Source of the DNA: Auricularia sp. M13 | Lineage: Eukaryota; Basidiomycota; Agaricomycetes; Auriculariales; Auriculariaceae | DNA length: 64,000 nt | Assembly (NCBI GenBank): GCA_037042915.1 | Contig: CM073197.1 | Coordinates: 2,914,001 to 2,978,000, forward strand | Direction of reading: 5' to 3' | In this document: piece by piece, positions 1 to 64,000 of the stretch | How positions within the stretch are numbered: the first letter of the stretch is position 1 | Layout of the letters: each line of letters starts with the position of its first letter | Notes under the pieces: model-generated | Told to the model about the DNA's origin: nothing | What the model saw: the letters and a program-made list of their open reading frames with translations, nothing else | Database searches by the model: none | Translations under genes and position numbers: made by a program

Positions 1-586
1 GACGGAGGCCATACGCCACCGACCGGTGTTCCTCGATTTCGCGTTCGCAACACAGTCTTCTGGAATAAGGGCTGCGATGGACCCACACACGGATGTCGGT
101 GAGGTCGGCTTACTCCTTGGCGTTGGCATGGAATCTGGGGATGAGAGGAAGTGGTGGTACGCCCGCGATGAATGCGAGTAGCCGTGCCTTTGCGCGTTGG
201 ATCATTCACAAGGGCTTGAATTAGATCCATATGTACATATATTCCAGCAATTTGCGTGGCACTGTGCCAATGATTTCCCCTGCTCTTGATGCGATTGAGG
301 TGCGAAGTACGAAAGCCACAATGTTGCGTATTGCAGGATTGGCATGGGAAATTTCTGTGGAGAAAGGAAAACCCATTTCGTCCTCTTCCGTACCGTCCCG
401 GTCGTCATCGTAGCCTCGTAGGTACATGCTATCCGAGCCGCGTCACGGTTTGCACTTGTGAGATATATGGCACGAGTAAAACTGTAAATAGCACGGAAAT
501 AAAACAAATTTTCTTCACAAAAATTAGCTATCCTTGTATGAGTAAATCAACAGCTATAGCCCCCGGTCGACGTCTGGCAGTTCTCG
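1..586. other. Intergenic, no gene recognised
   Basis: Only short overlapping open frames occur on both strands, with no recognisable domain and no convincing splice structure. It lies downstream of the minus-strand gene that ends at 587. Confidence 0.4.
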
Positions 587-1569
587 TTAGAGGGATGGGG
601 CAGACGTACCCGCCTTAGAGTCGTCACGGTCCATGATAATTCCTTCTCCGAGGCCCTGGAAGACGGTGCTGTCGTTTTGGAAGTTGACGTTGAGGCAGGT
701 GACCACGTTGTTCAGCGTCTTAACGGGGTTGAAGCCCCGGGGGGCGATCTTGCCGCCTATAGCCGTCATCAGCAACTCCTCGCGAGTCGCAAGAGGGACA
801 GCCAACCTGCGAGCACAAACGCGGCGATGTTCGCTGCCAAGATGTTCAATACTGTGCGTAACGGTGTATGCGCGAATCGAAGAACGTACCGCTGTTGGCC
901 ACGGACTCGAGGCGCCTCTGGTATGACAGTCCGAGGCTGGTGACCTTGGCGCCAGCTATAAAACATCTATCAGCTCGCCGCCGACATGACGGGCGAAACG
1001 GAACACGCACTCTCGGTACCATGGAAGGCGACGACCTGGTGGTCCTCGGGCACGTGGAACTCGAACGCGTCGCCGCCTTTGCCATCAACGACAGTGACCT
1101 TCCTCTCGTTAGTGTGGATAATAAGGCCGGTAATGTACTGCGTCGCGGTACCTTCGAGATTGTCAGTGTCAGCCAGCAAGTAACAAAACGAGTCGACTAA
1201 CTGCAACTGACCGCTGATACCAGTGACGAACTCGCCCTCGCCGAGCTTGACGGTCGACTTGTGCGCGCCCTCCTTGCCCATAAGGCGCGTCTTGCGGACG
1301 TGGTAGTGCCCGCGGAAGCTCTGCAGCACGCCCTTGCCCGCGCCGTCGGAGGTAAACTCGAGCGCGCGCAGCGGGTGCCACAGCTTGCCCTCGTCGAATG
1401 CCGCGCCCTCCGCGCTGCCAAACGCCGGAGACGCCTTGACCGCAAAGTTGAACTTGTCCTGCAACGGCTGGCGCTGCACGGGGCCCCTGACCTTGAAGCT
1501 GAGGAAGTCGGGCAGCGACTGGCCGCCGACGCTCGCGGGGAGCTTGGGGAAGTTCGGGAGCGTCGACAT
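587..1569 (-). CDS. Jacalin-like lectin fold protein (probable)
   Basis: Three exons on the minus strand fit best: 1569-1011, 955-886 and 806-587, giving about 282 residues. The first intron is clear (GTGCGT donor, TTATAG acceptor). The second is uncertain: the strong GTACGT donor at 889 leads quickly to a stop, while a GTTCTT donor 4 bases further on keeps the long downstream frame open. The start is the ATG at 1569; the frame is open further upstream but looks non-coding there. The product has alternating beta-strand-like blocks: a GEGEFVTGISG segment, then YITGLIIHTN, then a glycine-rich GKGGDAFEF turn and QVVAFHGTE. This order resembles the beta-prism repeats of jacalin-related lectins. 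No signal peptide is visible. Such lectins usually bind sugars in the cytosol or at the cell surface; the ligand cannot be read from sequence. The fold assignment is by pattern only. Confidence 0.55.
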
Positions 1570-2768
1570 TCGGGAGACTGGTAGTAGTGCTGGTACTCGG
1601 GGGAGTTCTGAGGCCTCTGGAGTGCGCGACGACCTGCGTTTTATACGCAAGAAAATTCCAATAGTGTCCGCAGGCGCTTCATGGCACAATCCTGTTTGCA
1701 CGATCTGAGTCGCTCTTCGAGCGTGCAGAAGTCGGCGCTCGGTCCACTTCTGGATGCCCGACCATCCGGAGATGCCGCCCGGCGTGCTCCGCACACAGCT
1801 ACCCCAGAGCACGCAGTATGTGTCGGAGCGAACGGCCATCGTCACGGTAGCATTCGATGCGCACTGTTGGGCAAATGCAGGGTCTTGCTTGGGAGTGCCT
1901 GTATTCCGCGATGAAGTGCCAGCCGTATGGAGCACACGGGCAAGGAAACTTCCAGTGTCGCGGGAGCACTGAGCAGCGGAAACGATGTAGGTACGCCGGG
2001 CGAGGGGTCCTGGGTCTCCGTGATCACGTTGAGCAGCTGACCAGAGCAAGATTGGACCAGCGTCTAGCACGCATCTCGTCGCAGGTACCAAAATATTCTT
2101 GTCCCAGGAATATTTCCACGGTCGTAGAAGCGCGCAGTCAGACAGGATACAGAGAGTAGTTCAACAAGAGCCTGAGGACGATTGTGTGGTTTGGCGTTGG
2201 TAAGCTGGAACCCGGCAGAACTGGCGCGATAAACGGAGTCGTAATCATTCCTGGGCTCATATGCTGCTTTCAGACAGATGCCGAGTTGTTGTCGTCAATG
2301 CTTGGGATACGCTGAGGAGGAAGAGGTACTACGAAGATACGGGACTTGCCGCTATCCTCGCGGTCGAGCTCTTCCAGTTCGTTTAACTCTCTGAACTGAA
2401 GGTCAATTGACTGGTTACCAGATGGCACGATGGGCTTATTTCCACAGGCTATGCGGCTGATGACCAGACGTCGAGAGCGAGGAGACTGGGACGATGACAT
2501 CGAGTGGCATCGGCATGCAGAAATCAGAGCGCAAGTACTGTATAAACGCGCCACCCCGAGCACATTGACACCAGCAATACACAAAGAAAAGAAAGACAAC
2601 AAGCATGTAAGGATCCATCAGTACGCGCGCGTATACTACCCAGACCATAATCTTCTACTTCCCCAGTCATTCCGCCTTCCGAGCGCTTCGTTGCGGTGGG
2701 TATACAGTACTGACGCATTTCGCGCTCCCGGCGCCGATGATTCCAGCGGCGCAGGCAAGACCTATGGC
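1570..2768. other. Intergenic, no gene recognised
   Basis: About 1.2 kb between two minus-strand genes. It should contain the promoter of the jacalin-like gene and the 3' end of the AlkB-like gene. No coding domain, RNA gene or repeat was recognised. Confidence 0.4.
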
Positions 2769-3919
2769 CTACGCCTGCGCGCTGTCCTTGAAGTGCAGCA
2801 CGTCGAAGCCGCGGCCGTACGTAGCGTCCCAATCGAACTCGGCGCGCTGGTTCTCGTCGCCAAACGCATGGATCATCTCCTGCGCGGCATCCGCGTCGCC
2901 GTTGATGACCGGCCGCGCCTCCGCGCGCGTCTTGCCCGTGGCGCCCTGGCCCCATATGCGCGTGGCGTCCGCGTTGAGGAAGGTGCCGATGAGGCGGAAG
3001 GTGAGCGAGATGCGCTCGCCGTTGAAGGCGCGCTCCGCCGGCGTCTTCATCGTCTCGGGCCGCTTGTCCTGGCGGATGCTGTGCAGCCAGCGCGCGTTCG
3101 TCGCCAGCCCGAGCACGAAGAGCGAGTTGTGCGGGAGCGGGATGCGTTGTGCCGCGCGCGGCGGGCCTTTGTACGCGTTTGCCGGCGGGCTCACCGGTGG
3201 CGACGGAGACGCCGCGGTGCCGTTGGATGCGGCGCTGGCCGTTGGTGTATGCGCGCCGCCGTGCTCGCGCTTCATGCGCAGGACCATCAGGCGCTCGGCG
3301 CCGAAGGAGACGTTGACGATATGGGTGCCGCGGACGATGTCGAGTGTCTTGTCCGAGTGCTCCGAGATATAGTCCTGGCCGTTGCGGTAGTGCTGGATGA
3401 GAACATGGTTGACGCGGTGGTTCAGGTGCTGCTCGATGTGCTCGCGGATGCGCTGCACCGTTGGCGAGAACGGCAGCAGCGGCGGCGACGAGTCCGCGGG
3501 ATGGCGATAAATCGGATAGCTACGACAACAAAAAATCAGCTTGTGACACGCCTGTAGTAGCTTTGATTGATTCTTACCTGCCGTCTTCGCTGACTTCCCC
3601 TTGTACAGCGACGCGACGCGGGACTTCGCCGCCTGTGGCAACGTCAGGGCACTTGGACAAAATTTCAGTGGTGGCACCACAGCGCACCTCGGTGGTACAT
3701 AGTCTGCCATTCGACTTCGTTGCACAAGAGCTCAAACGCGTCTTTTGCGAGGTCTTCGGGGCAGATGTTGAGCACGAGCTCGGTGTCGCCCTCGCCCATG
3801 TGGCTGTCGGGCGCGAGCGTCTTGAGCACGCGCTTTGAGCGCGACGGGCGCAGCGTGTCCGCTGGCGCGGGCCGCCGCTGGTGGCCAGAGTCTGCGCGGG
3901 TCATGGTCGCGGTGGTCAT
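2769..3919 (-). CDS. AlkB-family Fe(II)/2-oxoglutarate dioxygenase
   Basis: Three exons: 3919-3688, 3632-3578 and 3519-2769, joined in frame to give 345 residues. Introns are GTGCGC...CACAG and GTAAGA...CGTAG. The first block (about residues 50-110) contains CNEVEWQTMYHRGGEVPR and a PIYRHPAD segment, as in fungal ALKBH2/3-like proteins. The double-stranded beta-helix follows. The iron ligands are visible as H150-x-D152 in the segment EHSDKT and H242 in RWLHS. The 2-oxoglutarate-binding arginine motif is R265-x5-R271. A low-complexity Ser/Pro/Ala insert of about 30 residues (185-215) splits the core and is probably a surface loop. The family demethylates alkylated bases in DNA or RNA, in the nucleus for ALKBH2/3. 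The choice between DNA and RNA substrate is not decided by the sequence. An alternative start is the Met at residue 6. Confidence 0.88.
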
Positions 3920-6394
3920 GGTACGAGAAAGAGAGGTGGAGAGATTTGGCTATGACTTGGCCGTGGCATGGTCGGAATTTGACCCGCTTGCGGTTTGGCG
4001 CGCTTTGTTCCACGCAAACAACAACCCATTACTCAACTCAGGGGCCCAGCCCACGTTCGAGGTCATGCTAGGACCTTCGGGTCCCATTCAGCTCGCCCGC
4101 TCAGGGTGCAAAAACAACAGCTAAATTTACAGATGCTGATAGGCAGCTTCTGAGGGTTCCTCCGCGCACACGCGTAGATCTCCTCGTTCGGGCGAGCTCT
4201 GCTGGCCTGCTTCGCCGGAGGGACCAGCATGCAATTGAACGAGAAACAGAACATCGAATAGCTCACCGCTGTTTAAATGCCATGAAGCTTCGGACCCCGT
4301 TGGGATGAATGGATGAATGGTCCAAGTTGGTCTCAGAAACAGTTCTGCAAGATTGTAACCGCGGCCTGACCAGTGTGACGTACTGTATGGCATCCGTCCG
4401 CGACGGTGGTGTTACAAGGATCCTGCACTTGAGAGGTGCCGTATCCACTAAATCTGCTGGCAATGTAGCACAGACGTGCTCCTCGAAGCTTGAAGGCGAC
4501 TCAACTGGTCCGGGTGTTCAACGGCCCGTGCGAAGTCACCGGCTGTTGCTCATCTGAGACCGCAGAGCTGTCCAAGCGATTCGGAGCAGTGACTAACTGC
4601 TCCCGCCCCATGAGTCGTTACAACATTGAACGATGCGGAATCGTCTGAGCGGAGGCACCGGCGTTCAAACAGCCAGTTGGCGTGAGAGCCTGAGGTGCGT
4701 CTGCTACTGGGCAGTGCGAATGTTGATAGAGCAGGAGTATTCCGGTGCAATCCCAGCTTCCTTGGAGTGCAAAATGATGCCACGACGGTCGGACGAGATG
4801 TCGATAGCAGACAATGCCAAGCGAGCAACAGAAGCGCTAGAAGGGCAGCTGGAGAACGTGTATAGTCCAGCAACGTGTGTAGTCAAGCAGATGAGACCAA
4901 GACGACCCGACGCAAGCTAGAACAAGGCGAGACAACATTTGGCATTCAAGGCGGCGCACAACTGAGTCGTTTGCTCGAGTCCTGCATCGTGGTCTGCGGA
5001 CCGTTCGATACCCGGCCGAATAAATCAGAAATGAATCCGGCCATGCAGCATAACGTGTGCAAACGGAAAGTAGAGGTCAACGAGTCCGGCGTCGAACAAA
5101 CAGTTGCGCAACGACCAGAGAGCGTACGAGGTGAAGGCGGCAGCAGGCATCACGCGTTGGCAATTCAGACATGAGCTGGACATGGCGGCGCGGTGCGTTG
5201 TCCAGCCAAATCGCTGGTAGGGTCTGGGGTGGAGCGATTGCTCATACCAGCAATTGCAAACAGTTGCCAGAACGCACACAGCCCGAACGTTAATGCTGCA
5301 AGGACTGTGCACAGGCTTTCACGGTAGGGTCCGTCGCTTCTGGCCAGCATAGAGCATTTCTTGCGCCCTGGCTATCCATCGGCCAGAACAAGTCCATTGC
5401 GCAGGCGGGCGGATCGATCGATAACGATTTCGACGAAGTCAAAGAGCGTGCGGCAAGTCCCGCCGCATCATCCTCTTCCACCTAAATGATTTCCGAGGAA
5501 GGACATGATGCCGTAGATATTGCTACTATATTCTCATTGTTTTGGGACGTGTATAAAGGTGCAGAATCCTGGTCATTCAAGGATCCGCATGCACTGCACT
5601 GGCAGTAGTACTCGCAGAGATCACGATCATACAACCGTAAGTCGTTATCCGAGTTGCTAACGATACCCAAGAGTATGCTGGTTTTATCAACGTCGTAGGT
5701 CTCCTTTATTATTGCGCTCACGACGCAGGGGGGTGTCGGAAATGCACACTCGATAAACCCCGTATACGGCTCGCAGATGAGATGATCTGCTCCTGATGCC
5801 AATCTGTCTGCGTTGTGCCCTAATAGTTGCGGGTGTAGATGTATTCCCAGGTGCACGAGTGCTGGTATGACTCGTGAGATACATAGGCCCGCGAAACAGA
5901 GTGAGAGAGCATCAGATTCTTGACGTCCTCATAAATGGTGTGCGATGCCCGCCTGTACTGTCGTACCGGAAATGTATTGATAACGATGCCTGGGACCATT
6001 CATCCATTGGGGAGCTGGAACGTGAAGACAAGAAAATAATCGTTGAGCATTCGTATCGCCCAGATCAAACATCGAGGGATTAGTCTCACCTCGTGCCGGG
6101 CTGCCGCAGTACCGCGGGATCGACGAGTCTTAAAACCTACGCAAACGCCTGTATGCGCTGTATTCACTTCGCAGGAGCTGGTTTCCAAAGCTCACCCACC
6201 CAGGAATGTGGGGTTTCCTTCGAGAGAGTGTTCGAGCTGCTTAGCTTCGGGACGAGCGTTTGAGCTGACGATGCGCTCGAATCGGCGCCTACATAGATGA
6301 ATGAAGCGCATACAGCCAATGAGTCGGCTACGACGAGACCAATGCTCAGCGTCCACGCGCTGATACGACAAATGGTAGCAGTTGCATAGGCGCA
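3920..6394. other. Intergenic, no gene recognised
   Basis: About 2.5 kb with only short open frames on both strands. No domain, RNA gene or clear repeat was recognised. It separates the divergently oriented AlkB-like gene and the two-exon unknown gene, so it should hold both promoters. Confidence 0.4.
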
Positions 6395-6640
6395 AGGCGG
6401 TGCCGACAGGGTGCGCGGACGTGGAGGACAATAGGACTGCGGCAGGGAAGATGATGTAATTCAGTTGGGAAATGAAAGGAACCATGAGGCGCTGATAAAT
6501 TCGTAATAAAAAAACATTTTTCTGCGTCGTTCCACTTGCTGCCAGCAACGAACCGACGCTGGCAAGAGGCACGTGACGAACGCGGGCCAAACAGAGCAGC
6601 AACACGGGGACGGATATCGGACCGGTTGACGCCGGTCGGG

Positions 6641-6648
6641 ATATAAAT
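6641..6648 (+). promoter_or_regulatory. TATA box of the two-exon unknown gene, copy 1
   Basis: ATATAAAT lies 55 bp before the ATG at 6696. It directly follows an imperfect palindrome, GACCGGTTGACGCCGGTC. The same TATA box, palindrome and spacing recur in the second copy, which supports function. Confidence 0.6.
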
Positions 6649-6695
6649 TGCGGCTCCGCACACCGTGTCGGGCTCATCCTTCTCCTGTTGCCGTC

Positions 6696-8455
6696 ATGAG
6701 CGCCAGCACGTCGACTGCTCCTGCTACACACGCGCCCCTCGTCGCCGTGCCAGCCGTCGCCGCACCCTTCGCCCCCGCCGCGGACACCGTCGAGCATGCT
6801 ACCACACCGCCAGCCAGCGTCAAGTCGGACGTGCCCATCGCCGATTCCAACGCCTCGTCTGCTCCCCGCCGTGGCGCGCCGATGCGGCGCACCGCGACGT
6901 ACCTCGACCTGCGCGCGTGGCCTGGCTACGCCGCGGCGGTTGGGCTCCCAGAGCCGCCCAGGATGCCCAAGAGCTTCTACTACTCGAACCACTTCACCAA
7001 GACCAAGTGGGGCAGCATGGACCCCATTCCGATGCCCAAAATGGAGAAGAAGCGCGTCGACAAGAAGGCCAAGGTCATCACCGGGCCCGTCGACTGGGCG
7101 AAATTCAAGACAATGAAGGGCATCAAGAAGCAGCACGCGGTCACCAACGGCAAGGTCGATGAGACGCCGCTCACCAAAGCCGAAAAGAAGCTGGCCAAGC
7201 GGTTCAGGGCTCGCTACGACCTGCGCCGCGTCAAGGAGCGCGTCACGAAGCTCAAGGGCGCCGCCAAGTATGCCGCTTCCGTTGCGGCGGCGCGTGCACT
7301 CGCTGCCTCGCAGGCGCCGCTTGCCAGCCCCGTCTCTGTCGCCGCCGCCGCTCCTGTTGCCCCCATCGCTACCACTGCGACCACTCCCGCCGAAGTCGAC
7401 CCACTGATGCCCGGCGCGTTCCCTGAGGAGTCAGACGACACTCCGACCGCGGCGCAGACGCACCACGCTACGGACGACGACAGCCCGTCTCTCGGTGTGG
7501 CGCTGTTCCGGCTCGCCGTCGAAGTCGTCGCAGTGATGACGAAGCGCAAGCGCGTCGACGCTGACGACGAGGCCGAGGCGCGCGGCTTGAAGCGGCGCCG
7601 AGTCGAGGCGAATGGGCCGTCGCAGTCGCGCGCAGCGGGGCGTCCAATCGCTGGCAAGCCAGCTCGCAACGCATCCGCCGGCGCTACGGCGCCGACCCAC
7701 AACAAATCGACCGCGACCACTGCCACTAGCACGTCGCGGAAACCTGCGAAGCTTAAGGCTACACTTTCAAAGGTACGTGCTCCGTATATCTCTGGTCTTA
7801 TGCTCGATGCTGATTCTGCCAACAGTGCCCGCCTCCAGCGCCCCTGGTACCGGTTGCCGGGAACAAGAAGGGATCGAAGGCTGTAGCCATGAAGACTTCG
7901 TTCGACGCCAACAAGGACGGGTCGGCCCTCGCGCACCAGCCGGCTGCCCAGCCGGCTGCATCGTCTTCGTCCGTCCCCGCCGCGACGACGCGCGCAATCC
8001 CTCTTTCACGGCAATCCACGATCGTCATGGACAACGCGAGCGCGACGTCGTCGACCCCGTCCGCCGCCGCCGCCGCGCAGCCCAATCGGACGGCACTCCT
8101 CAGCGAAGCGCCAACTATCATCGACTTTGGCTTGCCATCGTCTTCAGCGTCTGCCGAGGGCGTGAACGGGCTGTCGCGCCAACCCGCGGTGGTCTTCAAC
8201 TTTGGCTCCACTGCGCGCTCGTCGACGTCGACGTCCACGCCTTCCTTCGTGCCGTTTACGACCACTGGCTTCTTGCCCCCGCTCTGGGCTCTGAAGCAGG
8301 GCTCGGCCAGCAGCAGCAACACGACGCTGGCGTCGGCAAGCGGCAGCAAGACGAGCCGCGGCTCGCGCGGCGGTGCTCGCGTGCACAAGTTCCAGGAACA
8401 CAAAGAGGCGAAGCGCGGGCGCGAGGACAAGGACGACGGAGCAGCCAGCGCGTGA
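6696..8455 (+). CDS. Basic low-complexity protein of unknown function, copy 1
   Basis: Two exons, 6696-7772 and 7826-8455 (GTACGT donor, AACAG acceptor, phase 0), give 568 residues. I do not recognise the family. The N-terminal 65 residues are Ala/Pro/Thr-rich. Residues about 65-190 form the only ordered-looking part: a Tyr/Trp/Pro-containing stretch with RAWPGYAAAVGLPEPPRMPK, then a strongly basic region with repeated KK and RR pairs (KKRVDKKAK, KKLAKRFRARYDLRRVKERV) that could be a nuclear signal or bind nucleic acid. The C-terminal half is disordered, rich in Ser, Ala and Thr, and ends with a charged tail and DDGAASA. No signal peptide or membrane segment is seen. The 52.8-kb copy has the same exon structure. 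The basic region is conserved between copies while the C-terminal half has diverged, so the basic region is the probable working part. Confidence 0.8.
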
Positions 8456-9556
8456 GTTGAGTTGAAATACTTATGCGACTCGCCTCCCACGCGCCACGCG
8501 TCTGCCGTGCCACCACCATGCCCCCTGCCTTCTTCCTCCCCTATCGTCACCCAATCTCGCATGCTATCCTCTATTCTGCTTTCCCATCGCCGTCGCTTAT
8601 ATTCTCGTGCTTCCACATCGTCGCTTAAATTCCCGTGCCTCCCGTCTCCCATCGTCGTACATTCCCCTGCTTTCCCATCGCCTTGCATTCCTCTGCTTTC
8701 ATCGTTCCCCGATCCCCGTTGTCGTCCTCGCGCTGTGTCTGGTAAGTACTTGGCTGTCCCGTATGCTCTCCCTCCGTATCCATAGGATAGAACATCCATC
8801 ATCGCTCTCGTCTCGTCTCATTTTTACGCCTGCTTTGCATGTATATCGTTATTCTGACGCTCGTCATTTTGGAATTGCATCTTAGACCTCTCTGAACGTG
8901 CTCATTGATTCATTGGACGTCTGTGCCAAGGAGGAGGGATGAGTTGCTGAGCGTTTGTCTTCGTTTATGAGGATGAATGGGCGAGCCTAATACCGAGCGT
9001 AAAGCCACTGCTCAATACTGTTACGCCAGAAAGCAGAAAGAAAGGTCGCACTCTTGGTGCAGCCCGTGGAAAGCGGAAAGCAGGCGGGTTATGTCCGTAG
9101 TCTTAGATTTCCAAGCACAATCAGATGACGGCGTAAGTGCAAGTGTGAATAACGCCCGCGCATGCCAACATCCCTCGCCGAGTCGGAGCACATCTGTATG
9201 TACGGGACTCCAGAAATCGCAAGACCCAGGTCGTTCAACTCAGGCCCACCAAAAACAACGCACAGAAGAAAAAGTGTATGGCAGAGGAACTTGGAAGAGC
9301 AGCGTGGTGCTTGCGAAAAGCAGGACCGCCCCGCGGAGGCTTCGGCCAGATTATAAGACTGGAGTGTAGCTGCACATGCCAGAGCGACAGAGAAAGCGGG
9401 CAGCGCCGACCAAGAACTCGCCGAAGACCCCGACCAGATTCGCAGTCTCCTTGCTGGCAGACTACGACCAGTCAGTTTGTTTTGGTTTGAAGAATAAATC
9501 AGGTGCCTGTATGTATTAGATCGCCGAGGGAGGGTACAAGAAAAAACGGGCTGCGG
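8456..9556. other. 3' flank of the duplicated gene and intergenic DNA
   Basis: To about 8945 this is pyrimidine-rich 3' flank shared with the 54.5-kb copy. The rest, up to the Tic20-like stop codon at 9557, shows nothing recognisable. Confidence 0.4.
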
Positions 9557-10284
9557 CTACTCGTCCGAGACCCAGCGGTCGGCGAGCTCGCCGGCGTAGG
9601 GCACCTGGAAGCGCGCGAGGTCGCCGATTGCGGCGTCTTGGTATGCGCGGAAGCTGGGCGGGTGGGCGTCAGCAAGAGGTCGCAGTCAGGAATGGGCGGT
9701 GCGCACGCGAGGTAGAGCGAGACAACGACGAGCAGGAGGGTGGTGAGGACCGTCAGGAAGGTCCAGAAGTGCAGCAGGTGCTCGAACAGCAGCAGGAGGA
9801 GCAGCGGCGAGGAGACCAGGGCTGATTGGTATGCTGCGCGGTTGTCAGTGGTGACGACGGCGACGACGGGCAGGACGGACCGTGGAAGCGGACATAGTCG
9901 TTGTGCGTCTCCAGTATCAGCAGGGCCAGTGCTGCACATCGTCAGCGTCGGCGTCGGCGAGCACGACTGAGGCGCACCAGAGAACGGGCCGGCCAAGTAG
10001 GCAACGGCGGCGAGGACGTCGACGCGCCATCCAAAGCGCGTCTCCCACATATTATTCGGGTTCGCGCTCTCGTCTGCCAGTGCGGCGGAGCTGGAGCCGG
10101 CGGCGGTGGCAAAGGTGGGGATGCCGCCCGCCTGGTAGGACATGCTGCCCGTCGGCGCCGCGGCGGGCGTGCTGGGGAACCAGGGGCGCTGGCGCTGGGC
10201 GAGGGCCGCGGGGTCGTCCGGCGGCGGCGTGTAGGCGGCGAAGGACGCAAAGTGCTGGGACGCGCTGCCCGCCGTGCTCGTCAT
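9557..10284 (-). CDS. Tic20/DUF4870-like multi-spanning membrane protein (complete copy)
   Basis: Four exons, 10284-9978, 9931-9881, 9833-9707 and 9653-9557, join in frame to give 193 residues. Introns are 45-53 bp with GTGCGC or GTCCGT donors. Residues 1-80 are a Pro/Ser/Ala-rich cytosolic tail. The core starts at [20 protein letters not shown] and continues with [17 protein letters not shown], a Leu-rich pair of membrane segments and [21 protein letters not shown], ending ADRWVSDE. This is the pattern of a small fungal membrane family related to Tic20/DUF4870, with about four membrane spans. Its role in fungi is not known to me. It is transcribed divergently from Arp1, with start codons 49 bp apart. 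This is the only one of three copies with the native C-terminus. Confidence 0.75.
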
Positions 10285-10333
10285 GGACAATGAGGACGGC
10301 TCCGGCCGCTGCCGACGCCCGCACTCCGAGTCG
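10285..10333. promoter_or_regulatory. 49-bp divergent start-to-start spacer, Tic20-like/Arp1 copy A
   Basis: Only 49 bp separate the start codons of the divergent genes. The 5' leaders or promoters must therefore overlap the opposite gene or its transcript. The spacer is GC-rich without a TATA box. Length is exactly 49 bp in all three units, with a few substitutions in units 2 and 3. Confidence 0.6.
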
Positions 10334-11924
10334 ATGTCTGCGGAATACGACGATGTCCTGACGAACCAGCCCGTCGTCATCGACAATGTGCGCGGCGTTC
10401 TTCCCCGTCGTTCGTCGCCGGCGCTTACGCGTGCTGACGCTGGGGGCGCAGGGCTCGGGCACGATCAAGGCCGGCTTTGCGGGCCAGGACCATCCCAAAT
10501 GCTTCTTCCCGTCGTTGTACGCGCGCGTTACCACTGCTTCGCGCGTTGCTCACTGCTACCGACAGCGTCGGGAGGCCAAAGCACACGCGCGTGCTCGCCG
10601 GCGCGCTCGAGGGCGACGTCTTCATCGGCCGGCGCGCGCAAGAGTTCCGCGGCCTGCTCAAGATTCGCTACCCCATGGAGCACGGCATCGTCGTCGACTG
10701 GGACGACATGGAGCGCGTCTGGTCCTGGGTCTACTCCGAGGAGCTCGGCACGTTGTCGGAGGAGGCGCGTCTCCGTCTTAACCTCGCCGTCGCCGACGCT
10801 GACGCTCTGCTCGCAGCACCCAGTCCTGCTCACCGAGGCCCCGCTCAACCCGCGCAAGAACCGCGAGCTCACCGCCCAGATCTTCTTCGACACCTTCAAC
10901 GTCCCCGCCATGTACATGAGCGTCCAGGCCGTCCTCGCGCTCTACTCGTCCGGCCGCACCACCGGCATCGTCCTCGACTCGGGCGACGGCGTCACGCATG
11001 CCGTGCCCGTCTTTGAGGGATTCAGCATGCCGCATGCTATACGGCGGGTGGATGTTGCTGGGCGGTAAGCTGTCCGTATGTTGCGAATGGGCGACTGACA
11101 TTGCTTGCAGAGACGTCACGGACTACCTCCAACTGCTGCTCCGCAAGGCCGGCCACCACCTGCACACGACCGCCGAGCGCGAGGTCGTCCGCACGATCAA
11201 GGAGAAGACGTGCTACGTCGCGCTCGCGCCGCAGAAGGAGGAGAAGGAGACCCAGGGTGCGCGCCGCCGTTTCTTTCTTCCTGTCCCTCTTTCCCCTCCC
11301 GTGAACCTCGGCTGACGCCTCGCCCTCGCCCCGCATAGGCCGCTCAGAATCCTTCACGCTCCCCGACGGGCGCGCGGTGCAGCTCGGCGCGGAGCGCTTC
11401 CGCGCGCCCGAGATCCTGTTCAACCCCGAGCTCATCGGCGAGGAGTACGCGGGCGTCCACCAGGTCGTCGTCGACTCCATCAACCGCGTCGACCTCGACT
11501 TGAGGAAGTCGCTGTTCAGTAATGTCATCCTGAGCGGGGGGAGTACGCTGTATCAGGGTGAGTGCTTGGCTCTGGCTCGACGATAGCGCACTCGACGCGC
11601 AGCGGCGGAGAGCGTGGAGCCTGCGCGCTGGATGAGCCGTGGGTGCGCTGCACTCCTCTGCTCGGCGGAGGAGAGTGCGGACTCTTCTGCGTAGCAGTAG
11701 AGTGTGGGGACTACCCCGCCGCTGTGGAGAGGACTGTGGACCGTTCCGTCACGGCAGCCTCACCCGCTGCGCAGTGTGGATTATGGTCAGACCTGACGCC
11801 CCGCCCCTTTTGTGCAGGCTACGGCGCGCGGCTGCTGAACGAGGTCAAGAAGCTCGCGCTGAAAGACGTCAAGATCAAGATCTACGCGCCGCCCGAGCGC
11901 AAGTACTCGACCTGGCGGGCTTGA
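10334..11924 (+). pseudogene. Arp1 (centractin), copy A: 3'-truncated by a 19-bp deletion
   Basis: Seven exons: 10334-10387, 10452-10516, 10566-10764, 10817-11064, 11111-11256, 11339-11557, 11818-11924. They encode 345 residues. The first exon matches the Arp1 N-terminus (NQPVVIDN), followed by [60 protein letters not shown] and [14 protein letters not shown]. These are actin-fold nucleotide-binding elements typical of dynactin Arp1 rather than actin. In exon 7, a 19-bp stretch present in copies B and C is missing. The loss lies between short CTGG repeats, removes the WIGGSILA segment and leads to STWRA and a stop. The last exon is also absent, because segment X starts at the intron 7 donor. 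Intron 3 starts with GC, not GT. Exon differences from B and C appear mainly synonymous, so decay is recent. Confidence 0.85.
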
Positions 11925-14900
11925 ATACGTTCAAAAAGGCGCGTCCTGACTCCATTTCGATACTTTATTTGCGAAGTTGCCTGCGACTATCGGACTCCGA
12001 ACGTGCACGCTGCGTGAGACCGCGTCCAGCGCGCGCTCAACATGCGCGCGAAGCTATTCGCTGACATTTGGGCCTGCGAGCGCGAGCATGGTGAGCTTAT
12101 TCGCTACATGGATCTGCGCAGTGCGCCGATCATTCCAGCTGCTGTCGCGAATGGCTCGTCGCGCGGCCATTTCGTCGCAATGTGCGGTTTCGCACACAGC
12201 GTGACGACGACATCAATAGGCTGTATTACGCCCTGTTTGCCATGCGCGCCCAATCGATTTGGTGAGTCCTCCAGCATGCGTTCCCACTCCCGCGCTGACC
12301 ATTTCATCTAGCGACACAGTCACGCCTTATGGGCGCGTTATTCATCGCGGACAATTATGGCCCGATGCCCACGCACACCTCCCGGGCGTCATACGAGCCG
12401 AAACGCGAGCCAGCGAGCATTGCGGTCGACTCGTCGCAAGGATCCGCGCGGAGCGCTGATCGTTCCCAGATGCCAACGAGAATATCTCATTGCACGCCGA
12501 ATACGTCGCCGTTAGCGACTTGGTGCACACCCGGGCGACCGCGCCGACTGGGGCTATGACGCGCTGCTTTTCAACTGCGCCCATCACACACATACGCCCG
12601 TCCGCTCGGATTTCTGCGTGCGCGCTGACATCTTCCGCTCATCGTCGTAATAGACAACGACGGCGCTATCTGCAACTCGGAAGGCGTTTGCGCGATGGCC
12701 GACATCATGGTCCGCGCTCAATGCCAACCGAATCGCAAGCCTAGCGGCCTCGCGCGGATATTCGCAAAGAGGATCAGCGCTCGGCGCTGATCATTTCTGG
12801 CTGTCTGCGCGAATATCTCGTTACGCGGTCAGTTCGTCACTTTTTGCGATTTCGAGCACGCGCTGACGGGGCTCTAGATGGGCGCTACGACACCCCGGCG
12901 CCAGAAAATACCCAGCTGCGTCGGTGCGTCTGATAATGGGACTTTCCGTTTGCTAGCTCACGTTTTCACTCAGAGGCGAAATACGCGCTATTTGCGCGCT
13001 CGGAACGGCGGAAGACGACGGCACGGTCTCGCGACACGCCCCTGGGGCCTCGCACCAGCTCATACGCGGAACGCGCGCCGGCGCGTCGAAATGGACTCGA
13101 ACGCGGCTGGCCAAAATGTCCGCAACACACTGCGCGCTCGGACGCGACGCGCGCTCTGCGGCTCGGACGTGCGCACGCTGTGCACGCTCGCACGCTCGAT
13201 GTGCAAGAAAAACGTAGAAATCGACTCACTGCGCCGGTTCACCGTCCGCCCGGCTCGTCTCCGTCCGCGCCGAGGAGCTGTCAGGCGCGGTCAGGCAATG
13301 CAGAAATCGAGCTGGGTGATGCACGGTCGGTGCGTACCTTTTGCGATGTGGTCGAGGCGACGACGCTGATTTGCCGCCTGCGTCACAATCGGTACGGTCA
13401 GCGACGGGTCGGCGCGCGGGTTGAGTGCTACATCGAGCGTGTACATAGGATAGCCATGTGTATGTATATACGAATGCAATAGAGTCTTTGACCCCACCTG
13501 TGACGGACGCGACGAGCGCGTCGGCCTCAACAAGCACGTTCGATGCGGGCGCGAGTGCAGTGCTCAAGCGCGCAGGCGAGGAGCACAGGCAGGGAGAGTA
13601 GCCTGTATAAATGATGAGCGGTACGCAGCGGTGCAGGCGTGGCTGGGAATGGGGGAAAGTGAGGGGAAAGTGCGAACGGGGGAGGAAGGGACTTTGCGGC
13701 ACGCGGCGCACGAGCGCGCACCTTCTATACGCTGAGCAATGACAGCAGTGCGTCATCGCCTGCGGTGTATGGACCTGAGTGCGCAAATCCAACCACGTCT
13801 CAGCTTGAGTGAGAGGGTGCTTCGCGGGAGGTTTGACAGCGTGAGGATGATCGGACATGTCGAACTCGAGCGAACTGCACACCTGCGCCGCTCCCTCCCT
13901 CTCCGCCCTGCATCTCACGTCCAGCACCTCATAGCAAGTAAGCGCGCAGTCTACGTAGTAGGCGCCGGTGAGCAAGAGTGCGCAGGGCGAGACGGGGCAC
14001 GACAGTCGTTCCCACCGTTCGAACCTCCCGCGATGCAGCGCGATGCACGCGCTTCCAGGCACGCGCTTCTCGTGCTTCTCGGACGTCTGACAGCGGTGAA
14101 CTTGGATTTCCCGACGGGAGATCGAGGGATGGTTGGGAATGCGCGCGTTTCGCGACTTGCCACTGGCACGCCACCCTTTGCTTCGCCGTCCCTCGCCTGC
14201 TGCTATCTACTTCAGCCTCGTGTATTCAGAGCTCCCGCAGAGTGTAATACAGTGACGGCATGAAGATTGGCGCACCGTGCGGCTGGAATTAGACCGTGGC
14301 AACTTGATCAGAGGGGCGAATTCACGCAATCCCACTGCGAGTTGAACATTTTCCCGAGCGAGGCGTTGCGCTGGAACTGTATTACATCAAACAAAGCATC
14401 TAGTACTGGCCGTGGTACACGGATTAGCGCCCACGAGGAAGAGGGCGAGTGGGATTAGTAGGTGCGGAGAGTGCGGGGCAGAAACGCATACCCCAGCATC
14501 TCCGCTGTACCGCGAGCTGCTGGCCCCCAGAGCCCAACCCAACCCGCGATCCGCGCATCCAGGCACGTCAGTTGGCGTCTGACGTTTGACATGACAGACT
14601 TAAGCCAGGGAGCGAGACCTGTGGGCGCAGAATCGGGCCTGGTTGAGTACTGCGCACATCTCATGCGTTGCGCCAGGTTCCTCGATCGCGCTCTTCGCTG
14701 TCGTTTCAGCGTTTCTTCCTCTCTTACGTGCATGAGCTGCTAATTCTGCATGCATACAAGGAGTGAATGACGAGCTATGACGGAATGGAGAGTGGCTGCA
14801 CGCGGGACTAGCGTCGAGGTGCGATTGCAACGGCCAACTTCCCTTGCTGCAGACATCCCGTCGCCATCTCTCGTCTCAGCGCCTTCAAATCCCGGGTACA

Positions 14901-16042
14901 AAGTAAAACCAATGAATTCATAGTGTTAAAACCCCTTTTAATCGCCTGAGAGTCCAGAGTGCGAAGGGTAGGGAGCGGCGATGATGCAAACCAACCATTC
15001 CGCCGCTGCGCCATCCACAGAAGCGCAAGAGAAGCGCCAGTCATCCAGGAACAGTTTCTTCCGCCTGACGTAGAGCATTACAGTGCAAATGAGGCTGAGA
15101 TCGAGGGAGGTTGGGTTTGCGCGGTTTCTGCGTATCGCGCGGTTCCCAACAGCAGCTTCGCCTTCGCCTCCCTCACTCATGGCTTCTCTGTCAGTGTCAG
15201 TTTCAGACTGGTTTGCCCGGCGCAGATGTATGGAGTGAATAGGTTCGATGATGACGCATTACACGCACGAGGGATGGTCGCAGGCAGTGCTTTGCTGTGT
15301 CAAAGGGGCACTCGTGAGCTAGTGCTTCTAATGTTGTGCTCTGCAGCATGATCTCAGATCTTTGAATACCGCAAATAGTGTGAATAATGTAGAGCCCAAA
15401 TGAATACAAATGAGTGCTAGTAATCGTGGGATGAGCTCGGCGGACGCGGGGGAGAGCTCTGCTGTACACAACCCAATTCCGCAGCGATGCAATTCGCACC
15501 CCCACACGCAAGCGATCGAAGCGCTGCTCATCCAGGCACAATGTTTGACGCATGACATTGCTTCCAAAGGGCGTTGACATGACACATTGGCGCGTGGGAA
15601 TGGGGTGGTTGAGAGCTGGCGGACTGGTTGTCTGGACTCCAAGTTCCCGATCGCGCGCCGCGGGGCAACGTTTCAGCAGATTTTGGCCCCTTGAGAAAGT
15701 AATTGAGAGAGCCCAGAGGCGTTCCAGCGATGACATCATGGGTTGAGTCTGCATTTGCGTTGCGAAGTAGTCGATTTGGCCGTACTTCGCCGTACTTCGC
15801 CGTGCGCCTTACGTGCGGCGCCAACAGAGTCAATTCGCATCTTGAAGTTCAACTCAGTGAGTAGCCCTGCAATTCTCGCTGTCTCAAACGTTCATGTAGC
15901 TGCAGCTTCTTGCTGCAACTATCCAGGATCGGCAGATTTGCGTGGCGACCCCGGATTTGCACGGTTTGAATCCAATGCTCGCCCACGTGCTGCAGATCCC
16001 GGATTCCAATTTATTGAATAAGCGCCCGTACCTGCAGCTTGA

Positions 16043-16062
16043 ACGCCTTTTAAAAGGCGTAG
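16043..16062. repeat. Perfect 18-bp palindrome
   Basis: ACGCCTTTTAAAAGGCGT reads the same on both strands. It lies about 300 bp upstream of the candidate transcript start in X1 and recurs in X2 near 25518. Confidence 0.5.
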
Positions 16063-16287
16063 ATCCAGAATCGGAGAAGCTGTCGCGGCCTGTCCGCGCG
16101 CTCGCAATCTCGTAACGGGGCTGGCAGCGGATCGGGTGTGCTGTCACCGGCGGACGTCTCGAGCGGAGCAGTGACATCTCGATCGCGGGCGAAGCTTCGC
16201 AGCAGCGGAGGGTCCGACGATCCCAACCGACGTCTCTGCGTTTGAAAACTTTTCAAACTTCCCGACACGTCGTTTCCTCCCGCCAGG

Positions 16288-16296
16288 CTTATAAGG
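16288..16296 (+). promoter_or_regulatory. TATA-like box in segment X1
   Basis: CTTATAAGG lies about 45 bp before an ATG at 16338. The same sequence is in X2. It is the best promoter candidate within X. Confidence 0.35.
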
Positions 16297-16337
16297 CCAG
16301 CCTCGACACACTTTATTCCCACTGAATCCACTCGCCT

Positions 16338-17806
16338 ATGCTCGCATTCTGCCACCCCACCGTCGTGCTGCCCGATGAGCGCGTCAGTTTTGGCCCCGCC
16401 CTCTCGCTCACGTGAGTTGCCGTGACTTTTTTCGCCAGACCCTGCTCGCATCCACCACATATCCCCCCTCATGATCATTCACGGCCTTCATCGTCAACGC
16501 GTTGACTGAGGCTGCTCCATCACGTGACTCGACCGCCCCCCTGCTGCCGCAACCATTGCTGGTGTGGACTAGTCTGACTCTGTTCACACAGACCCAGTCC
16601 TCGTCGTAGCTGCACGACGTGCAGCCACACGCCCTCGCGCTGACTCTCGTCGCTTGCTACCGGTGAGCGCTCTTTACCCTGCTTTTCTCCACCCGCGAGG
16701 CTGACCGCCATTCCGCAGATCGTCGTCCGACTTCCAACCATCGCTCAATGTAAACGTACCGTGAGTCCACTCTGCGTATCGCTGGAGGACCTGAATTTGA
16801 CGTCTTACCTCTGCAGCGGTGCCCTCAGAGTCGCGCGAGCGCACGCCGGCAAACTCCGCAGGTTGACTCTGTACCACAACGTGCAACCTGAACGACGCAA
16901 CACCGCGCTGAACAACCGCTCGGGCTCAACATCTGATGAGGTGAGATATGCGTTGCCTTTCTCGCCAGCGGTGTTGCTGACTACTCCGTCCGATATTGCA
17001 GCTGCACGCGCCGACCGCGAGCTTCCCGCTGAACGCCCGCCGGCGATGCGAGCACTGAGCGCGACTCCGATATCTCCGCGTTGCGTTGGAACGTAAGTCA
17101 GCGCTCTTTTTCTCTCGTAATGTCCAACGCTTGCTCAATCAGATTCATTCATTGCAGCTATCTGACGACATCGGCAGCGGCGTCGCGGACACTGTCGAGC
17201 CAACGGTGTACCTCTGCGCCGCGCTGGGCACCATGGAACTCTGATCCTGCGATTTTAGAACGTGAGTCATGCGTTTAATTTCTCAGTAATGTCCAACGCC
17301 TGTTCCAGACCATCATGTTATCCTGCGGCTGTAGACAACTTGACGGCATCGGGCGCCGACGCGACGGAGGACTCAGAAGTCGCGCTGTGGCGTTTGGCGG
17401 GAAATCAACAACGTAAGAAGTTCGATAAGTCATCCCTTTCAGTAATGTCCAACGCTTGTTCTTTCAGGTTAGTCCAGCCATCGCATTCCGACGCTGCTCC
17501 GCGCTGGCGGCGGCGGATACCCCAGACGGCGTCGCGGCGGACGCAGACTCGTTGCGGCGATGCTGTATGAATCGCCTCAGTGAGTCTCTTTTCAGCCGTG
17601 TTCAGAATTCCCAGGCTCATTCTTTGTCGTTCGTAGACTCGTCTGACGTAGTCCTGCAGCTGGCGCAGGACGTCGATCGGTGCTGCAGTGTCCGCATTGG
17701 TAAGTGCACAACGATTTGGATCTGTACACGACCTCTATTCTGACGTGACATGCAGATTCTCGCGGTGTTTCGCGCGATACAAGTCAACTCGGCGGCCTCG
17801 TCTGAC
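16338..17806 (+). other. Candidate spliced transcription unit in X1, coding status unclear
   Basis: A TATA-like box and an ATG (MLAFCHPTVV...) are followed by a run of canonical splice pairs: about 16662-16717, 16761-16816, 16941-17000, 17093-17157, 17262-17308, 17413-17467, 17581-17636 and 17700-17755. Donors are GTGAGY or GTAAGN and acceptors are YAG. Several intervening exons have attractive frames, such as DNLTASGADATEDSEVALW, AADTPDGVAADADSLRR and SSDVVLQLAQDVDRCC, rich in Asp and Ala. I could not join all exons into one open frame, and no domain is recognised. It may be a fast-evolving or decaying gene, or a spliced non-coding RNA. X2 carries the same structure at +9475. Confidence 0.3.
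17093..17467 (+). repeat. Three consecutive introns sharing an introner-like motif
   Basis: Introns 17093-17157, 17262-17308 and 17413-17467 all follow an exon ending in AAC and begin GTRAG. All contain the block GTAATGTCCAACGCYTG, followed by YTC and a nearby CAG acceptor. Unrelated spliceosomal introns should not share about 17 bases at the same relative place. The pattern is what introner elements (introns spread by copying) produce. It recurs in X2 near 26568-26943. Confidence 0.5.
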
Positions 17807-18929
17807 CGCGGCCGCAACCCTCAACTCTGGCAACCGCGTCACGCCGCGGCTGCGCTAATAGGAGGGGACCCACCGCCCAGCCGTCGACCAACACCGCCGT
17901 CCGTGCGAGGTCGTCCCCGCTGCTGACGGTGCAGACTCCGTGCAACGCGCCGCCGTGACACTCACGCGTGAGTTTTGGCGGACCCCTATGCGATGTCGTG
18001 TTTCTCACATGCACCAGCTGCGCGGATAGTCGTCCTTGACGCCGATCGCCGACCGCAATGATGTCGGTGCGCATTATCGACTTCTGTCACCCCCGCCAAT
18101 GCTAACATGTTGTAGTAGCAAGATACCCGCCGCAGGAACTCGATGCTCGCTGCCAGCTTGGAGACGGACTCGGGGACCGCGCGAGAGGCCCCTGCGCGCA
18201 CGATTCAGCCGCGGTTCCTCGCCGATTCCGTCCCCGCCCCCGCTGGGACAACACCTCCCCGAGTTCGCGTTTTCCAGCGTCGTCAGTCGGCAGCGGAACA
18301 TCCAGTCGGATCCCGGGCCTGCTGCTGCGTTGCAGTCGGCACAACGGCTCCGACAGCGCGCGGCGTCGCGTTCGACGCTCCGAGCATTCCGCCACGCGTT
18401 GGCTGGTCTACAGCATCTCTCAAGTCTCATATCCATTGGTCCCGCGCGCTGGACCCCCCATCTTGCGCCGTTGCGGAGATCGATGCCGGTCTGCGCGCCC
18501 GAGACCTTCTGCATTCACGGCCACCTGCCCGTGTCGCATCTCCCCGCACTTCGGCGGCGGCGCGCGTGTCTCGACAGCTATGCGGACTCGGTGGCCACAT
18601 TTGGAAGACGGGTGAGTGGCTCTCAATCTGAACTTCTGCGCGATGCTGATCCGATATGGAGGTAGTCGTCCTTGACGGCCCATGCATCTGGACGGTCTCC
18701 GGCCGCGCAGACCTCACGCAACGGCGCCATAGTCGTCCTTGACACCACGGTCGGCGCTAATGCCGGAAACTTGCCGGTTTCACCCATTCGTGAGTTTTCG
18801 ACGTTTCCCTCACTCACAAAATTCTGAGAACCCGTAGATTATGAAGGCAGTCATCCTTGGAGCCGTCCAGGACGACGACGGAATATTTTTTATTCCAATT
18901 TCGTATGTTTTTGTTTTCTTGGCCCAGCT

Positions 18930-19834
18930 TCATCTGCGACTCACGGAGCCTCCAGCCAGCCAAGAACGAGGCCGATAGCTATTTTCTGCGTTTTTCTGCG
19001 ACTCGTTTTGTCTTGCACGCCACAGCTGTCGCGCGCACATTACTGTACTCGTCCGCCGCCTGTCAGTAGATAGCATTGAAATATGACAGGCCCGGGCGGT
19101 GGACATATGCGTATGTCCACCGTCCGGGTACTGTACCGCGCCCAGAGGGGGAATCCCTGTCAGTTTGAATTTCTGGCCACCCGCGGACTTGCCTTGGTTT
19201 TTTGTCGATAGCTCAGGCGAGTTTCGACGGGCGTACGGCGCGCTTATCGCCTGCGCGGACGCCACGGACGGAGCAAAGAGTCGTCTATTGCCATTGACAG
19301 TATGTACACGATCCGCGGTCAGGAAGGTCCAGAAGGGCAGCAGGAGGAGCAGCGGCGAGGAGACCAGGGCGGATTGGTATGCTGCGCGGTTGTCAGTGGT
19401 GACGACGGCGACGACGGGCAGGACGGACCGTGGAAGCGGACGTAGTCGTTGTGCGTCTCCAGTATCAGCAGGGCCAGTGCTGCACATCGTCAGCGGCAGC
19501 GTCGGCGAGCACACGACTGAGGCGCACCAGAGAACGGGCCGGCCAAGTAGGCAACGGCGGCGAGGACGTCGACGCGCCATCCAAAGCGCGTCTCCCACAT
19601 ATTATTCGGGTTGGCGCTCTCGTCTGCCAGTGCGGCGGAGCTGGAGCCGGCGGCGGTGGCAAAGGTGGGGATGCCGCCCGCCTGGTAGGACATGCTGCCC
19701 GTCGGCGCCGCTGCGGGCGTGCTGGGGAACCAGGGGCGCTGGCGCTGGGCGAGGGCCGCGGGGTCGTCCGGCGGCGGCGTGTATGCGGCGAAGGACGCAA
19801 AGTGCTGGGACGCGCTGCCCGCCGTGCTCGTCAT
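18930..19834 (-). CDS. Chimeric Tic20-like protein, copy B (native N-part, new C-part)
   Basis: Exons 19834-19528, 19479-19429 and 19381-18930 join in one open frame of 269 residues. The first 140 residues match the complete Tic20-like protein through [24 protein letters not shown] and a shortened Leu-rich segment ending FWTFLT. Six residues (FEHLLH region) are missing compared with copy A. At 19318 the unit boundary is crossed, and the remaining about 129 residues come from segment X and resemble nothing. The third and fourth membrane-region blocks and the native C-terminus are absent. It may be a non-functional by-product of the duplication, but the frame is unbroken and identical in copy C. 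Confidence 0.55.
19091..19128. repeat. Hairpin with 17-bp arms near the end of X1
   Basis: The arms CCCGGGCGGTGGACATA and its near-perfect reverse complement (one mismatch) flank the loop TGCG. It lies within the 3' part of the chimeric Tic20-like frame, about 190 bp from the unit junction. It could be a cruciform or an RNA terminator-like hairpin. Confidence 0.6.
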
Positions 19835-19883
19835 GGACAATGAGGAAAGGACCGGCCGCTGCCGACGCCCGCACTCCGAGTCG
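19835..19883. promoter_or_regulatory. 49-bp divergent spacer, unit 2
   Basis: Same position and length as the spacer at 10285-10333, with a small cluster of substitutions (GGAAAGGACC instead of GGACGGCTCC) that is shared with unit 3. Confidence 0.55.
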
Positions 19884-21537
19884 ATGTCTGCGGAATACGA
19901 CGATGTCCTGACGAACCAGCCCGTCGTCATCGACAATGTGCGCCGCGTTCTTCCTCCTCGTCGTTCGTCGCCGGCGCTTACGCGTGCTGACGCTGGGGGC
20001 GCAGGGCTCGGGCACGATCAAGGCCGGCTTTGCGGGCCAGGACCATCCCAAATGCTTCTTCCCGTCCTTGTACGCGCGCGTTGTTCATTGCGACTGCTGC
20101 ATATATTGACTGCAGCCAGCGTCGGGCGGCCAAAGCACACGCGCGTGCTCGCCGGCGCGCTCGAGGGCGACGTCTTCATCGGCCGGCGCGCGCAAGAGTT
20201 CCGCGGCCTGCTCAAGATTCGCTACCCCATGGAGCACGGCATCGTCGTCGACTGGGACGACATGGAGCGCGTCTGGTCCTGGGTCTACTCCGAGGAGCTC
20301 GGCACTTTGTCGGAGGAGGCGCGTCCAGTCCATTCAACGGCGCCGACGCTGACGCTGACGCTCTGCTCGCAGCACCCAGTCCTGCTCACCGAGGCCCCGC
20401 TCAACCCGCGCAAGAACCGCGAGCTCACCGCCCAGATCTTCTTCGACACCTTCAACGTCCCCGCCATGTACATGAGCGTCCAGGCCGTCCTCGCGCTCTA
20501 CTCGTCCGGCCGCACGACGGGCATCGTCCTCGACTCGGGCGACGGCGTCACACATGCCGTGCCCGTCTTTGAGGGCTTCAGCATGCCGCATGCTATACGG
20601 CGGGTGGATGTTGCTGGACGGTACGGTGTTCATATACCGCGACTGACTGGCTGACATTGAGCTACGCAGAGACGTCACGGACTACCTCCAACTGCTGCTC
20701 CGCAAGGCCGGCCACCACCTGCACACGACCGCCGAGCGCGAGGTCGTGCGCACGATCAAGGAGAAGACGTGCTATGTCGCGCTCGCGCCGCAGAAGGAGG
20801 AGAAGGAGACCCAGGGTGCGCGCTGCCGTTTCGTTCTTCCTTCCCTCCATCATCCCTTTCTTGTCGTCTCTCTTTCATTCTTTCCGTCTCTCGCTGCTCG
20901 AGTGAATGTCTTGCCCCTTGGCCGACTTTCTCGCCGTGGACCTCGGCTGACGCCTCGCACAGGCCGCTCAGAATCCTTCACGCTCCCCGACGGGCGCGCG
21001 GTGCAGCTCGGCGCGGAGCGCTTCCGCGCGCCCGAGATCCTGTTCAACCCCGAGCTCATCGGCGAGGAGTACGCGGGCGTGCACCAGGTCGTCGTCGACT
21101 CCATCAACCGCGTCGACCTCGATTTGCGCAAGGCGCTGTTTAGTAATGTTATCCTGAGCGGGGGGAGTACGCTGTATCAGGGTGAGTAGCACGTGTGCCG
21201 TTGCGCTCTTTTCGGAGTGCAGAGTGCAGGCCGTACCTATCCGCTGCAGGCGGTGCTGACGCCCCGTTCAGGCTACGGCGCGCGGCTGCTGAACGAGGTC
21301 AAGAAGCTCGCGCTGAAAGACGTCAAGATCAAGATCTACGCGCCGCCCCAGCGCAAGTACTCGACCTGGATCGGCGGCTCGATTCTGGCGGGCTTGAATA
21401 CGTTCAAAAAGGCGCGTCCTGACTCCATCTCAATACTTTATTTGCGAAGTTGCCTGCGACTATCCGACTCCGAACGTGCACGCTGCGTGAGACCGCGTCC
21501 AGCGCGCGCTCAACATGCGCGCGAAGCTATTCGCTGA
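19884..21537 (+). CDS. Arp1 (centractin), copy B: native C-terminus replaced
   Basis: Exons 19884-19937, 20005-20069, 20120-20318, 20373-20620, 20670-20815, 20963-21181 and 21272 onward. The actin fold is intact through [17 protein letters not shown] at 21411. The final exon of the intact gene (encoding [11 protein letters not shown]...) is missing, because segment X2 begins 6 bp into intron 7. Unless another acceptor is used, the frame reads through to a stop at 21537, adding a basic 42-residue tail that starts [12 protein letters not shown]. Introns 2, 4 and 6 differ completely in sequence from those of A and C, although exon sequence is nearly the same. Intron 6 is 90 bp here against about 260-270 bp in A and C. 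Intron 3 is a GC-AG intron. Loss of the last conserved actin-fold segment makes full function doubtful. Confidence 0.75.
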
Positions 21538-24500
21538 CATTTTGGGCCTGCGAGCGCGAGCATGGTGAGCTTATTTGCTACGTGGATCTGCGCAGTGCGC
21601 CGATCATTCCAGCTGCTGTCGCGAATGGCTCGTCGCGCGGCCATTTCGTCGAAATCTGCGGTTTCGCACACAGCGTGACGACGACATCAATAGGCTGTAT
21701 TACGCCCTGTTTGCCATGCGCGCCCAATCGATTTGGTGAGTTCTCCAGCATGCGTTTCCACTCCCGCGCTGACCATTTCATCTAGCGACACAGTCACGCC
21801 TTATGGGCGCGTTATTCATCGCGGACAATTATGGCCCGATGCCCACGCACACCTCCCGGGCGTCATACGAGCCGAAACGCGAGCCAGTGAGCATTGCGGT
21901 CGACTCGTCGCAAGGATCCGCGCGGAGCGCTGATCGTTCCCAGATGCCAACGAGAATATCTCATTGCACGCCGAATACGTCGCCGTTAGCGACTTGGTGC
22001 ACACCCGGGCGACCGCGCCGGCTGGGGCTATGACGCGCTGCTTTTCAACTGCGCCCATCACACACATACGCCCGTCCGCTCGGATTTCTGCGTGCGCGCT
22101 AACATCTTCCGCTCATCGTCGTAATAGACAACGACGGCGCTATCTGCACTCGGAGGGCGTTTGCGCGATGGCCGACATCATGGTCCGCGCTCAATGCAAC
22201 CCGAATCGCAAGCCCAGCGGCCTCGCGCGGATATTCGCAAAGAGGATCGGCGCTCGGCGCTGATCATTTCTGGCTGTCTGCGCGAATATCTCGTTACGCG
22301 GTCAGTTCGTCACTTTTTGCGATATCGAGCACGCGCTGACGGGGCTCTAGATGGGCGCTACGACACCCCGGCGCCAGAAAATACCCAGCTGCGTCGGTGC
22401 GTCTGATAATGCGACTTTCCGCTTTCCGGCTCACAATTTCACTCAGAGGCGAAATACGCGCTATTTGCGCGCTCTGCATGGCGGAGGACGACGGCACGGT
22501 CTGGTGACACGCCCTTCGGGCCTCGCACCAGCTCATACGCGGAAAACGCGCCGGCGCGTCGAAATGGACTCGAACGCGCGGCTGGCCAAAATGTCCGCAA
22601 CACACTGCGCCTCGGACGCGACGCGCGCTCTGCCGCTCGGACGCGCGCGCACTGTGCACGCTCGCACGCAAGATGTGCCAAAAAAACGAAGAAATCGACT
22701 CACTGCGCCGGTTCACCGTCCGCCCGGCTCGTCTCCGTCCGCGCCGAGGAGCTGTCAGGCGCGGTCAGGCAATGCAGAAATCGAGCTGGGTGATGCACGG
22801 TCGGTGCGTACCTTTTGCGATGTGGTCGAGGCGACGACGCTGATTTGCCGCCTGCGTCACAATCGGTACGGTCAGCGACGGGTCGGCGCGCGGGTTGAGT
22901 GCTACATCGAGCGTGTACATAGGATAGCCATGTGTATGTATATACGAATGCAATAGAGTCTTTGACCCCACCTGTGACGGACGCGACGAGCGCGTCGGCC
23001 TCAACAAGCACGTTCGATGCGGGCGCGAGTGCAGTGCTCAAGCGCGCAGGCGAGGAGCACAGGCAGGGAGAGTAGCCTGTATAAATGATGAGCGGTACGC
23101 AGCGGTGCAGGCGTGGCTGGGAATGGGGGAAAGTGAGGGGAAAGTGCGAACGGGGAGGAAGGGACTTTGCGGCACGCGGCGCACGAGCGCGCACCTTCTA
23201 TACGCTGAGCAATGACAGCAGTGCGTCATCGCCTGCGGTGTATGGACCTGAGTGCGCAAATCCAACCACGTCTCAGCTTGAGTGAGAGGGTGCTTCGCGG
23301 GAGGTTTGACAGCGTGAGGATGATCGGACATGTCGAACTCGAGCGAACTGCACACCTGCGCCGCTCCCTCCCTCTCCGCCCTGCATCTCACGTCCAGCAC
23401 CTCATAGCAAGTAAGCGCGCAGTCTACGTAGTAGGCGCCGGTGAGCAAGAGTGCGCAGGGCGAGACGGGGCACGACAGTCGTTCCCACCGTTCGAACCTC
23501 CCGCGATGCAGCGCGATGCACGCGCTTCCAGGCACGCGCTTCTCGTGCTTCTCGGACGTCTGACAGCGGTGAACTTGGATTTCCCGACGGGAGATCGAGG
23601 GATGGTTGGGAATGCGCGCGTTTCGCGACTTGCCACTGGCACGCCACCCTTTGCTTCGCCGTCCCTCGCCTGCTGCTATCTACTTCAGCCTCGTGTATTC
23701 AGAGCTCCCGCAGAGTGTAATACAGTGACGGCATGAAGATTGGCGCACCGTGCGGCTGGAATTAGACCGTGGCAACTTGATCAGAGGGGCGAATTCACGC
23801 AATCCCACTGCGAGTTGAACATTTTCCCGAGCGAGGCGTTGCGCTGGAACTGTATTACATCAAACAAAGCATCTAGTACTGGCCGTGGTACACGGATTAG
23901 CGCCCACGAGGAAGAGGGCGAGTGGGATTAGTAGGTGCGGAGAGTGCGGGGCAGAAACGCATACCCCAGCATCTCCGCTGTACCGCGAGCTGCTGGCCCC
24001 CAGAGCCCAACCCAACCCGCGATCCGCGCATCCAGGCACGTCAGTTGGCGTCTGACGTTTGACATGACAGACTTAAGCCAGGGAGCGAGACCTGTGGGCG
24101 CAGAATCGGGCCTGGTTGAGTACTGCGCACATCTCATGCGTTGCGCCAGGTTCCTCGATCGCGCTCTTCGCTGTCGTTTCAGCGTTTCTTCCTCTCTTAC
24201 GTGCATGAGCTGCTAATTCTGCATGCATACAAGGAGTGAATGACGAGCTATGACGGAATGGAGAGTGGCTGCACGCGGGACTAGCGTCGAGGTGCGATTG
24301 CAACGGCCAACTTCCCTTGCTGCAGACATCCCGTCGCCATCTCTCGTCTCAGCGCCTTCAAATCCCGGGTACAAAGTAAAACCAATGAATTCATAGTGTT
24401 AAAACCCCTTTTAATCGCCTGAGAGTCCAGAGTGCGAAGGGTAGGGAGCGGCGATGATGCAAACCAACCATTCCGCCGCTGCGCCATCCACAGAAGCGCA

Positions 24501-25812
24501 AGAGAAGCGCCAGTCATCCAGGAACAGTTTCTTCCGCCTGACGTAGAGCATTACAGTGCAAATGAGGCTGAGATCGAGGGAGGTTGGGTTTGCGCGGTTT
24601 CTGCGTATCGCGCGGTTCCCAACAGCAGCTTCGCCTTCGCCTCCCTCACTCATGGCTTCTCTGTCAGTGTCAGTTTCAGACTGGTTTGCCCGGCGCAGAT
24701 GTATGGAGTGAATAGGTTCGATGATGACGCATTACACGCACGAGGGATGGTCGCAGGCAGTGCTTTGCTGTGTCAAAGGGGCACTCGTGAGCTAGTGCTT
24801 CTAATGTTGTGCTCTGCAGCATGATCTCAGATCTTTGAATACCGCAAATAGTGTGAATAATGTAGAGCCCAAATGAATACAAATGAGTGCTAGTAATCGT
24901 GGGATGAGCTCGGCGGACGCGGGGGAGAGCTCTGCTGTACACAACCCAATTCCGCAGCGATGCAATTCGCACCCCCACACGCAAGCGATCGAAGCGCTGC
25001 TCATCCAGGCACAATGTTTGACGCATGACATTGCTTCCAAAGGGCGTTGACATGACACATTGGCGCGTGGGAATGGGGTGGTTGAGAGCTGGCGGACTGG
25101 TTGTCTGGACTCCAAGTTCCCGATCGCGCGCGCCGCGGGGCAACGTTTCAGCAGATTTTGGCCCCTTGAGAAAGTAATTGAGAGAGCCCAGAGGCGTTCC
25201 AGCGATGACATCATGGGTTGAGTCTGCATTTGCGTTGCGAAGTAGTCGATTTGGCCGTACTTCGCCGTACTTCGCCGTGCGCCTTACGTGCGGCGCCAAC
25301 AGAGTCAATTCGCATCTTGAAGTTCAACTCAGTGAGTAGCCCTGCAATTCTCGCTGTCTCAAACGTTCATGTAGCTGCAGCTTCTTGCTGCAACTATCCA
25401 GGATCGGCAGATTTGCGTGGCGACCCCGGATTTGCACGGTTTGAATCCAATGCTCGCCCACGTGCTGCAGATCCCGGATTCCAATTTATTGAATAAGCGC
25501 CCGTACCTGCAGCTTGAACGCCTTTTAAAAGGCGTAGATCCAGAATCGGAGAAGCTGTCGCGGCCTGTCCGCGCGCTCGCAATCTCGTAACGGGGCTGGC
25601 AGCGGATCGGGTGTGCTGTCACCGGCGGACGTCTCGAGCGGAGCAGTGACATCTCGATCGCGGGCGAAGCTTCGCAGCAGCGGAGGGTCCGACGATCCCA
25701 ACCGACGTCTCTGCGTTTGAAAACTTTTCAAACTCCCCGACACGTCGTTTCCTCCCGCCAGGCTTATAAGGCCAGCCTCGACACACTTTATTCCCACTGA
25801 ATCCACTCGCCT

Positions 25813-27282
25813 ATGCTCGCATTCTGCCACCCCACCGTCGTGCTGCCCGATGAGCGCGTCAGTTTTGGCCCCGCCCTCTCGCTCACGTGAGTTGCCGTGA
25901 CTTTTTTTCGCCAGACCCTGCTCGCATCCACCACATATCCCCCCTCATGATCATTCACGGCCTTCATCGTCAACGCGTTGACTGAGGCTGCTCCATCACG
26001 TGACTCGACCGCCCCCCTGCTGCCGCAACCATTGCTGGTGTGGACTAGTCTGACTCTGTTCACACAGACCCAGTCCTCGTCGTAGCTGCACGACGTGCAG
26101 CCACACGCCCTCGCGCTGACTCTCGTCGCTTGCTACCGGTGAGCGCTCTTTACCCTGCTTTTCTCCACCCGCGAGGCTGACCGCCATTCCGCAGATCGTC
26201 GTCCGACTTCCAACCATCGCTCAATGTAAACGTACCGTGAGTCCACTCTGCGTATCGCTGGAGGACCTGAATTTGACGTCTTACCTCTGCAGCGGTGCCC
26301 TCAGAGTCGCGCGAGCGCACGCCGGCAAACTCCGCAGGTTGACTCTGTACCACAACGTGCAACCTGAACGACGCAACACCGCGCTGAACAACCGCTCGGG
26401 CTCAACATCTGATGAGGTGAGATATGCGTTGCCTTTCTCGCCAGCGGTGTTGCTGACTACTCCGTCCGATATTGCAGCTGCACGCGCCGACCGCGAGCTT
26501 CCCGCTGAACGCCCGCCGGCGATGCGAGCACTGAGCGCGACTCCGATATCTCCGCGTTGCGTTGGAACGTAAGTCAGCGCTCTTTTTCTCTCGTAATGTC
26601 CAACGCTTGCTCAATCAGATTCATTCATTGCAGCTATCTGACGACATCGGCAGCGGCGTCGCGGACACTGTCGAGCCAACGGTGTACCTCTGCGCCGCGC
26701 TGGGCACCATGGAACTCTGATCCTGCGATTTTAGAACGTGAGTCATGCGTTTAATTTCTCAGTAATGTCCAACGCCTGTTCCAGACCATCATGTTATCCT
26801 GCGGCTGTAGACAACTTGACGGCATCGGGCGCCGACGCGACGGAGGACTCAGAAGTCGCGCTGTGGCGTTTGGCGGGAAATCAACAACGTAAGAAGTTCG
26901 ATAAGTCATCCCTTTCAGTAATGTCCAACGCTTGTTCTTTCAGGTTAGTCCAGCCATCGCATTCCGACGCTGCTCCGCGCTGGCGGCGGCGGATACCCCA
27001 GACGGCGTCGCGGCGGACGCAGACTCGTTGCGGCGATGCTGTATGAATCGCCTCAGTGAGTCTCTTTTCAGCCGTGTTCAGAATTCCCAGGCTCATTCTT
27101 TGTCGTTCGTAGACTCGTCTGACGTAGTCCTGCAGCTGGCGCAGGACGTCGATCGGTGCTGCAGTGTCCGCATTGGTAAGTGCACAACGATTTGGATCTG
27201 TACACGACCTCTATTCTGACGTGACATGCAGATTCTCGCGGTGTTTCGCGCGATACAAGTCAACTCGGCGGCCTCGTCTGAC
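25813..27282 (+). other. Candidate spliced transcription unit in X2
   Basis: Same TATA-like box, ATG, splice-site series and introner-like introns as 16338-17806 in X1, with practically no differences. Coding status is equally unclear. Confidence 0.3.
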
Positions 27283-28404
27283 CGCGGCCGCAACCCTCAA
27301 CTCTGGCAACCGCGTCACGCCGCGGCTGCGCTAATAGGAGGGGACCCACCGCCCAGCCGTCGACCAACACCGCCGTCCGTGCGAGGTCGTCCCCGCTGCT
27401 GACGGTGCAGACTCCGTGCAACGCGCCGCCGTGACACTCACGCGTGAGTTTTGGCGGACCCCTATGCGATGTCGTGTTTCTCACATGCACCAGCTGCGCG
27501 GATAGTCGTCCTTGACGCCGATCGCCGACCGCAATGATGTCGGTGCGCATTATCGACTTCTGTCACCCCCGCCAATGCTAACATGTTGTAGTAGCAAGAT
27601 ACCCGCCGCAGGAACTCGATGCTCGCTGCCAGCTTGGAGACGGACTCGGGGACCGCGCGAGAGGCCCCTGCGCGCACGATTCAGCCGCGGTTCCTCGCCG
27701 ATTCCGTCCCCGCCCCCGCTGGGACAACACCTCCCCGAGTTCGCGTTTTCCAGCGTCGTCAGTCGGCAGCGGAACATCCAGTCGGATCCCGGGCCTGCTG
27801 CTGCGTTGCAGTCGGCACAACGGCTCCGACAGCGCGCGGCGTCGCGTTCGACGCTCCGAGCATTCCGCCACGCGTTGGCTGGTCTACAGCATCTCTCAAG
27901 TCTCATATCCATTGGTCCCGCGCGCTGGACCCCCCATCTTGCGCCGTTGCGGAGATCGATGCCGGTCTGCGCGCCCGAGACCTTCTGCATTCACGGCCAC
28001 CTGCCCGTGTCGCATCTCCCCGCACTTCGGCGGCGGCGCGCGTGTCTCGACAGCTATGCGGACTCGGTGGCCACATTTGGAAGACGGGTGAGTGGCTCTC
28101 AATCTGAACTTCTGCGCGATGCTGATCCGATATGGAGGTAGTCGTCCTTGACGGCCCATGCATCTGGACGGTCTCCGGCCGCGCAGACCTCACGCAACGG
28201 CGCCATAGTCGTCCTTGACACCACGGTCGGCGCTAATGCCGGAAACTTGCCGGTTTCACCCATTCGTGAGTTTTCGACGTTTCCTCACTCACAAAATTCT
28301 GAGAACCCGTAGATTATGAAGGCAGTCATCCTTGGAGCCGTCCAGGACGACGACGGAATATTTTTTATTCCAATTTCGTATGTTTTTGTTTTCTTGGCCC
28401 AGCT

Positions 28405-29309
28405 TCATCTGCGACTCACGGAGCCTCCAGCCAGCCAAGAACGAGGCCGATAGCTATTTTCTGCGTTTTTCTGCGACTCGTTTTGTCTTGCACGCCACAG
28501 CTGTCGCGCGCACATTACTGTACTCGTCCGCCGCCTGTCAGTAGATAGCATTGAAATATGACAGGCCCGGGCGGTGGACATATGCGTATGTCCACCGTCC
28601 GGGTACTGTACCGCGCCCAGAGGGGGAATCCCTGTCAGTTTGAATTTCTGGCCACCCGCGGACTTGCCTTGGTTTTTTGTCGATAGCTCAGGCGAGTTTC
28701 GACGGGCGTACGGCGCGCTTATCGCCTGCGCGGACGCCACGGACGGAGCAAAGAGTCGTCTATTGCCATTGACAGTATGTACACGATCCGCGGTCAGGAA
28801 GGTCCAGAAGGGCAGCAGGAGGAGCAGCGGCGAGGAGACCAGGGCGGATTGGTATGCTGCGCGGTTGTCAGTGGTGACGACGGCGACGACGGGCAGGACG
28901 GACCGTGGAAGCGGACGTAGTCGTTGTGCGTCTCCAGTATCAGCAGGGCCAGTGCTGCACATCGTCAGCGGCAGCGTCGGCGAGCACACGACTGAGGCGC
29001 ACCAGAGAACGGGCCGGCCAAGTAGGCAACGGCGGCGAGGACGTCGACGCGCCATCCAAAGCGCGTCTCCCACATATTATTCGGGTTGGCGCTCTCGTCT
29101 GCCAGTGCGGCGGAGCTGGAGCCGGCGGCGGTGGCAAAGGTGGGGATGCCGCCCGCCTGGTAGGACATGCTGCCCGTCGGCGCCGCTGCGGGCGTGCTGG
29201 GGAACCAGGGGCGCTGGCGCTGGGCGAGGGCCGCGGGGTCGTCCGGCGGCGGCGTGTATGCGGCGAAGGACGCAAAGTGCTGGGACGCGCTGCCCGCCGT
29301 GCTCGTCAT
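28405..29309 (-). CDS. Chimeric Tic20-like protein, copy C
   Basis: Exons 29309-29003, 28954-28904 and 28856-28405 give the same 269-residue chimera as copy B: about 140 native residues, then about 129 residues encoded by segment X2. It faces the intact Arp1 copy C across the 49-bp spacer, so the divergent promoter of the only full Arp1 gene now drives a truncated partner. Confidence 0.55.
28566..28603. repeat. Hairpin with 17-bp arms near the end of X2
   Basis: Identical copy of the hairpin at 19091-19128, in the same relative place. Confidence 0.6.
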
Positions 29310-29358
29310 GGACAATGAGGAAAGGACCGGCCGCTGCCGACGCCCGCACTCCGAGTCG
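29310..29358. promoter_or_regulatory. 49-bp divergent spacer, unit 3
   Basis: Start-to-start spacer in front of the intact Arp1 copy; same length as in the other two units and the same substitutions as in unit 2. Confidence 0.55.
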
Positions 29359-31344
29359 ATGTCTGCGGAATACGACGATGTCCTGACGAACCAGCCCGTC
29401 GTCATCGACAATGTGCGCCGCGTTCTTCCTCCTCGTCGTTCGTCGCCGGCGCTTACGCGTGCTGACGCTGGGGGCGCAGGGCTCGGGCACGATCAAGGCC
29501 GGCTTTGCGGGCCAGGACCATCCCAAATGCTTCTTCCCGTCCTTGTACGCGCGCGTTACCACTGCTTCGCGCGTTGCTCACTGCTTCTGACAGCGTCGGG
29601 AGGCCAAAGCACACGCGCGTGCTCGCCGGCGCGCTCGAGGGCGACGTCTTCATCGGCCGGCGCGCGCAAGAGTTCCGCGGCCTGCTCAAGATTCGCTACC
29701 CCATGGAGCACGGCATCGTCGTCGACTGGGACGACATGGAGCGCGTCTGGTCCTGGGTCTACTCCGAGGAGCTCGGCACCTTGTCGGAGGAGGCGCGTCC
29801 AGTCCATTCAAGCTCGCCGTCGCTCACAACCACCGCAGCACCCAGTCCTGCTCACCGAGGCCCCGCTCAACCCGCGCAAGAACCGCGAGCTCACCGCCCA
29901 GATCTTCTTCGACACCTTCAACGTCCCCGCCATGTACATGAGCGTCCAGGCCGTCCTCGCGCTCTACTCATCCGGCCGCACCACCGGCATCGTCCTCGAC
30001 TCGGGCGACGGCGTCACGCACGCTGTGCCCGTCTTTGAGGGATTCAGCATGCCGCATGCTATACGGCGGGTGGATGTTGCTGGGCGGTAAGCTGTCCGTA
30101 TGTTGCGAATGGGCGACTGACATTGCTTGCAGAGACGTCACGGACTACCTCCAACTGCTGCTCCGCAAGGCCGGCCACCACCTGCACACGACCGCCGAGC
30201 GCGAGGTCGTGCGCACGATCAAGGAGAAGACGTGCTACGTCGCGCTCGCGCCGCAGAAGGAGGAGAAGGAGACCCAGGGTGCGCGCGCCGCCGTTTCTTT
30301 CTTCCTTCCCTCCATCCGCCCTTTCTTTCTTCCCGTCTCTCGCCCCTCGGCTGACCTCTACTGACGCCTCACCCTCGCCTCGCACAGGCCGCTCAGAATC
30401 CTTCACGCTCCCCGACGGGCGCGCCGTGCAGCTCGGCGCGGAGCGCTTCCGCGCGCCCGAGATCCTGTTCAACCCCGAGCTCATCGGCGAGGAGTACGCG
30501 GGCGTCCACCAGGTCGTCGTCGACTCCATTAACCGCGTCGACCTCGATTTGCGCAAGGCGCTGTTTAGTAATGTCATCCTGAGCGGGGGGAGTACGCTGT
30601 ATCAGGGTGAGTGCTTGGCTCTGGCTCGGGACGCTTGCGCACTCGATGCGGGGCAGAGGAGAGCGTGGAGCCTGCGCGCTGGATGCGAGCCGTGGGTGCG
30701 CTGCACTCTTCTGCTCGGCGCAAGGGAGCGCGGATTCTTCTGCGTAGCAGTGGAGTGTACGGACTGCTCGGCCGCTGTGGCAGGCAATGCGGACTGCTGC
30801 GCTACGGCGTCCTTCTCCGCTGCGCATTGGTAGTGGATTATTGACGGTGCTGACGCGCCACCCCTTTTCTGCGCAGGTTATGGCGCGCGGCTGCTGAACG
30901 AGGTCAAGAAGCTCGCGCTGAAAGACGTCAAGATCAAGATCTACGCGCCGCCCGAGCGCAAGTACTCGACCTGGATCGGCGGCTCGATTCTGGCGGGCTT
31001 GAATACGTTCAAAAAGGCGCGTGCGATGTTCACTTTTAGCCTTTGTCTTTTGTTGTCGCGCGCTCGTTTGCTCCGCGTCGCGTCGCCCGAAGTAACGCAG
31101 CATCTTCGGTCGCGCCGCTGCACTTGCACTTCTGCTCGCGCTCTCTCGCCCACATTCCTCTTTCCGCTTCCACATCATCCTCGTGCCCTCGTCTTAGCCA
31201 CAGTTTTCACTCATTGCGCCTTTTCGCGTCTCTAATCCCACATCGAATTGTTCTCGCCCGTGCTGACTCTCCCCGCAGATGTGCGTGACGGCGGAGGAGT
31301 ACCAGGAGGACCCGGACATCATCCACAAGAAGATCGGACTCTAG
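29359..31344 (+). CDS. ARP1: Arp1 (centractin), dynactin actin-related protein: intact copy C
   Basis: Eight exons: 29359-29412, 29480-29544, 29594-29792, 29839-30086, 30133-30278, 30388-30606, 30877-31016 and 31279-31344. They give 378 residues, the usual Arp1 length. Arp1 forms the short filament of dynactin, the cytoplasmic cofactor that links dynein to cargo and membranes. Seen in sequence: N-terminal [19 protein letters not shown] (phosphate loop 1), [67 protein letters not shown] (phosphate loop 2), [34 protein letters not shown] and a last exon with [16 protein letters not shown]. Two introns begin with GC: intron 3 (29793, GCGCGT) and intron 7 (31017, GCGCGT, 262 bp). Both are required to stay in frame. 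It is the only copy with the native last exon. Confidence 0.93.
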
Positions 31345-31894
31345 CCTCTCCCCCGTCTCTCCCTCCCTCACTCCCGCACTGTAGACATCGCCAGTTCATG
31401 CTCTCATCGCACTGTAGATCACGGCTCCCGGCTCGCAGTACAGTACATATGTCGCTTTCGATGCCCCGTTTTCGCTTGTTCGTTCGCTCGCGCTTGCTTA
31501 CTCTTTCTTTCTTTCTTTTTTCGTTTGTGGGGTTACGTATACAAAGTATGCTCTATCATATCATGATAACGAAGATACCTTACTAGGCCTTACTGCATTG
31601 CGGACTGGGCTGTTGTTCAGAACTTTCAGAAGTATCGGAGTTGGAAAAAGAACAACGCTCGTTTTTTGCTCGACCTTCCCAGTCTCGACACAGCGCAGCG
31701 CAGCATACACTCACACTTTCTCCCGAGAATCACAGGTCGTTGTCGTGGGGCTGGCGGTTCTGTTCTGTTAGCCAATGACGCGGTGCGGAAATCGCCGTGA
31801 CGTCAGTCATGCGCGGGTGGCTACAAAAGAGAAAGGAGCCTCCCTTTTTGCGCGAAACGACTTTTGCCTTTCCCCCTCCCCCTTGTCACTCAGG
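31345..31894. other. Intergenic between Arp1 and caleosin
   Basis: Arp1 3' flank with pyrimidine-rich DNA, then the caleosin upstream region. A TATA-like CTACAAAAG lies about 70 bp before the caleosin ATG. No gene was seen. Confidence 0.4.
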
Positions 31895-33178
31895 ATGTCG
31901 ACCGACATGAACCACCACCATTTCCAGGCGCCGCCGCCGCCGGTGTCGTATGCCAAGGTCGTCAAGGTGCGCATACATTCACGTCTCAGTGTCGAGGGGG
32001 GTCAATGCTGACACGGCCTGGGTGCAGGAGGGCGACGGGTACGAGAACCACGACTACCAGCCGTCGGACGCGCCCGGCGCCCACGCGCACGACCCCGCGC
32101 ACCGGCCCACGACGTTCGCGGGCGCCGTGAAGCTCGGCGAGGGCGGGCACCTGCACGACGTGCCGGGCATCATCCCGCACACTGCGCCCTCCGATCTTGT
32201 GCATCGCAACAAGCAGCACGAGCCGACGCCGCCGACGCGCAAGGACGCGGTGTCGCTGGACATGGCGTCCGGCTCGCCCGTGACGCTCGACCGCCGCGCG
32301 GGGCAGAGCGGCGAGCACAGCGGCTTCCCGCACCCCAGCATCCCGCGCGCGCGCGTCGCCGCGGACCCCAAGGCCGGGCCCAAGGCGGACGCGCAGGCGA
32401 AGGAGCGCTGGGAGGCTGCGGTGAGCGACGCGCATGCGCGCCGCGCGTGGGAGCGCCGATCGGTGCTCGAGAAGCACTGCGCGTTCTTCGACCGCGACCA
32501 TGACGGCGTGATCTGGCCGCACGATACCTTCATTGGCTTTTGGCGCCTGGGCTTTGGGCTCATTCTGAGCTTCGTGTCGATGGTCGTTATCCATAGCGGC
32601 TTTTCGTGGCTCTCGGGCGACAGCTTCTTCCCCGACCCGTTCTTCAGGTTCTACATCCATAATGCGTACAAGTGCAAGCATGGGAGCGACTCGCAGACGT
32701 ATGATACCGAGGGACGGTTCACGCCGCAGAAGGTGTGTCTTGTCCCGTCTCAGGCATGCTGATCACGCGGAATGCTGACTGTATGCGCTCGTTGTAGTTC
32801 GACGACATCTTTGCCAAGTACAGCTCGGACCCGGCGCACGAGTATCTCACCATCCCCGACACGGTGCGCATGCTCAAGGGCAACCGCATCATCGTCGACC
32901 CCTTTGGCTGGTTCGCCGCGGTGTTTGAGTGGGGCAGCTTGTGGTACCTGCTCTGGTGCGTTCACTCTCGTTCTCTCCGCGTAGTAAACTTGTGAGACTC
33001 AGGTGATCTCGCTCATATTAGGCCGAGGGACCGCCGCATGAAGCGCGAGGACGTTCGTGCCGCGTACTCGGGCGACTTGTTCTACCGCATTGCGCACGAG
33101 CGCCAGCAGCGCGGCGGCAAGCGTAGGCACCATCAGGGCCATGCTGAGACCAATGGTGTGAATGGTGTTGCGCATTGA
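31895..33178 (+). CDS. Caleosin (heme peroxygenase family, lipid-droplet associated)
   Basis: Four exons, 31895-31966, 32028-32732, 32798-32955 and 33022-33178, give 363 residues. The N-terminal 130 residues are Pro/His-rich and longer than in plant caleosins. Then LEKHCAFFDRDHDGVIWPHD contains one canonical EF-hand loop (residues 179-190, Asp at 1, 3, 5 and 12) and the conserved His174. A hydrophobic segment FGLILSFVSMVVIHSGF carries the second conserved His213; the two histidines bind heme in this family. The lipid-droplet anchor region FFPDPFFRFYIHNAYKCKHG follows, then FDDIFAKYSS, DPFGWFAAVFEWGSLWYLLW and a basic tail. Caleosins use fatty-acid hydroperoxides to oxidise lipids and sit on lipid droplets or the ER. 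Neighbours give no pathway context. Confidence 0.9.
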
Positions 33179-33604
33179 ACGCTTTTGCTATCCTTAGAGT
33201 AAACCCCTGCTATTCTTCCCCTCGATCCGCTCGCACTCTCTCTTTTCTTGTAGCAATTCTCGACTGGCCGTCTGTAGTTTTAGTCAACGCAATGAAATGC
33301 AATGCATGAATCCCACCCGGAGAGGTGGTATTGTACTACTTTATCTCGATCCGGTGGACGCTAGTGGATCGGTATAAGTAGCTGCGATCCGTTGAGGGGG
33401 TTTCGACATCTCTTCCTCTTACCATCACCCCGCCTCCTCCCCTCGCCGTCCCTCGTCATACCGGCCGTCGTCGCTGACGGTGTGGTAGCAGCGATACCTA
33501 CTGCGGCTCGCCGTCTACGGCTCGCGTCAGTCCTCGGTGATGAGGCCGTGAACGTGCGCGCAAGAGGTAGCTGAAGTCCTCGGCATCCGCGTCGACTCAC
33601 AGCA
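33179..33604. other. Caleosin 3' flank, no further gene
   Basis: Nothing recognisable beyond the 3' flank. Confidence 0.4.
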
Positions 33605-34090
33605 GTAGTAGTAGTAGAAGAAAGTCCTCATTGAGGCAAAGCAAGTCCTCTGGTTGAGGCGGAAGTCCTCAGACTGAGGCAAAGCAAGTCCTCCGCGCGA
33701 GGCGAAGCAAGTCCTCGCATTGAGGCAACGTAAGTCCTCTGTCTGGAGGCAAAGCAAGTCCTCAGATTGAGGCGAAGCAAGTCCTCGCATTGAGGCAACG
33801 TAAGTCCTCTGTCTGGAGGCAAAGCAAGTCCTCCTTATCGAGGCAAAGCAAGTCCTCATCGAGGCAACGCAAGTCCTCATCGAGGCAAGTCCTCTGAATC
33901 GAGGCAAAGCAAGTCCTCTTACGAGGCAAAGCAAGTCCTCTGAATCGAGGCAAAGCAAGTCCTCTTACGAGGCAAAGCAAGTCCTCAGATTGAGGCGAAT
34001 CAAGTCTTCTGGTTGAGGCAAATAAAGTGCTTCGTGCGAGGCACAGCAAGTCCTCGCGTGAGGCACACAAGTCGTCACTACGAGGCGCAA
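33605..34090. repeat. Hairpin minisatellite, about 20 units of 18-28 bp
   Basis: The unit is roughly GAGGCAAAGCAAGTCCTC plus a variable 2-7 bp insert. The invariant CCTC and GAGG of neighbouring units are complementary around the variable insert, so nearly every junction forms a small stem-loop (for example CCTCTTACGAGG). The core GGCAAAGCAAGT is well kept while the insert varies. Units become degenerate after about 34000. On the minus strand a frame runs through it, reading repeats like EDLLCL, but it looks like a consequence of the repeat. Confidence 0.85.
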
Positions 34091-34219
34091 GTGGCTAAAC
34101 AGCCGTTCCCGGCTGCGTATACGCGCATTAGAGCGTTTCGACGTCGATTTCGAAAGTCTTGCGTACCGGGTCTGCACGCGATATCGCAGAGTCAATCACA
34201 GTTACAAAATAGCAGTGCA

Positions 34220-36020
34220 ACCGAAGTCTCCAGAGACATAGGACGTCACGAGAGCGAGAACAGTTCAAACCGGGCGCAGGCCTCTCTCTGAGGCCTGTGT
34301 TTGGAACATCGGACCGCTCGCGGGTGCTACCCTCCCGCTGGTGAAAGAATATGTGAAGTAGCACTGTGTTTTATATCGACTCGGAGATGCATGACCATGC
34401 ACGGCTCACTGCTGCTTACACGCACTGAGGTTCACCGTTCGCAACACGTCGCCGCCATCTCGAACATCGATGCAAGTCCGAATGTTGATGCAGCTTGAAG
34501 GCGAAGAAGCCAAAGTCTCCGCTGTCGGCGCGACGGCCGTTCGGGTGAACTTGGGCAGAGCTAAATCTGCTGCGTCGGAGGACTCTCTGACGTCAACGCC
34601 TCGACAATCGTGCACACTGTGGATGAATTCTACGTTGCAGACCAGTCTACAGCAGCGCAATCAAAGGCTCCGGAGGCATAGGACGTCACGAGAGCGAGAA
34701 CAGTTTAATCCTGGCCTGCACACCCGTGTGGGTTGGGAACTTCGGACCGCTGTTGGGTGTTACCCTCCCTCTGGTGAAGGACTTCGTCAAGTCTCACTGT
34801 TTTTCGTACTAGTATGAAGCATGCACGGCTCACTGGAGCTTGCGCACACGGAGGCTCGGCGTTTAGCATCGGTTGCTCGATATCGATGCAATGGCGCAAA
34901 AGCTGAGGGCAGTTGAGCATTCTCGTGCTCACGTCGAGCGAACTACCAAAGGCTGCAACATCGAGCGACAGTTTTGCGCACTGTGAACGCACTGTAAATG
35001 GCAGACCAGCCGAACACGAGTGCGGTCTCAATCCCCAGAGACGCAGGATGTCACGGGAGCGAGAACATTTCAATCCTGGCTCAGGTCTTGGTACCTGGGT
35101 CGGGCACTTTGTCCCAAAAAGTGCAAGTTGGCTATGAGGATTGACCAAGTGTGATGAGTCCTGATAACAGGGTCAGCCGACCCCCTACCTGATCAAACAG
35201 CTTCAGGGGGTATACTCGCTTATAGGCCTATTATACGGCTGACAAGGCCGATACAAGTTTATAATGCGGACAAGGCGGATAAGAGCTGATCAGCCGCCCA
35301 GCCCGATATTACGAAAACTCCCCCAGCTACCGCTCCTATGCGGCAGCTGGGTCTTACTTTCTGTATTTACGGTTGTACATTTACTACTTACTGGTATTAC
35401 TAACTAGGGTACATTTTCTATACTTACTCCAGGTTGTACATACATGACTTTATATTTCTAACTTAGCCTGGATTTGAACCAACGGCTTGCCTGTTGGCCA
35501 CACGCGCCCTCGCGCGAGCTACCAGTTAGGCTATTACGCCAATTGTCTGTAAGGGTGGAGCAAAGTATACATGCCCGCTCCACCGCTCCACCGGACCTCC
35601 GCTCCATTGAACCGCGGCTCCCCTTCCTCCTGGAGGCCCCCCAAGCACCATGTCATGACTGGCCTGAGCTCTCAGTAGCTGGGACTTGAGTGAACAGGTA
35701 CTGGGGGTACTTGTTGCTGGTGAGGGTTGATCACCTCTGATGAGGCCTTATCCCAGGCCGCAGAGCTCTGATCAGGCCTTGATCAGCGCCGGTCACCGCT
35801 TATCACTCCACATTGACGAGTTATCAGTACATACCAGGTCTTATAGGCGCTTAAGGCATCTCATAGGTGCATATAGGCATGTATCACGATACATAGTGCT
35901 CTGATAAGAGCATAATCGCTGATCACCGATTTGCGATTTTTGGGACATTCGGACCGCTCTTGGGTGCTTTCCCTGAGTCCTTCTAGTGAATGACTTCGCG
36001 CTGTGCTTTGCACAATGTGA
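34220..36020. repeat. Degenerate repeat family, at least four partial copies
   Basis: Shared blocks occur near 34230, 34668 and 35040 (CATAGGACGTCACGAGAGCG and variants) and near 34300, 34735 and 35940 (GGAACWTCGGACCGCTSGCGG-like, followed by a CCCTCCC.CTGGTGAA block). Spacing between the first copies is about 430 bp. No coding potential was recognised. The tRNA-like element at 35162-35826 splits the array and appears to be a later insertion. Confidence 0.6.
35162..35826 (-). mobile_element. tRNA-derived non-autonomous element (SINE-like), with short inverted ends
   Basis: On the minus strand at about 35545-35463 there is a tRNA-like head with an A-box-like TAGCCTAACTGGTAG and a B-box GGTTCAAATCC. 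The acceptor arms do not pair, so it is not a working tRNA gene. The 665-bp block is bounded by TGATAAC and GTTATCA inverted ends; whether those are true element ends is uncertain, as no target duplication is visible. The interior left of the tRNA head is AT-richer and non-coding. Confidence 0.45.
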
Positions 36021-36029
36021 TATATGTTG

Positions 36030-36380
36030 CTCGGGAGCTTGCGGTGAGCGCAAAAACCAGCTGCACTGGGCCCGGCATCGAGTGGTGGTTGAGAGTTGTT
36101 AGAGATTATCAGCATGATTTTCTGCAAGAATCCATGAGTATCCATTGAAGGTGGCACAATACAAATCTCGGTGGCACTCTCTCATGCATTACAAACGATA
36201 TTCCTTCAATAGGTGAATAGTCTGAATGGTGGTGCTGAGATTTGTTGACAACCACCCTCAAATTATTGTCGTGCATTCTTGCAGAAACTCATGCTAATAA
36301 TCTCTTACAAATGACAACCACTTCACTATCCCGGGTCCAGTGCTGGCATTTCGCAAGACGGTGCCGCAGCAGAGAAGAAG
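36030..36380. mobile_element. Fold-back (long inverted repeat) element
   Basis: A left arm from about 36060 (CACTGGGCCCGG ... AGAGATTATCAGCATGA ... TTTCTGCAAGAAT) is matched by an inverted right arm ending near 36345 (ATTCTTGCAGAAA ... TAATAATCTCT ... CCGGGTCCAGTG). Arms are over 100 bp with roughly three quarters of bases matching, leaving a short centre. No coding sequence. Consistent with an old MITE or fold-back transposon; the outer edges are blurred. Confidence 0.6.
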
Positions 36381-39300
36381 TCAGGATGTCCTTTCGCGTG
36401 CGCGTTGTTTCAAAGGAACAATGCTGGAACGATTTGCCGTGGTCATGACTTCAGCTGATGATCTTCACTCTGAATGGCTTTGGGACGCCGGGGTAGCCAA
36501 GGGCTCGCTTGCAGCCCGAGAGTGAAGCACACGTGGACTGGAGTTGCTCAATGATCTGCGCAGATATCAGCGCCAGAAGACGCTTTCTGAGTGTCAGGAG
36601 CGTGCGACTCGACTGAACACGGAGAACTTCAGCGGAATTCCCAGCCCATCCGCGCTCAATATATGCACGGGAACGGAGCCTGATACGGCGCATGCGGGCG
36701 TGAGAGCGAGGCACATGCAGGCACGCGTAAATCGCGCTTCTTCGGACCTGCATCTCCGCAACTGAGGTGAGACGGGGACTGGTAGCCAGGCGCATTAGAA
36801 GCCGCCGCGTTGTTTCCTCGCGTGCCTGGGCTCGGCCTGGCTAAATGAATCAGTGATTTATGACCTGCCATTGTGACCTGAGCACGAAGGGAATATCTTG
36901 CGCCGTCTGCACGCGAGCCGCGCAAGGTCCGGCGGTGTCAACCTGTCAGTGTCAAGCATGCACAAACAAACCACCGGAACGCGGAGGCATATCTCGCTGG
37001 TGTTTGCGCATCGATTAGCAGCGCCAGGCGTGGAATGCAAGCTTGTCTTGCAGCCCGGGGCGATAACGGGAGGGCACTTGCCGCGGAACGCGCGTTTGCG
37101 CTCAACGCAATGCAAACGGTGTCTGGGGGCCCGCACTGCGATCACTGATCAGAACTTGCGCGATCTGAACTTGCCCGCTTCTGGATGTGAAGCCCAGTTC
37201 GGCGCTTGCGTGATCACATGGACCCCTCATTGGATCGCGCCTCTCGCAAGGCAAATTCCGCGAATTTCGTCCGCGCGCGAAGGTGGGACGTAGGAACCAC
37301 CGACCTCTTACGAAACGCGCTCTGATGGACGTGCCAGATGCGGTTTGGTCGCGAACTTGACTCGGGGGCTGCTGAGAAATGAAATTGACTCCCTGAGATC
37401 CTGAGATTAGAGATCAGGAATCTAGGGGTACATGTGCAATTGATCCCGCGACTCCCTTTGTGCTCAATCGGGCTGATCAGCTGATTAGCGGACCACAGTT
37501 GCATGAAGTGCGAAACGCTTGCGTTGCGGGGGGGGGGGGGGGGGGACAACGATGTCACAGCGAACAACGAGCGGACGGTTCCAGAGAAGCCAGGAGCTGG
37601 CGCGGACGAAATCATGACGGCACGTGCAGTCGTGCATGCAAATCACCGTCAGGTTGGGATTTCCGGAAGAACAGACCTGCTCCAGTGTTCCAGTTCCGGA
37701 TTGACGTCGCTTAGGATAGCGGTCCCAGGAGTCCTGGAGGTTGGGTCCTGCTGATCGTCACCGTAGCAATGGTGCAACTTGAACTCGTACCCCATCCCCG
37801 CTCATCGACGTCGACCTCACCGCGCACCGTTGTCAGGTACCCGTGGATGAGGGAGGACGCGCAATGCACAGGCCGCAAGAACCACCTCGCACACGTTGCA
37901 CAAAGGACGCGAGTTCTTTACTCCCGATTGTGACCTGTGAGTGGCACTTCGCGCAATCCCGCGGCGGGTGCTGTTTTACCCTAGCCTGGCTACCGGAGAA
38001 GCGTGACACATGAGCGATAATTGCCGGAGCAAGGCAGTCGCAGCACAATAGCTGCCGATCGGGTCTGGCGGGGTATTTAATCCGCGCGGAGCACGAAGTG
38101 GGTTTGCTCACTCTCCCCTCCTCTCCTCTACCTGCTCATGGTCACCCCGCGCGACAGCTCGAGCGTCCCCGCAACCGGGGCGTACGGCGTCCGTCTCGCT
38201 CAACCGAGGTGCGCAGCAGCCGTCGGCGTCGCCGTTGCTCGTCGCTGACCTTAGCCACTGTTGTGCACCACCACCACCTCGCGCTCACCGTCCTCGTCGT
38301 CCACCTCGCCGGCTCCATCTTCGATATCCCGCATCGACCAACCCTTCCGCGACTTCATCCATGGTGCCCGTGGCTCAGAGCCGTCGTCGGTGCGTGGTTC
38401 GGCATGTGCCGGTGTTCGTGGCTAACGCGCTCCTTGTGCTCCGTCGCCATCGGCATCCCTCTCCGCCACCAACCCCCATCTACACTCCATCTCCGCCATC
38501 GCCGTCGATACCCGACACCTACTTGCCCATACTTCGCGCTTGCCCTCCGGCTCGTGATGGAACAATAGGTCAGCTCTATCTAGGACCCTCGTCGTCGACC
38601 ACCACTTGCTGACGTCGTTCGACAGACCCGCTGTTGCGACAGTCCTGCTTGACATGCTACATTCGTGTAGTTCTTGTTATAAGCATTATGCCACGCTGAC
38701 CTGCACATTCAACTCTGGCAAATGCGGCACTGGTCACACATGTTCGTTGGGTCGTTGCACACTCTTGGCATGGCTGACCATCGCGACTGCAGGACGACGG
38801 CGGATGCGTCTCCTTTATGGAGACAAGTCCCGGACTGGCCGCGAGCTTCGAGCCGCGATCTCCTCAAGACCGACGGACGTGCGTCTCTGTTCCATGCTGG
38901 GCAGCGCGGCACTCACCCAGGCTGGCGCAGGACGATGACGGAGGACCACAATGAAGCAAGGCCTCCCGCGCCGTACGTGCCCATCTCGCTCGCCGTCCTC
39001 GTTCATCGCTGACGTGCGCGCTCGCAGCGCAAGTGCAGGGACAGCGGAATCCAACCAAGGGCGTCGCATGGCGGCACGTGGCAGAGACACAGTGGAGCTC
39101 TGAAGTCGGGCGAAATTCCACGGTGGCTGGCTGAGCGCGCGTGGCACCTCGAGAAGCCTGAAGGTGTATCGCTACAGGATAGCGGTACGCGCGGAAAGGC
39201 AAGCCGTACGCGCAGCCGGTCCCTGGGAGGAGGCTCGGCGGACGGCAGACACACCGCGCCCAAACCCTATCACGGTGGATTCGACAGCGCCTGTGGGCCG

Positions 39301-40942
39301 CAAGACGCAAGACCACGGGCGGTTCAGTGATAAAGCTGAACGATTAATTGGGGCATGGTCCCCAGCCGACACCACGACGCAAGACATGAACAGCAAGAAA
39401 CGCCAACGATGCACGAGCAAGACACCCCACGAGGCGAGCAAGACACCCAACGAGGCGACCTCAAGAACAGGATCCACGACGTGCGATGTCAAGAGGACAA
39501 GACAGCAAGACTACGGCAGCAAGACCGCAAGACGTCAAGACCAGCGGATATACCTTTTTTTATTGGGATTTTCCTGGATTTTCGGGCTCGGTGCGGCCAT
39601 TAACGCACCAGATAGGAGTGACCTGCGCGACCATGGGGCATGGCGCGTGGGCGCGGACCCCGGGGCGGGATGGGTGGGCGCCGGGGTGGGGCAAGTGGTG
39701 CGGGGGCAGGGATGTAGTGTGGGGCCCTCCACCAACCGTCTGCGTCGTCTCCGGTCAAGTGAGTACTCTTGTCGCTGCGCGATACGACGATGATGGCTGA
39801 TGATGTGCACTGGCAGGGCTCAAGCTGCAAGGCCTCAAGACTGTCGTGTCGTGTCTGATGTTTTGGATTTGGCTCTCCTTGGCTTCGTGGCTCGGTTTCT
39901 CGTTCTCGTTCTGTTTGTGAGTGCGCTCGCTGACTCGGACTCGTCGCTCGTGCCGGTGCTGGGACCAGTGACTCGTGAGTGGATCACATGAGCGTTGTGT
40001 GCTTGACAGTCGGCGCGGAAGATCAGGCCGCACGGTGCGTCCTTCGCTCATCGCTTCCATCGCCGCGGCCAGTTGCTAATGCGGGCGCGCAGATGGTTTC
40101 GGCTGATGCTTCAAGACTGGATTGGCTCGTTCTCGCGTTGATGATCGTATTCGTGAGTGTGTTGTATGAGCTTTGTGTTCGTGACCGCCGGCGTGGAAGT
40201 CCCAGTTGCAACGTACGTCCTTCGCCGCCATTACTTTCCCGCGCTGCCATATACTGACGTTCGCGCGCAAGTCTCCTCTTCAAGCCCAAAACCGAAGATT
40301 GAAGATACATTGCCCCGGCCGTCTTCAAGACCACAGGCTTGAAGGCGGCCGGGGTTACCACTTAGAGCGGGGCAAGTGGTCTGGTGCGAGGGCTAGTGGC
40401 GGGCGCCCAGACCGGGGTGGGAGGGTGGGGCGAGCAAGGTCTGCACACTTTCTGCGCCTGCTGCTACCGATATGCTGACGGGCGCGGAGCATATGCGTGC
40501 ATCAAGACGTCGTCCATCCGCCCGTCCTCGAGTGAGTGTTTTCTTCGCTGCGTCTGTTAGATGGCGCTGACGTGGACGTCGACAAGCCCGCTAGCTGTCC
40601 GGATATGTGCACACTGCTGGCTGCGAGAGCTGCCACAGAACCCGAAGAGGAGACACTCTGCATATGTAGCCAGTCGTGCTTTCTTTGTTGTCGCCAATGC
40701 AGTCGCGTTCATCGCACAGACCATAGCACGTTCGTCCGCTTGAGCTTCCAAGTTGCGCTACCAGTTAGAAAGAGCCCGAGCAAAGGCCAAGAAACGTCGT
40801 CGCCGTCGTTCCCGCCAGCGTCGAGCATCGAGCGGAAAGAACAAAGCAAGAGCAAGTTGGTCCCGGCGGCTCGTACCGCATCTATGCACGGCACGCCAAG
40901 CCAACGGTGACGGCGATTGCATCTTGCCTCCAGCGTCGACGA
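36381..40942. other. Gene-poor region with low-complexity sequence
   Basis: About 4.5 kb with no convincing gene. It contains an 18-base G run at 37528-37545 and low-complexity Ser/Pro/His frames at 38.1-38.6 kb. There is a CAAGACA-type short tandem repeat at about 39380-39545. Two degenerate copies of a block of about 680 bp (GGGCAAGTGGT marker at about 39690 and 40370) include GTGAGT...CAG-like intervals similar in style to segment X. Confidence 0.4.
37528..37545 (+). repeat. 18-base poly-G run
   Basis: An uninterrupted run of 18 G. Such runs are rare in fungal nuclear DNA, can form quadruplexes and are error-prone in sequencing. Confidence 0.8.
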
Positions 40943-41312
40943 ATGGGAGCTTGTTTCTCGAGCCCAGCGGCCAAAGGCAAAGGTCAGCGTCTCGCCGAGC
41001 CGTCGTCGTCGTCATCCGCTGCGAAGCCGAGCGACCCGCGCCAGGCCGCGCTCGCCGCTGCTGAAGCTCGCCAGAAAGCCGTGCGTCCTGCGATACGCTA
41101 GACGTAGCTTGCACTGATCATTTAAATTGCTCTTTTAGGCTCAAGGACGCGGTGCACCGCGCAAGGGCGAGTTATCTACGAAGCTTGCGAGCGCTGGGCC
41201 GACGAGCGCCGGTGCTGGCAGTGGCCAGGACTTGCCTGAGCGTATTGTGGTATGTGGTATAGCTGACACGAGCGTTGACCGGGCTCATCTGAGCCCCATA
41301 TAGTACGACTGA
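40943..41312 (+). CDS. SVIP-like small Cdc48/p97-binding protein with VIM motif
   Basis: Three exons, 40943-41080, 41139-41249 and 41304-41312, give 85 residues; the last exon is just TAC GAC TGA. The start is the ATG of MGACFSS, which provides a Gly2 for N-myristoylation and Cys4 for palmitoylation. Residues 33-43 (RQAALAAAEAR) fit the VCP-interacting motif R-x5-A-A-x2-R exactly, and a basic helix with GAPRKGELSTKL follows. This is the layout of small VIM proteins such as SVIP, which anchor to ER membranes and inhibit or recruit the Cdc48/p97 segregase in ER-associated degradation. The family match is by motif and length. It converges with prp4 on the opposite strand. Confidence 0.72.
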
Positions 41313-41675
41313 GCATTGGTTGGGCTACGAGAATACCCTGCACTATTACCCTGCACGCACGCTCACAGCTGCTGTACATCATCAGATCTCTGGCACATTT
41401 TCAACGTGAATCTACACAGTATTAATTCAACATGCCCCTGCTGCCACGGACAGTCCTCAGTCTGCGCTGCTGCAAATTTTGCCGTTTGAACTTTGAACAC
41501 AAATGCTCAGTGTTCGTTCGATACCTTCGTCAACTGCATCATGACCAAGTTTTCTGCGACTGTGTGTATCGAGACGACGATATTCGTATTCTAAAACACC
41601 AGATTCGTATACTGAGAAAAGAGAACATTTAAGCATCAAGGCGCAATCCAGCGAGCAGCGTGAGGCCACATGACA

Positions 41676-44854
<3,179 letters not shown>

Positions 44855-45406
44855 CGACGTGCTGGCCGCGATTCTGAGGACCGCACGAAGAAACCGGGGC
44901 GCGCGGTGGGTGAAAAAGGGTGATGATGGGGGTTATGGAGGCCTGGCAGCGTTAGAACCAGACTGGAGGACGGTGCGGACAGCTAGAGCCAAAGGCTGAT
45001 GGTATGCAGCGATGACACAGTGTCGGAGTTGCGGACAAAACAGGCGCAAAGACAAGCTCGGCTTTCCGTGCAGTAATCACCGTACTTCAGGCCGAGGACA
45101 CCTCCCGCATAGTGTGCTCGTCCCTCCGGTCAAGCTAAATATCGGAATGAATGCCTTTGATATTTTACTAGCTTTTATAGCATCAAAAACTCGCTCGGCC
45201 TGAAATTTGGACTCCGCGGCATCAGTTCCTTCCCGTCCATCACGCCTCTTTGCAGCAGTTTCGTACTTATCCAAGGCTTAGGCTATTCAGTCTATGTTCC
45301 ACAACATACAGTTGTAATCCGTTTTGGATTAGTGGGCTCGGACCGGTCTCTCCCACACGATGCTGCGACAAGATGACTTTCATTTTGAAACTGTCGAGAC
45401 CACGGA
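44855..45406. other. Intergenic, prp4 promoter side
   Basis: About 550 bp without a recognised gene. It separates prp4 from the MITE-like element. Confidence 0.4.
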
Positions 45407-46199
45407 TATGGCGGGCGGATGTGGACAAAAGGTAGCAATTCCATTCCCCTTCACGTTCCCGCATAATTCCTTCATGATTCCCGCACAATTCCCTCATAAT
45501 TCCTGCACCATTCCTGCACCATTCCTGCATGATTCCTGCACCTTTTCTCATTTTATGCGGTAATCATGCGGTATATGTGCGGGAAGACTGCAGGAAGCGT
45601 GCGGGATTTTACCCAATCATGCGGGATGATCACTGCCACAATCCCGCATGCATCCTGCATGATCGCTGTGATCTTCCTGCATGGTTCCCACATGGTGTAA
45701 GACATTGCTCAAGTTGAGCAAACATTTCTCCTGCAGCCTTCCCGCATGGCAGAGAGAGATCAAGAAGGATTGGGATGGTGGCAGTGCTAACCATGCCAGA
45801 AAAAGACAGAACCGTCCAAAAACTGGCATGAGTGGCACTGCCACCAGATGTACAAAGCTCAAAGTCTCCGAATAGACTGATCTTCTGTGTTTGTTTTTCG
45901 TCCAATGGGTACAGTACACCTGTATGGCCCAGCATTAATTGCGACATCAATCCGAAACTTGGCATTTACAGGGAACAAAGCAGTGCAAATTCAGTACAGG
46001 TACTACAGGACCACTGCGGGATCAGTGCAGGATGTGAATGCGGGATGGACACAGGATTTAGGATGAGATAAAGGGTATCAAGTAAACTTATATGCGGGAA
46101 TCATGCGGGAATCGTGCAGGAATCATGCGGGAATAGACGTGAACGATAGACGAGATGTTAGCCTGTTTGGCACCCTTTTGTCCACATCCGCCCGCCATA
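45407..46199. mobile_element. MITE-like DNA transposon with long terminal inverted repeats
   Basis: Terminal inverted repeats of at least 25 bp begin TATGGCGGGCGGATGTGGAC at both ends and continue ACAAAAG. The 793-bp element is flanked by CACGGA on both sides (45401-45406 and 46200-46205), read as a 6-bp target duplication. Subterminal regions carry many ATTCCTGCA or TGCGGGAAT repeats in opposite orientation at the two ends, a common transposase-binding arrangement. The centre is unique and has no recognisable transposase, so it is non-autonomous. It stops 10 bp before the start codon of the kinase pseudogene. Confidence 0.82.
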
Positions 46200-46209
46200 C
46201 ACGGAGGAC

Positions 46210-47745
46210 ATGCAGGACTATTTCCCTGGTGGATTTCATCCCATCATTCTGTGAATCGTCCTCCGCAACCCCCAGCTGGATGGCGGTCCTGGATACCGTA
46301 TCATGCACGAGCTCGGCTTCGGCGCATCTGCCACCGTTTGGCTTGCGGAGCAGAGCGAGGCCAAGGCCTTGGTCTCCGTCAAGGTCTCCAGAGCCGATTG
46401 CGATCCGGCACATGAAATAGACATGCTCAAGACCGCCACGAAATCCGCGCATGCGGAAAGCAACATCATCGCGCTGCTCGACGCTTGGACATTCGACGGC
46501 TCCAACGGCACGCACTCCGTCCTCGTCACGGACCTCGTCGCGCCATTCCGGTCCATCCGTACGCCATGCTCACCGGAGTGGCGAAAAACAACCGCGCGGG
46601 GACTCGTCCGCGCGGTCCAACAGCTACATGCCGCGGGCATAGTGCACGGCGGTGCGTCCGGGCATTCTTCGCTGCCTAGATCGAGCTCACTGTGTTCCTC
46701 AGATCTACACACTGGAAATGCCAGCGTAGCCCTCCCTCAGCTCGCGCAGCAAGACCCGGAGCGATGGCAGCCCTCGGTCCTCCCAAGGTCATTGTCGTCC
46801 TGCCCGTATCCACTGCCCACCAGACGGCCTCTCTCCCCGCCTATGTGGTCGAGCAGGGCAACGTAGCCGATTATTACGCAAGTATTAATACGGACCAGCC
46901 GCCCCATACTCTGGTCTTTGACTTTAGTGCGGGTGCGCCAAATACCGACGCACCTAGGTTGACAGTTTCTGATAGGCCTGAAAAAGCTCACAGGATAGGG
47001 GAACAGGCCAGAGAACTTGAAATTGCAGCGGATATATGCGCACCTGAGGTTGCGTTCGCTTATTGCCATGAGGGACGCAAGAATCGTCCTGTCGACGCCG
47101 CGGCCGATATCTGGGCTCTCAGCATCACTGTGCGCAGTGAGGTCGTCGGGTCGTGAATAGCTGACTTTGAGTTTCTACATAGATATTCGAAATCATTGCC
47201 GGTTCGCCGCTCTTCTACAGCGTGGGGGTCGGCCCTATACCTTCCTGCGCCGTCGAGTTGGCGGGTTATGTCCCCACGGAGTGGAAGGCTCATCGGGCGG
47301 CTTTTCACTTACCAAAGGACGTATCGCCAGCAGGGCAGAGATGTTTTGGGCCGAGAAGCGCAAAATGCTTCGGCCGTACTGCGTGGACGACGATGACGCC
47401 GACAGACTCGTTCAGTTACTGAGAAGGATCCTCAAGCTCTATCCCGCCGCACGCCCATCTCCTGACAAAGTGGTCGACGACCTATGGTTTACGGAGCCTG
47501 TGGCAACTGCACCGGTAGACGTTTCTAGTGAGCCCTGGCCTGACCCGGGGCCCTCGCCGTGGTCCTCCGAATTGCCTCTGCCAACGGTTTCCGGCGGTCC
47601 AAAGGTAGCCCCGGGCTATCCATTCCCGTTACCGCAATGGCTGCTTCAGGGAAGCGCAAAACGACTCGTCAACACCAGACGTCCGGCCTCACCACCGCCC
47701 TGCCAGAGCAGTGCGACGGTCGCAGAGAAAGAGACGCCGGAATGA
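46210..47745 (+). pseudogene. SRPK-like fungal protein kinase, decayed
   Basis: Starts MQDYFPGGFHPII, as in the large SRPK-like kinase family of mushrooms, then hits TGA at 46252. The P-loop region HELGFGASATVWLA, the lysine strand ALVSVKVSRAD, ARGLVRAVQQLHAAGIVHGD and LHTGNASVALPQL are clear. The downstream lobe has ADIWALSIT, EIIAGSPLFYSVGVG and DDADRLVQLLRRILKLYPAARPSP. Introns at 46652-46702 and 47130-47182 have normal splice sites. Besides the early stop and frame change near the N-terminus, frame changes are needed near 46757 and near 47330 to follow the family sequence. So at least three lesions make it a pseudogene. It sits between a MITE-like element directly upstream and an LTR element 48 bp downstream. 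Confidence 0.8.
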
Positions 47746-47793
47746 CCTGAAAAGCCCCCCAGCTAGATCCCAGCGATGTCGCGTTGCGGTACT

Positions 47794-48817
47794 TGTCACG
47801 GTGTGCTGCATACACCACCGACCAGGAGGCGTAGCCGACCAGGAAGGGTACTCAGGAGGGGAAGGTCGAACACATAATAGACCAGATCCAACCTAGGGTA
47901 CATCCGAGGGCAATCGCCGGTACATATAGTCCGATCGGAGGCAAACCGGATCCGAACGCTCCGGACAACAAAGGAAGCCAACCAACACCAAAGAGAGGTC
48001 CGGAAGCGATGGGAAAGGCATCGGGGAAGTCACCGAGGGTAATCGGGAGCCAGTGGAAGCAATGGGGGGTAAAGGGAGTCAAGGGAGGGTCAAGAAAGAG
48101 TGAAGCGTCGCGCCGAAGGCGCAGAACGACTCCGGACGAAGGGGATAAAGGATGTCCTTGCCTATGGAGGGTATCGGGCGGGTATCCGAGACAGACCGAG
48201 GTGTCCTTGCATGTATGCACGCACCGACACCGGGGGCGAAAGGCGCCGACGCAATGGCGAGCGCAGCAGCGAGCGCAACGCGTCGGCGAGCGAGGTACAA
48301 GCGCACCACCCAACAATCAACACTCCCACTCCATCCGGACAGCCTCCGGACCATGGACCATGCCGCACGCGGACCGAGGAGAGTGTGGCGGCTGAGGTCC
48401 GAGGTGCCGGAGCAGTCGAGCATCCAGGGGACAGAGGGTGAAGGATGTATGTCGGCACGATCGTTGCAGCTTCACCTGTACTCCCAGCGCACACCGGCCA
48501 TGCAGGGCAATACCCGAGGTGTGGTGTGCGGCATCTCCGAAGGTGTAGGCCGTAATGTGACACCGAGGAGACGGACCGACGAACGGCTGCACGCTGGTTG
48601 GAAACCAACGCAGCGGTGATCGACAACAATGGCAATAGCACGTCGCATCCAAGGACCGAGGTTGACAGGGGTCCGGTGACGCCGAGAAAAGGTAGCCGAG
48701 GTGCCAGCGGTCCGGAGAGGCATGCGGAACGGGTATATCGGTCCGACGGAGCGGGTGAAGCGGCGAAAGAGATCCAACGGAAGCGGCGTATGGGCAAGAT
48801 CGCCGCGCACCGTAACA
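47794..48817 (+). repeat. Left LTR
   Basis: 1024 bp, near-identical to the right LTR at 51136-52158. Confidence 0.85.
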
Positions 48818-51135
48818 TAACCCCCCTTCCAGCCGCGAGCCCGCAGAAAGCGACCGAGCATGGTGGAGGCCATTGGGGGTGGCCGAGGTCGTTAAATCCA
48901 TGACAAATCAAAATAGAAGTGTACCCTCGCATCGGGCGAGACCCAAAGCACGGAGGTCGTCTCCCCCGCTTGGACCGAAGTGGTCCACGGCGAAAGCGAG
49001 GCCCATTGGGGGTGAGGACTGACGGGCTATTACGGCACGGCGATCAATCCTCACTGATCCACGGTGCAACACCAGCGTCGGAAACGTTGCAGGTCCAAGG
49101 GAAAGAGTCGGTCCGAGCTCCAAGCGAGAAGGACACCTACTCGGGATGTCCCCACACCACATCTCAATATGCGGCGGCAACCGGGAGTCCTACCGTCTGG
49201 GAGGGAACACGGGAAAGGTCGTTACTGCCGAGCGAAACGCGGGAGCGGTCGAGGTCGTAATGGAAAAGCGAGTGGGACGCGCTGCGCCCAAGAACGGACT
49301 CCTACCATCTCCGGCTGGGGTACAAGGGTGGGGGAAGGTCCGAGTACACCGAGATAGCGCCCGAGGCACAGGACCGAAGGTATAGGAGGTGTCGGAGTGT
49401 TGGTCCGCGACCAACAACGCTGAGCACTGCGCATCCCAGTGGATCGCAACCTCAACCCCGGTGAAGGGCACGACGAGAGTTTGAAGCGAAATCATGGCGG
49501 TCGTGAGCGTAAGCCAGTGCGGTCGGCATCGGTGTGGCAGCCCGGGAGGAGGGGTGGAGTGTAGGGGAGGATGTCCGATGCGACGGCGAGTCCGAGGGTA
49601 AACAGCGGCTATCCCGAATTGAGCTCGTGCAGTGCGCAAGCAGAGCCGGACTTCATCAGTGACATCGCCGGTGGGTCCGAAGTGCGGGTCCGTCCCGGGA
49701 GGGGGGTTCCAGATGCGCCAGAGAAGTCCACAGGTCCAACAGGATGCGATGTCAGGGCGGCCGTCGTACCCAACTGATGCACTGAACATCGGATGCACAT
49801 ATCTTGCCGAGGACCTCTTCGTTTGGCAAGGTCCGACCGCGGATAAAAGGCCAGGAATTGGGAGAGGACACGGGCACCTCGCGCGGGATTCGGAAAGACG
49901 CCCGACGGCGAAATAAACGGCGGAGCGGACAGGGGGTTGACAGTCGGCAGCATCGCCGAGGGCGCGTTGTATCGAACGGGCGGCGGGTCATGCGGCCGCG
50001 GAGACCTTGCCAAAACACCTGTGCAATGGACGAAAAGCCTGTGAGACCATTGGGTCCGTGTCCGGTTCGTGTACTCCATCCTGTAACGCCGAAGAGGGGG
50101 TGCGCGCGTGAGCACCGATATTCCGAGCAAACCAATGCGATCCAGCGGGGCTCCGGCCTCGGTCCATGTCAGGGAGCACCTCCAAGGTCCAGCGGCGAGG
50201 TAGGTCAGCGTTGGCTCACGCGTCCGACACCGGAAGATCCAGGTCGGCAGAGGGTGCGAAACACCAGATGTCCAGCAGCTCGGCCGAGCGCACAGCGACC
50301 TGTACTGTTGCCAGCATTGCATAACTGACAGTGGCCGACATCGGTAGGTGTGGAATGGTCCGAGGTGAACTTTGAGCACAAGGACCGAGGGTAGATGGGT
50401 GCCGAGGGTCGCGCTGCGAAGGACCGAGGTGTGCAAGTGCGTGGGACGCCCAAACGCTCGATTGGCAGCCAGGACAGCGTGCGCGGGGTATCGGTCAAGC
50501 ACGCATGGGTGGGGGACGTTGATACGCGCTGACCGAGCCTTGGGGCAGGCGGAACGCAGCAGGGGCCGGCGAGGGGGAGCGGAAATGGTCCGGCCGAGGC
50601 GGTGCATGGCAACGGCGGCATCGGCGAGCGTAGCGCCTCGTAACTTCGCATGGGACTCCGGAGGGGTGGTGCAAGGGTGTCGGCAAAGTTTGGAAGCCAT
50701 CGGCCTATAGGGTGTTCGTCGGCGAAGCGATTCGTGCGGACTGCGAGCGGGATTTGCCGGATGTCGTTGCGAGGGGCGACCAAAGGGAAAACTACAACTC
50801 CAGAAGGGTCCGGAACTTGAGGGTAAGGTTTGGGAAGCGTGCCTAGGGGCGGTATGGGGTTAAAGGAAGGCCGAGAGGCGGCCAGGGGGTCCGGGAGGGT
50901 TCGGGTCCAAAGGGGCGGCCACCAGAAGCTTGAGACCGAGGCCAGGGGATTCCGTGGGCGAGATCGGTCCTATATCCAAGGTCCAGGTGGTATAAGCGAA
51001 GGGGATATCGTGGAGACCGCAGGGGCGGGCACTCGCAGCTCCGCTGGGGGTAGGAGGAAGTAGAGAACGGATAGAAGAGGATAGAGGGGGGGGAGGAACT
51101 GAGTACCCGGAGTGGACGGGGTAGGTTGGATCTTA
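48818..51135. other. LTR element interior, non-coding
   Basis: 2.3 kb rich in GGTCCGAGG-like words. Long open frames on the minus strand (for example 49609-50700) follow the base composition and contain no domain. Confidence 0.6.
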
Positions 51136-52158
51136 TGTCACGGTGTGCTGCATACACCACCGACCAGGAGGCGTAGCCGACCAGGAAGGGTACTCAGGAG
51201 GGGAAGGTCGAACACATAATAGACCAGATCCAACCTAGGGTACATCCGAGGGCAATCGCCGGTACATATAGTCCGATCGGAGGCAAACCGGATCCGAACG
51301 CTCCGGACAACAAAGGAAGCCAACCAACACCAAAGAGAGGTCCGGAAGCGATGGGAAAGGCATCGGGGAAGTCACCGAGGGTAATCGGGAGCCAGTGGAA
51401 GCAATGGGGGGTAAAGGGAGTCAAGGGAGGGTCAAGAAAGAGTGAAGCGTCGCGCCGAAGGCGCAGAACGACTCCGGACGAAGGGGATAAAGGATGTCCT
51501 TGCCTATGGAGGGTATCGGGCGGGTATCCGAGACAGACCGAGGTGTCCTTGCATGTATGCACGCACCGACACCGGGGCGAAAGGCGCCGACGCAATGGCG
51601 AGCGCAGCAGCGAGCGCAACGCGTCGGCGAGCGAGGTACAAGCGCACCACCCAACAATCAACACTCCCACTCCATCCGGACAGCCTCCGGACCATGGACC
51701 ATGCCGCACGCGGACCGAGGAGAGTGTGGCGGCTGAGGTCCGAGGTGCCGGAGCAGTCGAGCATCCAGGGGACAGAGGGTGAAGGATGTATGTCGGCACG
51801 ATCGTTGCAGCTTCACCTGTACTCCCAGCGCACACCGGCCATGCAGGGCAATACCCGAGGTGTGGTGTGCGGCATCTCCGAAGGTGTAGGCCGTAATGTG
51901 ACACCGAGGAGACGGACCGACGAACGGCTGCACGCTGGTTGGAAACCAACGCAGCGGTGATCGACAACAATGGCAATAGCACGTCGCATCCAAGGACCGA
52001 GGTTGACAGGGGTCCGGTGACGCCGAGAAAAGGTAGCCGAGGTGCCAGCGGTCCGGAGAGGCATGCGGAACGGGTATATCGGTCCGACGGAGCGGGTGAA
52101 GCGGCGAAAGAGATCCAACGGAAGCGGCGTATGGGCAAGATCGCCGCGCACCGTAACA
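51136..52158 (+). repeat. Right LTR
   Basis: 1023 bp, near-identical to the left LTR. Confidence 0.85.
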
Positions 52159-52702
52159 GTACTGTGGCTAACTCAACAATCGAGGTGAGTTATGTAGGAT
52201 AGACAATACAACGATCAAGTTGTCAAATGCCATTATGCGGGAAAATAGTACAGTCTGGGATGGTGATCACAGGCCAGCTTCACGTCGCCCAAGCGGTACA
52301 TATCAGTTGCGGGCGATAGTTTCCGTCGCCCAGGCGAGGAGCTCTGCGACACGCGCGACTCGGCCCAATAGAGAGCGCAGACAGCCATTGACATCGCGTG
52401 CGAAGACCTTAAAGTGCAGCGCGCACGCCCTGCTACGACAGTAGCATCAGTTACACTCCGGGCGGCAAGGCGGTGCCGAGAGGGTGCGCGGATTTGGAGG
52501 ACAATAGGACTGCGGCTGTAATTCATTTGGGAAACGAAAGGAACCATGAGGTGCTGATAAATTCGTGATAAAAAAACCATTTTTCTGCGTCGTTTCACTG
52601 CTGCCAGCAACGAACCTACGCTGGCAAGAGGCATGTGACGAACGCGGGCCAAACAGAGCAGCAACACAGGGACGGATGTCGGACCGGTTGGCGCCGGTCG
52701 GG

Positions 52703-52710
52703 ATATAAAT
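52703..52710 (+). promoter_or_regulatory. TATA box of the two-exon unknown gene, copy 2
   Basis: ATATAAAT lies 55 bp before the ATG at 52758, directly after GACCGGTTGGCGCCGGTC, matching copy 1. Confidence 0.6.
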
Positions 52711-52757
52711 TGCGGCTCCGCACACCGTGTCGGGCTCATCCTTCTCCTGTTGCCGTC

Positions 52758-54499
52758 ATGAGCGCCAGCACGTCGACTGCTCCTGCTACCCACGCGCCCC
52801 TCGTCGCCGTGCCAGCCGTCGCCGCGCCCTTCGCCCCCGCCGCGGACACCGTCGAGCATGCTACGACACCGCCAGCCAGCGTCAAGTCAGACGTGCCCAT
52901 CGCCGATTCCAACGCCTCGTCTGCTCCCCGCCGTGGCGCGCCGATGCGGCGCACTGCGACGTACCTCGACCTGCGCGCGTGGCCTGGCTATGCCGCCGCG
53001 GTCGGGCTCCCAGAGCCGCCCAGGATGCCCAAGAGCTTCTACTACTCGAACCACTTCACCAAGACCAAGTGGGGCAGCATGGACCCCATTCCGATGCCCA
53101 AAATGGAGAAGAAGCGCGTCGACAAGAAGGCCAAGGTCATCACTGGGCCCGTCGACTGGGCGAAATTCAAGACAATGAAGGGCATCAAGAAGCAGCACGC
53201 GGTCACCAACGGCAAGGTCGATGAGACGCCGCTCACCAAAGGCGAAAAGAAGCTGGCCAAGCGGTTCAGGGCTCGCTACGACCTGCGCCGCGTCAAGGAG
53301 CGCGTCATGAAGCTCAAGGGCGCCGCCAAGTATGCTTCCGTTGCGCATGCACTCGCTGCCTCGCAGGCGCCGCTTGCCAGCCCCGTCTCTGTCGCCGCCG
53401 CCGCTCCTGTTGCCCCCATCGCTACCACTGCGACCACTCCCGCCGAAGTCGACCCACTGATGCCCGGCGCGTTCCCTGAGGAGTCAGACGACACTCCGGC
53501 CGGGGCGCAGACGCACCTCGCTACGGACGACAGCCCGTCTCTCGGTGTGGCGCTGTTCCGGCTCGCCGTCGAAGTCGTCGCAGTGGTGACGAAGCGCAAC
53601 CGCGTCGTCGCCGAAGACGATGCCGAGGAGCGCGGCTCGAAGCGGCGTCAGGTCAAGACAAATGGGCCGTCGCAGTCGCGCGCGGCAAAGCGTCCGATTG
53701 CAGGCAAGTCAGCTCGCAACGCATCCGCCAGCGCCACAGCGCCAGATCATTTTATTTTGACCGCGTCCGCTGCTACTAGCACGGCGCGGAAACCCAAGAA
53801 ACTTAAGGCGACACTGTCAAAGGTGCGCGCTCCGTATTGCGTTTGTCTATACTCGACGCTGATTGCAAACGACAGTGCCCGCCTCCACCGCCCCTGGCAC
53901 CGGTTGCTGGGAACAAGGAACTGAAGGCTATCGTCATCAAGACTTCCGCGTTAGACGCACCTGGCAAGGATGGCTCTGCCCTCGCGGCCCAGCCTGCTGC
54001 CCAGGCAGAGGCCTCGTCCTTGTCCACTCCCGCCATGGCGCCGCGCGCAATGCCGCTGTCCCGGCAATCCACCTTGGTCATCGACAACACCAGCGCGTCG
54101 TCGTCCGCTGCCGCGCAGCCCGGCCGCGCCCTCTTGCGCAAAGCGCCGACGATCATCGACTTTGGCCCGTCATTGTCAGCATCTGCCGAGGGCATGAATG
54201 GCCTGTCGCGCCAACCCGCAGTGGTCTTCAACTTCGGCACCGCTTCCCAGTCGTCGGCGTCAACGTTCACGGCCTCCTTTATGCCGTTCCGCGACACTGG
54301 CTTCCTGCCCCCTGTCTGGGCTCTGAAGTCGGGCTCGGCTGGCAGCAGTAACTTGAACACGACGCTGGCATCGGCCAGCCACAGCAAGACAAGCCGCGGC
54401 ACGCGCGGCGGTGCCCGCGCGCACCAGTTCCAGGAACACAAGGAGGCGAAGGGCGGGAGGAAGCACCAGGACAAGGACGATGGTGCCGCGAGCGCGTGA
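52758..54499 (+). CDS. Basic low-complexity protein of unknown function, copy 2
   Basis: Exons 52758-53822 and 53876-54499 give 562 residues (intron GTGCGC...GACAG, phase 0, same position as in copy 1). The first 190 residues are almost the same as in copy 1, including the Trp/Tyr/Pro stretch and the basic KKLAKRFRARYDLRR block. The linker and second exon differ by many substitutions and small in-frame indels, but the frame is kept throughout, which indicates both copies have been under selection. An upstream in-frame Met (52635) exists, but it lies before the TATA box and is not used here. Function unknown. Confidence 0.8.
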
Positions 54500-54895
54500 G
54501 TTTATATACTCATACTATTAGTCGCCGCCACGCCGTTTCCGTGCCACCACCATGCATTTTGCCTTTCTTCCTCCGCCTTTCGTCATCGTCACACACCTAT
54601 GCTTTCCTCCCTTGCTTTCCCATCGTCATTTCGTACATTCCCGTGCTATCCTGTCATCGTTTCCTGATCCCTCCGCTGTCGTCTCCACGCTGTGTCCGTT
54701 TGGTAGGTCTCCCGTATCCGTAGGATGGAAGTAGACTGGCATTACATCGATCATCGCTCCCATCTCATTTCGTCTCGCCTCATCTTGCGCTTCCTTTGCA
54801 TGTATATCATCGTCGTCCATTTTCATTTGAATCGTACATTTCTGCGAACTCGTCCGTTTATTCACTTCAACGTCTGTGGGAGCAGGGATGGGTCG

Positions 54896-56160
54896 GGCGG
54901 AGTTGCGAAGCATCTTCGGTCTCTTCTGCAGAGGCGTGTCGGCGCACTCATCCAAGCACCATTGCACTGCGAGGACACTCCACGATGAGACTGATGGGCT
55001 CACGTTTCATAACGCCCTCTACAACCTCTGACAAGATAGCAGAAAACAAGTCGACATGGCAGTTTCTCAGGGGGGTTCGCACTGCTGGCGTTATCGCCGG
55101 ATGCGCAGCTCCCATATCCGCGTTGGCAGCGCAGTGCAAGCACTGACTCGCAAATGCAGTCGCCGATCTCCGGGAAAGCGCACGCAAACAACCGGCTTAG
55201 CTGTAATACTTACTGCTGTGCGAAAGTCAGAAATCTATCATCTATCGATCTGGGGGAAGCTGCTCAGTGCTTTCGAGTTAAGGGAGCACACCGCTCGGGA
55301 TCTGCAATTGCATCCCTCGGAGCCGGCGTGCGGGTGGTTTGCAGTACCAGCCTGGCCGCGGAAGACTGAAACTTCACGTTCACGTCACTCTCAGGCTTTT
55401 GCTCGCTCTGGCAGTTCCGTGAGAGGTTTGCGCAGCTTTACACTGGTGGACATGGTGTGCCAACTGAGGCGGATGGCCTTGGAATTCTCACCTCAGCAAA
55501 CAGTTAATAGTTACAGCCTAAGCGCTTGCTGCTTTCCTCTGCCAATCAGGTGCAAGCCTTCGTAAGAGGCACTGCCCTGCCCTGACCTCTCCCATCTCAG
55601 CGCTCAACGAGGATCCTTCTAGAATCTCACAGGTTGTTGCTTGGCCTAGGTACCCGATCTTCAGGCCTCAGGATTGCCAGTGCAAGCACCTCTGCAGCCC
55701 GCGAGGCTGTGGCATCGATATCAAACTGTAGTGCCCGACATGCCTCGAGGCAGCCAACCCCGCTAGGAATGATCAGGCAGGGAATTGCATGCACAGCACT
55801 GGCAGCGGCAGCATTGCAGAAAGTCTCTGTTGAGGTGATAAATAACGGCGAATAAATACTAACTGGCTACCCGTTCTGGCAGGAACGCTCGTCAACAACT
55901 GCGATATTCCAGACATACAGTAACAGAGCAAAAACTGCAAGTAATAGATACAGCGGGGCGTGACACATGAGTCGGAGGAGCGACGATTGGAACAGATTGC
56001 GCTACAGCTCGAAGGGATGATAAGATACATGCGATGGGGGTCATATCGTCATAAATACTAGGGCATGTCGTAGATGCACTCCAAGCGGCACAGGAGCAGC
56101 TCGCACCTCTGCCGACCGCAAAGCATCACGTGTGCGTCGTATAGTAGTAGTTGAATGATA
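54896..56160. other. Intergenic, no gene recognised
   Basis: About 1.3 kb with short frames only. It is the 3' side of both flanking genes. Confidence 0.4.
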
Positions 56161-57582
56161 TCAAGCATCGTGGCTAGGAAGGAGAACGACGGCTCCAGAG
56201 GACGAGACAAACCGAACATCATCAGCGCGCGCGCCGAAGATGCTGCGGACGTCGCTGGCGGAGAGGCTGAAGCGGGCGTCCTCGAGCGCGGCAACAGTGC
56301 GGAGGGCCGGGAGATGGACGAGGAGTGAGATGTGTGCGGGAAGCACGGCCGCACCGCCCGCGGGCGCCCGCAGGAGACCGACCTTGGTCAGCCCCATCGG
56401 CACGCACGCGGGGAGCGGCGTCCCGGCGGGGCAGATGAGCTCCTCCAGCACGGGGCACAGCGCGATGTACGCGGCGATCGTCGCCGCGTCGAGCCCGCCG
56501 CCATCGATGCGCAGCGACTTGAGGTCGGCGCCGTAGCGCTTCAGCAGGGCGAGCGTCAGCCGCGATAGGTCGCTCTCGCCCCGGCGGATGAGTGACAGCG
56601 AGAGATGGGTTAGTCGCGGCATGATCCACCCCGACACCATCTCGAGCGCTGCCCGGTCTGCGTCCCGGATGGACAGCAGGTGTAGCTTGGGCACTAGCAC
56701 GCGGGCGGCTGCCCGTGGCACGTCTGCCACGGCTGCTCCGTCGAGGCGCAGCTGCTCAAGCGCTGGACAGTAATTGAGCATGCGCTCTAGCTTGCGGGGA
56801 TCGTTGGCCGTCGCGTCGGTCCAATGCAAAGCCTTCCATCCCCAAACATGCCCGCGCGGGCCTTTGAGAATCCTCGGTGCGCCGGAGGGAAGAATGCCAG
56901 AAAGGTAGACGAAATGAACGGCGCTGGCATTCGGCACAAGAAGAAGAATGTTGGTGATCTGCAGCAAGCTGGCCTCCACGTCGTTATATGGCGCGTGAAT
57001 GGCGAAGGCGACGCGCTTGGTGAACCTGCCAAGTTCCGGACGGCGCAACAGCAGCTTGCACAGGCCGCGCACTTGTGCGGGGCTCTCTGGAGCGAGGTAT
57101 TCGTAGAGAAACGGAGTCGCCAGGTCCCGCCACAACGAGCACACTTGAACCAGTGCTCGTTTCGTTCGTCGTACACTCAACGGCTCGGTTGGAGGAGGCT
57201 CGAAGTCCGAAGTTTCAGTTGAGTTAAGACCAGGAACCAAGGTGGCCAAGCGCAGGATACGCCACCATAGTTCGGTGGGCAGGCGTTGGCTATCATGTCG
57301 TGGTGTGAGGGGACTGGGTTGCAGCCGCTGTCGCCGAGGAGGATGAAGCAGACCCGGATTCGAGTGCGCTGGGGGCACAGAGGGAATGGCAACTCGCAAG
57401 CTAAGAGGGCGCTTCGGTCTAGGCGGAGGTGGGCCCGGTGGCTGCTCTGGAATTTCAGTCCAGTGCCAGTGTGACGTTGACCAGTCGCGCGGGGCGAGCA
57501 GGCTCGACGGCCGCCCGCGCTCAGGATTCTTGCGCGGGAGGTAGCGTGGGGGGTTGTGCGGAACGGGAGCTGGGGCAGGCAT
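56161..57582 (-). CDS. F-box protein with leucine-rich-like C-terminal region
   Basis: A single exon of 473 residues. The first 95 residues are Pro/Arg-rich and probably disordered. An F-box-like helix LPTELWWRILRLATLVPG begins at residue 101 and continues to RALVQVCSLWRDLATPFLYEYL, the usual pattern of mushroom F-box-like proteins. From about residue 200 there are irregular leucine-rich repeats (CPALEQLRLDGAAV, PKLHLLSIRDAD, MPRLTHLSLSLIRRGESD, CPVLEELICPAG, LPALRTVAALEDARFSLS). Such proteins recruit substrates to an SCF ubiquitin ligase through Skp1; the substrate is unknown. These genes are numerous in mushrooms and often intronless. No neighbouring gene suggests a pathway. Confidence 0.8.
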   Translation of the reverse strand: MPAPAPVPHNPPRYLPRKNPERGRPSSLLAPRDWSTSHWHWTEIPEQPPGPPPPRPKRPLSLRVAIPSVPPAHSNPGLLHPPRRQRLQPSPLTPRHDSQRLPTELWWRILRLATLVPGLNSTETSDFEPPPTEPLSVRRTKRALVQVCSLWRDLATPFLYEYLAPESPAQVRGLCKLLLRRPELGRFTKRVAFAIHAPYNDVEASLLQITNILLLVPNASAVHFVYLSGILPSGAPRILKGPRGHVWGWKALHWTDATANDPRKLERMLNYCPALEQLRLDGAAVADVPRAAARVLVPKLHLLSIRDADRAALEMVSGWIMPRLTHLSLSLIRRGESDLSRLTLALLKRYGADLKSLRIDGGGLDAATIAAYIALCPVLEELICPAGTPLPACVPMGLTKVGLLRAPAGGAAVLPAHISLLVHLPALRTVAALEDARFSLSASDVRSIFGARADDVRFVSSSGAVVLLPSHDA

Positions 57583-58677
57583 GGGAGAGAGAATGGAATT
57601 GCCGGCACCGTCTGCGGCGCGGCCTATTAAGTATGTGGGGTGAGTGTGTGCAGCGCCTCAGAGAGCAAAGTCACAAACGCAGACAAGGCGAGCACAGCAT
57701 GCACAGCCGCCCGGTGATAAGCGCCGATAACACCGGCATGTTCCTGCCAACGGCGTGGACGGCGCAGCACTGAGCTCCTTTCAGGGTCGGCCACGAAATC
57801 GGAGCGTAGGAAGTGCTGCATCTCCGCGGCGCCGTGCTCTGTCCCAGGGAAGACAACCGGTGCAAACTGACCGCATATGCGAAGGTTTGTGACAGCAAAG
57901 TCTGTAACACGAATGCTTCTGATCTAGGCTAGACAGGATTTCAGGGACTAAGAAAGGCATGGAATGAGCTGTGCCTTATCGTGGCAGCCGCCCCTCCTTT
58001 ATCCATTGATCAGCGAACTATAACCAAATCGTTTTGTACGTCGGACACGACGCTGCCACGAGGTTCAACTCCACCGCCTCCTCGAAAAAAATCCACAGGC
58101 CATACGATACCCCAGGTGTATGAGACCTCTGCTTTTCATATGATTGGAAGTCCGTGTGCAAGAAGCTTCTCTCTTCTCGGGGGCTGAGAGTCCTGCATCG
58201 CTACTAGCGGGGTGACGCGGTGCTCCGCTGAACGGTCCCGTATTCATGGGCTGAACGCCGCCTAATCCCGTGTCTACGGTATATACAGTGTTGTGTCTTA
58301 AACCCCATGCTGTAGAGGCGCCCCGTGTCAGGAGGTTAGACTAAGCCAGCGAGAAATCTGAAACATTCAAGCGTGGCTACCTTGCGCTGGCTGGCCGGCC
58401 CATTGAGATTTGAAACAGAGGCCAACAAGTTGAGATTTGGAGGTTGGGACCTGAGACCCGAGGGCGTTCGTCAACGTGCAGTGACATGCACTGGAAAACT
58501 CAGATCGAATGGAAATATAAGCATCTGCCAGTCATGCAAAGGTCCGACGCAGGCAATTCATTGGAGGATGTCTATAGTTATACCGTAGCGTAGGGCAAGT
58601 GCAGGTCAGTGGTTCAGACTAGTGATACAGAAAACGGTGCTGCGACGACGAGAGAGTCACTGTAGCTCTATCGGTCC
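57583..58677. other. Intergenic, no gene recognised
   Basis: About 1.1 kb. It holds the F-box gene promoter and the RecQ 3' flank. No domain or RNA gene was recognised. Confidence 0.4.
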
Positions 58678-61300
58678 CTATCCCTTCCAAGAGCCTCTTG
58701 CTCTCTTCACGGGGCCGCCGCAATAGCCGCCGCGACCCCCTCCCGCAGATCCGCCACGCCCACCGCCATTGTACTTCCTCTTCGGGGGATCAGGGGCTGC
58801 AGCGGGGGTGACTGGAGGACCGTTCGGGTTCGCCGCCTTCCAGATGGCGACCTCCTCTTCGCAGCGCGCGAGAATCTCCTCCCAGCGGTACTCGGCCATC
58901 GTGCCAAACGCCGGGTGCTTGCTCAGCTTCTCCGCTGTGATGCGCGGGCTGGTGATGCCGAACGCGACGGGCGTGAGGAAGCGCGCGTCGTCGCGCACGG
59001 GCACCGCCACGAGCACCTCCGCGAAGAGCGCCTCGCTGAACGGCGGCGGGTTGTACACGTACGTCGTCGCGGGCTTCCCGCCCGCCTTGCACACCGTGCA
59101 GTTCCCGCACGTCGTGCCCGCCGCGAACGCATTGGTGTCGCCGAAGTAGTCTGCGAGGTTCGCCGGGAGACACTTAGGCGCGGACGCCCACTCCAGGACC
59201 TTCCCCATCCGCGCGACCTCAGCGTTCTCGCGCTTCAGCATCTCCTCGAACATGCGATCCGCGACGTCGTTGATCTCGGCGTCGTCCTTGGGCAGCTCCT
59301 TGAGCACGTGGTACCGGTTGCGCCGCTGGCTGGGCTTGAGGTTGATTAACCCCGCGTCGCTCCATTCGTTCAGCTTGGCGACGACTTCCTTGCGGTCCAG
59401 CTTGTAGCCCGTCGCGGCCTCGCCGACATCGATGTTGAACCAGGACTTGGCCAGCTGCGCGTGCGCAAGGATGGCCTTGGCGGGTTTCGAGGGATCTGTC
59501 GTCGCCTTTTCGTATGCGGGGTAGTTCGCAGCGTACTGGTAGACCGCATATAGAGGGGTGATGGCGCGAATGAAGCCGAATCGCAGTTCCAGCTGGGCAT
59601 AGAGCAGGCCAAGAGTCACGTCCTGCGCATGCGAAGGGTCAGAGGGGCCAGCTGCACATCGTAAATGAAGATAGCGAGACATACGCGAATATCCAAATCG
59701 TGCGAGACCCGGTAGGCGTTGATCTCGAGCACGTCGTGCTTCTTGATACCCTGGCCGATGGCCTCGAGGCACGTGTGCTTGACCATGGCGCGCACAGACT
59801 CCTTGGACGGCGTGTTGCCGCGCGCAAAGTTCTCGAGAATGCAGCGATCGCCGGTATGCAGGAAGAGCGTACATGTTGACGGCTTGCCGTCACGACCAGC
59901 ACGTCCAACCTCCTGTGAATAACCTGAAGATGTTTGAGACCTGCGCTCTCAAAATAACAGAGGAGTCACGACCGACCTTCCAATGTCTTTGGCAGGTTGA
60001 AGTGGATGACGTTGCGGATGTCAGCTGGGTGCATATCAGGACGCCGAACTTTGCACGAGTTAGCGGACAAGACCTTTGTCGATTCCCTGTGAACAAGGCA
60101 TGTCAGTAATGGCTGCCAGGCTGCAGCAGCGAACGACTCGCCATTCCGAACGCGATAGTTGCACAGACGACTGCGTCAGGCGAGGCCATGAACCATTCTT
60201 GCGTCGCCTTGCGAGTTCCCGCGTCCATGCCCGCGTGGTAGAAACGCGCCTTGATACCCATGCTTGTCAGCGCATTCGCCACGTTCTCCGTATTCTTCTG
60301 CGTGGTAACGTAGATGATCGTCGGTCCTGGCGAAGCCCTGAGTAGCTTGGCCGCGCGTTCAATGCGGATTGAGCCTTCGGCGTCCATCGGGATACTGTCG
60401 ATGTCCAGGTGAAGACTGCAACTCGGTCAGCAATTGCTCAATTTGCTCGCAGCATTGCACGAACTTGGCGCGGTATGAAGGCGTGCGGAAAACGCCATCG
60501 ACCAGGTCAATTTTGAAGGCGGTCGCGATGTCCAGTGCGACTTTCGGGGTGGCGGTGGCTGTCAGACATAAGACGCGGTTCACATGATTTTCTTCCACGA
60601 AGCGCGCAATCTTCAGATAATCTGGTCTGATAGCATGTCAATGTCAATACACGTACAACTGGGTTCAGAGAGTAAGACATACCTGAACGCGTCTCCCCAC
60701 TCTGAGACACAGTGGGACTCGTCCACAGCAAGTAGTTCGATGGTGAAATCGCCTATGAGGGCCATAAAGCCTTCCATATTCAACCTGGAATGCAGGTACA
60801 GCATCAGCGGAGACACTTGATATATTTTCAGGCTGGCGCACCTCTCGGGAGCGACGTAAAGCAGTTTCAATGTACCATCGCGCAGCGACTGAACTGTAGT
60901 TTTGTACTCTTCTTGCGATTGCGAAGAGTCAAAACGCCCAACATTAATTCCCTTGCGCACGAGGGCGTCGACTTGGTCCTGAAAACTCGTCAGGTTCTAG
61001 GTGCTTAGACACCTGTCATACTTGCCTTCATCAGAGCAATGAGCGGGCTAATGACAAGCGTCAAGCCAGGAAGCATGAGTGCTGGCAACTGGTAGCATAA
61101 GCTTTTACCGCTGCCTGCATGGATAATGCTCGTAAAATGGGCTGCACTGGGTAAGACAGCGACGTACCAGTTGGCATGACAGCCAAAGCATTTTTGTTTT
61201 CAACAACCAGACGTTCAATGACCTCGGCTTGCTTTCCGCGGAAGGCAGTCAGACCAAAGGACGACTTCAGATGTTCGAGCGCGGTGTCCATGCTGGCCAT
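58678..61300 (-). CDS. RecQ-family 3'-5' DNA helicase
   Basis: Ten exons: 61300-61168, 61114-61026, 60978-60842, 60784-60683, 60626-60465, 60415-60142, 60086-60074, 60024-59977, 59923-59685 and 59622-58678. They give 713 residues. Motifs in order: Walker A MPTGSGKS (Lys48), [19 protein letters not shown] box (141-144) in [18 protein letters not shown] (aromatic-rich loop), [59 protein letters not shown], and motif [12 protein letters not shown] (323-332). The RecQ zinc site is visible as C550, C571, C574 and C577. A Gly/Arg-rich tail ends the protein; no HRDC domain is seen. The protein lacks the long N-terminus of Sgs1/BLM, so it is a short RecQ. Introns 2 and 6 start with GC (GCAAGT at 61025, GCGAGT at 60141), and exon 7 is only 13 bp. 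It would unwind recombination or replication intermediates in the nucleus. Confidence 0.92.
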
Positions 61301-61734
61301 GTTACGAAAATGTGGCGGACGAAACGAAGCCGACGGCGGAATTTTGACGTGACAACTCCGCTACTTGACTTACCAAAACCCGATGGGCCGTCTTCAACGC
61401 GACGCATTGTAAAATGTGAGCTTTGTGCTATTTTGATCGAAATACTTGATGCATAGCGCTGGCAGGGCCTGCAATAGACAACCTTCCAGAGTGTTCACGA
61501 TGCGTGCTGGCCAGAAGCAAGGACGTTGGTACGCATTGCATACCCCTTTAAGAGTCAAAAACGTTGTGCTGTGCGTGCGCATCATACGTAATACAGAACT
61601 CGGCATCGCGATCGGTACGTCCCCTCTTTTATTCAAGAACGATTTCATCCTTCTCTCAGGCTGCTAAAAATTCAACAGAGCAACTTATGGGCCCAGCGCT
61701 CCTCAGACTCGAATGCATTATGTATAGTAAGCTG
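61301..61734. other. Intergenic, RecQ promoter side
   Basis: No gene recognised. It may contain further decayed parts of the GH105 relic that follows. Confidence 0.35.
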
Positions 61735-62004
61735 AAGCAGCTTTCGTGCGAAGCGCGCGTATGAGTTTCTCGTCAAGACGTTAACTTCATCAACCAGAAC
61801 CAGGACGGAACGCTCAGCTACAACGGTACCGTCATCGTTGGCCATTTGGACTACGAAACTTTTGAGTCCTACATCAGCGAGGTTATGCTGGATTTCTTTG
61901 ATTATATGCACTGAGACTGAGTGGATAAACAGCGTATCGACTTGAGCGATGTGAAGGGCACGGCGCCGTTTGTCCTTGCTTCTTTGAAGTATGAGAAGCT
62001 CTGA
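61735..62004 (+). pseudogene. GH105 C-terminal relic
   Basis: Plus-strand sequence matches the last 80 residues of the GH105 gene that starts at 62577. It includes KRAYEFLVKT, then NQDGTLSYNGTVIVGHLDYE and YISE, and after an interval at the intron position LSDVKGTAPFVLASLKYEKL and a stop at 62002-62004. There is a one-base frame change after KRAYEFLVKT, and no upstream part is recognisable. It is therefore a remnant of a tandem second copy, with the intact gene 570 bp downstream in the same orientation. Confidence 0.75.
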
Positions 62005-62576
62005 AAATCTGTGCACATCTGAAGCCAAAAATATGTAACAGAACAAGAAGCAATTCTTTTTAGTTTCTCCGCATGCCGCTTTCGAAGACAAAAACTTGAT
62101 AAAACTCGTCGCGGAGCTCGGAGTTGGGGCATGACAACTCCGCACCTTGAACTTCAGGTTGACGTTCATGCGCTCTGCTGCTTTTCATCGACAGTTCGCC
62201 ATCCGGCCTCCGCCGCTTGAACTGCTGCTTGCTCCAACGAGCGACGGGCCTGATCTAGAACCGCTCGCTGCGCTGACGGTGCCTATTCCCGTACTTTGCG
62301 GGATCCGCCAATTATCCGCCAGTTCGTGCTCGTTCAATGCCCGACGCCATGCTTGAATTCCTGCCCATCAAGCGACACGCTGTGTCAGCTGGACAAGTCA
62401 TCGCTCCTGGATGTTCTGCGGTCAGACGGGCCGCCCGGTGCGCCATGTCATAGGACCAGCGCCGACATGAAGCTCCCTGGTCACTGGTCGCACACGCCGC
62501 GCTGGCTCCAGCTCCGAAGTCCAATAAAAAGCATCGTTCTTGCGCCTGCATCACGATGCTCAGTGTCCAATCCACC
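62005..62576. other. Upstream region of the GH105 gene
   Basis: No gene recognised. CCAATAAAAAG at about 62520 could serve as a TATA-like element. Confidence 0.35.
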
Positions 62577-63972
62577 ATGCGTCTCCTCGCCTCTCTGGCA
62601 TTCGCGCAAAGCGCCCTTGCGCTGGTCCACCCGCGTTTCGAGCGGCCGCTCTCGACATGGATGGCTGACTCGGTGATTGCGCGTGGACAAGGCCACGGGC
62701 TGTCGTCTTCAGGCACTCCGCAAGTCTCGTATGAGCACGGGACGTTTCAGTCTGCTCTTCGGCAGCTGTACGGTGTAACGGGCAATGCTTCCTATTTGGC
62801 TTGGATCCAGAGCGGGATCGACAACGTCGTGCTGCCGAATGGTACTGTCGGCGCTACCTACAACATGTCAGCATTTACGCTGGACGATATCAGGATTGGC
62901 CCATCCTTCATCAAGCTGTACGTCGCTTGGTCAGTCCCAATGTTACCAAAATCTGAACACGTGCAGGTTTCAGAGCACGGGCGACGTCAAATATAAGAAA
63001 GCTGCAGAGGAGTATCGCGTGCAGTTGAACAACCAGCCGCGCAACACGCAAGGTAAGCACACTTCTCAGTCTAGCATTCGCCTGACAATTCCTCGAAGGC
63101 GGCTTTTGGCACAAGTTGCGCTATCCAGACCAGGAATGTTGACGTGCATCCCGTCGTCACTCGCCAGTCTAACGTCGCATTACAGATGTGGCTGGACGGT
63201 TTATATATGGGTGAACCCTTCTACGCCCTTTACGCTGACGTCTTCGAGAATCACAACAAGACTGCGCTCGACGACCTGGAGCACCAATTCGCACTCATTT
63301 GGGCGCACTGCCGTGACGCGAAGACGGGCCTGCTGCGCCACGGCTACTTCGACCTCGCTGCCAGCCAACGCAGCCCCGTGCCCGTCTGGGCGGACCCTGT
63401 CACCGGCGCGAGTCCGGAGGTGTGGATTCGTGCGGTGGGCTGGTACGTCGTCGCGCTAGCCGACCTCCTCGCGCCTCCGGACAACATCCCGAAGACCCAC
63501 CCCGCGTACAAAACACTGCTCGCGCAATACACCGCGCTCGTTCCGGCGCTGGCGAAGCAGGTCGACCCGAAGACCGGCGCGTGGTGGCTCGTGATGAGCC
63601 AGCCTGGCCGCGCAGGGAACTACATTGAGAGCTCCGGCAGCTCAATGTTCGTCTACGCCATGCTCAAGGCTGTTTCTGCTGGCCTCGTTCAGGACCGCAA
63701 CGGCGCGATCGTAAAAGCGGCGAAGCGCGCTTACGAGTATCTGGCTGATACTTTCGTGATCAAGAACGCGGACGGCACACTCAATTGGAACGGCACTGTA
63801 ATCGTTGGCAGCCTGGATCAGGACGGGACGTTCGACTATTACATCAAGCAGGTGAGTACCGTCTATTGCGCATTGGGCGAATGCTCAATTCGGGACTTAG
63901 CCAATCAACCTCAACGACCTCAAGGGTGCTGCACCGTTTGTGCTTGCCTCGATCGAGTACGAAAAATTGTGA
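62577..63972 (+). CDS. GH105-like unsaturated rhamnogalacturonyl hydrolase, secreted
   Basis: Exons 62577-62917, 62967-63052, 63099-63133, 63186-63851 and 63901-63972 give 399 residues when all four introns are removed. MRLLASLAFAQSALA is a signal peptide; an in-frame Met at 62556 is a possible longer start. The product shows the six-hairpin family pattern: GTFQSALRQLYGVTG, IDNVVLPNGTVG, FTLDDIRIGPSFIKL, MWLDGLYMGEPFYA with the probable catalytic Asp158, WADPVTGASPEVWIRAVGWY, NYIESSGSSMFVYAMLK and YNGTV-like NWNGTVIVGSL near the end. The family removes unsaturated uronic acid from pectin fragments outside the cell. Intron 3 would start with GAATGT instead of GTATGT; without its removal a stop follows at once, so this gene is either weakly spliced or newly broken. 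Intron 2 uses an unusual AAG acceptor. Confidence 0.78.
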
Positions 63973-64000
63973 TGCGTGTTCTCTACTGTCAATTCTATCA

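Follow-up and report, generated by a model that had tools for sequence, protein, structure and literature searches.

How did a divergent gene pair, composed of a gene for Arp1, a protein of dynactin, and a partner gene, come to lie three times in a row, with only one complete gene of each kind? The array occupies positions 9557–31344 of the window, which is the whole stretch of 64,000 nucleotides that was analysed, and it could have arisen by duplication and recombination on a chromosome, by the insertion of a circle, or by the merging of haplotypes in the assembly.

Units, genes and junctions

The pair is present as three head-to-tail units, between which a 7.37 kb filler occurs twice, as X1 (11945–19317, 7,373 bp, without a recognised coding domain) and as X2 (21418–28792, 7,375 bp). 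In a BLAST search of the window against itself, 11812–21187 matched 21266–30612 at 97.9% over 9,406 columns, while 9789–11944 matched 28812–31022 at 92.6% and 9789–11563 matched 19337–21187 at 91.6%, all of which are far above chance. Together with the coordinates of units and filler, these matches bear out a sequence-only reading of this DNA, which had described three tandem units.

The partner gene is complete in unit 1 (9557–10284, minus strand, with the stop codon ending at 9557), where it has four exons, whose splice joins were placed by hand, and encodes 193 amino acids. Its 3′ part was matched in unit 1 only (residues 162–193 at 9655–9560, E 3e-89 for the joined match), and all other matches to this part have E values of 0.65 or more. 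Units 2 and 3 contain exons 1 and 2 and part of exon 3 (19318–19834 and 28793–29309, both on the minus strand). In unit 2 the gene continues into X1 as a chimeric frame of 269 amino acids, and the 269-residue chimeric frame of unit 3 is identical to it. The name under which the gene had been introduced, Tic20-like, is not confirmed, as the spliced protein matches no Pfam family at E values up to 0.1, nor up to 10 (within HMMER's filters), and no PDB entry up to 10. The sole Pfam match of the unspliced frame, Wzy_C (E 0.011), falls below the cut-off.

Arp1 is complete in unit 3 (29359–31344, plus strand), with eight exons, the last of them at 31279–31344, and 378 amino acids. Judged by sequence, its protein is nearer to Arp1 (centractin) than to actin over nearly its full length: three Arp1 sequences in the PDB score 563–568 bits (residues 6–375 or 10–375), and the best actin scores 479 bits. 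The complete C-terminal end is found in unit 3 only and is absent from units 1 and 2, which carry exons 1–7. The unit 1 copy (10334–11944, plus strand) is cut at the intron 7 donor and has a 19-bp deletion in exon 7 that shifts the frame, with a stop codon ending at 11924 (345 amino acids), so that it is more damaged than had been stated. In the unit 2 copy (19884–21417, plus strand) the splice sites are present and the frame is open through exon 7 and into X2, as far as the stop codon whose last base is 21537. Its product would be 398 amino acids long, of which 41 come from the filler, and the last 21 residues of Arp1 are missing. The census made from the sequence alone was right: the whole partner gene lies only in the first unit and the whole Arp1 only in the last, accompanied by two chimeric partner frames and two truncated Arp1 genes.

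Every internal junction had been placed at the same two points, and the junctions are indeed common to the base. On the Arp1 side, GCGCGT at 11939–11944 in unit 1 and at 21412–21417 in unit 2 is followed by identical filler, and in unit 3 the motif at 31017–31022 is followed by the native intron 7 of Arp1. On the side of the partner gene, GTCAGGAAGG starts at 9752 in its native context in unit 1, and at 19318 and 28793 in units 2 and 3, directly after the common end of the filler; the positions of both motifs are manual counts from the printed sequence. Since each junction is shared by two units to the base, each most likely arose once.

The internal units thus have their breakpoints in common, as is expected of an array formed by unequal crossing over. 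Known tandem arrays with chimeric junction genes of this origin, such as RCCX/CYP21A2 and Sdic, resemble the present one in their head-to-tail units and common breakpoints, in the complete genes at the outer ends with truncated or chimeric ones inside, and in the mosaic identity between units. They differ from it in that 7.37 kb of filler separate the units here. No title among the literature matches listed concerns this array.

The filler

Six-frame translation of X (three forward and three reverse frames, stops replaced by X) gave no Pfam family at E values up to 0.1, on which ground coding or transposon content was rejected; one of ten long ORFs in or overlapping X had a sub-threshold match, to DUF3613 (E 0.17). 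A vector or plasmid origin was rejected as well, as megablast, which detects near matches only, found no match to X among 72,556 plasmid records. A hairpin at 19091–19128 is 189 bp away from the end of X, for which reason its reading as a Helitron-like end was given up. A search of X for the missing Arp1 exon 8 and the missing 3′ end of the partner gene returned nothing better than chance. In the whole window there was no Rfam family at the gathering score, and no tRNA according to ARAGORN.

A possible but unlikely first step is that a DNA circle, carrying the 2.2 kb fragment of the gene pair and X, entered the home locus by a single crossover. Integration of this type leaves a gene-pair fragment without its outer ends on either side of the foreign DNA, with a complete gene on each outer side, and a fragment lacking both outer ends, flanking foreign-looking DNA, is its textbook outcome. 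The comparison of X with the flanks of the array, in which no match is longer than 18–23 bp, also agrees with a foreign origin. However, such an insertion-duplication has two units and not three, and the third would require either a circle that was a dimer or an exchange at a later time. Moreover, X yielded no domain of a vector or mobile element and no replication function, and end-joining with filler yields an identical product. There is little probability in a natural circle integration in the fungus followed by an exchange between very unlike haplotypes that set three Arp1 alleles side by side.

Mosaic structure of the units

The right part of X1 and the left part of unit 2 form a tract (13216–20082) that is nearly identical to the right part of X2 and the left part of unit 3 (22690–29557). 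Over 6,865 aligned bases the two show one substitution and five gap columns. This makes five differences in all, four of which consist of a changed length of a short repeat. The left part of the filler has 44 substitutions between X1 and X2 in 1,269 bases, against one in 6,865 in the tract (Fisher p 6e-35, for tract limits that were chosen after seeing the data). The identity ends sharply after 20082 and 29557. Up to there the left half of unit 2 has no substitution relative to unit 3 in 765 bases, and from the partner gene fragment to the start of Arp1, all 11 variable columns among 544 gap-free ones group units 2 and 3. Over introns 2–6 and exons 3–7, 84 of the 146 variable columns group units 1 and 3, 37 group units 2 and 3, 18 group units 1 and 2, and 7 differ in all three. 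The array is therefore a mosaic, in which unit 2 joins a left half of the unit 3 type to a third Arp1 body. The right half of unit 2 has the junction of unit 1, but its Arp1 body is unlike that of unit 1, for which a third allele must be invoked. Tandem duplication with 7.4 kb of filler, as proposed from the sequence alone, fits the shared junctions and is incomplete, because the units are not simple copies.

Across 341 codons, the three pairs of Arp1 bodies differ by 16, 14 and 17 synonymous changes at about 248 sites (6–7%) and by 2, 1 and 1 nonsynonymous ones, and in introns 2–6, 13 of 15 comparisons show differences of about 10–28%. The nonsynonymous counts are far below those of random change: for the three pairs, 0 of 20,000 draws came out as low, and for the changes that a single unit has alone, P is 0.0001 to 0.0019. 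This indicates that, for the most part, the bodies were functional genes while they diverged. For units 1 and 2, the synonymous difference (16/248) is below that of introns 2–6 (51/310, p 3e-4) and exceeds that of X-left, the filler behind the common junction, weakly when all of it is taken (p 0.033) and more clearly for its first 942 bases (p 0.0008). The introns are more different than X-left (51/310 vs 44/1,269, p 2e-14), so the bodies do not share the history of the junction, and recombination must have brought them together. The exons of unit 2 at first looked near-identical while the introns did not. Gene conversion restricted to exons is not claimed, as this contrast is compatible with strong codon bias (GC3 0.90–0.91).

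Origin and meaning of the array

Three unlike Arp1 bodies next to a near-perfect tract of 6.87 kb can be accounted for only if divergent haplotypes exchanged DNA at least once afterwards, or were merged in the assembly. The explanation preferred here, held with somewhat less than even confidence, is an earlier tandem duplication with filler, followed by an unequal crossover between divergent haplotypes that gave three units. A 2.2 kb piece, from exon 3 of the partner gene to the intron 7 donor of Arp1, would have been duplicated in tandem with the 7.37 kb filler between the copies. Going by the shared junctions, the first product would have consisted of a complete partner gene with a truncated Arp1, X, and a truncated partner gene with a complete Arp1. 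Later, homologous chromosomes with divergent versions of this older two-unit array may have undergone an unequal crossover, probably within the near-identical stretch over the partner gene fragment and Arp1 exons 1–2, adding the third unit. Unit 2 would then combine a left half of the unit 3 type with the right half of a unit 1-type copy from another haplotype. In Schizophyllum commune, a hypervariable basidiomycete, crossovers favour conserved exons (PMC4209137). Function is probably provided by the complete copies, those of the partner gene in unit 1 and of Arp1 in unit 3; the remaining copies, truncated or chimeric, are in all likelihood by-products.

The identical mosaic is also expected from a merge of haplotypes, a serious though less than probable account. 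The source would be a dikaryon or diploid whose haplotypes each had an array of two units, or fewer, which the assembler joined end to end. In that event unit 2 could well be a false join between the right-hand copy of one haplotype and the left-hand copy of the other. The difference between the bodies is of a size that alleles of an outbred species could show. The tract has a single substitution, and its four length changes in short repeats could equally be sequencing errors in one locus that was assembled twice. In the vertebrate assemblies examined in one survey, divergent haplotypes are the chief source of false duplications and sequencing errors a minor one (PMC9516828). In false heterotype duplications, divergent haplotypes appear as neighbouring paralogues on one scaffold, as would be the case here (PMC9516828). 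Unlike these, the present array contains no gap between its copies, the window being free of N runs, and a false unit would not do away with the X junctions, so that at least a two-unit array is still needed. Haplotypes that are identical over 6.87 kb and 2–8% different right beside it would also need an explanation of their own.

It is very improbable that selection maintains the unit 2 Arp1 as a shortened variant with an exchanged tail, which might modulate dynactin. Besides its intact splice sites and open frame, only one of the ten changes unique to unit 2 is nonsynonymous, and two nonsynonymous differences separate it from unit 1, where 15–27 are expected if X-left reflects neutral change since truncation. 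The few amino-acid changes may be taken as one hint of retained function in the truncated copies, but recent descent from, or exchange with, functional alleles would be a simpler reading. In addition, the unit 1 copy, with the matching truncation, has decayed. The suggestion that truncated Arp1 copies act as dominant-negative or regulatory forms is at best weakly supported, given the frameshift in unit 1 and the replacement of the C-terminal end by filler in unit 2.

The array has the look of a commonplace product of recombination between unlike versions of the genes, or of a merge of two genome copies in the assembly, and not of a new regulatory device. If the array is real, it shows cleanly how alleles of different haplotypes gather in tandem units, the breakpoint being in or beside conserved exons, and how a gene pair stays intact only because the two complete genes occupy opposite ends. 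If it is an artefact, gene counts at the locus are inflated. In either case, what is known of dynactin is unchanged.

The G+C content is about 59% and short introns are numerous, which, with the gene content, makes a basidiomycete fungus the probable source. A search for relatives gave two candidate stretches in viral contigs, neither of them a relative, and 38 candidates in prokaryote contigs, of which one is a relative at 51% identity, too distant for an outgroup.

Layout of the array and its genes

Self-comparison of the window gives a period of about 9.5 kb across 9.8-31.0 kb, and the array described by the sequence-only reading, three head-to-tail units of a divergent gene pair (9557-31344) separated by a filler, X, is a genuine feature of the assembled sequence. 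The first filler copy, X1 (11945-19317), lies between units 1 and 2, and the second, X2 (21418-28792), between units 2 and 3. As that reading had held, the internal junctions are base-exact when counted from the printed sequence, and each is common to two units. The junction on the Arp1 side falls directly 3' of GCGCGT, at 11944 in unit 1 and 21417 in unit 2 (native counterpart 31022), and the other filler end stands directly before GTCAGGAAGG, at 19318 and 28793 (native counterpart 9752). Such an array is an ordinary kind of feature, whose interest lies more in its recombination mosaic than in the dynactin regulators once suspected in its truncated Arp1 genes.

Arp1, the actin-related protein of dynactin, is complete in unit 3 (29359-31344, plus strand), with eight exons and 378 residues. 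In comparison with solved structures (the best 60 of 169 matches), three Arp1 sequences reach 563-568 bits, and no actin exceeds 479. In the gene models, two of the seven introns, 3 and 7 (29793-29838 and 31017-31278 in unit 3), are GC-AG introns with the donor GCGCGT, and the other five are GT-AG; the array junction sits directly behind the second of these donors. The unit 1 copy (plus strand, start 10334), which has lost 19 bp of exon 7 by deletion, meets a stop codon after residue 345, and that of unit 2 (plus strand, start 19884) has an open frame of 357 Arp1 residues followed by 41 from X2.

Encoded on the minus strand, the partner gene has its first base at 10284, 19834 and 29309 in units 1 to 3, each time 49 bp from the start codon of Arp1, and is complete only in unit 1. 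Judged by eye, its product is small and has long hydrophobic stretches. Its earlier label, Tic20-like, is not confirmed, since the spliced protein has no match in Pfam or PDB and the sole Pfam match of the unspliced frame, Wzy_C (E 0.011), is below the cut-off. Five of the 132 compared codons shared by units 1 and 2 differ, all synonymously, and the 269-residue chimeric frame is identical in units 2 and 3, assuming no further intron.

A mosaic array and its possible origins

A tract from the right part of X1 into the left of unit 2 (13216-20082) is nearly identical to its counterpart running from the right part of X2 into the left of unit 3 (22690-29557): over 6,865 aligned bases there are one substitution and five gap columns, the latter from four length changes in short repeats. 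Left of this tract the two filler copies show 18 differences over 942 aligned bases and then 26 over 327, and right of it, from 13 bases into intron 2, units 2 and 3 diverge sharply. The three Arp1 bodies are roughly equidistant over 341 codons: at some 248 synonymous sites the pairs show 16, 14 and 17 changes, and the nonsynonymous changes number 2, 1 and 1. Identity over the aligned bases of introns 2-6 is 72-89% between units 1 and 2, 79-100% between units 1 and 3, which are identical in intron 4, and 72-86% between units 2 and 3. With gap columns excluded, all 11 variable columns among the 544 before the Arp1 start group units 2 and 3; of the 146 that fall in introns 2-6 or exons 3-7, 84 place unit 1 with unit 3, 37 place unit 2 with unit 3, 18 place unit 1 with unit 2, and 7 differ in all three.

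For one junction to adjoin two unlike bodies, a recombination event must have fallen between the body and the junction, at some time after the latter had formed. The simplest course on the sequence would begin with a two-unit array, followed by a single unequal crossover within the conserved 5' region of the gene pair, between homologues with a recently common right part of X. In Schizophyllum commune, crossovers are reported to favour conserved exons (PMC4209137). An assembler that fused two haplotypes carrying a two-unit array apiece would give the same sequence, and divergent haplotypes are named as the main cause of errors of this kind in a set of vertebrate assemblies, with sequencing errors minor (PMC9516828). 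The lack of N gaps leans towards a real array, and the pattern of length changes in the near-identical tract cuts both ways.

History of the Arp1 copies

Amino-acid change between Arp1 bodies is scarcer than random: in draws that take no account of codon bias, none of 20,000 per pair is as low, and for changes confined to one unit P is 0.0001 to 0.0019. This scarcity says that the three bodies passed most of their history inside functional genes. Between units 1 and 2, intron divergence (51 of 310 bases) is greater than that of the left part of X beyond the junction the two share (44 of 1,269; p 2e-14); the synonymous difference exceeds that of the whole left part only weakly (p 0.033). If this part records the neutral change that followed truncation, the expectation for units 1 and 2 is 14.8 to 26.9 nonsynonymous changes, and two are observed (P 5e-5 to 8e-10). 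The truncated copies could, on this deficit, have kept their function, but the unit 1 gene is frameshifted and the bodies are older than the left part of X beside them. For these two reasons, exchange with functional alleles is the preferred explanation of their low nonsynonymous count. The working copies are probably the complete genes, the partner gene of unit 1 and the Arp1 of unit 3.

Filler and surrounding sequence

X has no Pfam domain in six frames, no Rfam family, no near match to plasmids and nothing matching the flanks beyond 18-23 bp. It contains three copies of a 29-bp motif starting GTAATGTCCAACGC (17117-17470; spacings 169 and 156 bp) and, near its right end in both copies, a hairpin (19091-19128) with 17-bp arms, 94% complementary, and a 4-bp loop. 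It may have come in as end-joining filler or with a circle integrated by a single crossover.

Elsewhere in the window, an intact-looking LTR element (47794-52158) has terminal repeats of 1,024 and 1,023 bp, 99.9% identical (one gap, no mismatch), TG...CA ends, a 5-bp target duplication (GTACT) and a 2.3 kb interior. Four minus-strand ORFs examined in it have no Pfam match, so it is perhaps non-autonomous, and perhaps young. A dispersed 2.3 kb repeat (6305-8611 and 52374-54647, 85% identical), whose second copy starts 216 bp past the LTR element, is overlapped in its two copies by five long ORFs without a Pfam match. A minisatellite (33618-34073) has about 20 copies of a 23-bp unit or, alternatively, a 70-bp higher-order unit. 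A frame at 58681-59889 has a RecQ zinc-binding match of 25.5 bits, barely over the curated cut-off of 25. Together with this match, caleosin, jacalin and GH88 make up a gene content that, like the base composition and the style of the introns, would suit a basidiomycete. Outside this genome, an actin-like match (294-1415; 1,122 bp, 374 residues), 51% identical to the array's Arp1 in the best segment, lies on a contig (L001) that is filed as a Deltaproteobacteria metagenome-assembled genome and is possibly a eukaryotic contaminant.
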